From Nautilus pompilius (Eukaryota; Mollusca; Cephalopoda; Nautilida; Nautilidae): a DNA stretch of 64,000 nucleotides. Each line of letters begins with the position of its first letter. Position 1 is the first letter of the stretch. Below the pieces are notes generated by a model that worked only from the letters and a program-made list of their open reading frames with translations, was not told where the DNA came from and did not search any database. The DNA lies in the NCBI GenBank assembly GCA_018389105.1, contig JACATO010002451.1, forward strand, positions 2,930,501-2,994,500, in the 5' to 3' direction. Shown in pieces: positions 1 to 64,000 of the stretch. The translations under genes and the position numbers were made by a program.

Positions 1-647
1 ATGTTCATTCCCTATTTTGAAATATGGCTATTAGCCACTAAAATCCTTTTCACCAAAGAAAAGCAGAGATCGCTTGTTCCTTACATAAAATCAAAATGAG
101 TTTTTTATTAAAATTTATTTTCTTTCTTGCACTTTGTTAAAGTAAACTAATTTTTTTAAAAATATGTATTGCTTACTTTATTTAGTAACAGAAAATTATT
201 GTAGAATTTTCTCATGGACTACAATCTTTTGGTAACAGTAATACACAAACAGCTGCATTTCTTAAATGGTCTTCTTTCATATAGAGGATGTTCAAATGAA
301 ACCCAGTTGAAATAGCATTCCTGTTGGTTTCTTGGCCCTGGTTTATTATGTAGCCCAAATGCTCTGAGCAAATGTACATCACCTTCAGCAACCAGGTACG
401 TTAATGAAAAAATTTCTAGAAGTAATCTACCAAACACATTGGTGCACACACACAAACACACGATTATTGAAATACTGTCATCTCATAATTACATGGTAAA
501 CAGCTTACAGTAAAATTAATGCTATAGTATTTGAATATGTACTTATCTCAAAATCAGATAATTTCCTTTCTTTTCTTTTTTTAGACTGTAATTGCCTTTG
601 TAATGCTTCTCAAAAACACACTTTAAAAATCAATTTTACAAAGGTAT
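1..647 (-). other. Intron sequence, nothing recognised
   Basis: AT-rich DNA inside the intron that follows the first ORD exon. No exon, transposon end or repeat with a recognisable family was found. Confidence 0.5.
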
Positions 648-1876
648 ATACTACCACTCAAAATATGGGTACACCACAGTAATTTAAAGTTTTTACTGGA
701 TGTCACAAATATAATTGAAACAAAATTTATTTCTAATAATTATTTAACAGTTTTAGTAATCAAATATTTTATTAGAATGTAGACTTTTTTTTCAATAGAA
801 TATCCTTCTTCTGTTGCAATTACTGCTTGACCGATTCTTGGAAGTCTCCTAATTAATTTTGTGAAATAACCTTTTGATACTGCATTTTACACCCCCTCTG
901 TAAGATTTGACACAACTGTTGGACTGAAGATGGTTGTTTATCTTTTGCTCTTCCATTTCATCCCATGCAATTTTAATAGGGTTTAACTCCAATGATTGTG
1001 TTCAATAATGACAAAGATCACCAACTGTCACCTGCAAAACAATTCCAGATCATTGTTTCCTTGGCCGTGCTTAACAGTAGGCTCAATGTAATTTTAGAAT
1101 ATGTTCACCCAAACCGCATAATTTGATCTAATTATTTCAAATTTGGATTCATCAGCTCAAAGCACCTTTTTCCATTCATCAATTGTCTAATTTTTGTGGC
1201 ATTTAGCCCAAGCAATCTTTTTTTTTTGCCCTTGTTTTGAGGTCTTAATAGGGGTTTACATGCTGCTTTTCTTCCAATTAATCCAGCATTTCCAGCCTCC
1301 TTTTAACAATAAATGTAGATATGGGGATTATTTTGTATTGTATTAAAGGTAACATCTGAGAGCTTGACAAGCATCTATTATGGAGGCTTGTTACCTTAAC
1401 ATAGTGGTTTGGTCGTGGTTTTCTATAGTTCAGGTTGGTATCAGTCTTTTTGTGGTGCAGTATTGTATAAACATTCAATTACCCTCTTAGATTTCTTGCA
1501 AGGATATTCCTTCCTTCCTTCAGTATAACAAAAGCTCTTCACTAATTAACTTCAGACTCTTTACTACTTTTCAGTTATTTTTTAAAGATAATTATCTCTC
1601 TCTGACTAAAAGTAATCTCAAGTTCTAACCATAAATGTGAAAATTTCTAGATAAATTACTTTATTTCTGTTGGTTACAAACTTTCACATTTTCTACATGA
1701 TTCTATGACCTATAGATGTACATTTATTTTGGCCAAGCATTGACCATAAAATACATTTGATGAACTGTTAACACAAATCATACATTGGAAGGATCATTTT
1801 GATGCTAGTTTTATGTACAGTATCACATAAGTAAACATTATTGTGATATACCCAAACTTTTAAGCAGTAGTGTATA
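648..1876 (-). mobile_element. Degraded Tc1 transposon with both inverted ends
   Basis: The left end CTACCACTCAAAATATGGGT and the right end (minus strand) CACTACTGCTTAAAAGTTTG are diverged inverted repeats of the Tc1 CACTACCGGTCAAAAGTTTG type, next to TA. Between them the minus strand carries a Tc1-type transposase in several frames; stretches such as KVTSLHNR, WAKCHKN, DEWKKVL and ADESKFEI recall KVTSKRD, FAKKHKNW, EDWKKVL and SDESKFNI. The N-terminal part is near 1,480 and the C-terminal near 700. There are many breaks, so it is an old copy. Confidence 0.75.
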
Positions 1877-3435
1877 TCAATGATTCCATATCGATTCAAA
1901 ACTCATTCAATGCTTTAAAACTAATTTTCCAAGTTGCCCATATACAAGATGAGCCCTAAACTCATGTTATATAAATGTGCAACACTAAATTTTAAGTTCT
2001 GTTCAAATCAATCTGGCCTACGTATGTTTGTTGAACCAAATTCTTAACTATAAAATGCCTTCATAAACAAGTCCCCGGTAATAAATATGAAGCTGCTTGA
2101 CATTACATCACAAGCATGCTCTGTTATATGGTATGTTCAAAGACATTCAAAGGGCTCTCCATGGAGAAATTAACCATCTCTCAGAAAGATTCATAGATAC
2201 AGCAGTATGCATTACATCAAACTGCATGTCTTGTGGTCACCCACCATAATGGTGCTTACTTAATCAAAGTTTTGCTAAATTAGAATACTTTGTGCTATGT
2301 TTACCTAAGTTTTTTTTCTTTTTCAATTTTATAAAAAGGCAACAGACAAAAAAATGAATGATGGATCAAAAGTAAATATTTGCACTCTGTCAGTCCCCTC
2401 AGAGAACACTGTCTGCAAAGCTCTGGCAGTTAAGTTCAACATTAAAGCTGCATCAGAAGTACACATGACCAAAACACTATTTCTTGCCAATTTCTGTGCT
2501 ACAAGATCAACACATTATACATGCCGAGCAGTCTTGGGAGTTCTGGTTTCATTCCTAATGAACAATACAAAATGAGTCCTTTCACAACCCATAGAATGTC
2601 TTGATACAAAATAAATACCAACTCATCCAATCCTGAAAGGTTACAACTATAAAATTAGCAAAGATCTAGGTGACTTTATGCATCCACATTCTCAGTACAT
2701 AATTTAATTCCCCACCTCATGCCATCAATAAAAGCTTACTATTTTGCCTAATGATCATTTAAATCTACTTAAAGGCACACCACTACAGTGATGTATGTCT
2801 ATGATAATTTTTTTTTTAATAAAACACTTTGTATAATATCATCCCCCAATAAGCAAATTTATTTTTTTGCTGATGGACAACAAAAGTCTATAATTTTTAA
2901 CCATTAAGAATCACTCACAAAACCCAGAAAGGGAAATAAAACAATGAAAAACAGACTGAGGAAGATGATATACATGTCCACTGTGAAAACCACCAATGAA
3001 TAATATATGATATTTTGTAGTGCTAATCAGAAAACATCTGTCACCAATAATGAAGTTAGCCTATAGGCAGCAAAACCTGATAAACTGATGACAATACTAA
3101 AAGGGAGTGGCACACAGCTGTGGCAATGATCTACAAACATTCTTACATAGTCACTGCTTGCATAGAGATACCATTCCATTCCAAAAGACTCTTCTTACAT
3201 TTGTCAAAATTAACAAAGCCATCTGCTTCTTTTTGCATGGATCTCTTGTTCAGATTTTTATTGATCAAACCAAACCAGCTATATTTTATTTCCAAATTTT
3301 TTTTCCTTGCCTCCAACAGGTAGAGATTAACAGTAAACCATGTACTATATTAACAAAGAGGGATGGAAGTACTAACCAAAACAGGAGTGAAATTCCACAT
3401 TTAAGGTTCTATTGCTCTCAAAAGCCATATATGTA
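1877..3435 (-). other. Intron sequence, nothing recognised
   Basis: AT-rich sequence between a Tc1 and a Tigger copy. Short open frames (for example 2,354-2,575 and 3,107-3,457, plus strand) resemble no family I know and have no splice context. I see no functional feature. Confidence 0.4.
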
Positions 3436-5695
3436 CAGTAGTACCCTAGGTTCCTGACAATTTTGTGCTAACTGAAATGTGTGTTAAACAAGATTATTAA
3501 TACATTGTATTAATCAGGATAGGTTCCATAGACCCAAAAACACAAATGAAACAAGTGAAATATCAATGTTAGTGTGCTGTTAACCTGGAAAATTATTACA
3601 GTAAATGAATAATACCAATATAAAAAAATTAAAAAAAAAAAAAATCACCATATTATTAGTAGTTTTATTTTACTCTTCCTGCTATGAAGTTCCTGGCTTT
3701 GGCTCCTTGGAAGAGGAAGGTGTCCTGAAGGCGTCAAGTGTGAGTGGCCTCAAACTACATTGACAAAATGCCAGAATCAGGTTGCTGCTTAAACCAAAGT
3801 GGTAGGAGAAGAAAAAATGTTGGGATACTGTTTGCAATAAACAGATTAGTGCACAATTTCTTCATAGCAGGCAACACCCTAGTTGACAATCTTCCTGAGA
3901 ACAGAGATCCACTCCCAATTGTCATCATGCTGCTCTAAAAGGTCCAGACCTGAATTTATAAGAGCCAATCCCTTTTGAAGAACTTTGGTGGTAAGGATGT
4001 TTTCAGCTGGAGCCTTGTCAACATCTATCTCCTCAGCCTGTAAGTCATACTGATCCATCTTCTGCATTGTCTCAGAGGCTTTGTGAGACCTGCAACAGCC
4101 CCTCCACATTGACCTCTTAAAATACAGCAATGTTGGTCAACAGTGCAATGTCATTGGTGACAGCTGGCATGTTCTTGTCAAAATCTGACAAAGTGGTTAA
4201 CAATGTCTGGCCACAATTTATACCAAACACCATTCATACAATCACTTCCTGCTATGACTCAGCAATGTTTTGATAGCCTTCATTGTGCTATGTGCTTTCC
4301 ACCAGTTCTTCAAGTATTATCCTCCCATCAGTGTCTTTAACCAGCTGACTAAAGGTGTGGCATAGGTAGTAAGCATTGAAGGCAGTGATGAAACCTTGGT
4401 CCATAAGCTGCAGCAGGGAGGTTGTGTTAGGCAGAATAAACAAGACCTAAACTGGTAAATCAGTTTGAAGTGTGTCAAGGGTTTGTGGGTGGCCTGGGGC
4501 ATTGTCCAGGAGTAACAATGCCTTTGGTTCACATCCATTTTGCTCACAATAATTCTTTACAACTGGGCAGAAACAATGAATGAACCAGTTGTTAGAAGCA
4601 TCCATAGTAACCGAAGCCTTCTGATCTGACCACCAGATGACACATAACTATTCCTTTACATCCCTCTTCATAGTTCGTGGCATCTCAGAGAATTACCTTT
4701 GCCGCCAAGGAATGTGCGGCAGTCTTTTCATGCCTTCAAGCCAGAGCCATGCCACTCTTCCTTCAAGATGTGCACAACAGCATCCTCTTCCAAAAATGTC
4801 CCATCTCATCCATGTTAAAAACAAGGTTTGGAGGGTAACTGCCATTTTCCAAAATTGTCTTTGTCAGGGAACTCATCAGCTGCTTTTTCATCTGTGCCTG
4901 CAACTTCACCGGTTATGTGGATGCGATGCCAATAAGAGTGGTGCTTGAAGTGATCAAACCACCCTATACTGGCCATAAATGCTTCCTCTCCTTCCTGTTT
5001 CTTAGGTCATCCAATAAAGTTTTACCTTTGACAGAATCACTGCCTGACTTTGGTTCATATCTTCTACCCATACTGCCATTTTCTCCATAATGGTGCTTCT
5101 CATACAAGTTAAAATATTAAGTAGCAGCAAATGGAGTGGCAGACTGGCTTGCTACTATGATTCTGTCCTTATTTTTCTTAATTGTCCTCAAACTCATTAA
5201 GTCCAATTCATGCCCCACTGCAGTAGAACTTAGTTCAGATTCAAAACACCTTAAAACTTTCGATTTAACATCAAGGCTGATGCTCTTACACTTTGTTTTT
5301 GGTACATTCTCTGCTCTGTCAATCGCTGTGTTTAGGACCCATGTTTAGTTAAAATTAGCCATGTTTTATCACTTGGAATGGATCAAATAATTAAGCAAAG
5401 CAGAGCTAACTGATATGATGACTGAATTACGCCCCTTTGAGGAAGTCAGACTGTATTATAATTTATTAAGTGAATGCTACATTTAGTTTGTTTTTTTTAT
5501 TACTTGCTTTTAAATTACTAAACAAAAATGATTTCTTTAAAAATTTATTAAATAATTTTGAGGCAAGCATGCTGTGTTTCTGTTTTGTTAACTTTTGAAC
5601 CATTTTTTCTATATGTATTTTTTTTTTTCTTGAAAATGGAATCGTGCTATAACAAATCCACATATGACGGAGTCACACAAAGCAGGGTATAACTG
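3436..5695 (-). mobile_element. Degraded pogo/Tigger transposon, complete ends
   Basis: The ends CAGTAGTACCC (left) and CAGTTATACCC (right, minus strand) are inverted repeats flanked by TA, as expected for the pogo/Tigger group. The minus strand encodes a jerky/Tigger-like transposase in broken frames: a start at 5,342 with MGPKHSD, an HTH region, the catalytic stretch around 4,317-4,547 (LLLLDNAPGHPQ-like, then LIQPMDQG-like) and a C-terminal acidic tail at 3,879-4,130 including ENILTTKVLQKGLALINSGL. About 2.26 kb with multiple stops and frameshifts; not functional. Confidence 0.85.
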
Positions 5696-6606
5696 TATCT
5701 GATTACAACTAGTTTCTATAGTGTAATATATTTGAATATTTTTAAGAAAGAATTCTTACAAGGCTAAATACAAATTAACCAATTTTTCCCACAAATTACT
5801 AAGAAAGGCCATCAAATGAGTGGTTCATTTTCTAAGGGAGGTTACAAAGTACTTTACAAATAGGTATTCTTTATGACATTGATCATCTGTGTATTGATTT
5901 GAGGTCAGCATATGAAAAAACATCTTTGCAGGATTTTAAAAAAAGAATAAAAGACTTCAAATATTTTCCAAGAATAGTAGTACTTCAAAACTCCCAGAAA
6001 AGAAATTAAAATTTAATGTTTATATTCCTTTTAAATATTATAGGTAAAAGGAAACAGCAATAGAAGCATAAATACCAATTTAAAATAAAATGAGGAAAAA
6101 AATTTGTTTTAGAAAAGGAAAAAGAAAAATCAGCAAGTTTTAACAGACAGTAATAACTATTTGGGTTATCTTTGTGTAAACTACCCTAAATTAATTAGAA
6201 ATTTGATATTTTTAAAATGAAAATACAGCAGCCACTTTGTTCAAGATTCAACTTTGTAGTACACACTCAGAATCCTAGCAGCAGATTATAGTAATCATTA
6301 ATGACATCCTACCATAAAATAACCATCATAAGCAGCCAAATGGTCAGCAGCATACTAAGTGTGCACTGTCATCGATATTAAAATATTTTAAAATAAAAAT
6401 TTTAAAACATTATATAATTACGCCTCCAGTTCCAAAGAGAATGAGTTTGTAAAATCTTAATGCCATAACTAAAAAAATACTCTTTTCAAAAAGCCATTCA
6501 TTACTGTATTAAATAGTTTTACTTCAATGCATCGCAGATTTTTTTTCATTCTCTAGCACAAATGATCTACAAAGTAGGAGAAAAATATTTAAATATTTAA
6601 TCAAAA

Positions 6607-6641
<35 letters not shown>

Positions 6642-8094
6642 CTGGGTATAGTGCTATAAATTACCTTCCTTGGTAGGAAGGTCAAAGACAGTTCCATTGA
6701 TTTTGCTATAGTTAGATTCTGTAATCTAACAACAACAAATACAGAATGACAGGCAAACTTTTATCTGAAGATGTTTCTAACATATGACTCAAAAGATTCA
6801 ACAGTATGTGGCAGTTCAACCTCATGGATCAGCATCCCATGTCGTCTTTACCTGGACCCTAAACACACAATAGTGAAAGTGCATGCTTAGCTATGATCTT
6901 CTCAGATGTCTCAGCAGAAGCATCCATCCATTTATTTATTTTTGCTTGATTGTTAGTGTTACAGTGATCTTTGGTGTTAATGCAACCAAAGAGGACTGAG
7001 AGAAAACAAAAATCAATACTGTAATCAGACAATCAAATTCAGAAAGGTTTTCTCAACAGATAACAGAGCAAAAACTAAGCAAAGTTAAGAGAATTTCTGA
7101 TATAAAAATATAAAGTCACCAATGAAAAAGTATCCCAGTTTAGCTTCTAAAAGAGCTGCATGTTCTGAGGTGTCCATCCACCTTTCTTTTTGGAGGAGTA
7201 TCCAACTAGAATTTCTTCTTGTACAAGTTAGGCTTTCAAATTGTAGAAATTACGTTCCCTTTCTTCTAAAACTTCATTCCTAAACTGAATTTCACCGTTT
7301 GTGCATTATTCTCTTGGTGGGTGCATTAAATGCTAAGAGTTTGTCACAGTCCCCTACTCTCCCCACTGAATATTTTGCTTAGAAAAAAAAATCATCAGCT
7401 CTGTGATGCTACAGGCAAATCAGCACCCCCATTTTCCCTTTAGATTAATAACACCAAACCAACACTTACTCTTTAAAGCTAGTTTGGAAATGGGCAGCTA
7501 AGATACTAGATCAGTTCAGGGAATGAGGAGGGGGAGGCTGAAGTATAAGTTAAGAGGATGAAACCAAAGATAAAGATAGACCTGATATAATATGTACACA
7601 TTTTTCTTGTCTGCACAATGATCAAATTAAACATTTTTGTAAATCCATCAGGCGTTAAAGTTTATTTTAATTAGATGTTTTTTTTTGTGTGGTATGTAAT
7701 TCCCTTTTTGATCCTCTTCAGCCCAACCAACAGTCGGAGACTTGAAATATGAGGGTTAAGCAGTCAGTATATATTCCATTTTTTGCCATAACTCCGCTAA
7801 CCTTATTTTTTCTCACACTGATGTATAGTTTGTAAATGCATGCATGTGTCCACAAAGACCTCAGAAAAAACGCTCAAGATATGCACCAAAATGCTCCAAT
7901 TTCATCCTATGATCTTCCAGATCACCCAAAAGATTAAATCCCAAGCTGACATTTTTGAGTCTTCTTTTGACAATAAGAAAACTTTGTCTAGCATTTCCAA
8001 CTCATTAAATTGGTTAATTTCAACATGGGCTACCGACCGACTTGTCTGCTAAGTTAAGCAAATTTATTCACTCAAAACACCCAGTATTACGTAC
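5696..8094 (-). other. Intron sequence with GA microsatellite
   Basis: AT-rich intron DNA. The only clear feature is a (GA)14 repeat at 6,611-6,638. I looked for the next ORD exon here (human ELSKITMPV) and did not see it. Confidence 0.5.
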
Positions 8095-8170
8095 CTTCCC
8101 TATGCATTGTTTCAGTATACTCCAGATGCTGAAGTCGTTTCTTGAAAACATAGGTTTTGGAAGATTAGTT
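8095..8170 (-). CDS. OSBPL1A: ORP1 exon 17: start of the lipid-binding ORD
   Basis: 76 nt, phase 2 in and phase 0 out, residues 551-576: [20 protein letters not shown], then KQCIGK. Human ORP1 has [25 protein letters not shown], so this is the opening of the ORD and the exon shared by long and short isoforms. The acceptor is TTTTGCAG and the donor is GTACGT at 8,094. The next ORD exon (human ELSKITMPV) was looked for down to base 1 and not found. Confidence 0.97.
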
Positions 8171-11100
8171 CTGCAAAAGAAAAATAAAAGTTAATTCAAT
8201 GTTGTTTACCTCCACTCCATCGCAATCAAGGTTCTCACATTTTTAAGCCACCTTTTTTTAAACATCGGTCACTTCTAGACTGATGGAAATCCATGGCACA
8301 CTGGGTATAACAGTTGTGCAGTAGACTGACAGAATTTCAATAAAACTTATTCACTCATGATCACATTTACTAATTAAAAAAAAAAAACAAACGAAATTTT
8401 TTTAACCCCATAATTTCTGTTTATTCTAATTAAAATCAATACATATCATAGATTGTAAGGTAGCATACAGGAAAAGTACACATGGAGAACTGTGATAAAG
8501 TTTTGGAGATTTTGGCACCAAAAAAACAAGAAAGAAAGGGAAAATATGCAAGTCAATTAAGTAGTCACTCTTATTTATAAAATTTGTAAAATGTGAGAAG
8601 TACCCAAGAAAGTTGAAATAACAAAGGAAAGGGATATCCTAACATGACCTGACAGTACTGAAAAGTGTCATAACAGGTGACGAAACGTGGGTGTATGGTT
8701 ACATTGTCGAAACAAAAAGGGCATTCATCACAGTGGGTGGATCATCATCAACGTGACCAAAAAAAAGCACGTCAGAGTCACTCAAATGTGAAGGTGATGT
8801 TGATAGTCTTTTTTGATTGGAAGAGCGTTGTTCATCATGAGTTTGTTCCACGTGGTCAAACAATCAATAGAGAGTTTTACTTGGATGTCCTGAGGCAGTT
8901 GAGAGAGGCAGTATGGAGGAGGCGGCCAGAGGCATGGAAAAACAAAACCTGGATGCTGCACCATGACAACGCACCTGCTCACACGTCACTCCTTATCTGT
9001 GACTTTTTGGCAAAGCACAAGATGACTCTCGTCCCCCAGCCACCCTACTCTCCAGATTTGCTTTTCAGAAAGCTTTAATCAGCATTCAAATGATCAGAGC
9101 TCCTGACTGACTGTGAATCGGTTCTCTTTTTGTTCATCTGTCAGCAGGCGCAGCACAAATTTTGCGGCTACACGATGCATGTTCAATTTTTCTTTTAAAA
9201 TCATGTGGCATGAACCTTTACAGATGCTTACTTCTTTGGAAACTTCACAGATAGTCAGGCGACAATTTCCACGGATCACAGCACGCACTTTCTCAACGTG
9301 ATCGTTGTCCATTGTCGTGGAAGGTTGTCCAGATTTGGGATTGTCTTCGGTGGATGTTCTTCCCGATACGAAATGCTGGTACGACTCATGACATTGCGTA
9401 CAGCTCAAACAATCCTCCCCATAGGCCTGTTGCAACATTAGAAAAGTCTCCGTAAAAGTTTTTCCCAATTTGAAACAGAATTTCACACAAACACGGTGCT
9501 CTTCAAGATCCTTCATTGTTCAACTTGCAACAAATTGCCAAGTGCACTAAACATACATTCACTCTAGCACATGTAGATCGATGACTGACTGACGTGGCAT
9601 GATGAGGCTATTATTAGACTGAAAGTCAAGGTCACCGATACACAGCACTGCAGTCACGAGCACACTGTGCCAGCTGGTTGGCACGCTGTTTTAAAAGTTC
9701 GGTTTCTTTTTGGACAGACCTCGTATAAGCATTCAGGCCATCAGGTTTATGCTATATAAATTTTGAAAAATTTTTATATTGTCACACATCAAAAAGTTTT
9801 ACAATTATTTTCCTTTTCTTTTTCAAAATATCAAATAAATAAAAATATTAGGTTTTTAAATTCTTAGAATAAATTACCATCACTATTAGAAATCTATACA
9901 AAGAAAAAAAATATGGATGTTCAGTTTTTTTCAATATTGTACTTCTAAGCAAACTTCCTCCTAATGCTAAACAAGAAAGGTACTGTATCTAGAGATATTA
10001 ATTTGTATTACATATTTCAGTCTTATCCTGGTCTGAAAAAATCTAAAGATATAGAAATTTGACATTGTATGTTTAATTCCACTAATAAAAAAACACAAAA
10101 TAGTCTACAGCTGTAGGAAGCAATGTGTTCCTTGACCAAATAGCCTATGGATTTCATTACAACATAGAGGAGGAATGATGTCACAATTTCTACCACTGCT
10201 CCACAAAGTCAAATATATCACAAGAGAGCTGATAGTCAATATTGGATGAGACCGCCTCATTTGTATATAGCCAAACATCATCTGCACATGCTTGAAATGA
10301 TACATCTGATCATCCTATTTGGTACTGCTTGCCACTAATGCATCAAAGCCACAACCAGATCATGCGTGTTTTGTAGAGGAAAGATTCCTACACTTTACTT
10401 GTCTACCAGATATCCCAGAGATGGCCAGTGGGTGACAGAATCTTGGCACATGCCTTGCCAGTGCATTGTAGTTGTTCCAAGAAATTCTGACCATCCTAGC
10501 TCTATGCCAGAGCACAATCCTGGTGCCAGTTGTTGGTAAAAAGGTAGGCCTGCCAGTCTTTCAGCATCATCTGGATACCTTTGACCAGTCAGGCAACATT
10601 AAACAACCTGGAAACTCCTGCTAGCTGTGATCCCTTCCGATGCCACTGGCAGGAGTGCTATCAGAAATCATCACTCGCTGCCTTAGACAATTTCTCCCTG
10701 TCCAAATGGGTATTTGCTCAATAAAAAAACACCACCCCACAACATATGGACATTTGGCACATAATCCTGGATGGTGAAGATGGTTTTTCTGTACACCAGA
10801 GTCCATGACTACCAGCAAACATTAGTCACTGTTACACAGATCTAGTATATTCTGCAGGGACACTCCTCTGATCATTCACTTATTATGAGTATCCATACAA
10901 TAGGAACAACCTCTGCCAAGTCTGTCATTCACATCATTGGAATGGTAAAAGCATGTATATAATTCACTAGCTTGATGTCAGCTGAACTACTGTAAGTGCT
11001 TGGTCATGTAGTTACAGATTTTACTGAATAACTGATGCCAGCTCATTGTACTTCATACCCACACTTTTAAACATATTAACAAGTATTTATTTTAAAAGTC

Positions 11101-14100
11101 ATGCTTTAAATACTGATTTCTTTTTAGAAGCCAGAAGAGAGAGGGGATATGTGATGTCAGCAAGTATGTTTCATGTTAGATTTTAGATTGATAGGTTAGC
11201 ATGTGACAGCAATCTGTGTTTTGGTCAATTTTAATATTTTTGATAAAATGTCTTAGCTCCAATAGCCATAGATGTCTGTGACTGACTTATTATTATTATT
11301 GTAGCATTTTACTACTGCAGTCTTGAAGACCTACAACCTTTCAGACCTACAATGGAGCTGTAGTTGGAAGGAAACCACTTTTATTAGCTGAAATTTTATT
11401 GTTCCAACCATCCAGGTACGGTTGTTTCCCTTTATATTTTATTGCGGATGAGCAACTGGTGATTCATAGTAGTACAAATGACATGCAAGAACAGGTTATT
11501 CATTAATTATGGTAGTTTTCATGGCAGCAAAGACTGATGGTGCGAAAAGAACTGAAAATAATCCAGTCAAAATCAGCCACAAGTGCAAACACTGGAAAAT
11601 ACTTGGCTGCTAGATCAGGTAACAGAATTTTATTGCATGTACTTTAGCACATCAGCATGACCAGCGTTGGCTTCTTTCTATGAAGAGTTTGTCTCCAAGG
11701 CAATACTTCATTAAGTAGCTGCATAAAGTCAAACACTGCATGGATTTTTTTTGGTTTAAAAAAAAAAAAAAAAATAAAATTAATGGAAACTCTGATCTGT
11801 GACCATATGCAGGTATGCATGCCAATAAAGTAGTATAAAGAATAATTGGCGTGTGTACATAATCAAAAAACCATCTCACCCTCCCATAGGTAGTCTTCAA
11901 TAGCCTTTGGTTAGAGGTGGGAGAAAATGCATGCAGATGAGCTAAGAGAAAAGGTAAACATCGCAGTCCAACCCCATCTGATTGGTGACCACCACCACCT
12001 AGAATAGTTTAGCTAGCACACACACTACCAACACACTTGCCCATAGATGTTAGAAGAAAAAACAAATTAAATCGTTTCTGTATTATAATGCAATAAATAA
12101 AAGATGCTGAAACATCTAACAATAGGTACCATGATTTAGAAAAAAACCAGAAGTCTTAATCATTTAAAATTATTCTTTTTCTTAAAAAAAAACATCTTGA
12201 CAGCTAAATATTTAAAGCAAAAATCAATGATACAATTATTTAGAATCACCCTTGCCGAGGAATTGTGCCAAAAGATCTGCAGCTGGGTAGTGCTAGCTTA
12301 TAAGCATTAAATCTAACAGCATAAACTTGCTGTTTTGTTGTGAGCCAAAAAGATCGTAGAAAAACACAAAACATCGGAGTGGATCATTAATATTATTTTT
12401 AATCTGAAGACTCCACACCAGATAAATTAGAATTATTATATTTAACTATTTATACAGCTTACCATGTATAGGTATGGTGAAGCATGCATTTAGATTTTAA
12501 ATATTAACTGTTTCTCTCTGAGCTCTCCACCAACATCAAGATTTTGTACAAATTGCTAGCTGATGGAATTCTCATGGCTTCAGGACAAAAAATCAGTAAT
12601 GAAACAACATTTAATAAGACAAAAAGAAATTTTTGATTAATTAGACTTTCATCAAACATTAGAGTTTTGTTTCTTAGTTGTTTAGATGTCATTAAATAAA
12701 CTATATACATATAAGTAAATTTATTCTTTGCAGTAAATTTTAAATTCCAAATGTCTCCATAACTGATTTGTAAACACCGTAGAATGCACCCTTTTGTTAA
12801 TATCCTTTTTATTTAACAATCTTTTGGTAAGTCCCAGTGAATCACATTTTCCAAACAGTTCAATGAAAATTAAACCAAGCTCAAATACAGACTAAAGTAA
12901 TTTAGTAATGATATTTCTTAGAAATATAGCCAGACCTCTTCAGGAAGCATGATATACCAGCTCTCCCTTATACAACACCTTATTTGTAAACTCTTTTTTT
13001 ATCTATCGTTCTCTTGATGCATCACTGTAGTCATAGCTCCTTGTGGTTTGATAAGATGGATGCTCTTGATGTAAACTTTAACATATGAATACTGGGTGTT
13101 TTAATCTAGGATAATTTACTTCTCTTATGCATTTAGCCTGAATATTGTAGCCAACAAAAGCATAATTAACCCCTCCCCTTTTTTAGGGTGTCCAAAAGAG
13201 GAAGAGTAATTGAGCACTGCCTATTTATAAGCTTTCAAGTATAGTGCTCTCTTAGCTTCTGGTGTCGTGGCATGACACATCTTTAATGTGGCAGGCTACA
13301 AGAGCATAGTCATGATTAATGAATGACTAAAATATTCCTAAATTTAAAAGTTTGTTACCACCCTGGCCTAATTACCCCCAGATTAAATATCATTGTATTA
13401 AATAGATCCTAATTGAATACAGTGGGCTAACAGAAAGCCTACACAATTCACTAAATGCATGTAATCTTAATATAGTGAGTTTAAAACTTCGAGAAAGGTT
13501 TTTTTTTAAACAATATCTCAGAATTAATTTAGTTATCACCACTTAAATGTAAATTTAAAAATAGTAGTTTTTTTATCCAGCATACAAGCTGTATGTAACA
13601 GTGTTGCCAAAAAAAAAAAGGTACTTGCTTCTCATACTGGCAACACCAGTGGGTTTGATTCCCATGTATAACTGGTGCTTCCAGATTGACCCTGCCGTTT
13701 CAAAAATCAAATAAGCACCTGGTGTGAGTTAATAACAAGTGATAAGGAAGACAACAGTGGTCTGTCTTTACACCTCAGTAATCCACAAGTAATTCCTTAT
13801 CAATTACTCCACTAAATACTCTTCCATAAGAAGGCAGGTACATGAGTACACTAAACTGATAATATAGGTGACTAAACTATATTTCATTTGTGAGGATAAT
13901 GATTTGAAGAAAATGTGTTAAATTCATAGGCATGCAGGAATATTTTTATGGAAGGAGGTTTTACAGACAAGGTAAGAAAAATCAGGTTTCCTTTCTGTAT
14001 AGCTCACAAATAATTACAATTATTCCATGCTCATTTAAAAATCAACAAAATTTGGCACTAGATCAATTTAAAATTTCCTCTAGCAAAACAACATATAAAA

Positions 14101-17100
14101 ATCGATCCATATCAAATTATTTTATATGTATAGAAATGCATGAACAGACACAGAATTCTATGGCTGACCAAAAAGTGGGAGTGCTGGCTAAAATACCATA
14201 ATTAAAGATATTTATATTGATTTTCCAATGACTGTTGCTTTGTAGCAGATTACCTTAACCAATCAATCCTGATAACCCACAGGAAATTCTTCAGTTATTT
14301 TCTGAAGATTACACATCTATGGATGTTTAAACATAAATCAATAAAATGATTTAGTGCTAACAGATGGTTCAGTTGCTTTTGGGAGTTTGCTGGTAATAGG
14401 AGAGAGAAATCTTATAATGATAATTAAACAAGGGCATCACACAGCCGTACTTCCAACTCTCTCGCCAGCCATCAGAAATGAAACCTGTCTTTGAGTGTGA
14501 GGGTATACGAAGTAAATATTTTAAAATAAAACTATTTTGTTTTGGCATAAAAGTATTATAAAAAAAAAACAAACTCATATCTGTGATAAAATTGTGATTT
14601 AAAATAAAAAAAAATTACATTATTTAAGATTTCCTAATGAGTCAAAGATAATCTTCTAGAGCAATTCCATTTTTGTTTCGAAGAGCTATTCTGTCTCTTT
14701 TGTCATTTGAAGTTAGCTAGAAAAAGTAGTTGTACCAGAATCTCATACCCCCCCCCACCATCATCATCTTGCACAACTATACCAAACCACCAAATGATGC
14801 CGCTGTACAATCATTAAGGCGCACAACACTGTCTGCAATCTCTTGAAAAGAAAAGGCCTTGCTGTTGCAATGCATGTTTAAATGAAATCAAAGGGTTAAA
14901 TTTACTGAAATTCATTTAAATCAATCGTAGAGTTAAAATCTTTTTAGTTATTGAGAATATCATTTGTGAACAGACTTCAAAGGTGACCTTTATAAAACAA
15001 TAAATTTAAAAAAAAAACAAAACACATACAAATTAAACTGTCTTCCTGTTTTTTCAGCATAAATCACCATTCAAGAAATATCATGCTAGTTAAATAAGCA
15101 TAGCTAGGAATCAGACGAGCAAATCTGAAAAAATAAACCAATTGTTGTCCATGGATATTGTTTTCTAAATAACCATCATGAAATAATAAAAAACTTTTTT
15201 TTAAAAAAATTGTTTAGCCTATTCTCACTCTCCAAAAGATCCCCCGTTGAATTTTTTATTGCACACACTGGATAGACAGGCTGCTTCAACATTTTCCTGT
15301 TGCTATAAGCTAGTGAATTTCAGATTTGTCAGGTAGGCTACAGTACATCAAAAATTTTCATCTGTCTGCCTGAATAGAGGCCAATCAAGAATATGTTTCT
15401 CATGAGGTGATCTATACAGATCATAAAAAAATAAAAGCTAACACTTGGCATAATTTTAAAAGCAAACAAAAACCATGGATGGTCTCTCTGACTGCAAAAT
15501 TACCTGATAAAAACACAACTGGAATAAAGCAAGCGTGTGATGTACTTAAGTTTATGACCCAAATGTTACAAATTTGTCACAATACTACTTCAGTGTCATG
15601 CCAATGTCATCCAAAGCAGACAGGCAGTATAAGCAGCTATTCTCAAAAAAAAAAAGTGTCACATGTGGACGATCCCAATATAAGACTGATTTATCTAAAA
15701 CTGGTTCCAGTTAGCAGCAAGATATCTGCTAAATACTGTTGATATAACGATGTAGATAAAGAAAAAAAAAACAAATGCCCACAGTTCAAGAGTGCAGTAA
15801 ACTTGGTTTCTGACTCACAACACAATAGAAGCAGCTTATTTAGTGAATCGTCCTGTTACAAACAAATGATTGAACAGGTAGACTGTGACTAAACTGTCAC
15901 TACCCCCAGCCATAAACTGTGGATCATTTTGTCAAAGTTACTGTTGTAATTTCATGCTTTGTGAACATTGGTGGTAGCACCAGCACCTTTAGGTAATGAC
16001 TTTTTTCTTATTCTCTTATTGTAATTTTTTAACCTGTCATATGGCCATATATTTCTAAAGCCAGATATTAATTTGAACTTGCAAGATATTTGCTATGGAA
16101 CCAAATTAAATTTTCCCATACTGCCAAAAAATTATATGTATATATTTCACTCTTATTTTATATTTAAATTCTGCTTTGTTAATATGTTTTGTGACAGAAA
16201 TTTCTTTGCTTATGAGGTTGCACCTTTCTTATCTGTAGGTAAAAACAATGAATACAAATATATCATAACTAGATATTTTAGTTGCAAAGTTATAACCCCC
16301 TAATTCACACTAGTTCCAAAGATACTGAGCCGGCCTCAACCATAGGGTAACCCAATAACTCAAGTAGAAAAATGCTTTTTCATTTTATGCACGTGACAAA
16401 ATCCATATTTCATTGATCAGTAGCTGTAAGCACAATTAGCTGTTCCCATGAAACTTTAGTTCCTAAATCAACTTTTTATGCAGATTAAAAAATTGTCTGA
16501 GTTAATTTCTACCAAAATTAGATTCAAAGTGGGCATTTGGTCATGCCATAGAACTTAACAGTTACATGATGCATGCCGTGTTTCTGTAATATTTAAGCTT
16601 TGATGCTATTTCTTTCCCTGCTCTACTTTTATAGTGACTAACAAGTAAAATTATTTAGGTTAATGTACAAGATAAATAAAATTGACATATGGACTATTTT
16701 CAGACTTGACATGCAGATTTCAGGACAAGATATTTTCCAATTCTTCTTCATGAATTTGAATCAGCACATGAAACAACAGAATTCTACATCTATTTATGCA
16801 TTTGTTAGAATACTTTAGCTTGACATGAAATACAGGTTTATGAATACATATATTCATGAAATTTGTTCTTTTATGACCATATTGAAGGTTGGCAGTAGAG
16901 CTAGCGAAAATAAACTGTATTGGCATAGTCCATGACCCTGCAGCTACAATGGAAAAGTTGAGACAATGAAAGGTCACCAAACATAGAGAAAAGAGAGAGA
17001 GAGAGAGATTTGATCTCTTTGTAAACCTAACTAATATGTCATTGTTTTCATCTAAACATTAATCTTTTTTTTTATGAACTACTCTTTATCATAAATACAA

Positions 17101-20100
17101 GCCATGTATTTTTTGGTTGGTACTGATCGAATTCAGCCATGAATGCATTCTAAATTAACTTAAGTATAGGGAGGGAAAGAGAAAATGCTACAGGAATATG
17201 CATCAATTTTAACTCCATCTCAGACACTGGCACAAGACTATGGTGAGAACTTCCTGAAATAGTGACGACAGCCTATCAGTTTTTGCATTCCTTTGGGCAC
17301 CATCAGCATTACCAAAATATTTAACTCCCTGAATATTCTGACTGGCCCACATAAACATCTGATATGCACTCCCAGATATCAAAAAATTGCTTTCTGTTAC
17401 TCTCACCCAAGGTCATCATCACATATTTTTGCATAAGTGAAGCCTTACAAATCTCCTAAAAATTATTTTGATTAGAATGGATTTGCCATCTTCTAAAGTC
17501 CCTGTGGCTACTCCAAGCTACCTGATGGGCAAAGGAGGCCAGGAAGTTTGAAAGACAATCCTTTTTTGTTATGAGAGATTAACTGAAAGATATGCTGCTA
17601 CAGATTTAGTATGTGCAGGCAATTTTTAACTGTTTGTATCATAAGTTGGACCAGCTCCCACAGATTTCATGCTGTGAGGGTCACTTCCTTCCTTTAAAAG
17701 TAAACTTTTCTCTTCCTTTCTTTGTTTCACTTCTATTCACTCTCTTCTTCCATGTTTATATTTTGGTATGAACGCATCACTTCTGATCATCATGTTGCTG
17801 CTCACTTGATCTTTAAAACTAGAGAGGCAATTCATAAAATTACAGTTTTTTGCTGTCTGGAATTATAGATAGAGTATATGGCTTTATTACATTTAGTTGT
17901 CCATAATTTACAAGATAATAAATCCATACAGGTAAACTAAAGTCAAGTTTTAGTAAGAGTAGTAAGAATATCATATTAGCCTGGTCAAGATAGTCACCAG
18001 CTAGATTTTTTAATCACCAATGCTGACCTGGTGATTGTATTTTTGAAGACATATATATATACCTCTGAAAATTTAAGTTTAAACATAAAATGAGATCATA
18101 AACATAAAGAAAAGATTCAATATCATGAGAAAAACAGAAAAGATTTGCACTGTTTTGCTGTTTTCTGAATAAGTCAGTTTTTTTTTTTGTTTGATTCATT
18201 GACCTTCTGCCTCCTCAATTTCCCACACCGCCTACAGAAAACTAGTTTGTCAGTCATCTGTATCCTCTTGCTACTCCTAGTAGTCTTAGTCAATTTTCAA
18301 TGTAGCTGAATGCACTACTATAACTGATGTGATGCTCAAGAATCAATTTTTACTCCTGTCCCTCACTTTCACTTAACTCAGCTGGTTGTCCTTGACATCC
18401 AGTTAATACAGCAACCACTTTGTAGCCATTCTTCAATATTTTCAGCATCAACATTTTCACAAACTTTTTACTGCTGGTAAAAATCACTGCAGAAATTTTT
18501 TTCTCAAAATTTTTCAAAGTCTTCATTATCATCATTTGGAGTAATTTTGTGCAATGACCTTATAATCGTAACAGGCTTCATTAGATTCCATGCTCTAGTC
18601 ACTTCATAGATTGCGTCCAAAACTGTTAGTTTCCAAATTGATTTTATTTCCTCTGTCCACATATTTTGCAATAATCCTGCTTGGTAATGCATCTTTTTAC
18701 ATGCCATCACATCCTGATCCATAAGCTGAATTTAAAGTCACATTCAAAGGTAAATATTTCACAAAAATGTACCATCTACAAATTTTTAAACACTTTTGAT
18801 TTTAGTAGTCTAATAGCAAAACAGCTTTTTCTGGCAAGTTGCTTTTTTTTTTAATATTAAGTGTTTTCAGACAAATGAAAACAAACTTTTTTGTCAAATC
18901 ATTCTTTTGAAATGGCATGGTCTAACCAGGAACTCTTATAATTAAGATAATCTACCAGCATATTTGATGATTTTGTTCTTTTAAACAAATGCAGTTTCTT
19001 AGCTTCATCAATCATACAAAGTTTAAATTTCTGTGAACCGGTCCAGCCTCTCTTTACTGGACTTGTGGCTGGGGGGTATGATGTTCAATTTTGAATGTTT
19101 AAGTCCTTATCAGTAAGCATTTCCAATAAAGTTCACTTCTGTCCACATTAGGTAATTGCTCTTGTTACAAGTGTTCCTTTTCTGTAAATTTCTGATGCTG
19201 ACAAAAATCAGCAGCAGCCAAATGATTTCCACTTAACTTTTGAAAACTTGTCCATTGCTTAAATCGTGTATCACCTTTCATTCATATTGTATCAAACAAA
19301 ATCCTTGCTTGTTTTGCCCAAATCAGTCCAGACACTCTAGTTCCTTCGATTCTGTTGGTTGAAACACTTCAGCATCATTCTTCATCAATTTCAACTTAGC
19401 TTAATCACAAACTCTTGTGTACAAAATTAATTGTTCCTTTATTTCTTTTTTAAATCACGAACTGTCTGTTCACTCATTCTGTGTATCACAAAGTTGTTTT
19501 GGTGAATTGCCTTTTGCAAGTTTTTTTTCTGTTATTTCAATCTTTTCTTGAATCATTAGTACAACACACTTGCATTTATCTACCAACATAGAGAAAAAAA
19601 ATGAAACTGTTTATAGTTTTTTAAATTTTTTTTTAAAAAAACCCCTCAACTCTTTCCACATGTAACAGGAATAAACAAGATTACAATGGCCCTGATTGGT
19701 TGACTTTCAATTCAACTTGAAGCGTGCTACCTGTAAATACAATCTGAAAATAGAACTAGCACTTGTGCGAAAGATGGATCTGTGTAATGGATAAAAGAAA
19801 GTTCTATGACAATGTGACAGCTGCCAGTATGTTTATACAGAGAGGCTAGTTCAAAAGGATGCCACCTATTCTAACACACCTTTTTTTCCAAAGCTCAATC
19901 TGTAACCCAGATAATCCACCAATTCATTGATAATCAAGATTAAACAGTATTCCGCTATTTTTTCCAGCTAGGATATGAAAAAAAAAATAATAGTAAAAGG
20001 AAATAGGATTATATAAGAGATTCCTGCGCAATTACTCCAATAATTAGAGTGCAATGATGACAATTATTAGCCATAAGATAATTTAATTAAATATCAAAAA

Positions 20101-23100
20101 GCAAAGATAAGAAATAATCTCCAATTTACTTAACCGCATTTCCAGAAACATACTATTTATTTTGTTAACCCTGACCTAATGTTGTCGTCCTGCCTTTGTT
20201 TTAGGAGAGTGAGAAGTTTATTCTGGCGATGCCAGGCCGGCCGGAAGGTCCAAAGAACCTCCCCCTACCTAAGCATCCATCGGCAGCGACTTCCTTCTGT
20301 GTTCAAGCAGCACGACCCCCCCCCCCGTGTGTGTGTGTGCACCACTTTCACTGCCGCAAATGTAGATTCAGCGATGCGACATCGACGAGGAGACAGGTAT
20401 TAATTACACCTCCTACCAGGTGAACTCTCGAACCTGCCCGGTCTAGCTCCCTCCACCTACGGGGCGGTATCGCACTGAGAGAAGACATGAGAGCTGGCTG
20501 CCTACCTACCTGTAACGCGGACATGAGCAGCCCGGTTCGTTTTCCTCCTCCGTACTGGAGCCACTGCTGCTGGCAGGAGTACACTCGTCCATCTTGGGCA
20601 TTATATCTACCTCCCCCTAACCCCGCCTCAGACTGAAGGAGGAAGACCCACCATCACCACCACTGGACTGCCGCACCAAGCAGCAGCGATCGATAGACGG
20701 GGGGGGGGGCGCCACCATCTCGCCGGTGCCGCTCGGACAGGTTGACAAAGCCTACGTATCAGCCGACTGAAGAAGGTACATTCCGACCGGCTCCCTCCCT
20801 AGCTCAAGCAGCCCCTGATCACACAAGTGCGCGACGTCGCTCGGTTTAATGCGTATTCAAGGATGGGGGGGGGGGAGATCAGCCAGCTAAAATAGCCACA
20901 AATCAAACCCGATAATATGGCTTCTTGTAATCGAAAAGTGGCTCCAACTATGAAACGAACCGAAACGAAAATTCTAAATAATAGAAATTCATATCGATGC
21001 GACCTATGACTTTCAGATACCCCCCCCACACTTCTCTAAGATATTTCCCGTCCCCAGAGATTTTCGACCAACAAAAAATGTCAGTTGGACTGATGAGCAA
21101 AACCAGCAGTTTTCAGGCCAGCGAAATCCCTATTTTACATAGCAACAGAGAGAGAGAGAGAGAGAGAGAGCAGGGTGTTTGTAAATAGAACATTAAAGAA
21201 ACTACTAAACCTTACAATAAGTAGATAAGAAAGTGCTTTGGAATAAAGTTGACATTAGACATCACTGAATAAATTAATTACCTTAAGCTGTCTAAAAATC
21301 GAGAAAAAATTCATTGTTATTATTATAAATTTTCAACAAAAAAAAATTTTTAATATCAGCTAAATTAAAGACTTGAATATCTCGTTTTTGTAGATATTCA
21401 GAGGCTTGATTTTGTTGCTTTATTATTTCTGCTTTAATTAATGTCATTTTCTCGGATTTTTTTAAAATAAAAGTTAAAGTTTTAATTTTGCCTTCAAAAA
21501 GGAGAGAGAGAGAGAGAGAGGCATTTAATGTTTCTGCTGATTGGTAAAAAAGAAACAAATATTAACAAATAACAGAGGGTGACTTCAGAATTCTTCACCA
21601 ACCCTGTGAAACTAATTCGGGGCAAAGTTCCAAATGTGACAAAAGTTTTTTTTAAAAAAATCGCTGATTAAAAATTAGATAAATAAAATATTACAGAAAC
21701 AGCTTTGTCAGTACACTTTCCAAAGACTTTAAACAACAGGTCAGCCAAAAGGTACACGCACATACGTATGTAGCTAGTGACAGATGACAGATGTAAAGTG
21801 TTATACACCAGTTCCTGCATAGTTTGTAGATTTTGCAACTGGGGGGGGGGGGGAAGATCCCCACTTACACTAGGTGACATCATGCTGAAATGACGTCAAT
21901 TTTAGAAATGTGTTTCTTCTGAAAGTACTGTGTAACTGTAACTAAAAAATAGTTTTAAAAAAATTAGTTACCAACACCAATTTACTGAAACAAAATTTAT
22001 AAAAAATTTTATGAATTATTTTTACTTTTTACAGTATGTCCAGTCCTTCTCTGGATCAGCTGGAAGCTGTTCTTGCAGTCACAGATTCAGCATCTTGTGC
22101 ATCACATCCACATAGTTTACTAGGGTAGGTAGGCCAGTAGGTTTGGCAACTTGATGTATAATGCATTCTCCATGTGGATTGCCTTGTAGAATTTTTAATG
22201 ATACACAAAAATTCAGCAGATGCATGTGAATGTCCTGACATGGTATATTAGCCACACCTGTTTTTTTTTCAAATTTATGGATCAGATTATGCAAGGCTCT
22301 TGAGATATATGGGCCTTGACAAACATCTCTGTTGTGATGAAAAGCATGTAAAGCTTCCCCTGCATTTATTCATTACTATAAAAAATAATACAAGTGCTAT
22401 GTGATCTTGGATCTCTGCAGGCAAGCTAACACATCTGACAACCCTATTAGCTTATATACAAAGGAAAAACAACATAAGTAAACTCCCAAGTGGCAAAACT
22501 TGCAAATGTATTCCCCATAACCCCCTGTGTATAGACAATTACTTCCAATAATGTGCACTGCAGTTTGGGAGCCATAAACAGCTGACTGTAGAAAGTAACT
22601 TTATGGTTACCCAGTGTAAAACATAATGGCTACAAGAATATCTCATATCCACTCACCTTTGTGGGCCATAAGGAAATAGCCAAAAAGCAGCATTGGATGT
22701 ATTTCCCTGAGGCATAAGTGATGAGTCTGGAGTTGATGTGCAGTTGCTGCAACTCTCAAAAAATGCATCACCATTAACAGATGTGAAATCTGCTATGCTA
22801 TCTAAAATAAATCAATAAAAAATAAACGTAAATATACAGTTTGAAACCTGGCCTGCCTTCATTCAAGAGAAGTAGTCAAAAAAATAAGCAAAGAAATACG
22901 TTTCAGATTACCTGGAAACACCACAGTACAAATTAAAAAGTTATAGTATTTCAGGTGAGCACAGGGATTGTAGCAAACACAAGAATAATAATAATAATAA
23001 AATTTTTTTGTTTTTTGTGTTGTAGAAGATAGTTGTTTACCTTTTTTTTTTTTTTTAAAAAAAACAATTACTGCACCAATGTGATTAAAATTAGTTTTAA

Positions 23101-26100
23101 ACGAAATTTGTTGGGTTAACCTAGTTCAGGCATCAATTTCCAATTTTTTTTCTTTTTTCAAATCTATTGATTTCCATTTGAAGAATAGTTTTAAAGTTTT
23201 CTTTTTATATGTAATTCAACAAAATATGCCTCATCAAATCTTCTGCCACTTTATTATCTGATATATCAAATTTTTCTAATTTTTTTTAAAAAAATCAGTT
23301 TAAAGGAAATAATGCAAGGATGCGTTTTGAAATTAAAGAATCATCAGAATTTTCCTAATAAACAGACATTTTAGCCAAAAACAAAAAATTTTTGCAACAG
23401 CTTAACCAACATCATTAATTTCAAGAAAATTTAAATAAATTTAAACTTTTGATACTTTTTTTAAAAAATGTATTGGTGACAAATATGCCACTCCTAAACA
23501 TCATAGTTGTGCAAGATGATGGGCTGCATGCCATCTGCTTGGGTTCTCTGATCACTACTTTGTTGGGTTTTTTTTACTCTCACTTCAAAAGAACTCAGAG
23601 GGGAGGAAACAAAAAAGAAAAAAAGAATTGTGGTCTCCAAAGCATCAATATTTGGTCAATTATTGCTTATTTGGTTTTGATAGGTTCTAATTAGTAATTT
23701 TAGGTGACCCAAAATAGTATTTTTTACTTAATCTGTCACCACTGCTGACATACTTTCATCTCAAAAGGCTTGAAATATCCACATTTCAGTCGTAAGTGTT
23801 ATATATAAAAAATAATTTATTCTAAAATTACATGGGAATGTAAACTTTGCAAAAATAAAAAAGCAGTTGACATTTTAACAAAAACAAATAGAAAAGAAAA
23901 GCCATACCACCAGTAAAAAAAAAAGTTCAAACAAAAATACACAAAACTGAACATTTCTAATTAATCTTCAATATTTAAAAAAAAAATGCACAAAGCACAA
24001 GAAAAAATACTATACAAAGTGGAAAAATTGTTTTGCTATTCAGCCAAGTTGACAAAATGTAACAAAAGATGAAAACTGTTAAAACAGAAAGGGCATGGAA
24101 TGAAGAGTTGCCATTTAAAAGGGGAAGTAACTCTTTAATAAATAACAACTCCTAAATCTGAAGTTAGAAAGCTAAATAGGATGTGGTCATTATTTGGACG
24201 CCATTCTAAGTAAATTTATGGTCAGGCTTTAATAATATCTTTTGTTTCTTTTTTCCGACAATAAAAGACACATACACAGAAAAAAGAATATGCTAACAGA
24301 GAGACTTAATTTTCAGAATTCATACTTTTAATTCTAAAATCAAAGAAATAGCTTGATGCAGTTAATTAATTAGTCTAGTTAGATGTTGAAGAGAATGTCA
24401 TAAGAAATTAACTTCTTACCACTACTCTGGATGTCATTATCACAGTCATAGAACTCGTCATCATCTGTGTCATAAAACCTCCGGGGAAAATTCCTGGTAG
24501 AGATGCTCTGCTCCAGTTCATGGTGCTCAGTAGCCAGTGCATGCAATGCCTCCTGAAGAACACGTGATTTTTCTCTTTCCTGCATCAGTTGTAATTCTCG
24601 CACCTAGGTAGATCAAGTCTTTCATTAAAAAACACTGTGACTAAAATGTGTTTCACTAAAGTGAAATCAACACGTGCAGTACAGTGGTTCTTTCTCGGTA
24701 CTCAGGATGTTTCAGATCCAGGAAATAAACACAGCATTAAAAATTAAAAGAACCAATAATAATAAATAAGATCAATTTTAAAAATAATTAGCAATTACAA
24801 GAGTAGACCAACAGGGTTACAGTTAACACAAAACCATTTTTTTGCCAAATTATTACTCAACTAATCTCTTTTTTTTTTCAATATTTACACTTTTTGCTGT
24901 CACAACTTAGTTGCATAAAGCCAGACAGATCTGCTATGCTTACTGTTATTTTAAAAAAAATAAGCAAACCTCTTGCAAAACATGATATACCTCTAGCATC
25001 AAAGAATCTGTCTGTCTTTATGCATTCCTTTCCAGATATTTTAAAAACATCATTCTACCACAAGAAAACAAACCAGGTAACTGAAGCCTCTGCAATCTTT
25101 CTTCCTACATGAGCCTACATCTCACTATTGAGCCTAGCAAATCCTTTAACCTTTTGAAAAGTACCTACAGTGCCGGACAAAAGAGTTGGGATACTTGCTG
25201 TGAAATTGATATCTGAGCTCCCTCATTTTAACAAACGCATTTAAATACCCATCACATTGTGTATTATATGCACAAAAACATGCCGTTACAATGTATAAAA
25301 GCAACACATATGTTTACATATTCTCTGGAAAAAATATTTGAATCGGCAATGTCTGATTTGTACTGCAACAAGAGAGTTGGGACAGTGAGCAAAACCATAA
25401 ATATTTTTCAACATTCCAAAATACAATCGAACAAATGCATGGAAATGATCGATTGACTAGTAGTGGGTGGCGTTTCTGTGATTTTCGATCACTTCTCGAC
25501 AACGATGGGGCATGGATTCCACCAAACAAAGGCAGTCGGAATTGACCATTTCCTGCCAGCTTTTCTCAATGGCCTGTCAGAATTGGTCTTGGTTGAGATT
25601 CTTGTGTTTGGCCACCTTGGCTTTCAACTGTTTCCAGGCATTTTCAATTGTGTTGAGATACGGACTTTGGGACAGGACAGCGCATGAAATCCATTCCTAG
25701 TTGGGTGGTGAGGGAAGTGACGACTCTGGCAGTGTGGATCAGGGCATTGCTATGCTGTAAGGTGGCGGTGACAGGCATGTTCTTGTTGGACAGTAAATTG
25801 CAGGAGGTCTGAGCGGTCACTCTGCTCCTGATCAACTTGAGAGGGCCTGATCTCGCTGCGCTCATACACCCCCAGACCATCAATGATTCTCCTCAAGCCT
25901 TTACCATCAGTCAGGTGCACTTTATATTGTATTTTTCGTATTGGTAACGTCGAACATATACTCGGCCAGCACTGTGAATTCACATGATCATCGTTTCATC
26001 GGAAAAGAGAACTCTGGCCCATTGAACTTTGGACCAGTTTTAGTGCGCTTTAGCCCATGCTATGCAGATGTGCCTGTTCTTGTTGCTGATCAATGGTTTT

Positions 26101-29100
26101 TTATGGGCGATCTGTCCAAAGAGATTCCCCTCACAAAGACAACGTTGAAAAGTGCGACTGGAGACATTCACTCCACTCAGGGAGGCTCGAATGGCCATTT
26201 TTGGTTTTGTGTTTCCAGTCTCCTTGTACTGCTTCAGAATGCAGTTTACAGTACTTTTCAGGCAATTGACTCGATCGTCTATCTCCTGACAAGACAGATT
26301 TTCTTGGTGGTGCTCAACTATCAAGTCTCTGGTTTTAGACGATGTTGTCTTGCCAGGCATGGTGCAAAAATGATCTTAAATGGTCTTAGATGATGTGATT
26401 CTATTAATTTGATCCTTTAAAAATGAATATATTGAGGGGAATAAATGTATGCACAGATTTTGTTCACTGTCCCAAATCTCTTGTCGTGGTACAAATTTGA
26501 CTATGCTAATTCAAATATTTTTTCCAGACAATAGATATACATGACATTCATTGTTTTTACACATTGTAAAGGCATGTTTTATACAACTTATGGACAATAG
26601 GATGGCTATCTGTATGCAAATGAAAACAAGAGAGCTCAAATATCAATTTCACAGTAAGTGTCCCAACTCTTTTGTCCAGCACTGTAGATAGATAGATGGA
26701 TAAGCAGCTGCCCATCTCAGTAAATGACTCTGCATGCACAAAAGAATTCAGGTACTGTGTATTGTGCTGTACTGTCAAGATAAGTTAAAAAGAATTCTCA
26801 AGCAGCAATCTCTGACACAAATTTTGCAGACATATGGTGCTCAGCCAACACACTGGTAGTGTTTGAGACATACTGTGCTTTCTTTTCTCTCAACCACTTC
26901 TCTTCAGTCTCTTTGGCTCCCTGGTGCAGCATAGCCTTTCAGTACAAAATGTTGCTAGCTGTATCTTTCCAGCTTCTGCTGTTAATGTTAAAGGTTTCCC
27001 TCTTCCCTGAACCTTTCAAGATACCTGCATCCTTTTTGTAACACAGGTTTGAATACATTAACTAATGACTTGTGCACCTAAACTAAAACTTCCCAAATAC
27101 AGCATCATAACTAAGGACCTAATGGGTTTGTCCACCATGGGTTCCTAGAAAATACAAAAGAAAATTAATTAAAAGATTATTTCCATGGAAGTAAATTTAA
27201 ACAAAAGAAAAAAGCAGCAGGAATCTCCTTAATCAAGAAATACAATTTTTTTCAGCTAAATACAGGTGTCTGCTAAAACTAGCATCCATTAATCAACCAG
27301 ACAGTAACTTTGTACATTTGCTATATCAACCAGAAAGTGATAAATCTGCTTCACTGTTTTGTGCCAATAAATCTCTCATTTAGCCTCTTAAATAGCTGTC
27401 AACCACTTACTTTCACTAGTTTTAACCTCTGTGGAACTGATTGGTATAATCATATACACTGTTAATTTCTATCTATCATTGGAACACAGAAACACTTCAC
27501 TGCTTGCAGCTGTTAAACCATACAGACAACAATAATCAAACACATTGTAACCCATTCCCAGAAGGCTTTGATCCCTTAAACATAAACCACAAACACAAAA
27601 CCAAACAACAACAAATAACATTTTAGTTTTTTAAAAAAAAGTACAGCTGAGATAAACAGGAAAATTTTTTACAACCACAAATATAAACTGATTAAATGAC
27701 AGCAAACCTAGTGCAAGTTCAGTATTGGTTTTTTGTGAAACCCTAAAAGAGCCGACTATTCAGTCTGTCAGGACACACAAGCCCTACAAGCTATCAAGCC
27801 AACAGGTACAGTAGGCACACCCACCTTATCTTGGTTATTAAACATCTTCAAAGAACATGACAGGGCTGCGTACATTTCATGAGACGTCCCTAAAATTTGA
27901 CAGAAGTTCTGATGGATCAGCAGAAAATTGGCTAAAAAGAAGAAAAAATTTAATAAATAAATATTTTAAATGTTCAAAGAATATTTCCTCAATTTATTAT
28001 TTATTAATTAAATGCAAAGTTGATAGTAGTGACACAAAAGGCGACCCATCAAATGGACAAAGAATAAAGAGAGATACTGTCACAGAATGTAAAGGCTAGT
28101 AAATGCTCAATGCCAGCTCGCTGTGGCTGATGGCCTAAATGACTGACATTGCTTGGAAAACCAAATAAACCACTGTTTCTTCTTGCTCTTCTTTACCAGA
28201 GTGTGTGGGTTTTCTCCCACAGCTACACAGTAGTTCTAGTAGGGACTTCTGAAGACAAAGGTATGCAGCCTTGTTAGTGGTGACTGTGGCACTACACAAC
28301 CTCATCAGGTGCATCTGAGACAATGATCGCCAAAGAACAAAGGGTAAGAAGAAGAAAAATCCTGCATCAGTAATTACTGTTGCAAATGTCTAAAATTAAA
28401 CAATGAAGAAAATAACTTGAGCAATCACAACAAATAATTTTACCTGTAAAAGTTTTATTCAATGTCTATAATCTGTTACAATTCTATAAACTACAATGCA
28501 TTTTTGATAATCCTCCTCATCAGTTTTGAATTTCTAATAATCATGAATATCTTTTGAGTTACTGTTTTCTCCATTTTGTTCTCTGTGAATTTGAAGTCCA
28601 TTATTCAAGTCCAACCTATCTGGGCAGTCTTTGGCAAAACAATAAATAAAATACACAGTTTGCAATGATGAAAGTGTCATTTGCACATACATGTTCATAC
28701 AACAGAAAATTTTAGTGTAAACCAGAGCATCTTAAATTTAATAAAGAAGCAAATAATAACTCACCAAACCTAGACCAAATGTTGCACATTACTTATGTAA
28801 AAAATTGTACATGAGATAACTCCTTTTTCTTTGTTGCAGTGTTTTTTGCAAATTCCAAGCAAACAATGCTTTAGTAGGCCATGATGTCCATGATACGATC
28901 GCTAGATGAAGGAAGAATCTGGGCATTCCACCTTCCTTGTATTCAGATACGCAACTTATTTCTTGATCTTTAAATTTGTTCAGCAAAATATTGCAACTGT
29001 GATTAATAAATTTGTCCCACCCACTCATGGAATACACTCTTGAATCACATTTTCATATTGTCTTTGGGTATCTAGAAGCAATTTCATTTGCAGAGAACAC

Positions 29101-32100
29101 ATTTTCAAAGAGTGTAAACTGATGAAAATACAATTATCCACAATGCTGAAATTCAGGGAAAATATGGCATGCTAGAGATAATTTAAAATAAAAATTGCAT
29201 CACTTGAATTTTATTACATTCTTACCTGTTTTGGGGTTTTGCGTTTCCAAATTATTAAACAGACAAGAGACATTAGTCAGCTGTTGATCCAGCAGCTGTT
29301 GGTGCGCCTGTGCTATCTAAATTTGAAGAAAAAAATATCATTTTTTAAAAAATATTTTATAAGGCCAACAAAAACAAAATATTTTTTTTTTAAAGTGAAC
29401 AAAAACTAATGCATGCAATTTTGTTTTTTTTTTGTATGCAGTTTATGCACATTTTTCCTATTACATTTCATATAAAATGTTTGACAAAGATAAATTATAA
29501 TTTGAGAAGGCCAGAACTTTCATTCAACGATTATGAATAGGGAGACTTCTTCACTAATTCAAACATAGCATCCTCAAAAAAAACTTGCTAATGAGATATT
29601 TTTTCATATCCCTAATTCTCATAAAAGTACAATAATTATCATTCAGTCAAGTGTCGTCCTCCAGTTATTCAGATTCCTGGTATTACTGCTCTCCCCTGAG
29701 GTCTTGCTCTTGGTATGCCTGGTTGCTCACTCAGAATGGCCTTGTCCATTAAGAACTCATAGTCCAAACACTAGAATCTTCAGGAGAATAAACTTCAGTT
29801 ACATTAAACATAAATCTTTATCTTTACTTTCTTGGCAATAAAAGTCAATACTGCCATTTTAATGTGCTTAAATCCAAGTGAGATGCAAGCACACAAGATA
29901 TCACAACACATAATCGCATCATGCATACGTGTGTGTGTGTGTGTTGTAAGTATATTCACTAGAAGTTCATTACTTTCTAATTGCCACAGAGGATGAAAAT
30001 ATTGAACTTAAATCATCAACACAACAGTTAACAATCAGCAACCAAAGAATTAAGCCTACTGATGGTAAAATATTTCAATTTGACAAATCAACTCAAATGA
30101 AAGTTTTTTTAGTTAGTAACAGAGCAATGTTGATGTATCCAAGGATTCTTTCTTTACTGGTATCTAAGAAGATCAAGGATTTTTTGTTTTGCTTTGTTTG
30201 TGGACATGAAGTATAGGTGTGTGAGATCCAAGCCACCTACTGCCACCAGGTGGAAACAGAGCCAACAGGAAAGGGCAAAACCACTCGACAAATTTAGTAG
30301 TACATATATGAGTTGTGAATTTTTTTTCTTTTTTCACCTCATCAGGCTATGAAACATTCAAACCAGTGTTGGCTGAGCAACCTGCTTTTATCCAAAAAAC
30401 ATTAAAATTACAAAAGTACCCAGATTAAACCACTTACCTGTCATTTTGAGAACTAACTTATATTCTAGGTTATCTAACAAACTATGACCTGAACAAAAGT
30501 CTGCCCTTTAAGATAGAGTATGCAATCAAGATCACAATAAAAATTTAGACCAGTGATACAAAGGAACAGTCAGAGTAACAACAATTGTTATGAAAACTGG
30601 AAACTCAAAGCAAGGAGAAATAATTTAATAAAATCTAGCTTAGTAAAATTAAACTAAACTATTTAATGAGGATTAGCCATATTTATGCCACATGTAGCTT
30701 TAAGCAAAATCTGAATATACAATTCTAAGTTTTCTTCAAGGTAAAAATGTCCCCAACTGTGTACTGCTAAGAAATCAAGTTACCTTCTGTTACAAATTTA
30801 TGAACAGTTAAAATAATTGAATAAGTAATTTCTGAAACAAATGAAAATCAAGCAAACAAACAGAGGACATTAATATATGCAGTCAAAATATTCTTATTTA
30901 AAGTAGATAGAAAAAAAAAATCAACCACCACCATCAGCAACTTGCATAATTTGAGAAAATTCCCTTCTCCTTTCAGTTGAGCAGGGTGGCCAGTTAGCAT
31001 TAGGTGACTTTTTTTAAAAAAGAATTTTCATTTGAGAGACCAACTCGTTAATTCTTTAAATCAACAAACAGCAGTTAGTAGAAGAGGCAAGTATATAAAT
31101 GTCATTACAGTTCATATTTATTACCAAAGCATTTTCTCACATTTGGATTATTCCATGCAAGCTTAAAACTTACTTTTCTTTATTTCTTTAGGATGGATTC
31201 TTAACTTACCTGCAGAGATTCCAGCAGCGAGCCCAATGGCACGATTTCATCATCTTTATCATCATCTGAGATCTCACTCTGCTGCATATAATGGTTGCTG
31301 TAGGCTGTGTGCTCATTCAGAGAATTTAACCAATGCTATATATTTTTAAAAAAATCATCAATGTATTGTCAGTAACCTTTTCACTATAATTCCCTTTTAT
31401 GAAGATCAGTAAATCATGTGTGGAAATCAGCATTATCTTTGTTAAAGGTTCAAGTACTTTATTCAGACTTGTATAAACATATTAATTAATTAATTATTTT
31501 TTAAAGTTTATGATGTTCTGGCAAACAAAAAGAAAAACCATAATGGGAAAACATGATCTTATTTTTCGGTAAGTAATAAGTTGTATATTAACATGCATAG
31601 ACATCTCTGAAACCTGCATTTTCATTATTCCCTTTTTTCCAACTCTTTAGTGAATAAAGGAAAATATGATGATAGTTTTTCTTAAAATCATTTGATACAA
31701 GTTCCAAAACTTTCTCGATAACACACATCAGTAGATTTTTCAGTTCGCTTCACAAAAAAAGTTAAATATGATTTTTTCCCATTTATTTAATCCATCAATT
31801 TTTATACCATTTATATTGAAGAATTTTTGATTAGTCTCTTTACTAAATCTCTCTCTCTCAAGCAAAATCTAAAGAAATTTACATCATAATTTATTCACTT
31901 CATCACCAAAAAGATAAAAATAAAACATTTAAAAATCATTTTACAAGATGAATAACTTTCACATCTACTAACTGCAGCTACATGCAGAAGTACCTGAAAC
32001 AATATCAAACATCTACAAAGTGGCCTGTTCTTTCAGGTAAGTAGATATTGAACCGTCTCTACCTGTCGCACAATAAAGTCGCCTTTCAAAGGATCAGTAC

Positions 32101-35100
32101 ACAGGGTGTGGTATGTTCCATCAGAGAAGTGAATGCGGAATTGCAGAGAATTTTCAGAAAAAGACTGAAATTTAAAAACAAGTGGAAACAATAGTTAAGA
32201 AAAGATGTTCACCAGAAAAACAAATTCGATTTCCTAACTTAGAGTTAATGATCAAAATTTGTAAAAAAAAAATCATTAGTGATGAATGTAAAGATTCACT
32301 TGGATTGCATCCACCAATTTTCTTTTTCTTAAACATTTCCTTTGATAATAAACAGGAAACTAACAGCTAACCCCCCTTCAGAAAATACTTAAAACAAAAG
32401 TCTTGCCTATTTTCAGGCTGGGTACAAGTTCTTCAGAATCATCATTATTAACCAGAGAGTATCTTGCATTTTCAATTTAAGTGAGCTACAAAGACTTCTC
32501 ACTTACCTCCACAGTAGCTTCATATAGACATTTCATACCTTTCCTTCTGCTCCCAGTTCTAGCATCTCCTCTGAAATCAAACAGATTGGTAGCTTTGTAA
32601 AAAAAACAAAAATATTTAATCCTTCATCAACTAAGGATATTGAAAAGTACATGTTTTTGTTTTTTTAAAGGAAAAACATAATCAAGAATCAGTACATTAA
32701 GTGTAAAGAAATATTTCATATCCTTTATTTACTCTAAGGCAAACCCTAAAACATGTGAAAGTATTACTTTTTTTTAAAATTAAAATTTCAATATTATATG
32801 CAAATTAGCACATAACATTTTAAACTGAACATTCTTTGCAAATGGATAACAGTTACTAATGGACTCTCTCCAGCCAGCTAGAAAACCAAAGTAAACAGAG
32901 TTGTCTCTCTTCCATTATAGAGTCATTATCTAAATATACTGTTCAAAGTGCAACACGAGTTAAGGTAACATTTTCTCTATGATATTTTGCATCAAGCAGG
33001 CTTTCTTACTAATTCTATTCATCAAGTTAATGATTTAAAATTAGTGCAAGGAAAAAAAAACAAACAGAAAACATCATTTAGTACAATGAATCAGCTTTAA
33101 AATGATTATGCTTGCAAAACTGCAAATACTTTTAAGAGTAGAAAAAAAAATCTGCCTCTAGAAAAATTGCAAGCATAAAGTAGACAAAACTCTTGTTAGA
33201 AATATACATAACATATTTTAAAGCTAAGGATCTTTGATAAGTTTTTAATATTTCTAGTAAAATTAGTAAGAATTGTTGATTCCATTCAAAATGTTAGAAA
33301 CTTACAATAATAATAATAAATAAAAAGAAAAAGGAAAAGAAAAAAATAACTTAAATTTATCAAAATCCATGCATAATGTTTGTGAACAATTTACCTCCTC
33401 TTTTTTTTTTCAGTGTAAATGAAATGCTATGTTAAAGACCTTTACTGGTTTAATATCAAACCTCAATCTGCATGAACAAAGAACAACTTACTTATTGTTA
33501 AAATAAGACATTACACCCTTTTCCAGCACAACCCAGAACATTTTGAAACCAAAGAACCGGGATTTCTTAAATAAATAAAAATAAAAATAAAATAAAAAAA
33601 AATAAAATTAGTTTCTTGCAGAAAAAATAGACTGTAAATCAAGAATAAATCAACATTTGTAAAATAAAGCCCATTTTTCAAAAGACTGAAGTATTTTAAT
33701 ATTATTTATAAAGTTTTTTTTTTTTCCTATTTGTGTCTAAAGATTAGTAAGAATTTTCAGTTCATATAAAAAAGACTAGAGAATAGTTAGCCAATATCAG
33801 ATTCCAAACCCAATCCCTGTTGGAAATATGCAAGACTAAAATTATATAACCAGCTAATCTACATTTTTGGCACTCTTTCACTGTTTTTATGAAGTCTTTT
33901 AAAGAGAACTGGCAAAGAACTGAAGTGTCCTGATCTCTGACATAATTCTAATGGGAGTGAGAGAGAGAGAGAGAAAAGGAAAATAAGAATATTTCTAGAC
34001 ATTCAAATTATGTACTACTCTTCAGTGTTTATATTATTTCATACTTTATTATATATTTCTGAGAATACAAGGAAAATTTCCTAATAGTCATAATAAAAAA
34101 AAAAATTAATAAGAGAACACAACATACTTCTCAAACTTTGGAATTTTTGATATCCAAGATGGCTTCCTATCTAGTGATGCCTAGACATCATACTCTCAAT
34201 TCTTTCTTTTAAAGAATTATTAAGTAACTTTCAAGTTATGCCATCAGTATCTAGAGTGGCCATGTTCCCTTATCCCACCACCACTTAAAGCACATACTAT
34301 TGCAACATACTAAAAGCCAACCTACCTTCAATAGGGGTCCTTCACAGCGTGACGGAATGGACTGTATATCCCTTACTGGCTGAACCTTAAGAAGCTGCTT
34401 CATCTGAGGGGCTTGGGTATATTCTTCTGCTCTCTTGTCTATCAAACAATTTGAGACACAATGTCAACCAGCATTTGCATGGATGTGAGCAGCTGAAGTA
34501 CCTTAACATTGAATCCAGCCAAGATAAATCCCAAACATGTGCATGTGTGTGATGCATATACAAAGAAATGGTTGAAGGCTATAATCACAAGCTGTTTTTT
34601 TTCTCACCTGTCAAGGTGACCACTACCATTTTGGTTGATTGCCAGAAAAAAAAAAAAAAAAAAAAACATTAAACAAAGGCAAAGTTCTGATTTTAGACTA
34701 GGGGTACACAACATACGGCCCACGGGCCACATCCAGCCCGCCAATGAATGTGCCAAAATGAAAACATTTTAAAATAAATATAGCAGCTATGTCTAATTCA
34801 ATTAGATAGATTAGTTAAATGTGATACATTGATCTCTAGTGGTTGTTTTCCAATGTTTTAATCATCATTACATTTTCTGCAGCTCATATTTTCGTCACCT
34901 TAAATGGTTGTGTAACCTTCATACCTCGACGAAGGTAGCTGTCTACCGGGTCATATGCCTGGCAGCACTGTTTGTAAGCACTGAGTGCTGGACCCTGTAC
35001 CGTCGACATCGGCAATGCCTCAAGGAGTTTGCATACCAGTGCATGTTCATGGCACCAGGTGCATCGGAAGGAGCGACATTCATCAATGGGATGGACCCAG

Positions 35101-38100
35101 ATCAATCAGGCCACCAGTGCTGTGAAGAAAACCTACACCCGAGTTAAATACTAGCGAATGTAAACTGCATGTGAAGTGTATTACATCATCCCCAGTGTAT
35201 TGACCCTCGCTTACCACCATTTACTTGCTATCCATCACATACTATTGTCACAGCGATGACTCACTCTTGTGTTACAGGCCACTGACTGCTGCCACAGACA
35301 GGGGCTGGCAGTCGAACTGTGACCACCAGTGCAGCTGATGCAATCAAGGTTGCATTGCCATTGGCTAATGCTGCTGGGGCGTTCCACCTGGGAAAACATG
35401 GAACTGCCACACACCACACCTCGTGGGCAGCAGTCAGCAAAAGGTACTTGCAGAAGCAGCAATCCAAGCACCAGACATACACCAGTTCGGCTATGCTCCC
35501 TAGATCAGCTAGGAGCCAACAACCTGAATAGGCAAATGTTACTTCTCCACATGCTAACATGTCTCTGTCAAAACCAAGTGTGAGTAAAACAACAAAGGTT
35601 GACATGAGCACAGGAAATTTAATGTAGAATGGACGCCAAAGTACTTTTTTTTTTAATCAAGTCCTAGCACTTTCACATGCCCAGTCTGTTTGGAATGTGT
35701 ATCAATGGCAAAAGAATATATAATTTACAAAGACAATACGAAACAAAACACCCAAAACTTAGCAATATACAAGGTGAGAACAGAACGCAAAAGATAGAAG
35801 TCTTGTAAAAGCAACTAATATGTCAACAAAGCATGTTTGAAAAGAGAAGAAAGGAGTCGGAGGCATCTACCATTGCCAGCTACAGGACTGCTAAACTTAT
35901 CGCGAAATCTGCCCGTCCCTTCACCGATGGTGAGTTTGGGAAAGACCGCATGATGGAGACATGTGACATACTTTGCCCGAAGGCCAAGATGTTTTTAACG
36001 ACACTAGTCTTTCAAGAACAAGCATTCAGCAACGCATTTTTGACATGGCCAACAATTCATGCGATCAGTTAAGAAGAAAAATTAATCACATCACGAATTT
36101 TTCTGCTGCTTTGGATGTGAGCACAGACAAGACCGATACAGCAGCACATCTCTCAATATTTATCTGTGGTGTCACCGAAGCATGTCAAGTGTATCAACAA
36201 CTCACATCACTAGTGTCCTTGCATGGCAGAACAACTGGGTCCGAAATTTTCAGTGCCTTCAAAAAACAGTCGAAGACCTAAATTTACCATGGAATAAATT
36301 AGTAGCCATGAAAACCGATGGTTCTCCCACCATAATCGGTGAGACGAATGGCTTCATTGGATGTCTGAAGAAGAACCTTGGACTAGATCTCACAGCACAA
36401 CTAAAAGATTACCGCTGCATAATTCACCAGGAGGCATTGTGCGGAAAACATTTAAAATTCAAAGATATAATGGACTTTGTTTTATCTACTGTTAATTTTA
36501 TCCGTGCAAGATCACTAAATCATAGGGAATTCCAATCTTTTCTGAAGGACGTCAGTGTGGTTTATTGGGACGTTCTCTATCACACAAAACGAGAATGAGA
36601 TGGCTGAACCATGGTAATGTTTTGAAACAATTTTTTGCTCTGCAAAATGAAATCGAGCTGTTTTTACAGCAAAGAGGAAAGGACATTTCAGTAATGGAGA
36701 ATACTGACTGAATTGCTGATTTTGCCTTTTTGACAGACCTCACTGGACACTTGAATGATCTCAACCTGAAACTGCAGGTGAGAGAGAAACTGATTTGTGA
36801 CTTGTTTGAAGCAGTCTGTGCATTTGAAATAAAACTGAAACTTTTTGCAACCCAGTTAAAGAAAGGGAATCTGACACACTTTCCAGCATGCCAAGATGCC
36901 TTTTCGCACAAGCATTACAACTGGAGCCGTCACTGCTGTGTGCTTGAAGACCTGCAGCAGGCTTTCACCATCAGATTTGGACAGTTCAGGAACAACCAGG
37001 CTGCGTTCAGACTACTTGCAGATCCATTTTCTGTGGATGCTGAAACTGTACCTGGTGATGTACAGCTGGAAGTAATTGAACTCCAGTGCTCTGCAGTGAT
37101 GAGGAGTAAGCACAGGAAGATGCCACTCCTACAATTCTATCAGGGCCTGGATCGGCATCTGTTTTCCAATATCACTGCGAATGCACAGAAATGGGTTTCA
37201 ATGTTTGGAAGCACTTACATATGTGGACAAGTTTTTTCCTTAATGAAGATGACCAAGTCTCCAATGTGAACAAGACTAACAGATTATAACCTCAAGGCAG
37301 TGCTCAGAGTTGCGACCACCTCATTGGAGCACAACATTAATCAGTTGGTGTCAGAGAAGCGCTGCAATGTCTCCCACTGACCACGACCTTTTCTTTTTCT
37401 TGGAACTGACATCAATGTAAGTAGAATAATTCTATATAACAAATTGATCTGAGTAAGTCTATAAAAAAAATTTCATGTTATAAGGTATAGAGATGGATGC
37501 CGAATTTTTGTGGCCCACTGATGGAGGTGTTACATGAAAGTGGCCAGCGTTGAAAAGAAGTTGTGCACCCCTGTTTTAGACCATCCCTGCATTAATAATG
37601 CTGAAAAAGAAAGGTACATACATCCATTTTCCTTAGCCAAGACACTGAAGCCACCCCAAAATAGAATAAACAGCACAAACTGATGACAGAAGCTGCCTTT
37701 AGGATTATTATATTTCGAGGAGGTCCTCCCCACAGGAATTACTGTCAAAAAACTGGGTTGCAATTCAAAAATAAGAAGTAATGTCACAAAGAAAGTTGTT
37801 ACAACCACCCTTGTTTTTTCTCATGTATACAAAACATAGCAAGATAATATACCACTTTACTGTACAATGGGACATTAAAAAGTCACAAAAGCAAACAATT
37901 TCATAAAATAATGCAAAAGCAGCATAAATAAATTCATTCTTTGCTGCAGTAAAATCCTATAAAGTTTTTTTAAAAATTTCTTATTTTCTGAGCCCTCAAA
38001 ATTCACTCATTCAATTCAACAAATAATAATGAAGTTCTCTCTTTCAACTTGATTATTGTAGAACAACTCAGCTTAAATCAGATTAAACTTTCCATATTAA

Positions 38101-40157
38101 CAAAGTTTGTAAAAAAAATCACAACTCACCTTTGTTGTTCTTAATACCAGAGTCAATGCCATTTTGCAACAGCAGAATGGAGACCTCCTTTTGGTTACGC
38201 AATGCAGCCATGTGGAGAGCTGTATTCCCAAATTTGTCTGTGCAGTTAATAGCCGGAGCATTGGGCCTCTTCAGCTAAAAAAAAACAACATGGTAATAAT
38301 AATAACTCCATTCTGCTTTGCCTAATTAAAAAATGCATTGTCCTAAAGCAATTAAAAAAAAACTCTATCCATCTGTCAAAAAGGCATTTTAGCATATTAA
38401 TAGCATTTCAAAATGGGAAAAGGTGCAGATCAATTTTTTTTTTTGAATCCTGCTAAATTTTTAGCCATAGATTAGTTTATAGAAGTATATATAATAATTG
38501 TACACTGGACACAAAAATCTAGAAATATCAGAATTTAACATCACACATTTAATTCCACTTATAAAGAAAGTTACAGAAAAAACGAATTCCTCAGCAAAAT
38601 TAGACCCCAGACTTCATTACATATTAACAAAGAAATGACATCACTATTTGTACAGACACTTAAACCGCATAAGACAGGGCATGATGCTCTTGTAATTGTA
38701 ACTACCATATTGTGCATGCTTGAAATAAGAAGCTGGATCATCGTACCTGATAGATGATGTAGGTTTGTAGAGCATCCCTAAGCCTGTCTGTGACATCTCA
38801 GAAATGCTCATAGGTAAAAGATCATGAGACACAACTGACCAGTCTATTATAGTGACTATATGCTCTAAAGAATGCATTGATGATTCTAGCTTAGACCCAG
38901 ACAATGTCATTCTGGAACAAGAATCCTGGTCACTGATGAACAGCAGAGCTATAAGTTTCATCTTGGCACCTGCAACCAATCAGGTAACTCTAATAAACAG
39001 CAGAATCCTTCTTCTGGCCATGATACCCCCACATTATTATGTTTCCACAACCACAATGATCATGTTAAAACTATGAAGCAGCATTGCGAAAGAAGTTCAA
39101 ATTGAACAGAATTTCATTGGAAAACATCACTTTCTACCAAAGGAACTTTGACCAACAACAATGGTGGCTTGCCTAGCCTAATCTCACAAGTTGACATTCG
39201 CTGGTCTGGAGGAAACAATCATCTGATGACTGACTGTGAGATGGTAAAATTCCAGAAACTTTAACCTGACTGGTGCTACAATCTACTACAAGGAGTCTCT
39301 AATCATATTACACATGTCTGCAGCTTATCAATGTGCACAATGATTTGTTTTGAGAAATTCAATATAAGTTCTTATTGGATTACAGCTGGGCAGCAGATTA
39401 GTATAGCATTCTCACTTATCATGGTAACAAATAATGTTTGGTCCCAGTTAGGTATCTGGGTTTGGTCAGTAGCATCATTTCTCTTCCTTTTCTGCACAGA
39501 TTTTTTTCCCTCTAGTCAGAATCTGCATGAGGTTTCTTTCTTATTGAAGTAGATGATGCCTGACCTACTTCTACTCAGGATTATTGAGAGACCTCAACCA
39601 AGACAACATTATTCACTTCCTGCAGTTAGCTTTGCTAGCAGTTACGAGGAGGCAAGAAACTATCCCAAAGAGAAGAAACGTTCATTAATATAATACTTAG
39701 ATTAATTGATACTACTATCACTATTAACTAAACTTGTTGCTAATTTATTTCGATTATTAGCAATTCTATTACTGGAAAATAATTTCCTGAAATCTAAGAA
39801 TGTATAATTATGATCTTTAAGATCACCAAACCTTTTACGTATGTGTGTGTGCATGTTGGAAAAATAATGATCATGGTGTATATTATTAATTTTCTTTTCG
39901 TGTTTCACAAGCGTGCTGAATGCAGGCCAAATACTGCAGTCTGCGGGAAGAGGTGGCCCCTTTGACCAGATACCTGGAGGAAGGGCCCGTTGTAGCAACA
40001 GTTTAGGACAACAAGAAAAACCATTACATTGGCATGCCACCAAAAGGGGCCAGGCCCCAGTGAGACTCGAAATGGGCACCAACGTGCTAAACAGGCTACA
40101 CTATACAGACCCCGTGAACTGTTCAATAAAGTAATTTTTCAATATGAAAAAAGGTTA

Positions 40158-40196
<39 letters not shown>

Positions 40197-43100
40197 GATA
40201 TAAAGGCACTCATTCAGATAAAAACACTCACTCACTCTCTCTGAGAAGATAATAAATACCAGTTCACATATAGTGTCCACTTCTCCATATAATGCAGCAG
40301 TAAGAAAATCATCCACAATCTTCCTGGTGTCACACTGTTCTGAACCTGCAGCAAACAAAAGAACATTCTGGAATGTCGGTCATTAAAAAGCAGTAACATT
40401 CCGAGAAAGCGCAAGCTGCCTAAAATCAATTAAAACTAAAAAATTTGAGAAATGACACATCACATCTTACAGATTTTCATTGAAAACTTTGCTGTTTTAC
40501 CAACTATTTCTTATATTTCAGAGATGTGACAGATAAAAATTTGGTAATTTTAATTTCTCTGAGTGTGAGGAACTCTTTTGTCATTTTCTTTAATTTGTCC
40601 AAAACTTTCAAATAAATAGCAAATGCTGACTAGATATAATAAATGTGGAAAAAGAATCCAGAACATTTTATTTACAGTTGACTGTATCAGTCTTATCAGA
40701 GTTACTTCCCCTTGAGAAGACGACATTAAATTAACTTATTTCTGTTCAACTATTTTTGTAGCCTCTCTTTTGTACCAGAAGGTGTAATGTATTGTTCCTG
40801 AGAATTATGGGAAATATGGGAACAGTAGGAAAGGAAATCTATATAACATGGTTTCGAAAGAAGGAAATATATATGGGAAAAGAGTGTACTCAGGGTAGTT
40901 AGTAGCAGAACCTTGTTACATCTGCAGTAGTTTTCCTTGTAAACCTGGGGTGTTTAACTGTGTTCTGACCAACATTTCCAACAGGAGAAAGAAACCAAGA
41001 AGAGGGATTTGTGTGCTTAAACACAAGGTGGCAGTGAGCTATCATAGTCAATGGACCAGCAAAATTTATAAAAGCACCCTCAAGCTAAGAATCCATCTGT
41101 TACTGATTGGAAATTTAATGAAAACAATCTCTCCAAGCCATGTCTACAGTTCAGCAAATAGATGAGTGAAAAGAACTGTGACTGACAAATAAAAGAAACT
41201 TTACCACTGGACTTTTAACCAGTCTTGAAAGAGCTTATAATGACAGAGTCAACAATGCTTTCCTCTCACTCCCCTGACCCTGACAAGCTGCATGAGTTCC
41301 TGACAGATGCTGGAGTGTCTACTACATTTCTGTTAAGTTTCAGAGAGGTTCACACCATCATTATGCAGTTGACACCTGGAAAGTTTAAGAGTATTCACTC
41401 TGCTAACTAGATAACTTCATTGATGGTAAACTTCTCTGCATAACAATAATTTTATTAGCAAACTGTAGTACAACTTTGACTCCCTTTAGTAACAGCCATA
41501 CACTGCGAAAAGTAAAATACAGGTGCATCTCAAAAAATTAGAATATTGTGGAAGAGTTCATTTTTTTCCATAATTTAATCCAAACAGTGAAACTTTCATA
41601 TATTCTAGATTCATTACACATGAAGTGAAATATTTCAAGCCTTTTTTTGTTTTAATTTTGATGATTACAGCTTACAGCTCATGAAAATCAAAAATCCACT
41701 ATCTCAGAATATTAGAATATTTCATAAGATCAATAAAAAAAAAGGATTTATAATATAGAAATGTCGAACTTCTGAAAAGTATGTTCATTTATGCACTCAA
41801 TACTTGGTCAGGGCTCCTTTTGCACGGATCACTGCATCAATGCGGCGTCGCATGGAGGCGATCAGCCTGTGGCACTGCTGAGGTGTTATGGAAGCCCAGG
41901 TTGCTTTGATAGCAGCCTTCAGTTTGTCTGTATTGTTTGGTCTGGTGTCTCTCATCTCCCTCTTTCGAGTTCAGGTCAGGCGAGTTGGCTGGCCAATCAA
42001 GCACAGTAATACTATGGTCACCAAACCAGTTACTAGTAGTTTTGGCACTGTGGGCAGGTGCCAAGTCCTGCTGGAAGAGAAATTCAGCATCTCCATAAAG
42101 CTTGTCAGCAGACGGAAGCATGAAGTGCTCTAAAATCTCCTGGTAGACAGCTGCATTGACTTTGGATTTGATAAAACACAGTGGACCAACACCAGCAGAT
42201 GACATGGCACCCCAAATCATCACTGACTGTGGAAACTTCACACTGGACTTCAAGCAACTTGGATTCTGTGCCTCTCCACTCTTCCTCCAGACTGTGTGGC
42301 CTTGATTTCCAAATGAAATACAAAATTTACTTTCATCTGAAAAGAGGACTTTGGATCACTGAGCAACGGTCCAGGAGTGACTTGACACTAGGAATGCGAC
42401 ATTGTAGCTCATTTCCTGGACATGTCTGTGTGTGGTGGCTCTTGATGCACTGACTCCAACCTCAGTCTACTCCTTTGAAGCTCCCCCAAGTTCTTGAATC
42501 GGCTTTGCTCGACAATCCTCTCAAGACTGCAGTCATCCCTCTTGCTTGTGCACCTTTTCCTACCACCCTTTTCCCTTCCAGTCAACTTTCCATGAATATG
42601 CTTTGATGCAGCACTCTGCGAACAGCCAGCCCTTTCAGCAATGACCTTCTGTGGCTTACTCTCCTTGTGGGGGGTGTCAATCAGTGTCTTCTGGACAACT
42701 GTCAAGTCAGCAGTCTTCCCCACGATTGTGGTTGTGTGTAATGAACCAGACTGAGAGATTCATGGTATTTATGCTGCATAAATAATGATTTACTCAAACT
42801 CGAAATGGATTATTCTAATATTTTGAGATACATTTTTTCTATTTTTTTTTTAGCTGTAGGCTGTAATTATCAAAATTAAAATTAAAAATTTGCTTAAACA
42901 TTTTAGTTTACATGTAATGAGTCTAGAATATATACAATTTTCACTTTCTGAAATAACTGACAAAAAATATTGAACTCTTCCACGATATTCTAATTTTTTG
43001 AGATGCACCTGTACATACATATGACTGACTGACAGAGAGACAGGCAAAGAAATAAACACATGCACACACTGGTTGAGAAAAAGATGCACCACACACACAC

Positions 43101-46100
43101 ACACACACTGTCAAAGATAGACTCACATTGACAGCCAGACATCAGTCAACTAATATATGGTTTAAATTTGGTTTTCCTCCAACATCTGCTCTGCTTTCCA
43201 CCAAAACTATTTTATGCAAGAACAAATTTCTCGCAGTCAATGCTTTCATGCTAAATAATTGAGGTAAAATAGACCTCTATTCAAACTACAATGTTCTTAA
43301 ATAAGAAAATTTTTTTATAAAATCACCATTTATATATTCTTGCTTTGTGAAAAAAACTAAAATCAAAGATAAGATGCAAACCAAAAGTGAAAAATTTTAA
43401 TTAAAAATAAAAATGTGAAGTCGCTCAGGAGGATTAATGCAGATGTCTCTCTAATAAGTCAGTTTTGCTGCTTCTCCATTTTGAAGCTTCAACTTAGGTG
43501 GTCATTCATATTTTCACAAGTGTACAAAATGCAGAGCTAAGGGATGGTGGGCAAATTGTCTCCAGCTCTCAGCTTAGGGGCATCTGACATATGCAAGCAA
43601 CATCTAAAACACTAATAAATTGGTCATTATTTACCATAGTAAGCATTGGTGGTACATCACATCATCAAACAGATTAAGGTGCAAATACCAATTTTTGTGA
43701 ACATCACATAAATCAATGGCACATTTCTATATTAAAATTCTTATGTAATTAAATATACTGAACAAAAATTATAGAGATAGTTCTGTATATGACTATTTAC
43801 AGTCACCCTGGCCATAATAAAAAGTATCATATGATCCTTCAATTCTTTGTCAACCCAAGGCCAGAGTCATATGATAATCCAATCACTTCAAGTCTCTTTT
43901 TTGGTGAAGTGTATCCACAAAAGTCACAATGCTGTTAGGCAATTTCAAATTTGTAAAACAATGATCAAATTGGGTTTAAAATCTGTCAGAAATTTTTTCA
44001 TGATGAAGTTACAAAACATTAAGTATATGGCAATTTTGACAATTTACCAATGAGCAGAAATACCTAGCCACTGCTATGCTACAAACTGGAAATAGACATG
44101 CATTTGGACAGAGGCAGAGAAAGAGACTGAGTCAGTTCACAATAACTGTTACATTTCCTATCTGGTTCAGCATAACCATACTAGATTAGCATGTTCTATC
44201 CAGAACAGATTTCAGCAGTTCTGTGGGAACTGAATTGATCCTTATCCAAGAAGTGAAGCAGCTCCAGTCTGCTAAAGTTCAGCCCAAATGAGTCATAGTC
44301 CACTTGCATCTTGCTCTACAATGATGTGCTGTGGGTGTATGAAACACTGGATGTCTAGCCTATAGCAATTTTTGTATCATCACTTTGCTGATGGTCTTTT
44401 GTTTGGTGGAACCAGGCAAACACAGACGAAAAAGAGGCGTGGTGTTCTGGTCTGGGTGCTGCTGTGACCACAAAAGTGAAATGGTTACCTTTGAATGAAT
44501 TGTTAGAGGTCTGCACTACTGGATGAAATCAGACGTGTCATAATTTTTGTACAAAGTCACAGTAATCAATTCACCTTTGTGGATGTCAGTGCAAGAGATC
44601 ACTGTGTAATAGACATAAACAACATTCAAGTAAAAATACCCAATGTCTTCCATGGCCTGCTCATTCCCACAGCCTAAAGCCCATAAAACATGTCTCTCTG
44701 CAATGTACTTTTTAGGCACAATAAACAGTGATCATAAGGAACATTCCAGAACTGCATTCAAGTTTTAACAGAAGAGCAGAACACAATTCCACAAGACCAA
44801 GTCAAGATGTCTGGTGAACAGTATGAGATGCAGGAGGTAGTGATTATTCGTTGTCACTATGACATTGCTAAATACACTGAACAATGTCTAGATATTGCAC
44901 AAAATGAACTCTCTAAATCAAACTTTATGGTCATTTACAAAATATATGCAAATGTTTTATTCTCAATAAATCTGTACAATTCATATTACAATATCCCTCT
45001 AATGATTTGGTCAGTGAGCATATTTGATCATATGGATGGCCTCTTAGAAAACTAAATTATAATTAATTGTGTAGAGCAGATAAACCTTCGTGCTTCCACA
45101 TTGTTCCCAAAAATAACTGGCTTTACATAACTTGGCTATTTCTAAATAAAAAAAATTCCAGAGCTTTTTTTTTTATTATTTCATACCTTCAATTAATCGC
45201 TGAACATTCTGCGTAGCAACGTACTTTGCTGTTTTACCATCTGTGTTCATTATTGACACGTCTGCTCCATGATTCAACAGCATCATCACAACTTCCTAGA
45301 ATTTAAAGTGAATTGTAATAGATTCATATCTCCTCTAATAATTCAAACAAGAACAGGCATGGAGGATTTGGCAAATTTGCTGCATGTAGGTTTTAAAATT
45401 GATTGCAAATCTATATCCAGATGCTGTCTAATATACCGTATTATTCTCTCAATTTACAGACATGAAGAAAGAATATGGTCTAGTAAAATAAGATGTCTCT
45501 ATTTTATGCCTTCTTGAAGTGTATGCTCAGGAATCCTTAGAAATGTAGCCAGATGTGAATAACCAAAACTAGAAAAATATCTGTTTTTGTTATTGTTTTG
45601 TCTTTTCAAAAAAATCTATTTTTAAAATTTTTACTTAACCGAAAGCTTGATTAAAAGTTTAATATCTAAACAGAAATATTCTTGGACAAGGAAAAAAGTG
45701 TTTTCTAAAAAGGGAATACATTTAGACATTGATTTCTCTCATCAACTCATCCAGCCATACAGAATTAAGGGAATCAGTCTCCAGTCTGGAGAGTTCCCAA
45801 GTGGTAATGATGTCCTTCCTGACCAAGCAGGTTAATGTCTAACTGGAGGCAGGGTAGTCAGAGTAAGTGACCATGAAGTCATAACATCCAGACCATGCCC
45901 ACACACAATGAAAACTGCTAACTAGTCAACATGTTTGTGGAAAATTGTTGGTGGCATAACTAACATATCTGGCATGTTGAACTTTTGAAGCTTTTATCAC
46001 CACCTCTTTCTGTAGAATTATCAATGTTTCAAAACAAAAAAAAAAAAACATTTCCCATCTCCATCCACCGGATTAGGATGGCAAAGAGTACCAAATCTCA

Positions 46101-49100
46101 AATACTGCTAACTTCATCAAGAAAAGAACCTACTAGTATTGATTAGGAAAATAAAGCCTGCATAGACTGGCTTTGCTCAGCAAAGGGAGAAAAGCCACAC
46201 CATTCGTTACATACCATACACAACTGAGACCCAAGGGAGACAGAACCTCAGCCACCAGGTGTGTGCACTACCACTACACTCCAGCTTAATACCAACAGCT
46301 TCTACAGCTTTTCTCAGGAAAACAACATTATTTAACTTAAAATTCAAGACATGCATCTATTATAATCATCATTATTGCTTAACAAACAGAAACCAGAAGA
46401 GAAGTATTTGCAACAGTTGACCATCATGTAGCTTACCTCTCTTCCTGTATGAGCTGCTCGGTGCAGTGGTGTGTCTCCCATATTGTTCTGAGTATTCACA
46501 TCAGCTCCACCCTTAAAATAAATTTTAAAGTGAAACAAAAAAAAAAAAACACCTTACTTTTCAAAAATAAATGAACAAGAAAATCAATTAATCCAAATCC
46601 AAGATTTTTAAAACTATTTCTTTGTCAGGAACAAAGTTTAGAAAACAACAACAAACAGCAGCATCTGGGTAAAAACAGTTTGTTACAGACCCACATTTCT
46701 TGTATACTTTTTGACTGGTCAGCATTATTTCATACACTCACCTACTTAATTATTTACATTAATGTGCAAAGTTTCTTCTAATGAATAATAAATATTTGTT
46801 TTTACTTCAACATGATCTATAGCTATTTGCTGCACTAACCATAATTATTAACTGACTTTGGCACTGAATAGAAATTAGGCATCTATTAATAAACTACAGA
46901 GGCCCAGTAATAAGCAGACTTAATTTAGTCCATAACTGAAAGCTAATTTTTGTAACAACTTACAAATATCGTTATTTTATTTTTCCTTAGAGAATTTCTA
47001 CCTTGCTTATTAAGGCGGCCACAAAATCATCATAGTTGAGTACAGTGATTGTTGATTGGTCAAGCAAGATGGACCAATGTTTGCTGATTGGTCATGCTTC
47101 TTGATTGGCTACTGAGAGAGATGGAGTGCATAGCTTCTCACATGCAAAAGCAGCACAAAAACACAAGATGACAGTTTTCGTATCAATCAATGCAAGAACA
47201 TTTAATTCTATCTTATGCACATCTGATAACTTGTGATTAATACTTTTAATATTCAAATAAAATTATAAAAAGCAGCAACATATCCTCTGGAGTAAAATCC
47301 TCTAGGGATCCAACTCAACTCAACTCTGATAAAACTAAAGGCACACATTATAAAAAGTCAGTAAACTCAGTTTCATATAAAAATATTTGCAAATAATAAG
47401 GAAAATTAAAATTAATTACAAGTGTTGAACTGGAATTCTTGAGGAGGGAAAAAGTGGCTGTGATACCATTTTGCTTTTAAATTTTGTTTGTTTTTTTCTT
47501 TGTAAAGCAGTTAACTTAGGGTTTCTTAGAGACTGGAAATACACACCAAAAGTGTCAATATTTCAAATGGTTGAGCAATGTTTTTTCTAAGGAAAACATT
47601 CTTTTTACAAATATCATTGCATGTGCAACTGATGATGCACACGATGCACAACAATGATTGATTGCCATCATGATTTATATCACATTTTAAAAATGCAGTA
47701 TCCAGTATCTTTTTCATTCATTGTGTTGTCCATTGCCAATATTTGGTTGCTAAGAACTTTAGTAAACAACTGCACAAATCATTACAGACTGTCACATAAA
47801 TGCTATAAGATCAAATCTAACCCATTGAATGACCGATTGTTTTGTCAAGTGCCATCAAAATGAAGAGGTATTTGAACATCTTCTTTTACACAAAGGAGTT
47901 AGACAGCTCTCAAAAGGTCTGATGATTCTATGAACTCTATGATTCTGTTATAGACTTCCTTCATTCAAATGATAAGAAATTATGTACTAGAGTTGAGATG
48001 CTGTAACATGGTGTAGCATATCTATTAGATATGCTCATATGTTCAGAAAAGGGAGATTAATGTCAAGTTTCAAGGAAGCAAAATGAATCTCATCAGGGCA
48101 AAAGGAATTAACCTGGACTGTCACCAAATTAACAAAATTAACTTTATTTAAGAACCTTGGCCATCAAGAACTTCACCAGTTTCCAAGTTTGCAGCAACTG
48201 GACCAAGGTAAACTTTTTGATACTGATTTAGAAATTTATTGTACTCATCTTCATGCACTTAAGGAATAGCTGATGACAAGATTCAAGAATCTGAGCAAAT
48301 TTCCAGTACCCAACTGGATAATTAAGCCATCTTTGTCTGATGTGCAAAGCATGCCAAACTATGCAAGAGGAATTAACCAAAATGACTTCAAAATTAGGGC
48401 ATGGTTCAAATAAACAGGTTTGAAACATTTTGGATCAACATATAAACTTCATACCCTCAGCTTTGGCAAGCAGTTACATTGTTAATTATATCATTTTTCA
48501 CATCATACATGGTGTAAAATAACTTCAATCTGTAGTGTAGCTGTTAATTAAACAAAGAAATTGTCTTAAAATAAGTGAGAGAAGCAATCTGACTTCATTT
48601 GTCAAGCATAGAGCCTGATATCAATAAACTAACTGAACCCCATCAAACTCAGGGGCCCAACAAAATCAAAAAATTTTTAAATTGTAACTAGGTTGTAATG
48701 GTTACATTTTTTCCAAACCAGTTAACCACCAGGCATTAACCAAAACGAACCAGTTAACCAGAAGAAAGGGTAATTCCTAAAATTTATTTCTGATTTGACA
48801 TGTAGCGACTACATATTATGTAATGTTGAATATACAATAAAGATACTCACTTCTCCTTTTAATTACTTCGATTTAAACTAAACTTTTATTAGTTTACAAC
48901 AAAAATTGTATTATATTCTAACCTTTCACTGATCGGAAAATTTCTATCATACTACCAGTTTCCTGTTAAGTGGACGAATTACCAGATCCAACGTAAATTT
49001 GCATTGAAAAATAAATGTAACAAATACAAGCTCAGTAAACAACAATAAAGAGAAACATTTAAGATTTTAATTAGTTTTTCTAAGTGATGTATGTGCCCAG

Positions 49101-52100
49101 ACTAGATTTCGTTTGAAACAAATAAATAGCGAAGGGAGACAACTTAGTGAATATTATATAGCAAATATTCTAAAAAAATATATATTAGCAAACATAAAAG
49201 TTGTCAAAGTTTTGAAAATGAAAATAAGTCACACTGCTTAGATTATATTTTGACCTGAAATTTATTATAATTTTGATTTAAAAATAGCAGTTCACTGAAA
49301 AACTCTGGATCTAAATTAGACCGACCGAAGTTTGGTGATTGTAAGACCTGCAGTGCTAAAGATCTGCTCATTTGAGACTGTTGTTTCTGCTTTGGTGGCA
49401 ATGTTTTTGAAGGTTGCTTTATGTACCTTCCACCACTTTAGCAGATCAGGTACCCTTACAAAGTGATTGCTTATATGCAATCAATTCAGCTTCAGTATTA
49501 TGACTACAGACCTTATTTGCATCACCAGAAAGGTAATCAGTGACTCTACTTTACTTTTTTTTTTGGTAACAGGCACTTCAGCTTCCTTCTGTGCTGGTCT
49601 GACTTGTGCCATGAGGCTTTGTATGCACCCCCTTACTGTGGCCCATTTACTTTCAAGAAGAAATCATAGAGATTTATATCTCAGATTGTTGCCATCATCA
49701 GCAAGGAAACAAGACCATTTTCATTAGGAATGCCAGTTTCATCAATTGGCATCGGTTTGACCAGCCCATTACACGCAGCCGCCTTAAACTTGCCTATTGA
49801 AGCAGAGTCGCCTTCTAAAGAACACAAATCTTCCTGAATGAGGTTTGCGACTTAAACAATGAACTTTCTCTGGCTAACAATTCTGTTGCTTCTGCCAGAT
49901 GTTGAAGCACAGGAACTAAATCCTCCATCACCAGTCACTGTCTTCGATGTCTACCGACTGACTCTCTGATAACTTGGTTATTCCATCATCAAATAAAAGT
50001 GTATAGCTCTAGTAGCTGACTTAACATAAGATAGGTGCAGGTTGGTACATCTGGGATCAGTTTTTTACACTTGACACCCTGTGCCCTTTTCAGTGCCTCT
50101 GTGGCTAAAACCAAGTGGTTAAAATGGGTGACAAGCCTCTATACTGCAACTGCTCTTCTAATTGCACCCAACTTTAACCCATCAGATATAGCTAATTTTA
50201 GATTGTGGGAAAAACAACTAGTACTCATAATATTCAGCTCTCTGGCAGCCAGCTTCATGTTGGTGGCATTGTCATTCACAATGGCCATGATACTGGAGAG
50301 GTGAAACCCATCACCAAGGTTTTTAGTTATCTTTGAAATATTTGTTCTCGAATGTTGGTCCTCCATAGTATATGTAGCACAAAGGTAGTTCTTCATTTCC
50401 CACCAACTACTTGGATAATGGATAGTTAGGTTTAAATACGTAATATTATTAACAATTGTCCAAATATCTGCAGTTAGAGAAATGCTGGCATCGGCGATCA
50501 TTATTTTAAGATTGCTCGATGTCACCATACATTAAACCAATCTGTTTCACTACAGTGGCACAACTAAGGATGGTGTAGTTTGTATTTAGAGCTGCAACAA
50601 AGTTTCTAAATTCCTCATCGTTCACAATGTTGATAGGTCTCAAATTCATCGCACACATCAGGGTTAATTTTCATGTTATGGAATCTGCTCTCATTGGTGA
50701 AAAGTTTTGAGAGACAAAGTGTGTTATTCTTGTTTGAGATGGTGTAGTTGACATGGGTATTGTGTCAGTTAGCGAGAGAGATTTGTGAATATTTTTCACA
50801 TGGTTTCTCATTGCTGAAGTACCACCAGAGTAGACCAGGACCATGGCACACGATGTGCAGTTAGTCTTTTTTTCGACATTTTGTTAAATTAAAATAATCC
50901 TAAATCAAACTTCTTTTGATGTCATTTCTTTGGGGTATTTTCTCCTCGAGGTAAAATATAACAGGTTACAAATCTGAAAGAGGGTAGACAAATAGCAGGT
51001 ATCAGAGAATTTCCTTAATATTTTAAGGGAACTCACGTGCACAAGGTACCAAATAATCAGATCGATGACTTAGATAATTCACATAATAGATTTATTCACT
51101 AAATAGATTATGGAATATTTGCTAGTAATGATCAAAATAAGCACATGGCTTTAGTGTCAAGTAAACAAATCTGATGTCATGTTAACGGATTCAGCTACAA
51201 AATAACATCTATGCATGAAAATACAAGTCTAGATTGATACATGGTATCAGAAAAAGGCTTTGTATTTCTTACTTGAATGGAGATGTGTAATCTGCAGGGA
51301 AAACGAAAACTTCAAAGAGGAAAAGCAAATGGCAAAGAAATGAGGCAAATATCGATAGCTAAGAACACAGTGTGTTAAGAGCGAGGAAGAACTGGTTTAG
51401 AGTCACAAGCAGGTCGGTATATACCAATGTTAACTTACAGTTAGAGCCACCTTCTCAGTTATCTAATTCAATCATTTTCCGGTCGTACTGTGCACTAAAA
51501 GTTTGGTGTTTGTGAAATATGATAGTGACATCTTAGTATGGTTAACTAGTTTTTAAAAACTCAAACCAGGAGAAAAAATCCAAACCATAACCAAATAACC
51601 ATTGCAACCCTAATTGTAGCCATAACTTTTTGACATGTTTTACTGCCATACCATTTTAAATACAGTGAACATAATTATTCATTTTTTTCAAGATGGCTGA
51701 TTTAACCAATCTGTTTTCTTAAACTTTAGAAGATTCAAAATAATAATTAAAATTAACATACTAACCTCAAAATTGTGTCAAATATCCCTTGGCATGTATA
51801 CTATTTAACTTATTTTGTAGTGATTCATACTTCTTTTTTTTTCATATTTAAGAGAAAAAAGTTCCTGTGTGTAAAATTGCTATTCATTGTTTATCAGCCA
51901 TATTTATATTTTTCGATGACTCATGCAAAAATTTTTCTATTTGATGGTTAGATCTGATGATTGGGAAGGCCAAGTAATACATTTAATTTTATCTTAATAG
52001 CCTGTAGTCATATTAATCACTAAGATTCAGTGTAATATTCACAAAGGGAGCATTACCAGATATAATTATTTGATTAAAAAAGGTTTTGATGCCAAAAAGG

Positions 52101-55100
52101 GTTGGGAACCACCACTATAGACCAACCATGCTGACAATCAATCACATGATCTGTACTTGGGGAAACATGTAGTGTACAGTGACTAACAAGAACAGATAGT
52201 AATGTTTGGATGAAGTTAAAAAATTATCATTCAAATTTTAAGCTTATTAACCTGACAAAATAAATTAAAACTTATTTTTTTTATTTATCTTAAAAATTAT
52301 ATGAATACTTTTCAGAAAGTTTACTGATTTACTTGCGTGTTCTAACACTGGTGATTTTCAAGTACAAGTACACTGGCATGTAGTCAATAAAAACAATGAA
52401 CATCCACACAAACTGTGTCAGACTAGAAGCCATCAGGGTACTTTCGTATTGGTGGGTAAGTGTTTCTTTCTTTGTTTCATAAAGCAATAAAACTGACAAT
52501 GAGGTGTTGACAAATAGTTTTGTTAGCAATGATGTTGTTACTAACATATCCTTGTTAAGTAACAACTCTCTAATTTAGTAGCAGGAGCAGCAGCTTATAT
52601 AGTAAATCTATACTCTACCTTGCTAGTGCATGAAATTCATTTCTGTTAATGTTACTGATACTTTAAATAAACTCATGAAAAGAAATTCCAGGTCAAAATG
52701 ATAAATAGCTAACAAAAAGGCAGACCATTAACCATTTGATTCACCTATATTTTCTATCCAGTTCTGTGTTGTCATTTTCCCCAGCACAGATCACGTGAGC
52801 AGTTCTGAGGTCACACATCAAGGCGGCTGTCTTCAGCCCGCCCGCCATCACATCGCTTCTTTGAATCTACATGATTTATTTTCCCACTTTTCAAAAGACT
52901 TTTGACTTTATACACACAGTGCAGTATCAATTTTTCAACTAGTGCACAGCAACTATGTTCCTCTCTTGTGCAGAAAGGGTTAAATAGAGAACATTTATAT
53001 CGACAGTGTTTGAATCAGCTTAAAAAATATCACAAAAATTTATTCTCTCAAAAAACTTTGGAAAAAAAGGGGGGAATTGTTGTGCACAAATAAAAAAAAA
53101 TCTCCCCCCCTCTCTCTCTCCCCAACAAACATTTGAAAAACACGGACATTTCAGGACTAGTTATTGATTTCTATATAACATGATATTCTCAAGTGAGTTT
53201 CTTTTTGGTGGTAACAGAAATGGAAATCCTATGCAATATCTTATACAGGTTTGAATCGACAGAGTTTGTAACTTAGATAATGATGGACTTAAATTTGTAT
53301 TGCTATGTTTCAGAAAGGTTACTCTTTCCATTTTCAGGCATATTTTTAGTATCCATTGATGATACTATTTGTATATATGTCACTGGTGAGATAAACCAGG
53401 AACCTCATGATTGTAAATCCAGTGGAATTTACGCTCACCAATTGGTTTCTCCTGGAATCTTGGCTTGTTAGCACATAGGTGAGTTAACCGTATAGGACTG
53501 AGTTCTATACTTGGTCTGCTGATAGATTGGATGACCAAAGCCATGTATGTTGCTTCTTTAATCTGTCAAACTCTCCAGTGGGGTAATTGTCAATGGTTGA
53601 AGTAACTTAGTCAGTAACATACTGGAATCACAACCAAAAGGTTTCTGGTTTGAATCCTACCAGTGACATGTATTAATAGTGTCATCAATAGCTACTACAA
53701 ATACACTTGAAGACAACAAAAAAATAAACCTTCCAAAACATTGTAATAAAAATTGCAATGATAGAGGTGATAGAACATGTATCTTCTTCCACAATCATTT
53801 TCTACAACTGTAGGCATAGTTGATAAGTATGTGTAATGTCATGGTTACCACTAACAAGTGTTACCATTCTCAAGCCCTGTGGAATCTGGCACTTCTGGCT
53901 TTAGCAAGAAATGGAAAGTTCTGCTTGACTGTAGGAAATCCAGTGAGGACCAGCACAGAACAGCAAAAAGAAACCGAGCCAAGTCAGTCTCCTCTAATGG
54001 CAATGAACTTGAGCCCTCAGCCACAGCAGACAGGTAACACTTATGTAATTTGTCTTTAACACTTTTGCTGACTCTTTGTGAACCAAAGATCATGAAGCTT
54101 GAATTCAAAGACTAAAAACAAACAAAAATCTGTGGGTCATGTATTAATTTGAAAACTCATCATCAAAAGAACTCCTTTTAGGTCTTATATTCAAATATAT
54201 CAGTGGCATTTAAAAACAAAAAGCAAACCAACCTCCAACAACAACTGAACTACATCCTTGTGCCCAAAGTAAGTGGAAAGATGAAGAGGTGACCAGCCTT
54301 TGTTTGCACGACTTGTACCTGTAAAAAAAAATATTCATGGATGGTCAAAACAAAGAAATGTAAAATATTTCCATTCATATATTTGCCCCAGTTCCACGTG
54401 TAACCTGGTAAATGTAACAGAGATGCCAATATTAGGAGCATATAACTCTGCCTCTACAAAACAGATAGATAATAAGCAATCACAATGTGAAAGCATGTGA
54501 ATTTCTGCAGTAATGGGGTGTGCACAAAAGGGTTAGGTCTTTCCTTCTCAGATATCCACAAACTTTCATACTATGATCATACATTAGCTACCTTTAAGGT
54601 ATATGTGTAGCTATACATGCACTGATTTATAACACAGCTATATGCTTTAACTACCACTTTTGTATGGCTCAAAATTTAATTTTCTTTCTGACAATTTTAC
54701 AGTTTAACAGAACAGTCAGGTAAAATTCAGAACAGTTGGCATCTGTAGTGTAATGAACAGAGTTTGTTATTGTTTTTATACACAAGCTTTTACTACAGTA
54801 TGTACCCATATCTTACATGTAAATATTGGACATAGAAAGAGTGTCCATCAAGAGTTTGCATTAGGGAAGTTGTGTTTAGCAGACATCCAAAAAATAGGTA
54901 TTCTAATGAATTTTGTTTATTTTGAATTATAAATTTCTTTCCCCACTGTTTATCCTTCACACGGATAATAAACAGAAAAATTGCACAAATAACTGGTAAC
55001 ATCAAAGTGAGCCACATAACATTAAATATTAAAATATAGCAGCAGCAAACTATACCAATAATTCTTTTTTTAAATAGAAAAACAGAAATGCTGTGCAATG

Positions 55101-58100
55101 CATAATAAAGGACATAAAAATAAGGAAAAAACTGTTTGCTCAAAATTATTTTAACTAGCTATTTAAAAAAATGTCTATATAAGAAATGCCCTGCAATTTT
55201 TTTATGGATTTTGATATTGCTTTTTTACTTGTTTTAGAAGCAGATTCTAGGAAACTGTTTCCCTTTTCTTTAAGAACTGGCCAAAATCAGTTAAATACCT
55301 CGACAGTTGACATCCAGTTCAATCTCACCAGCTCGTTTCTGTTGAAGCAATTCCTCCACTATCCTCACATGCCCATTCCGTGAAGCATACAGCAGCTTCT
55401 TTTCTGCCGTTAAAGAATCAAATTCCTCTTCATTCTCCATCATTATCAACTCTTTAAAAAAAAATAAAAGATGAGAATTACAAATGTTGCCTCATCTGTT
55501 CACATCAAACAACTGTTTTTATTACCTAAGTTAGAAGTGTTCCGCATTTTATTTCATATCATATTAAACTTTTCTTTCTTCTTTTTTTACAAATTACTTC
55601 GAGACTTCAGAGACTGCATCTCATTTTTAAAATCTTCTCTCAAAATAGAAGAATGATCACCAGAATGCATTGACACACCATCCACATATATATGTACAAG
55701 TATTGGGAATCTAAATTTTATGAAAATCTCCCAAAATTAATGATACTGGTAAGTTATTAAGGAAGAAACTGTTCTCATTATAGATTACATTTACTTATTG
55801 AGAGATTAATAAATTTGAAAAATCATAGTTTAACATAACATCAGAATATGTCAGTTAGGATGGCAGCATGTTTTCTTTTCATTTTTTTAAGGTTAGTGAA
55901 CTGTCTTAAGTTAATTAATGTGTGGTGTGTATGAAATACCAAAAACAAAATTCTATCCACTAATAACTCAGACAACACTTCCCACAATCTGACAGTATGA
56001 AGAACCTGACTAAGTAAGAGGCATTTGATAAAATCAGTAGAATTTGTGTTGCAGATGCTAAAGGGCTTTTGTCTATATTTAGTATTATGGTTTGGCTCTC
56101 ACAGCAACATAATGTGGGAATGTTTTCTTATATAATCAGCAGACAAACTGGTTTCTGATTCTATTATACTATAGTTTAAACTAAACATACAAGGATCACC
56201 ATAGACCTAGCAGAAAACAAACTCATAAGAAATACCCAAAGAATCCTTTATCATATTACGAATTAAGGTAAACAGGCCACCAGTACATTCAGATAGAATG
56301 CTACCTTTTCTCTCTTTTCTGGGAATGTCTTGGCTGCCATCTAAAAATAAGCTGTAGAAACAATCAATATCATTTTGCTGAGTTCTTTACAGATTTTAAC
56401 TTACTGTAACACTACAATCATTACATTCTAGGTTTTGCCATTAAGCAAGCCCACAGGGTATTTATACATAACCAACACTTTTCCAACAATGCACTGCATG
56501 ACCACCATCTTGAATGATGCGTAAGTCTCAAAAGAGTTTAATGCTCATGAAGAACTACTTTATGATGCCAGCTGCTGCTATGGCCACGTGATGTGCTAAA
56601 CCTTAACTGAAGGCAAAATGTCACCAAACTTACGTTGCTTTCCTCAGAGCATGTCTGCTATAATAGCCTTACTCAAATACTCTGCCTTCTTGACAACCAA
56701 ATTTCTTTTGTTTTTTTAAGCAGGAGATATTCTTAAAAATAATTAAACTTCAGTTATTGCATTTTTATTCCTCTAAAGAAAAGTTTACACTGAATGTACC
56801 TGAAATTACAGCAAAAAGAAATTTTATAAATAAAATGAATAAGGACATCACTTAAGCAAAGACAGAGAGAATAACTAAGCATATGTCATTAGGCCTAAGA
56901 AAGTTAATTTTCTACTTCCAGAAACCCAGGAGACCCTTATTTTAGGTGCTAGATGGGAAACTTAAAAAAAAAGAAAATTATTTTTCAATTTTAGCTTTTT
57001 AATAATTTCTATAAAAGTTATACCTATAATTATAGATGCTTTTGCTGATTAAAGGTATTTAAATGATTATTACATGAATTCATACATAAGGGTAAAAATA
57101 CAATACAAATGGCAGATACAAAAAATGTGTCCTTTTGTTATATGTAAAAAAAAAAAATTTTTTTTGAAAGGAGGGTTAACTTCTCAACATTAGATCTAAA
57201 TGGCCAAATCTATTTTTTATCTTATTCATTTTAAATCCTTACCAAATAGCTGCATTTTATTCCTACTCTTTTTTAAGCTATGCACATTTTAAAATAAAAA
57301 AATTACATATCTACAAATTTGTTTGGTCCCCACCAAACATTTTTGTTTGTTTGTTTACCCTTTCTTGTTAACATCTTCAATTATTGCTCAATAGTACAAG
57401 TGAAACTTTGTTTGTTTTAGCCTAAACTGACATGTTTATCTCTTCAAGTTGTTTTAGAAACCCATTTAACAAGCAGTATCCAGTGTTTTAAAAGCATCTG
57501 CTTTAAGCAAGAGTTGTTCAGAGGATAACTACAACCAAACTACTGCATACATCTGCATACATTCTAATCAAAATTGTTCACCTGATAACAGAAAATAATG
57601 ACCCCAAGAAAGGAAGGCCAGCAGTTGAGACTAGCTAGCTCTCAGTCTATCAAAACACATTTCTACTTAAATACTGCTCATTTCAGGTTTTTTCATTACA
57701 CCTGAAACTATATCCTGAAGGAGGTACTTTCATAAATGATAGTGGGTTTTTGTCTTCTTTTGTGACCTCCTTGTAAAACAACAGAGTTAAGGAACACAGA
57801 ACAGCAATAATCAGCCATCATCATAACAATGTCCAAAAAATACACCCAAGATAGACAAAATTGTAGAGGCAGCACTGTTTCCAACACTGCTGAATGCTTT
57901 TTTTTTTTTTTAATTAAATCAGCAATCCAGTTTCTATGGTTAAATCATCATCTCTTGCTCTTCAGAGAACCACAACGGTAATACTCTGAAACATCAGAGG
58001 GAATAATCAAGCAGGTAGAAATCAGCCATAGAAGCTTGTGCTTGGTCCTGTGATTAACACATACAATAAGATAGTTGTAGATCACAGGTTGAGAATAGCT

Positions 58101-60268
58101 AGCCAAAAACAAAAGATAAAAGAAGCCTTACAAATGGACCTACAATCAGTCTCTCTGCTTAGTACACCCAATAAGATTAACAAAACAATGGCTACCCTTA
58201 ATTTAGATGTGAAACTTCAATATTGTGAAAGCCCCAGTGATCTGGATAATACAGAATCTGATTACTAACCAGTAGTCCATGGGTTCAAAACCAGCCTTTA
58301 CCAAAAAAATTCATTTCAAATTAGCATCTGAACTGTTATCCAGAATGACAATAGGAAAAGTTCCCTAAAAAGTAAATAATTTCATATCAGATATGTTGAC
58401 AAAACCTTGAGAAGTATAACATGTTAAATAGTTTCCAACCAGTTCAAACAGTATTCAGAAAAAGGAGACCCCCCTACCCTGTAATCTTAAATAAGGGTAG
58501 CAAAATACTTACACATTTGTTATTCTTAAAATTAATTATTCTAACCCAAAGGACTTGGAACATGAAGATGGGGTTAGATGGCTACCAAGACTAAAGTACT
58601 TGGGAGAATTTAGCAGACAAATAATAATGAAATACATTCCACTTCACAAAGCTCTCTGTTGGGATAGAGGGGGGGGTCTCAGAAATCATGAAAGTGTAAA
58701 ATATATGCTTTTTTGTTGTTTTGTTTTACCGGTCCAGCATACATTGTGAAGGTTTAAATACTTCACATATTTTGGGTTCTTTTTTTTTTTTTATTTAATT
58801 CTATTCAGATTATATTTGTATTCACATGTTGGCCTAAAGAACTTGGAAAAACAAACTTAACAGTTTGCAGTATAAGAATATTGGGAAGGATTTTGTTGCT
58901 ATATGGTGAATTTTATTTAAACTTCAGATACTAACTGAGATCACCCTAACAGACCTAGAGAGATCAGAAAACTTTTTAAAAAAACAGAAACTAATTCCTG
59001 AAATAATGCTTGAGTGAGATAACACTGCATAAAATCAACACAGAAGTAAAGGCAGAAAAAAAAGCAAACTTTAACGGTTTTATGTTTGTTAAGTTGCTAA
59101 AAATGAAAAAGAGGCTCAGTGACCATGACTACGCCATGATGGAGAGATATTACTGATTTTGGTGAAAATTATTATCTCACTACAAGAAAAACGTGTATTG
59201 GAAAAAGTCATGTGGGCCCCAGGCTAACATTAAATTGGTATAGATAGTAAATGGATGGAAATGAAAATAAACTTTGAGAGAGAGAGAGAGAGAACCAATA
59301 TGTGCACTAATTACAATGGATCAGAAGTGGTTAGCATAGAATATCAAATACTAGGAAAAATAAAATTGAGTTAGTCTTCAGAATTGTAATCATAACCAAA
59401 AAAGCATCTATAAGTGCAAATGTATATTATGAGGTTGTATGGTTATCACTAACAAACATTCACATTTGTAAAACTCATTGGACCCATCCTCAACAGGAAA
59501 CAGTGCAAAATAGAATTCCTTTATTTAACTGATGGAGGAAGGAAATGAAGTGCCCCTGGAAGATATCCACATGAATGGATGGGTACAGAAAGGCAAGAAA
59601 TCAAACTTAGAGTCTCAACCACAAAAATGCACTTGGCTTTCCAAGATTAAGTTCAAACTGTAAGAATCTGAAACAAGCTAACCTGCTGATATTCCCATAA
59701 TGCAATACTACAAAGGATAATCCCCTTAACTAATATGGGATAGTTTTTCTACTTTTTTTTTTAATTTCAAATATTTCTACAGTTGTGGTACCATGATGTG
59801 TCGTCAGCATATGACAGAATTCCAGAGCTAAGCCAGAAACCAACTTCTCTTCACTGTCCAACGTTTCCTTACTTATTAGCCCCCCCCCCCCCTGTGAGTA
59901 TCTGGCTACTGACGGTGCGAGTCATGGCTGCTAGCGTTCTCTTATCGAGTAATGTCACCAGTGAAGCAGAAATGGGTAGACTGCTGCTGGCTGGTGTCAG
60001 AAACAATCGACAGAGGATTCTTCAAAGGACGACTCGATGAAGAACCGAAAACGAGCTGGAGGATGGTAGTCGATGTCAGAAACCCCGTCCTTCTCAGGAC
60101 CTTTACTGTAGGACGCTAAGTAGCTGGGGGGGGGGGTCCCCTCGCTGTCTTCAGGGGCTGTGACATGAATAAAAAAACCCGAAAACTCGTCCAGATATTG
60201 GGGCATGACCGCTTATCAATCGATTAATTTTAAAAATGAGCAAGGTATTTTAAGTTCCTTAACTTACG
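8095..60268 (-). CDS. OSBPL1A: ORP1 long isoform, 16 coding exons, 3' end off window
   Basis: Oxysterol-binding-protein-related protein 1, long form. In vertebrates this protein sits on late endosomes and lysosomes, binds Rab7 through its ankyrin repeats, senses sterol and contacts ER VAP proteins through an FFAT motif. The 16 coding exons listed separately join in phase without a stop and give 576 residues: ankyrin repeats at about 54-83, 87-116 and 182-210; a PH domain at about 245-345; a helical linker at about 376-475; FFAT at about 491-497; a low-complexity linker at 503-550; and the start of the ORD at 551-576. Segment order and length match human ORP1L. Matches that identify the gene include [10 protein letters not shown] in the second ankyrin repeat, FWVVLE in [13 protein letters not shown] before FFAT and [14 protein letters not shown] at the ORD start. 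The rest of the ORD must lie beyond base 1. The 5'-UTR exon end at 60,268 is inferred. Confidence 0.93.
8640..9723. mobile_element. Mariner transposon with oppositely oriented halves
   Basis: The right end is a mariner inverted repeat read on the minus strand from 9,723 (CGAGGTCTGTCCAAAAAGAA), next to TA. The minus strand from 9,516 to about 9,100 encodes the N-terminal half of a mariner transposase with its HTH domains, in one open frame that ends [17 protein letters not shown]. The C-terminal catalytic half ([12 protein letters not shown]-like, [15 protein letters not shown]) lies on the plus strand from about 8,640 to 9,093. The two halves therefore meet tail to tail. The segment APCDFF that carries the third catalytic Asp is missing after YSPDL. 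No left inverted repeat was seen. Confidence 0.88.
10040..10995 (-). mobile_element. Probable old Tc1-like fragment
   Basis: The segment 10,061-10,330 resembles 38,510-38,790 in order and wording: TTTAATTCCACT, then TCATTACA followed by ATGATGTCAC (ATGACATCAC in the other copy), then GCATGCTTGAAATxA, then GATCATC. The other copy carries recognisable Tc1 transposase traces, so this is probably the 3' part of the same family. The rest is too decayed to align by eye, and no ends were found. Confidence 0.42.
10996..18339 (-). other. Long intron stretch, mostly nothing recognised
   Basis: About 7.3 kb of AT-rich intron. Apart from the tRNA-like SINE candidate at 13.6 kb and microsatellites (a GA run near 16,995), no exon, RNA gene or transposon with clear ends was found. 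Short open frames here have no similarity that I recognise. Confidence 0.4.
13600..13830 (+). repeat. Possible tRNA-derived SINE
   Basis: Contains GGGTTTGATTCCCATG, a good match to the tRNA B-box GGTTCGANTCC, preceded about 35 nt upstream by an A-box-like segment and followed by a non-tRNA body. Only one copy of this body was seen in the window, so the SINE call rests on the B-box. Confidence 0.35.
18350..19560 (-). mobile_element. Decayed Tigger/jerky-like transposase fragment
   Basis: The minus strand at 18,504-18,722 encodes [20 protein letters not shown], then [19 protein letters not shown] and MKPVTIIRS. This matches the MDQGVI...FWKSxxxLDAIYxIAxAWxxVKPxTI region of Tigger/jerky transposases. 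Further up (19,100-19,300) [14 protein letters not shown] fits their EQLYNADETGLYWK motif around the first catalytic Asp. The frames are broken and no inverted repeats were identified. It is a different, more decayed copy than the one at 3.4-5.7 kb. Confidence 0.72.
20180..21060. promoter_or_regulatory. Internal CpG island, probable short-isoform promoter
   Basis: CG dinucleotides are frequent here and rare for many kilobases on both sides. The island surrounds the alternative first exon at 20,510-20,592; transcription would start between about 20,600 and 20,900 on the minus strand. It has runs of C (20,318; 21,019) and G (20,700; 20,863) like those in the 60 kb island. No TATA box was evident. 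Confidence 0.65.
20510..20592 (-). CDS. OSBPL1A: Alternative first coding exon of an ORP1 short isoform
   Basis: Inside the 20-21 kb CpG island the minus strand has AAGATGG, a good start context, opening a frame that reads [17 protein letters not shown] and continues to PRY. After 27 codons plus AG it meets the donor CAG/GTAGGT at 20,509. This phase-2 end fits the phase-2 acceptor at 8,171, giving Arg followed by [13 protein letters not shown]. The result would be an ORD-only protein with a short N-terminal extension, built like human ORP1S, which starts with a short acidic leader before IKKHRTSLPSPMF. The leader itself is not similar to the human one. No transcript evidence is available here. 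Confidence 0.72.
21061..22656 (-). other. Intron sequence with GA repeats and an unassigned open frame
   Basis: GA microsatellites lie at 21,147-21,170 and 21,501-21,520, with a G12 run near 21,841. A minus-strand segment at 22,030-22,330 is open in two overlapping frames (for example [20 protein letters not shown]) with protein-like composition. I recognise neither it nor any splice context, and it has no counterpart in ORP1. It may be a decayed mobile-element piece. Confidence 0.4.
22657..22801 (-). CDS. OSBPL1A: ORP1 exon 16: Ser/Thr-rich linker specific to long form
   Basis: 145 nt, phase 1 in and phase 2 out, residues 503-550. It encodes [20 protein letters not shown] and then [20 protein letters not shown], ending WLFPYGPQ. 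The splice sites are good (TATTTTAG and GTGAGT). I find no counterpart in the vertebrate protein, whose linker here is also Ser/Glu-rich. The exon ends in AG, so joining to the ORD exon gives Arg-Thr-Asn-Leu-Pro, like human HRTSLP. It may be alternatively spliced. Confidence 0.8.
22802..24419 (-). other. Intron between exons 15 and 16
   Basis: AT-rich intron with many A/T homopolymers and a short AAT repeat near 22,985. Nothing recognisable in either strand. Confidence 0.5.
24420..24603 (-). CDS. OSBPL1A: ORP1 exon 15: coiled helix and FFAT motif
   Basis: 184 nt, phase 0 in and phase 1 out, residues 442-502. It begins [20 protein letters not shown] and [13 protein letters not shown], close to human [33 protein letters not shown]. 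It then carries the acidic DTDDD and the FFAT core EFYDCDN at about 491-497; human is SEDEFYDALSD. FFAT binds VAP proteins of the ER, so this exon is the contact-site hook. Position 5 of the core is C rather than the usual A. The acceptor is CTACCTAG and the donor is GTAAGA at 24,419. Confidence 0.97.
25168..26684 (-). mobile_element. Tc1 transposon, near complete (about 1.5 kb)
   Basis: Inverted ends CAGTGCCGGACAAAAGAGTT (left) and CAGTGCTGGACAAAAGAGTT (right, minus strand) are flanked by TA. Over the first 53 nt they differ at four sites, all transitions. The minus strand encodes a Tc1 transposase: an N-terminal paired-like HTH at 26,040-26,360 ([18 protein letters not shown]), [17 protein letters not shown] across a frame change, then [18 protein letters not shown] at 25,883. 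The catalytic [12 protein letters not shown] replaces the family's QDNDPKHTARVV, so an acidic residue is lost. A few frameshifts separate the parts. It sits in the intron between exons 14 and 15. Confidence 0.92.
27825..27931 (-). CDS. OSBPL1A: ORP1 exon 14: helical linker
   Basis: 107 nt, phase 1 in and phase 0 out, residues 406-441 ([20 protein letters not shown], then [16 protein letters not shown]). Human has SRETCVALTDCLNLFTKQEG here. The long pyrimidine tract TTTTTTCTTCTTTTTAG is a strong acceptor, and the donor GTGGGT begins at 27,824. Sequence identity is modest; phase and splice sites carry the call. Confidence 0.87.
28130..28335 (+). repeat. SINE-like dispersed repeat, copy 1
   Basis: Shares an ordered set of blocks with 61,905-62,250: CTxTACCAGxxxxTCAGTGTGG-like, TTTTCTCCCACAG (TTTCCTCCCACAG in the other copy), TTCTAGTAG, CTGAAGACAAA, GTTAxTGGTxACxxTG and TCATCA. 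The tRNA-like head seen in that copy is not evident here, so this is probably a 5'-truncated copy in the intron between exons 13 and 14. Confidence 0.55.
29226..29316 (-). CDS. OSBPL1A: ORP1 exon 13: helical linker
   Basis: 91 nt, phase 0 in and phase 1 out, residues 376-405 ([20 protein letters not shown], then [10 protein letters not shown]). It corresponds to the human heptad-rich linker after the PH domain (LEKAQSCQQRLDREISNFL). The acceptor is AATTTAG and the donor is GTAAGA at 29,225. Confidence 0.88.
29317..31209 (-). other. Intron between exons 12 and 13
   Basis: AT-rich intron with a (GT) run near 29,930. No transposon ends or exon seen. The GC-richer patch near 30,220-30,290 contains CTGCCACCAGGTGGAAACAG and may be a repeat piece I cannot name. 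Confidence 0.4.
31210..31335 (-). CDS. OSBPL1A: ORP1 exon 12: PH C-terminal helix and acidic linker
   Basis: 126 nt in phase 0, residues 334-375. It starts [20 protein letters not shown], matching the PH C-terminal helix and its exit in human (DWLEAIEEHSAYSTHYCSQD). An acidic stretch DDDKDDE follows, as in human LTDEEEED. The acceptor is TATATAG and the donor is GTAAGT at 31,209. Confidence 0.95.
32063..32164 (-). CDS. OSBPL1A: ORP1 exon 11: PH domain strands 5-7
   Basis: 102 nt in phase 0, residues 300-333. It contains [20 protein letters not shown] and then [12 protein letters not shown], equivalent to human SCLFFIKCFDDTIHGFRVPKNSLQQSRED. The acceptor is AATTTCAG and the donor is GTAGAG at 32,062. 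Confidence 0.9.
32507..32570 (-). CDS. OSBPL1A: ORP1 exon 10: PH domain variable loop
   Basis: 64 nt, phase 2 in and phase 0 out, residues 278-299 ([20 protein letters not shown], then VE). It fills the strand 3-5 region of the PH domain; the human counterpart is RKQPDAVHNIYRQGCKHLTQA. It is the least conserved PH exon and is supported mainly by phase, by clean splice sites (TTTCAG and GTAAGT) and by its position between two sure exons. Confidence 0.87.
32571..33491 (-). other. Intron between exons 9 and 10
   Basis: AT-rich intron. Nothing recognised. Confidence 0.5.
33492..33565 (-). CDS. OSBPL1A: ORP1 exon 9: PH domain core
   Basis: 74 nt, phase 0 in and phase 2 out, residues 254-277. It reads [20 protein letters not shown] then YFNN, nearly the human KSSRFFGWRLFWVVLEHGVLSWY. 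The conserved W of PH strand 3 is present. The acceptor is TATTTAAG and the donor is GTAAGT at 33,491. Confidence 0.95.
33566..34325 (-). other. Intron between exons 8 and 9
   Basis: AT-rich intron with AAAT-type and short GA repeats (33,958-33,973). Nothing else recognised. Confidence 0.5.
34326..34438 (-). CDS. OSBPL1A: ORP1 exon 8: ankyrin-PH junction
   Basis: 113 nt, phase 1 in and phase 0 out, residues 216-253. It encodes [20 protein letters not shown] and then a stretch ending SRCEGPLLK. The last residues are the first beta strand of the PH domain (human KRYEGPLWKSSRFFGWR). The acceptor is TTGATAG and the donor is GTAGGT at 34,325. Confidence 0.92.
34699..37573 (+). mobile_element. hAT transposon (ZBED5/GTF2IRD2-type), complete ends
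   Basis: Flanked by a perfect 8-bp target duplication TTTTAGAC at 34,691-34,698 and 37,574-37,581. Ends are TAGGGGTACACAAC (left) and CAGGGGTGCACAAC (right, minus strand). The plus strand encodes a hAT transposase of the kind domesticated as ZBED5 and GTF2IRD2. It begins with a BED-like finger near 35,680 ([20 protein letters not shown]), then [30 protein letters not shown]-like ([20 protein letters not shown]), [10 protein letters not shown], and a C-terminal [20 protein letters not shown] near 37,210. A few frameshifts and at least one stop break it. It lies in the intron between exons 7 and 8, opposite to the host gene. Confidence 0.93.
34880..35560 (+). mobile_element. Possible LINE fragment nested in the hAT element
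   Basis: Between the hAT left end and its transposase lies a GC-richer block. Its plus-strand frame reads [20 protein letters not shown] then [14 protein letters not shown]. This resembles the region after the reverse-transcriptase core of some LINEs (YGSETWTLYRRHxxxLExF). The right limit is uncertain, and the block from 35,240 on is not recognised. It could be a LINE insertion or sequence captured by the hAT. Confidence 0.45.
38130..38274 (-). CDS. OSBPL1A: ORP1 exon 7: third ankyrin repeat
   Basis: 145 nt, phase 0 in and phase 1 out, residues 168-215. It contains [20 protein letters not shown] and then [19 protein letters not shown], aligning with human LNRPNPPDVNCSDQLGNTPLHCAAYRAHKQCALKLLRSG. 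The acceptor is T9-AG and the donor is GTGAGT at 38,129. Confidence 0.96.
38480..39345 (-). mobile_element. Old Tc1-like fragment
   Basis: On the minus strand a decayed Tc1 transposase can be traced. [15 protein letters not shown] near 39,130 fits VMFSDESRFNL, followed by [10 protein letters not shown] (family SVMVWGGI), then [13 protein letters not shown] near 38,970 (family LTGQRYRDEIL) and FLFQNDIV (family FQQDNA). Its 3' part resembles 10,061-10,330. Terminal repeats were not found. Confidence 0.62.
39900..40193 (+). mobile_element. Retroposed 3' end with poly(A) tail, probably LINE
   Basis: A GC-richer block ends with AATAAAG at about 40,127 and soon after an A-run of about 28 nt (40,165-40,193). 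This looks like a polyadenylated transcript inserted on the plus strand. The block has an open plus frame ([20 protein letters not shown]) that I cannot match to a family. The tail lies about 65 nt from the exon 6 donor, so host pre-mRNA carries a long U-run there. Confidence 0.5.
40260..40345 (-). CDS. OSBPL1A: ORP1 exon 6: inter-ankyrin helix
   Basis: 86 nt, phase 1 in and phase 0 out, residues 139-167. It encodes [20 protein letters not shown] and then GEVDTICEL, corresponding to the human helix RKLEELLLAAAREGKTTELTALL before the third ankyrin repeat. The acceptor is TGCTGCAG and the donor GTATTT is at 40,259. A poly(A) tail of an old retroposed sequence on the plus strand lies about 65 nt into the downstream intron. 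Confidence 0.9.
40346..41517 (-). other. Intron part between exons 5 and 6, unassigned
   Basis: AT-rich, with a moderately complex stretch at 40,690-41,420. That stretch includes a TATATAA near 40,840 and a short open plus frame at 41,225-41,410 beginning [10 protein letters not shown]. It may be a piece of an old retroelement, but no terminal repeat pair or diagnostic protein motif was seen. Confidence 0.3.
41520..43011 (-). mobile_element. Young-looking Tc1 transposon, complete ends
   Basis: Both ends start CAGGTGCATCTCAAAAAATT and are flanked by TA; over about 41 nt they differ at one site. The minus strand encodes a Tc1 transposase: HTH from 42,723 ([20 protein letters not shown]), then from 42,253 [20 protein letters not shown], the second catalytic Asp in [15 protein letters not shown], and SPDLN. 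After SPDLN the PIENLW segment is deleted and the frame shifts; a C-terminal [13 protein letters not shown] is still readable near 41,810. Length 1.49 kb. The end sequence is of the type widespread in fish and lamprey Tc1 elements. Confidence 0.94.
43090..43110. repeat. CA microsatellite
   Basis: A short (CA) run just outside the right end of the 41.5-43.0 kb Tc1. Confidence 0.8.
44260..44880 (+). mobile_element. Old Tc1-like fragment, plus strand
   Basis: The plus strand keeps scattered Tc1 transposase landmarks in order: GVVFWSG near 44,440 (family GVMVWAG), [14 protein letters not shown] at 44,653 (family WPARSPDLNPIEHV), and [14 protein letters not shown] near 44,780 (family NTIPQDxIxxLxxSM). 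The catalytic Asp of SPDLN is lost. Ends were not identified. Confidence 0.6.
45187..45295 (-). CDS. OSBPL1A: ORP1 exon 5: second ankyrin repeat, second half
   Basis: 109 nt, phase 0 in and phase 1 out, residues 103-138. It reads [20 protein letters not shown] and then [16 protein letters not shown], matching human ELVMLLLEYNADTTIVNGSGQTAKEVTHAEEIRSML in layout. The acceptor is ATTCTAG and the donor is GTATGA at 45,186. Confidence 0.94.
46050..46295 (-). repeat. tRNA-headed SINE-like repeat, copy 2
   Basis: Read on the minus strand from about 46,290, GGAGTGTAGTGGTAGTGCAC resembles a tRNA head with A-box TAGTGGTAGTGC, and GGTTCTGTCTCC about 30 nt on resembles a B-box. The body GGTGTGGCTTTTCTCCC matches the central block of the repeats at 28.1 and 61.9 kb. 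It sits in the intron between exons 4 and 5. Confidence 0.5.
46437..46511 (-). CDS. OSBPL1A: ORP1 exon 4: second ankyrin repeat, first half
   Basis: 75 nt in phase 0, encoding residues 78-102. It reads [20 protein letters not shown] and then HTGRE, almost the same as the human [24 protein letters not shown]. The donor is GTAAGC at 46,436 and the acceptor is TTTTAAG. It begins immediately after the repeat-1 exon, so the ankyrin unit is split by the intron that now carries the 48.7-51.6 kb hAT element. Confidence 0.96.
46512..48680 (-). other. Intron part between exons 3 and 4
   Basis: AT-rich intron. The only marked feature is a cluster of four CCAAT/ATTGG boxes at 47,054-47,108. Nothing else recognised. 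Confidence 0.5.
47054..47108. promoter_or_regulatory. Cluster of CCAAT boxes
   Basis: Three GATTGG (47,054; 47,086; 47,103) and one CCAAT (47,074) lie within 55 nt of intron. Such clusters are typical NF-Y targets. No start site or conserved neighbour supports function, so the role is inferred. Confidence 0.25.
48689..51612 (-). mobile_element. hAT transposon (ZBED-type), complete ends
   Basis: Flanked by an 8-bp duplication with one mismatch (ATTGTAAC at 48,681; ATTGTAGC at 51,613). Ends are TAGGTTGTAATGGTTA (left) and TAGGGTTGCAATGGTTA (right, minus strand). The minus strand encodes, in order, a BED zinc finger near 50,870-50,780 ([20 protein letters not shown]), a long open frame from 50,528 to 50,139 with [17 protein letters not shown] and [16 protein letters not shown], and a C-terminal dimerisation part near 49,440 ([12 protein letters not shown], then [11 protein letters not shown]). 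Frames are interrupted between these parts. It occupies the large intron between exons 3 and 4, in the same orientation as the host gene. Confidence 0.92.
52740..52880. promoter_or_regulatory. GC-richer patch with TCACGTGA box
   Basis: A short patch of intron with several CG dinucleotides, unlike its surroundings. It holds the palindrome TCACGTGA at 52,791-52,798 and AGGTCA at 52,808-52,813. TCACGTGA is the core bound by MiT/TFE factors that control lysosomal genes. Function as an intronic enhancer is inference only. Confidence 0.28.
53490..53745 (+). repeat. Possible tRNA-derived SINE
   Basis: TAGTCAGTAACATACTGGA resembles an A-box region, and GGTTTGAATCC about 40 nt later is a good B-box. 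A short unrelated body follows. A single copy, so family membership is uncertain. Confidence 0.38.
54233..54318 (-). CDS. OSBPL1A: ORP1 exon 3: first ankyrin repeat
   Basis: 86 nt, entering in phase 1 and leaving in phase 0. Encodes residues 49-77, including [20 protein letters not shown], the helix-turn-helix of ankyrin repeat 1; human has GWTPLHLACYFGHRQVVQDLL at the same place. The acceptor is a T-run ending ACAG and the donor is GTTGGT at 54,232. Confidence 0.95.
54319..55298 (-). other. Intron between exons 2 and 3
   Basis: AT-rich intron. Nothing recognised. Confidence 0.5.
55299..55443 (-). CDS. OSBPL1A: ORP1 exon 2: start codon and N-terminus
   Basis: Encodes residues 1-48, starting [11 protein letters not shown] and ending ELDVNCRG across the splice. 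The segment [19 protein letters not shown] matches the human ORP1L N-terminal helix (QQLLHHARNGNAEEVRQLL). The acceptor is a T-rich tract ending AAAG at 55,452, and the donor GTATTT begins at 55,298; the exon ends in phase 1. Two consecutive ATGs (55,443 and 55,440) are present, and the second has G at +4, so either could start translation. Confidence 0.93.
55452..60267 (-). other. Intron 1 (between UTR exon and start-codon exon)
   Basis: About 4.8 kb of AT-rich sequence. I found no coding exon, and no transposon with recognisable ends. It contains a GA microsatellite at about 59,275-59,293 and A/T homopolymers. A weak tRNA-like B-box (GGGTTCAAAACC) lies near 58,281. The 59,997-60,206 minus-strand open frame overlaps the CpG island and looks like nothing I recognise. 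Confidence 0.4.
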
Positions 60269-60785
60269 ACTGCAACAAGACCCGGGCGAGTCCCCGTCTA
60301 CTGCAAGGGGGGGGGGGGGTATTTTACTAATTAAGTCAGAACCTGATTTGTTTTCAGTAAAAAAAAAAACAAAAAATGCTCAAAGGTAAAATAAAACCCA
60401 CCAATAATTTACTTCGATCCAGAAACATCGACCGTTTGTTTTGATTTTTGTCTTCTGTTGATGAGGCCGCCGCCGCCGAGTCCCGGTCGTAGTCCACCGC
60501 TCTCTACAACAGCGAGACTAAACCAGCCGTTTGCCGATGTTCACCGCGGTTACTCTCCTACATTCCGGCAGGATTTATTTTCTGCGCAATAAATGCAACC
60601 CGACGATGGAGGGGGAGAAGAGGGAAGGCAAAGCCAACAGGCTGCCTCCCTATTTTGTTGTTGTTGTTGTTGTTTTCTTCGCCCGCAGGAAGCTCCTGTC
60701 GTCGTCACAAGCTGGTTGTAAGCAGAGAGCTATATACGAAGGGGAGTAACTCCTCGGTTTGGGCAAACTTAGTCGTGGCAGAGTG
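59880..60785. promoter_or_regulatory. CpG-rich island, probable ORP1 long-isoform promoter
   Basis: This stretch is GC-rich and dense in CG dinucleotides, while the flanking 55-59 kb and 61-64 kb are AT-rich with almost none. It lies upstream, in transcription terms, of the start-codon exon at 55.4 kb, where a promoter would be expected. It contains long homopolymers: C-runs near 59,880, G-runs near 60,127 and 60,308, and a short TTG repeat near 60,656. No convincing TATA box or unique start site could be fixed. Promoter function is inferred from composition and position. Confidence 0.6.
60268..60420 (-). other. OSBPL1A: Candidate 5'-untranslated exon 1 of ORP1 long isoform
   Basis: On the minus strand the sequence ...TTGCAGTC is followed at 60,267 by GTAAGTT, a near-perfect splice donor and the best one in the CpG island. 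It could splice to the acceptor at 55,452, upstream of the start codon. The 5' edge is unknown and the 60,420 limit is only a placeholder. The frame reading into the ATG is open for a while through a run of C, so a longer N-terminus cannot be excluded. Transcript data would be needed to decide. Confidence 0.4.
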
Positions 60786-61900
60786 CATCTCTCTTGCCGG
60801 GATAAATTGGTCGAACTAATTTTAATAAATTTTAATTAGCAAAAAAATTCGCATCAGAAAGACACGGTTCTGATGAAGATACTTTTTTTACGCATTGTGA
60901 CAAAAAGAATATATGGATAATAAAGACCAAAGTGCATTTATGCAACTTTATGCAATTTCAGCTGTAATTAGATAATTTATCATTCCCAACCGCTCTTATT
61001 CTAAAATTGTTTTAATTTCTTTCATAATAACAAATGAAAAATAATTTTAATTCTAAATTCAGTAAAAATCTTAATTTGATTAACACTTATTTGCATGAAT
61101 TAAATTAATATTTCAAATAATAATAATAATAAGCAAAAGGGTCAACTACTTAGAAAATGCAACTTTGTTAGTTAAAGAAAACAAGTGGTTTTAGTCTCAG
61201 TGATGCATAAATGATAGTTAAAACTTTAAAAATTGTACTAGTAAAAAAATTAGCATTTACATATTTATACCAAATTATTGAAAGTTTAATTTAAAAATCA
61301 CAGAAGTTACGAAGTCAATCATTAACATCTTGAAATAATGTTTTGGTGTTTTTAATTATATATTTTAGTTGCTACATGTACATTACTATAAATCACAATA
61401 AAACAAAGCCTTTCTAACATTTATTCTTAAACCTATTTAACAAATTATATATACCCTGCAACTGCTTGTAGCAGGCAATTTCATGAATTCAATCAGCCTG
61501 TTATTAAAGGATGTTTTGGTTGTCATAAAGGAATACTGTACTTCTAGATCAGAGAAGACTTTTAAAAGAATTTACTAGAAAGATTAAGCAAGATTTAAAT
61601 CATCAAGGGCAGATTACAAAGACTTTGGTACATATAAATGTTTTAAATATCATCATGATAAGAGTTCGAAATATTTTCAAGTAAAGAGATTACAGGTTTG
61701 CTTTGGTTTTAGCAATCTAGTGTAATGGTAGAAGTAAAGCATATAAATGGTTTTAATATTTATCAATTGCCCATTTTGAAGTAGAAGACATATTCCTCTA
61801 TCTATATCCATTATCTCCTTAAAGTTAAAGCAGTACCTTCTTTTGTTGAAATTATCTGCCAAAACGGAAAAAATAACTCTTAATTTTACATACTTAAGTG
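60786..61900. other. Upstream DNA, nothing recognised
   Basis: AT-rich sequence upstream of the ORP1 CpG island. CG content falls abruptly after 60,785. No exon of a divergent gene was found. Confidence 0.5.
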
Positions 61901-61904
61901 GTGA

Positions 61905-62250
61905 TGAGAAGGATTAGCGCATAGCTGTCTGCTGGGGCTTCCGGTGAGAGTTTGATACATGTTGGAGCCCAGTTTGGTTTTGGAAACCTCCCATGATATG
62001 GTTCCTTCTCACTTTTCTCTACCAGTCCATCAGTGTGGATTTCCTCCCACAGTTAAACAAAGGGGTTTAAATTCTAGTAGTAACTTATCATTTCCTACTG
62101 AAGACAAAAGTGCCAAGCCCCACGAGACACAAAAGTGGCAATACTTGTTAATGGTAACCATGACGCTTTCATCAAGCATCTAGTTGTAGATACTGATGAA
62201 TGCAGCAAGACGACATGCAAATCTAACTTGGTAAACTCACTTGCTCTATA
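61905..62250 (+). repeat. tRNA-headed SINE-like repeat, copy 3
   Basis: The fullest copy of the family. The tRNA-like head GGATTAGCGCATAGCTGTCT has an A-box, AGAGTTTGATACATG about 25 nt on is a weak B-box, and the body contains TTTCCTCCCACAG, TTCTAGTAG and CTGAAGACAAAAG, shared with 28.1 kb. The end carries GATGAATGCAGCAAGACGAC. Confidence 0.55.
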
Positions 62251-63345
62251 AATGACATCCCGTCTTTTTCACTGAATGGTTATATCCTTCCCTGCCTGTT
62301 CTGTGCTATCAGTCTTTTATGCTTCAAATGAAGCCCAACACTTTATGCAGTTGAACTATAATCTCCCTGCTTTGTTTAAGTTATATACTCAGAATTTTCT
62401 TAGCAATTTCAATGGCAATCCAGCACATAAAATGCCCCTTTAAAACCTGATAATACAATGACAACCTGATCCCTTTCTACATTCATTTGCAGAATCCTTC
62501 AACGCCTCTAAACATGTATGTTTAGATTTTGATATAATGAACTACATTGTTGAGTGGAGACCTGGTTAAACATTATTTTTTTTTCCTTTGTGATCATGTG
62601 GTTTACTTATCTGTTTCATTAATATTCCCAAATGTCTTGTTAGTCTATTTGCCAATTGCTTTTTAAATATTTAGTTACAAATGAGCCACTGTATTGATCT
62701 TTTTTGTTCAAGATGACACCATTTAAAGGCATACTTTCATCTTGGATGTATAAGTTTGCTAGCCTTTTATTGGTCTGCACCTATCCATTTTATTTCATTT
62801 CTAAATTTACAAAAAAATAAACAAAAGTTTAGATAAAAAGGAATATCAACTAGAGGCAACCAAATGCCACTGCAAGCTATTAAGATGTATTCATTTCTAG
62901 GCTTAATAATGTAAGTCTCTAATTCTCAGATTAGATCAGTCAGTAAAAATTACTGGAAAAATTTTAGCTCCACTTAATTTTGGCATCTAGTCACCTGATA
63001 GGCCACTGACTCGATGTATAATGTAATGAGGCAAGCACCATACAAGAGAGTAATTTTATCATATGTGTTCTAGTCATGCCACTGTTTCATGTTCCAGAGA
63101 ATCCAAGTGATAGTAAAACAGATACATAAACAGCAATACAAGCATATGGATAGTTTTTCTTCACCAAAATTAAATCAAAGAGTAAAAGAAATGAAACAAT
63201 TTCACTAAGTGGAAACAAGTCACCAGTGAGTTTTTCAGATTTCCTAAAATATTTTTCATATGCAAACTACTTTTTTTTTCCCTCTCTCTCTCTCTCTTTA
63301 CTTTGAAGTTACATATAGGCAAAAATGTATTTTGTAGTCAAACAT
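62251..63345. other. Upstream DNA, nothing recognised
   Basis: AT-rich sequence without recognisable exon or mobile element. Confidence 0.5.
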
Positions 63346-63349
63346 GCCC

Positions 63350-63545
63350 GCAGTGATAGTGCTGGGCTCATTATCATTAGTAGTAGATCCTGGCTCAGAC
63401 CTATACCAGGGAAACAAACAGCTGAGGTGGTTTCTCATTTCTTTCCCCAGCAAATACGGATGTGAAAGGCTCGGGAAGATACCAGAGTACCTGGAGGAAA
63501 CCCACAGGCAGGTTGCTTGAACTCAGAGGAGTATTTGGATCAGTT
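63350..63545 (+). repeat. Dispersed repeat with GGAGGAAACCC motif
   Basis: Contains AGAGTACCTGGAGGAAACCC followed by CACAGGCAGG and GAACTC. This is the pattern GAGTACCYGGAGGAAACCC that occurs in dispersed repeats of many aquatic animals. The block is GC-richer than its flanks. Ends and class are not clear. Confidence 0.35.
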
Positions 63546-64000
63546 ATTACATAATACATTTGTTTGTATCAACCAGTTTTGTTTTATTTAAACACTTATT
63601 GGTGTGGCTGATATAAAAATTGGCTAATAAACTAAAGACAAACCAAAATACTTAGTTTTATAAGCCCATTTAATACAAATTCATTGTTACACAGAAAAAC
63701 TGGAATAGTAAAAAATGAAAATACTATTAAATAGCATTGTTAAAAAAATAATGGTCTATTTTTAAGAAACACTTGAAAATATTCTCACAAACAGAAGATT
63801 TTATTTAAAATACATATACTGCTATTTTGTTGATGTTCATTTTCTTGGTCAAAAAAGGAATTTATTTCCATTCACTGCCATTATTAAATATTTAACTGCT
63901 ATACAAAATTTAGTAGCTTTTTGTATTAAAAAAAAGCAAACAAAACAACACAAAACATCTTTGCAGAGCTATAAACTCAATGAAAAGAAAGAATAAAAGT

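Follow-up and report, generated by a model that had tools for sequence, protein, structure and literature searches.

A CpG island within an ORP1L-type gene of Nautilus pompilius and a candidate first exon for a short ORD isoform

Our analysis of a 64,000-nucleotide stretch of Nautilus pompilius DNA (the window; contig JACATO010002451.1, positions 2,930,501 to 2,994,500) suggests that a CpG island lying within an ORP1L-type gene serves as a second promoter and supplies a private first exon. This is the best-supported reading of the region and, going by composition, reading frame and splice signals, we give it a probability of about 0.5. We predict that the island, at 20.0-21.05 kb, acts as the second promoter of the gene and that RNA polymerase begins there on the minus strand, at ~20.6-20.8 kb. 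The resulting first exon, ending at 20,510, would carry a start codon of its own, with 27 or 30 codons in all, and would be spliced across 12.3 kb onto the first ORD exon at 8,170. In ORP1L, the ankyrin repeats (ANK) and PH domain direct the protein to late endosomes, and the FFAT motif binds VAP at the ER. The short product would keep the ORD and be without ankyrin repeats, PH domain and FFAT motif. Having lost these, it would be a soluble sterol/phosphoinositide-exchange domain, tied neither to late endosomes nor to the ER receptor VAP, and the ratio of the two promoters would set tethered versus free activity. We infer an ORD-only short form rather than reading it off directly, since the window holds the first ORD exon alone. 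An earlier, sequence-only reading had proposed the same second promoter and private first exon. The island's composition, the well-formed exon and its phase speak for that proposal, while the human parallel drawn with it did not hold in the form given (see the last section).

The ORP1L-type gene on the minus strand

Homology and open frames place an ORP1L-type gene on the minus strand of the window, with the exons listed below.

55,451-55,299, 54,318-54,233, 46,511-46,437 and 45,295-45,187, minus strand: four ankyrin exons, open in frame from ATG 55,443
38,130-38,274, minus strand: third ankyrin repeat exon (tblastn E 6e-10)
33,492-33,565, minus strand: putative PH domain exon (tblastn E 4e-6)
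31,210-31,335, minus strand: exon closing the putative PH region (tblastn E 1.6e-5, donor 8.7)
24,420-24,603, minus strand: FFAT exon, phase 1 out (50% identity, E 9e-11)
22,657-22,801, minus strand: candidate last pre-ORD exon of the long form, phase 1 in and phase 2 out (AG)
8,095-8,170, minus strand: first ORD exon, beginning (AG)A ACT AAT (acceptor 8.1 bits)

The tblastn query was an approximate human ORP1L sequence. The ankyrin and PH matches share 37-62% of their residues with human and the ORD exon shares 84%, which points to an animal far removed from jawed vertebrates; the two PH matches span 28 and 30 residues. The product of the four ankyrin exons matched Pfam Ank (4.6e-26), and in PDB it matched the human ORP1 chains 8zq3 (E 4e-46) and 6iyb (E 4e-40) among the best 60 of 394 matches listed, most of which score better and are ankyrin proteins of other kinds or of artificial design. 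The FFAT exon matches residues 428-485 of the human ORP1L query and its motif aligns to EDEFYDALSD, so that a predicted FFAT motif precedes the ORD. The ankyrin, PH-like and FFAT sequences all lie on exons that the proposed short form skips. When the first ORD exon was compared with PDB, it matched human ORP1 (E 6.7e-10) and ORP2 (5zm8, 1.7e-8), and ORP3 weakly (0.079); joined peptides holding this exon gave no Pfam match. Later ORD exons were not found in the window by tblastn, and they are presumably located beyond base 1.

Joined directly to 8,170, the FFAT exon breaks the frame. Since it leaves in phase 1, a phase 1-to-2 exon must intervene. A scan for such an exon gave no candidate under strict cut-offs, and 6 and 5 candidates under relaxed ones. 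The best of the 6 was 22,801-22,657, with a donor of 8.0 and an acceptor of 0.3; acceptors of the nine homology-placed exons range from -4.7 to 8.2. Of 200 random sets matching the intron in composition, one contained an exon as good, with the thresholds set to the candidate, which itself had no homology support. The sequence-only reading had placed a phase-2 exon (its exon 16) before the ORD in the long form, and this candidate supports that claim. Since its position is upstream of the island, this exon too would be missing from the proposed short form.

Two CpG islands in a depleted window

The 64-kb window holds two CpG islands, the second of them deep within the gene.

59,801-60,900, no strand assigned: first CpG island, presumed from its position to be the long-form promoter
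20,001-21,050, no strand assigned: intragenic CpG island, proposed from its composition as the second promoter

The first island lies upstream of the long-form ATG exon and has a GC content of 0.467, with observed/expected (o/e) ratios of 0.90 for CpG, 0.95 for TpG and 0.86 for CpA. The inner island has a GC content of 0.499 and 54 CpG, with corresponding ratios of 0.84, 1.03 and 0.86. The CpG o/e of the whole window is 0.27, and the 12 CpG-richest 1-kb windows listed all fall within the two islands (20.0-21.05 and 59.8-60.9 kb). In the 500-base windows starting from 20,101 to 20,601, GC is 0.52-0.59 and CpG o/e is 0.70-0.89. CpG islands are defined by a GC content of at least 0.5, a CpG o/e of at least 0.6 and a length of at least 200 bases, and the 500-base windows from 20,101 to 21,100 are islands by this definition. 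Elsewhere, CpG o/e was 0.18-0.24 in three gene-body stretches (TpG 1.27-1.35), 0.14 at 1-8,000 and 0.19 at 61-64 kb, and the CpG-depleted stretches sampled all carry a TpG excess of 1.18-1.35. Two lesser CpG-rich patches also show TpG excess, at 35.5-36.2 kb (0.58, TpG 1.42) and at 25-26 kb (0.52, TpG 1.38).

Retention of CpG with no excess of TpG or CpA is expected where germline methylation is absent. Based on this composition, the inner island is most likely regulatory and of promoter type, and its base content, like that of the first island, fits protection from germline methylation and not a young insertion. A repeat or transposon origin for the island was rejected on comparison within the window: its matches elsewhere there were all 33 bases or shorter with E 0.07 or worse, and the mariner copy at 8.7-9.5 kb, with a CpG o/e of 0.63 and TpG of 1.32, differs from it in CpG/TpG pattern.

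Several further features of the window were recorded. Its CpG landscape is vertebrate-like, with deep depletion and TpG excess in the sampled stretches and two islands, and long runs of C or G (at least 10) occur in or beside the inner island (20,201-20,900) and in the first island too. The mariner-like (Mos1-type) transposon copy, at 8,674-9,519 within the 12.3-kb intron, has pieces on opposite strands: HTH_48 on a minus frame (9,094-9,519) and Transposase_1 on a plus frame (8,674-9,078). A strongly CpG-decayed DDE_3 transposase fragment lies on the minus strand at 41,837-42,355 (E 1.5e-9). A weak DUF659 match on the minus strand at 50,139-50,531 (E 4e-5, below the Pfam cut-off) is probably a hAT-type transposon remnant, DUF659 being linked to such transposons. 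Long open frames (up to 185 aa) cluster on both strands at 35,261-37,269 with no clear Pfam family and are likely an unrecognised mobile element. A 168-codon open frame on the plus strand (25,887-26,393), in a GC-richer stretch, had no Pfam or PDB match, and Rfam and tRNA scans of the whole window gave no matches.

The candidate first exon and competing explanations

The elements of the proposed exon are the following.

20,510-20,592, minus strand: proposed private first exon (coding, phase 2) of 27 codons and a final AG, from frame, donor and phase
20,592-20,601, minus strand: two in-frame starts, ATG 20,601 (MPK) and ATG 20,592 (MDEC), from sequence and translation
20,501-20,513, minus strand: donor CAG GTAGGT with exon end at 20,510, plus a weaker tandem donor ending at 20,506
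20,634, minus strand: possible start site, the A in a TCAGTC motif, 33 bases upstream of the first ATG (motif scan, weak)

The minus strand from 20,592 to 20,510 reads ATG GAC GAG ... TAC AG and then GTAGGT, giving 27 open codons plus AG, and the ATG at 20,592 is flanked by A at -3 and G at +4. A second ATG at 20,601 (MPKMDEC...) precedes it in frame, with A at -3 but C at +4 and an in-frame TAG immediately upstream, so the leader may be 30 codons long. Scored with a consensus matrix of approximate frequencies, the donor at 20,510 reaches 7.1 bits. No other donor on the two strands of 19,951-21,050 exceeds 4.5, the remaining island donors scoring 4.0-4.5, and the one at 20,510 joins the ORD exon at 8,170 in frame and without a stop, in support of the second-promoter reading. 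These results agree with the sequence-only reading, which had described a CpG island holding a minus-strand ATG in good context, 27 open codons and a strong donor, in a phase (2, ending AG) that fits the ORD acceptor. A scan from 20,500 to 8,180 with thresholds of -3 for the acceptor, 3 for the donor and 30-450 nt for length turned up no cassette that keeps the frame, which likewise favours a second promoter. The joined 53-residue peptide of leader and first ORD exon had no Pfam match, a point against it, and the leader contains no FFAT-like motif by eye.

To gauge how often such an exon arises by chance, the minus strand of the island was put through 2,000 dinucleotide shuffles. An ATG in good context with at least 20 open codons, a donor of at least 7.0 and phase 2 appeared in 6 shuffles, an equally good exon in any phase in 22 and a phase-2 exon with a donor of at least 4.0 in 62; these counts are flattering because the thresholds were picked after the case had been seen. 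A donor of 7.0 bits or more is not rare by itself: the minus strand has 9 among its 3,647 GT and the plus strand 3 among 3,080. Apart from 20,510, the minus strand has eight such donors, of which three end tblastn-placed exons (31,210, 38,130 and 46,437), one ends a PH-like stretch recognised by eye (32,507) and one ends the inferred pre-ORD exon (22,657); those at 30,438, 34,608 and 29,226 end no recognisable exon. Strong donors that belong to no recognised exon, three on each strand, count against the second-promoter reading. Taken together, donor, frame and phase are supportive of it, though not proof.

Signals for a start site and for direction were also sought. The initiator motif TCAGTY occurs twice on the minus strand of the island (20,634 and 20,768) and not at all on its plus strand; its absence by motif scan from the first island (59.8-60.9 kb) counts against the second-promoter reading. 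Minus-strand GC skew is +0.31 at 20,700-20,601, +0.05 to +0.15 from 20,600 to 20,201 and +0.33 at 21,100-21,001, and as a pointer to the direction of transcription it is not decisive. YY1/TISU-like sites lie near the ATG at 20,585-20,596 (3 mismatches) and 20,711-20,722 (2 mismatches), but this motif was discarded as too common, with 62 matches in the window where 47 were expected, a count attained by 1 of 100 shuffles.

The foremost competing explanation, which we consider unlikely though still to be reckoned with, is that the island is an enhancer or the start of an antisense or non-coding RNA, that there is no ORP1 isoform and that the open frame is due to chance. Many mammalian intragenic islands are not annotated promoters and some are enhancers, according to the relevant passages of PMC8873577. 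The post hoc thresholds of the shuffle test also lend this explanation weight, as does a 63-codon frame that an ATG opens on the plus strand within the island (20,229-20,419), with a donor of 4.4 bits. Chance would nevertheless have had to give the coding strand the best donor of either strand, in the only phase of three that fits, and to produce an exon that only those 6 of 2,000 shuffles matched.

We consider it improbable that the island is a second promoter with another product, in which a non-coding first exon or a different donor would be used and translation would begin at the Met of the ORD exon (PKPMFSRND) or in upstream frames. Three ATGs lie upstream between 20,900 and 20,601 (at 20,781, 20,718 and 20,654), so a far-upstream start would hamper translation of the leader. 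Alternative donors are present at 20,652 and 20,269, and use of the 4.0-bit tandem donor at 20,506, 4 nt downstream of 20,510, ends the leader at a TAG; this stop also counts against the second-promoter reading as we propose it. On the other hand, the donor at 20,510 is clearly the strongest and keeps the frame, and a start at 20,634 would bypass all three upstream ATGs, with no further ATG between it and the first ATG of the leader.

Finally, a cassette exon of the long form, running from 20,569 or 20,566 to 20,510 (57-60 nt, phase 2 to 2) between 22,657 and 8,170, is very unlikely: it would preserve the frame, its acceptors (0.6 and 1.4) fall inside the range of the nine homology-placed exons (-4.7 to 8.2) and a shifted form ending at 20,506 would fit phase 1 to 2 and replace exon 22,801-22,657, but such acceptors are common (8% of the strand's AGs score at least 1.4 and 14% at least 0) and the island would be left unexplained.

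Comparison with human ORP1 and other systems

ORP1L and ORP1S are reportedly described in a 2003 paper. Like human OSBPL1A, the Nautilus gene would pair a long ANK-PH-FFAT-ORD protein with a short ORD form from an alternative deep start, the short form being a proposal here; in human the short form arises from an alternative start site (PMC3208247). ORP1S is given as residues 514-950 of ORP1L (PMC6381110), with 513 residues that only the long form has and none peculiar to the short (Table 2, PMC3208247). PMC3208247 also reports on OSBPL1A isoform ratios in tumours, a parallel to the balance of tethered and free activity predicted here. Human ORP1S therefore begins inside coding sequence common to both forms, roughly 20 residues ahead of the ORD, and has no residues of its own. 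In contrast, the start proposed here would lie beyond the 3' end of the candidate last pre-ORD exon (22,801-22,657), replace that exon and add a private leader of 27-30 residues. The proposed exon thus departs from the ORP1S pattern of a start within sequence shared with the long form and no private residues. The sequence-only reading had put the vertebrate internal promoter "in the same place" and had called the leader "unrelated to the human one". The first claim does not agree with the human start, and the second falls away since a short form that starts within shared coding sequence has no private leader for comparison. In human ORP1S the first 20 residues are barely needed for self-association (PMC6381110), which makes a different leader at that place plausible.

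We found no account of an invertebrate short ORP1 promoter in the open-licence literature, a scope that leaves most subscription papers outside. Relatives were also sought in viral contigs (25 pattern matches, none confirmed) and in bacterial and archaeal genomes (320 pattern matches, none confirmed); these empty scans say little because neither collection is meant for animals.

Intragenic CpG islands can act as alternative promoters in mammals, as the relevant passages of PMC8873577 state. The present case resembles the SHANK3 examples given there in having an island within the gene and a proposed shorter mRNA. It differs in that the mammalian cases rest on methylation and expression data, whereas the Nautilus island is proposed as a promoter from its composition. 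If the proposal is true, a clear two-island CpG landscape outside mammals would let composition alone reveal alternative promoters.

The first ORD exon is also similar to that of ORP2 (OSBPL2), the short vertebrate paralogue (PDB 5zm8, E 1.7e-8). Unlike the short form proposed here, ORP2 is a separate gene, and its N-terminus bears an FFAT-like motif. We can speculate that the Nautilus gene keeps an old two-promoter design, a long ANK-PH-FFAT-ORD form and a short ORD form, which predates the vertebrate ORP1/ORP2 split. Vertebrates would later have moved the short start upstream (ORP1S) and the short form to its own gene (ORP2), while the private first exon at the second CpG island was retained here; we regard this history as doubtful. 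If the second promoter is real, the use of promoter choice to separate a tethered lipid exchanger from a free one would not be confined to mammals, and gene comparison could test how the short ORPs (ORP1S and ORP2) originated.
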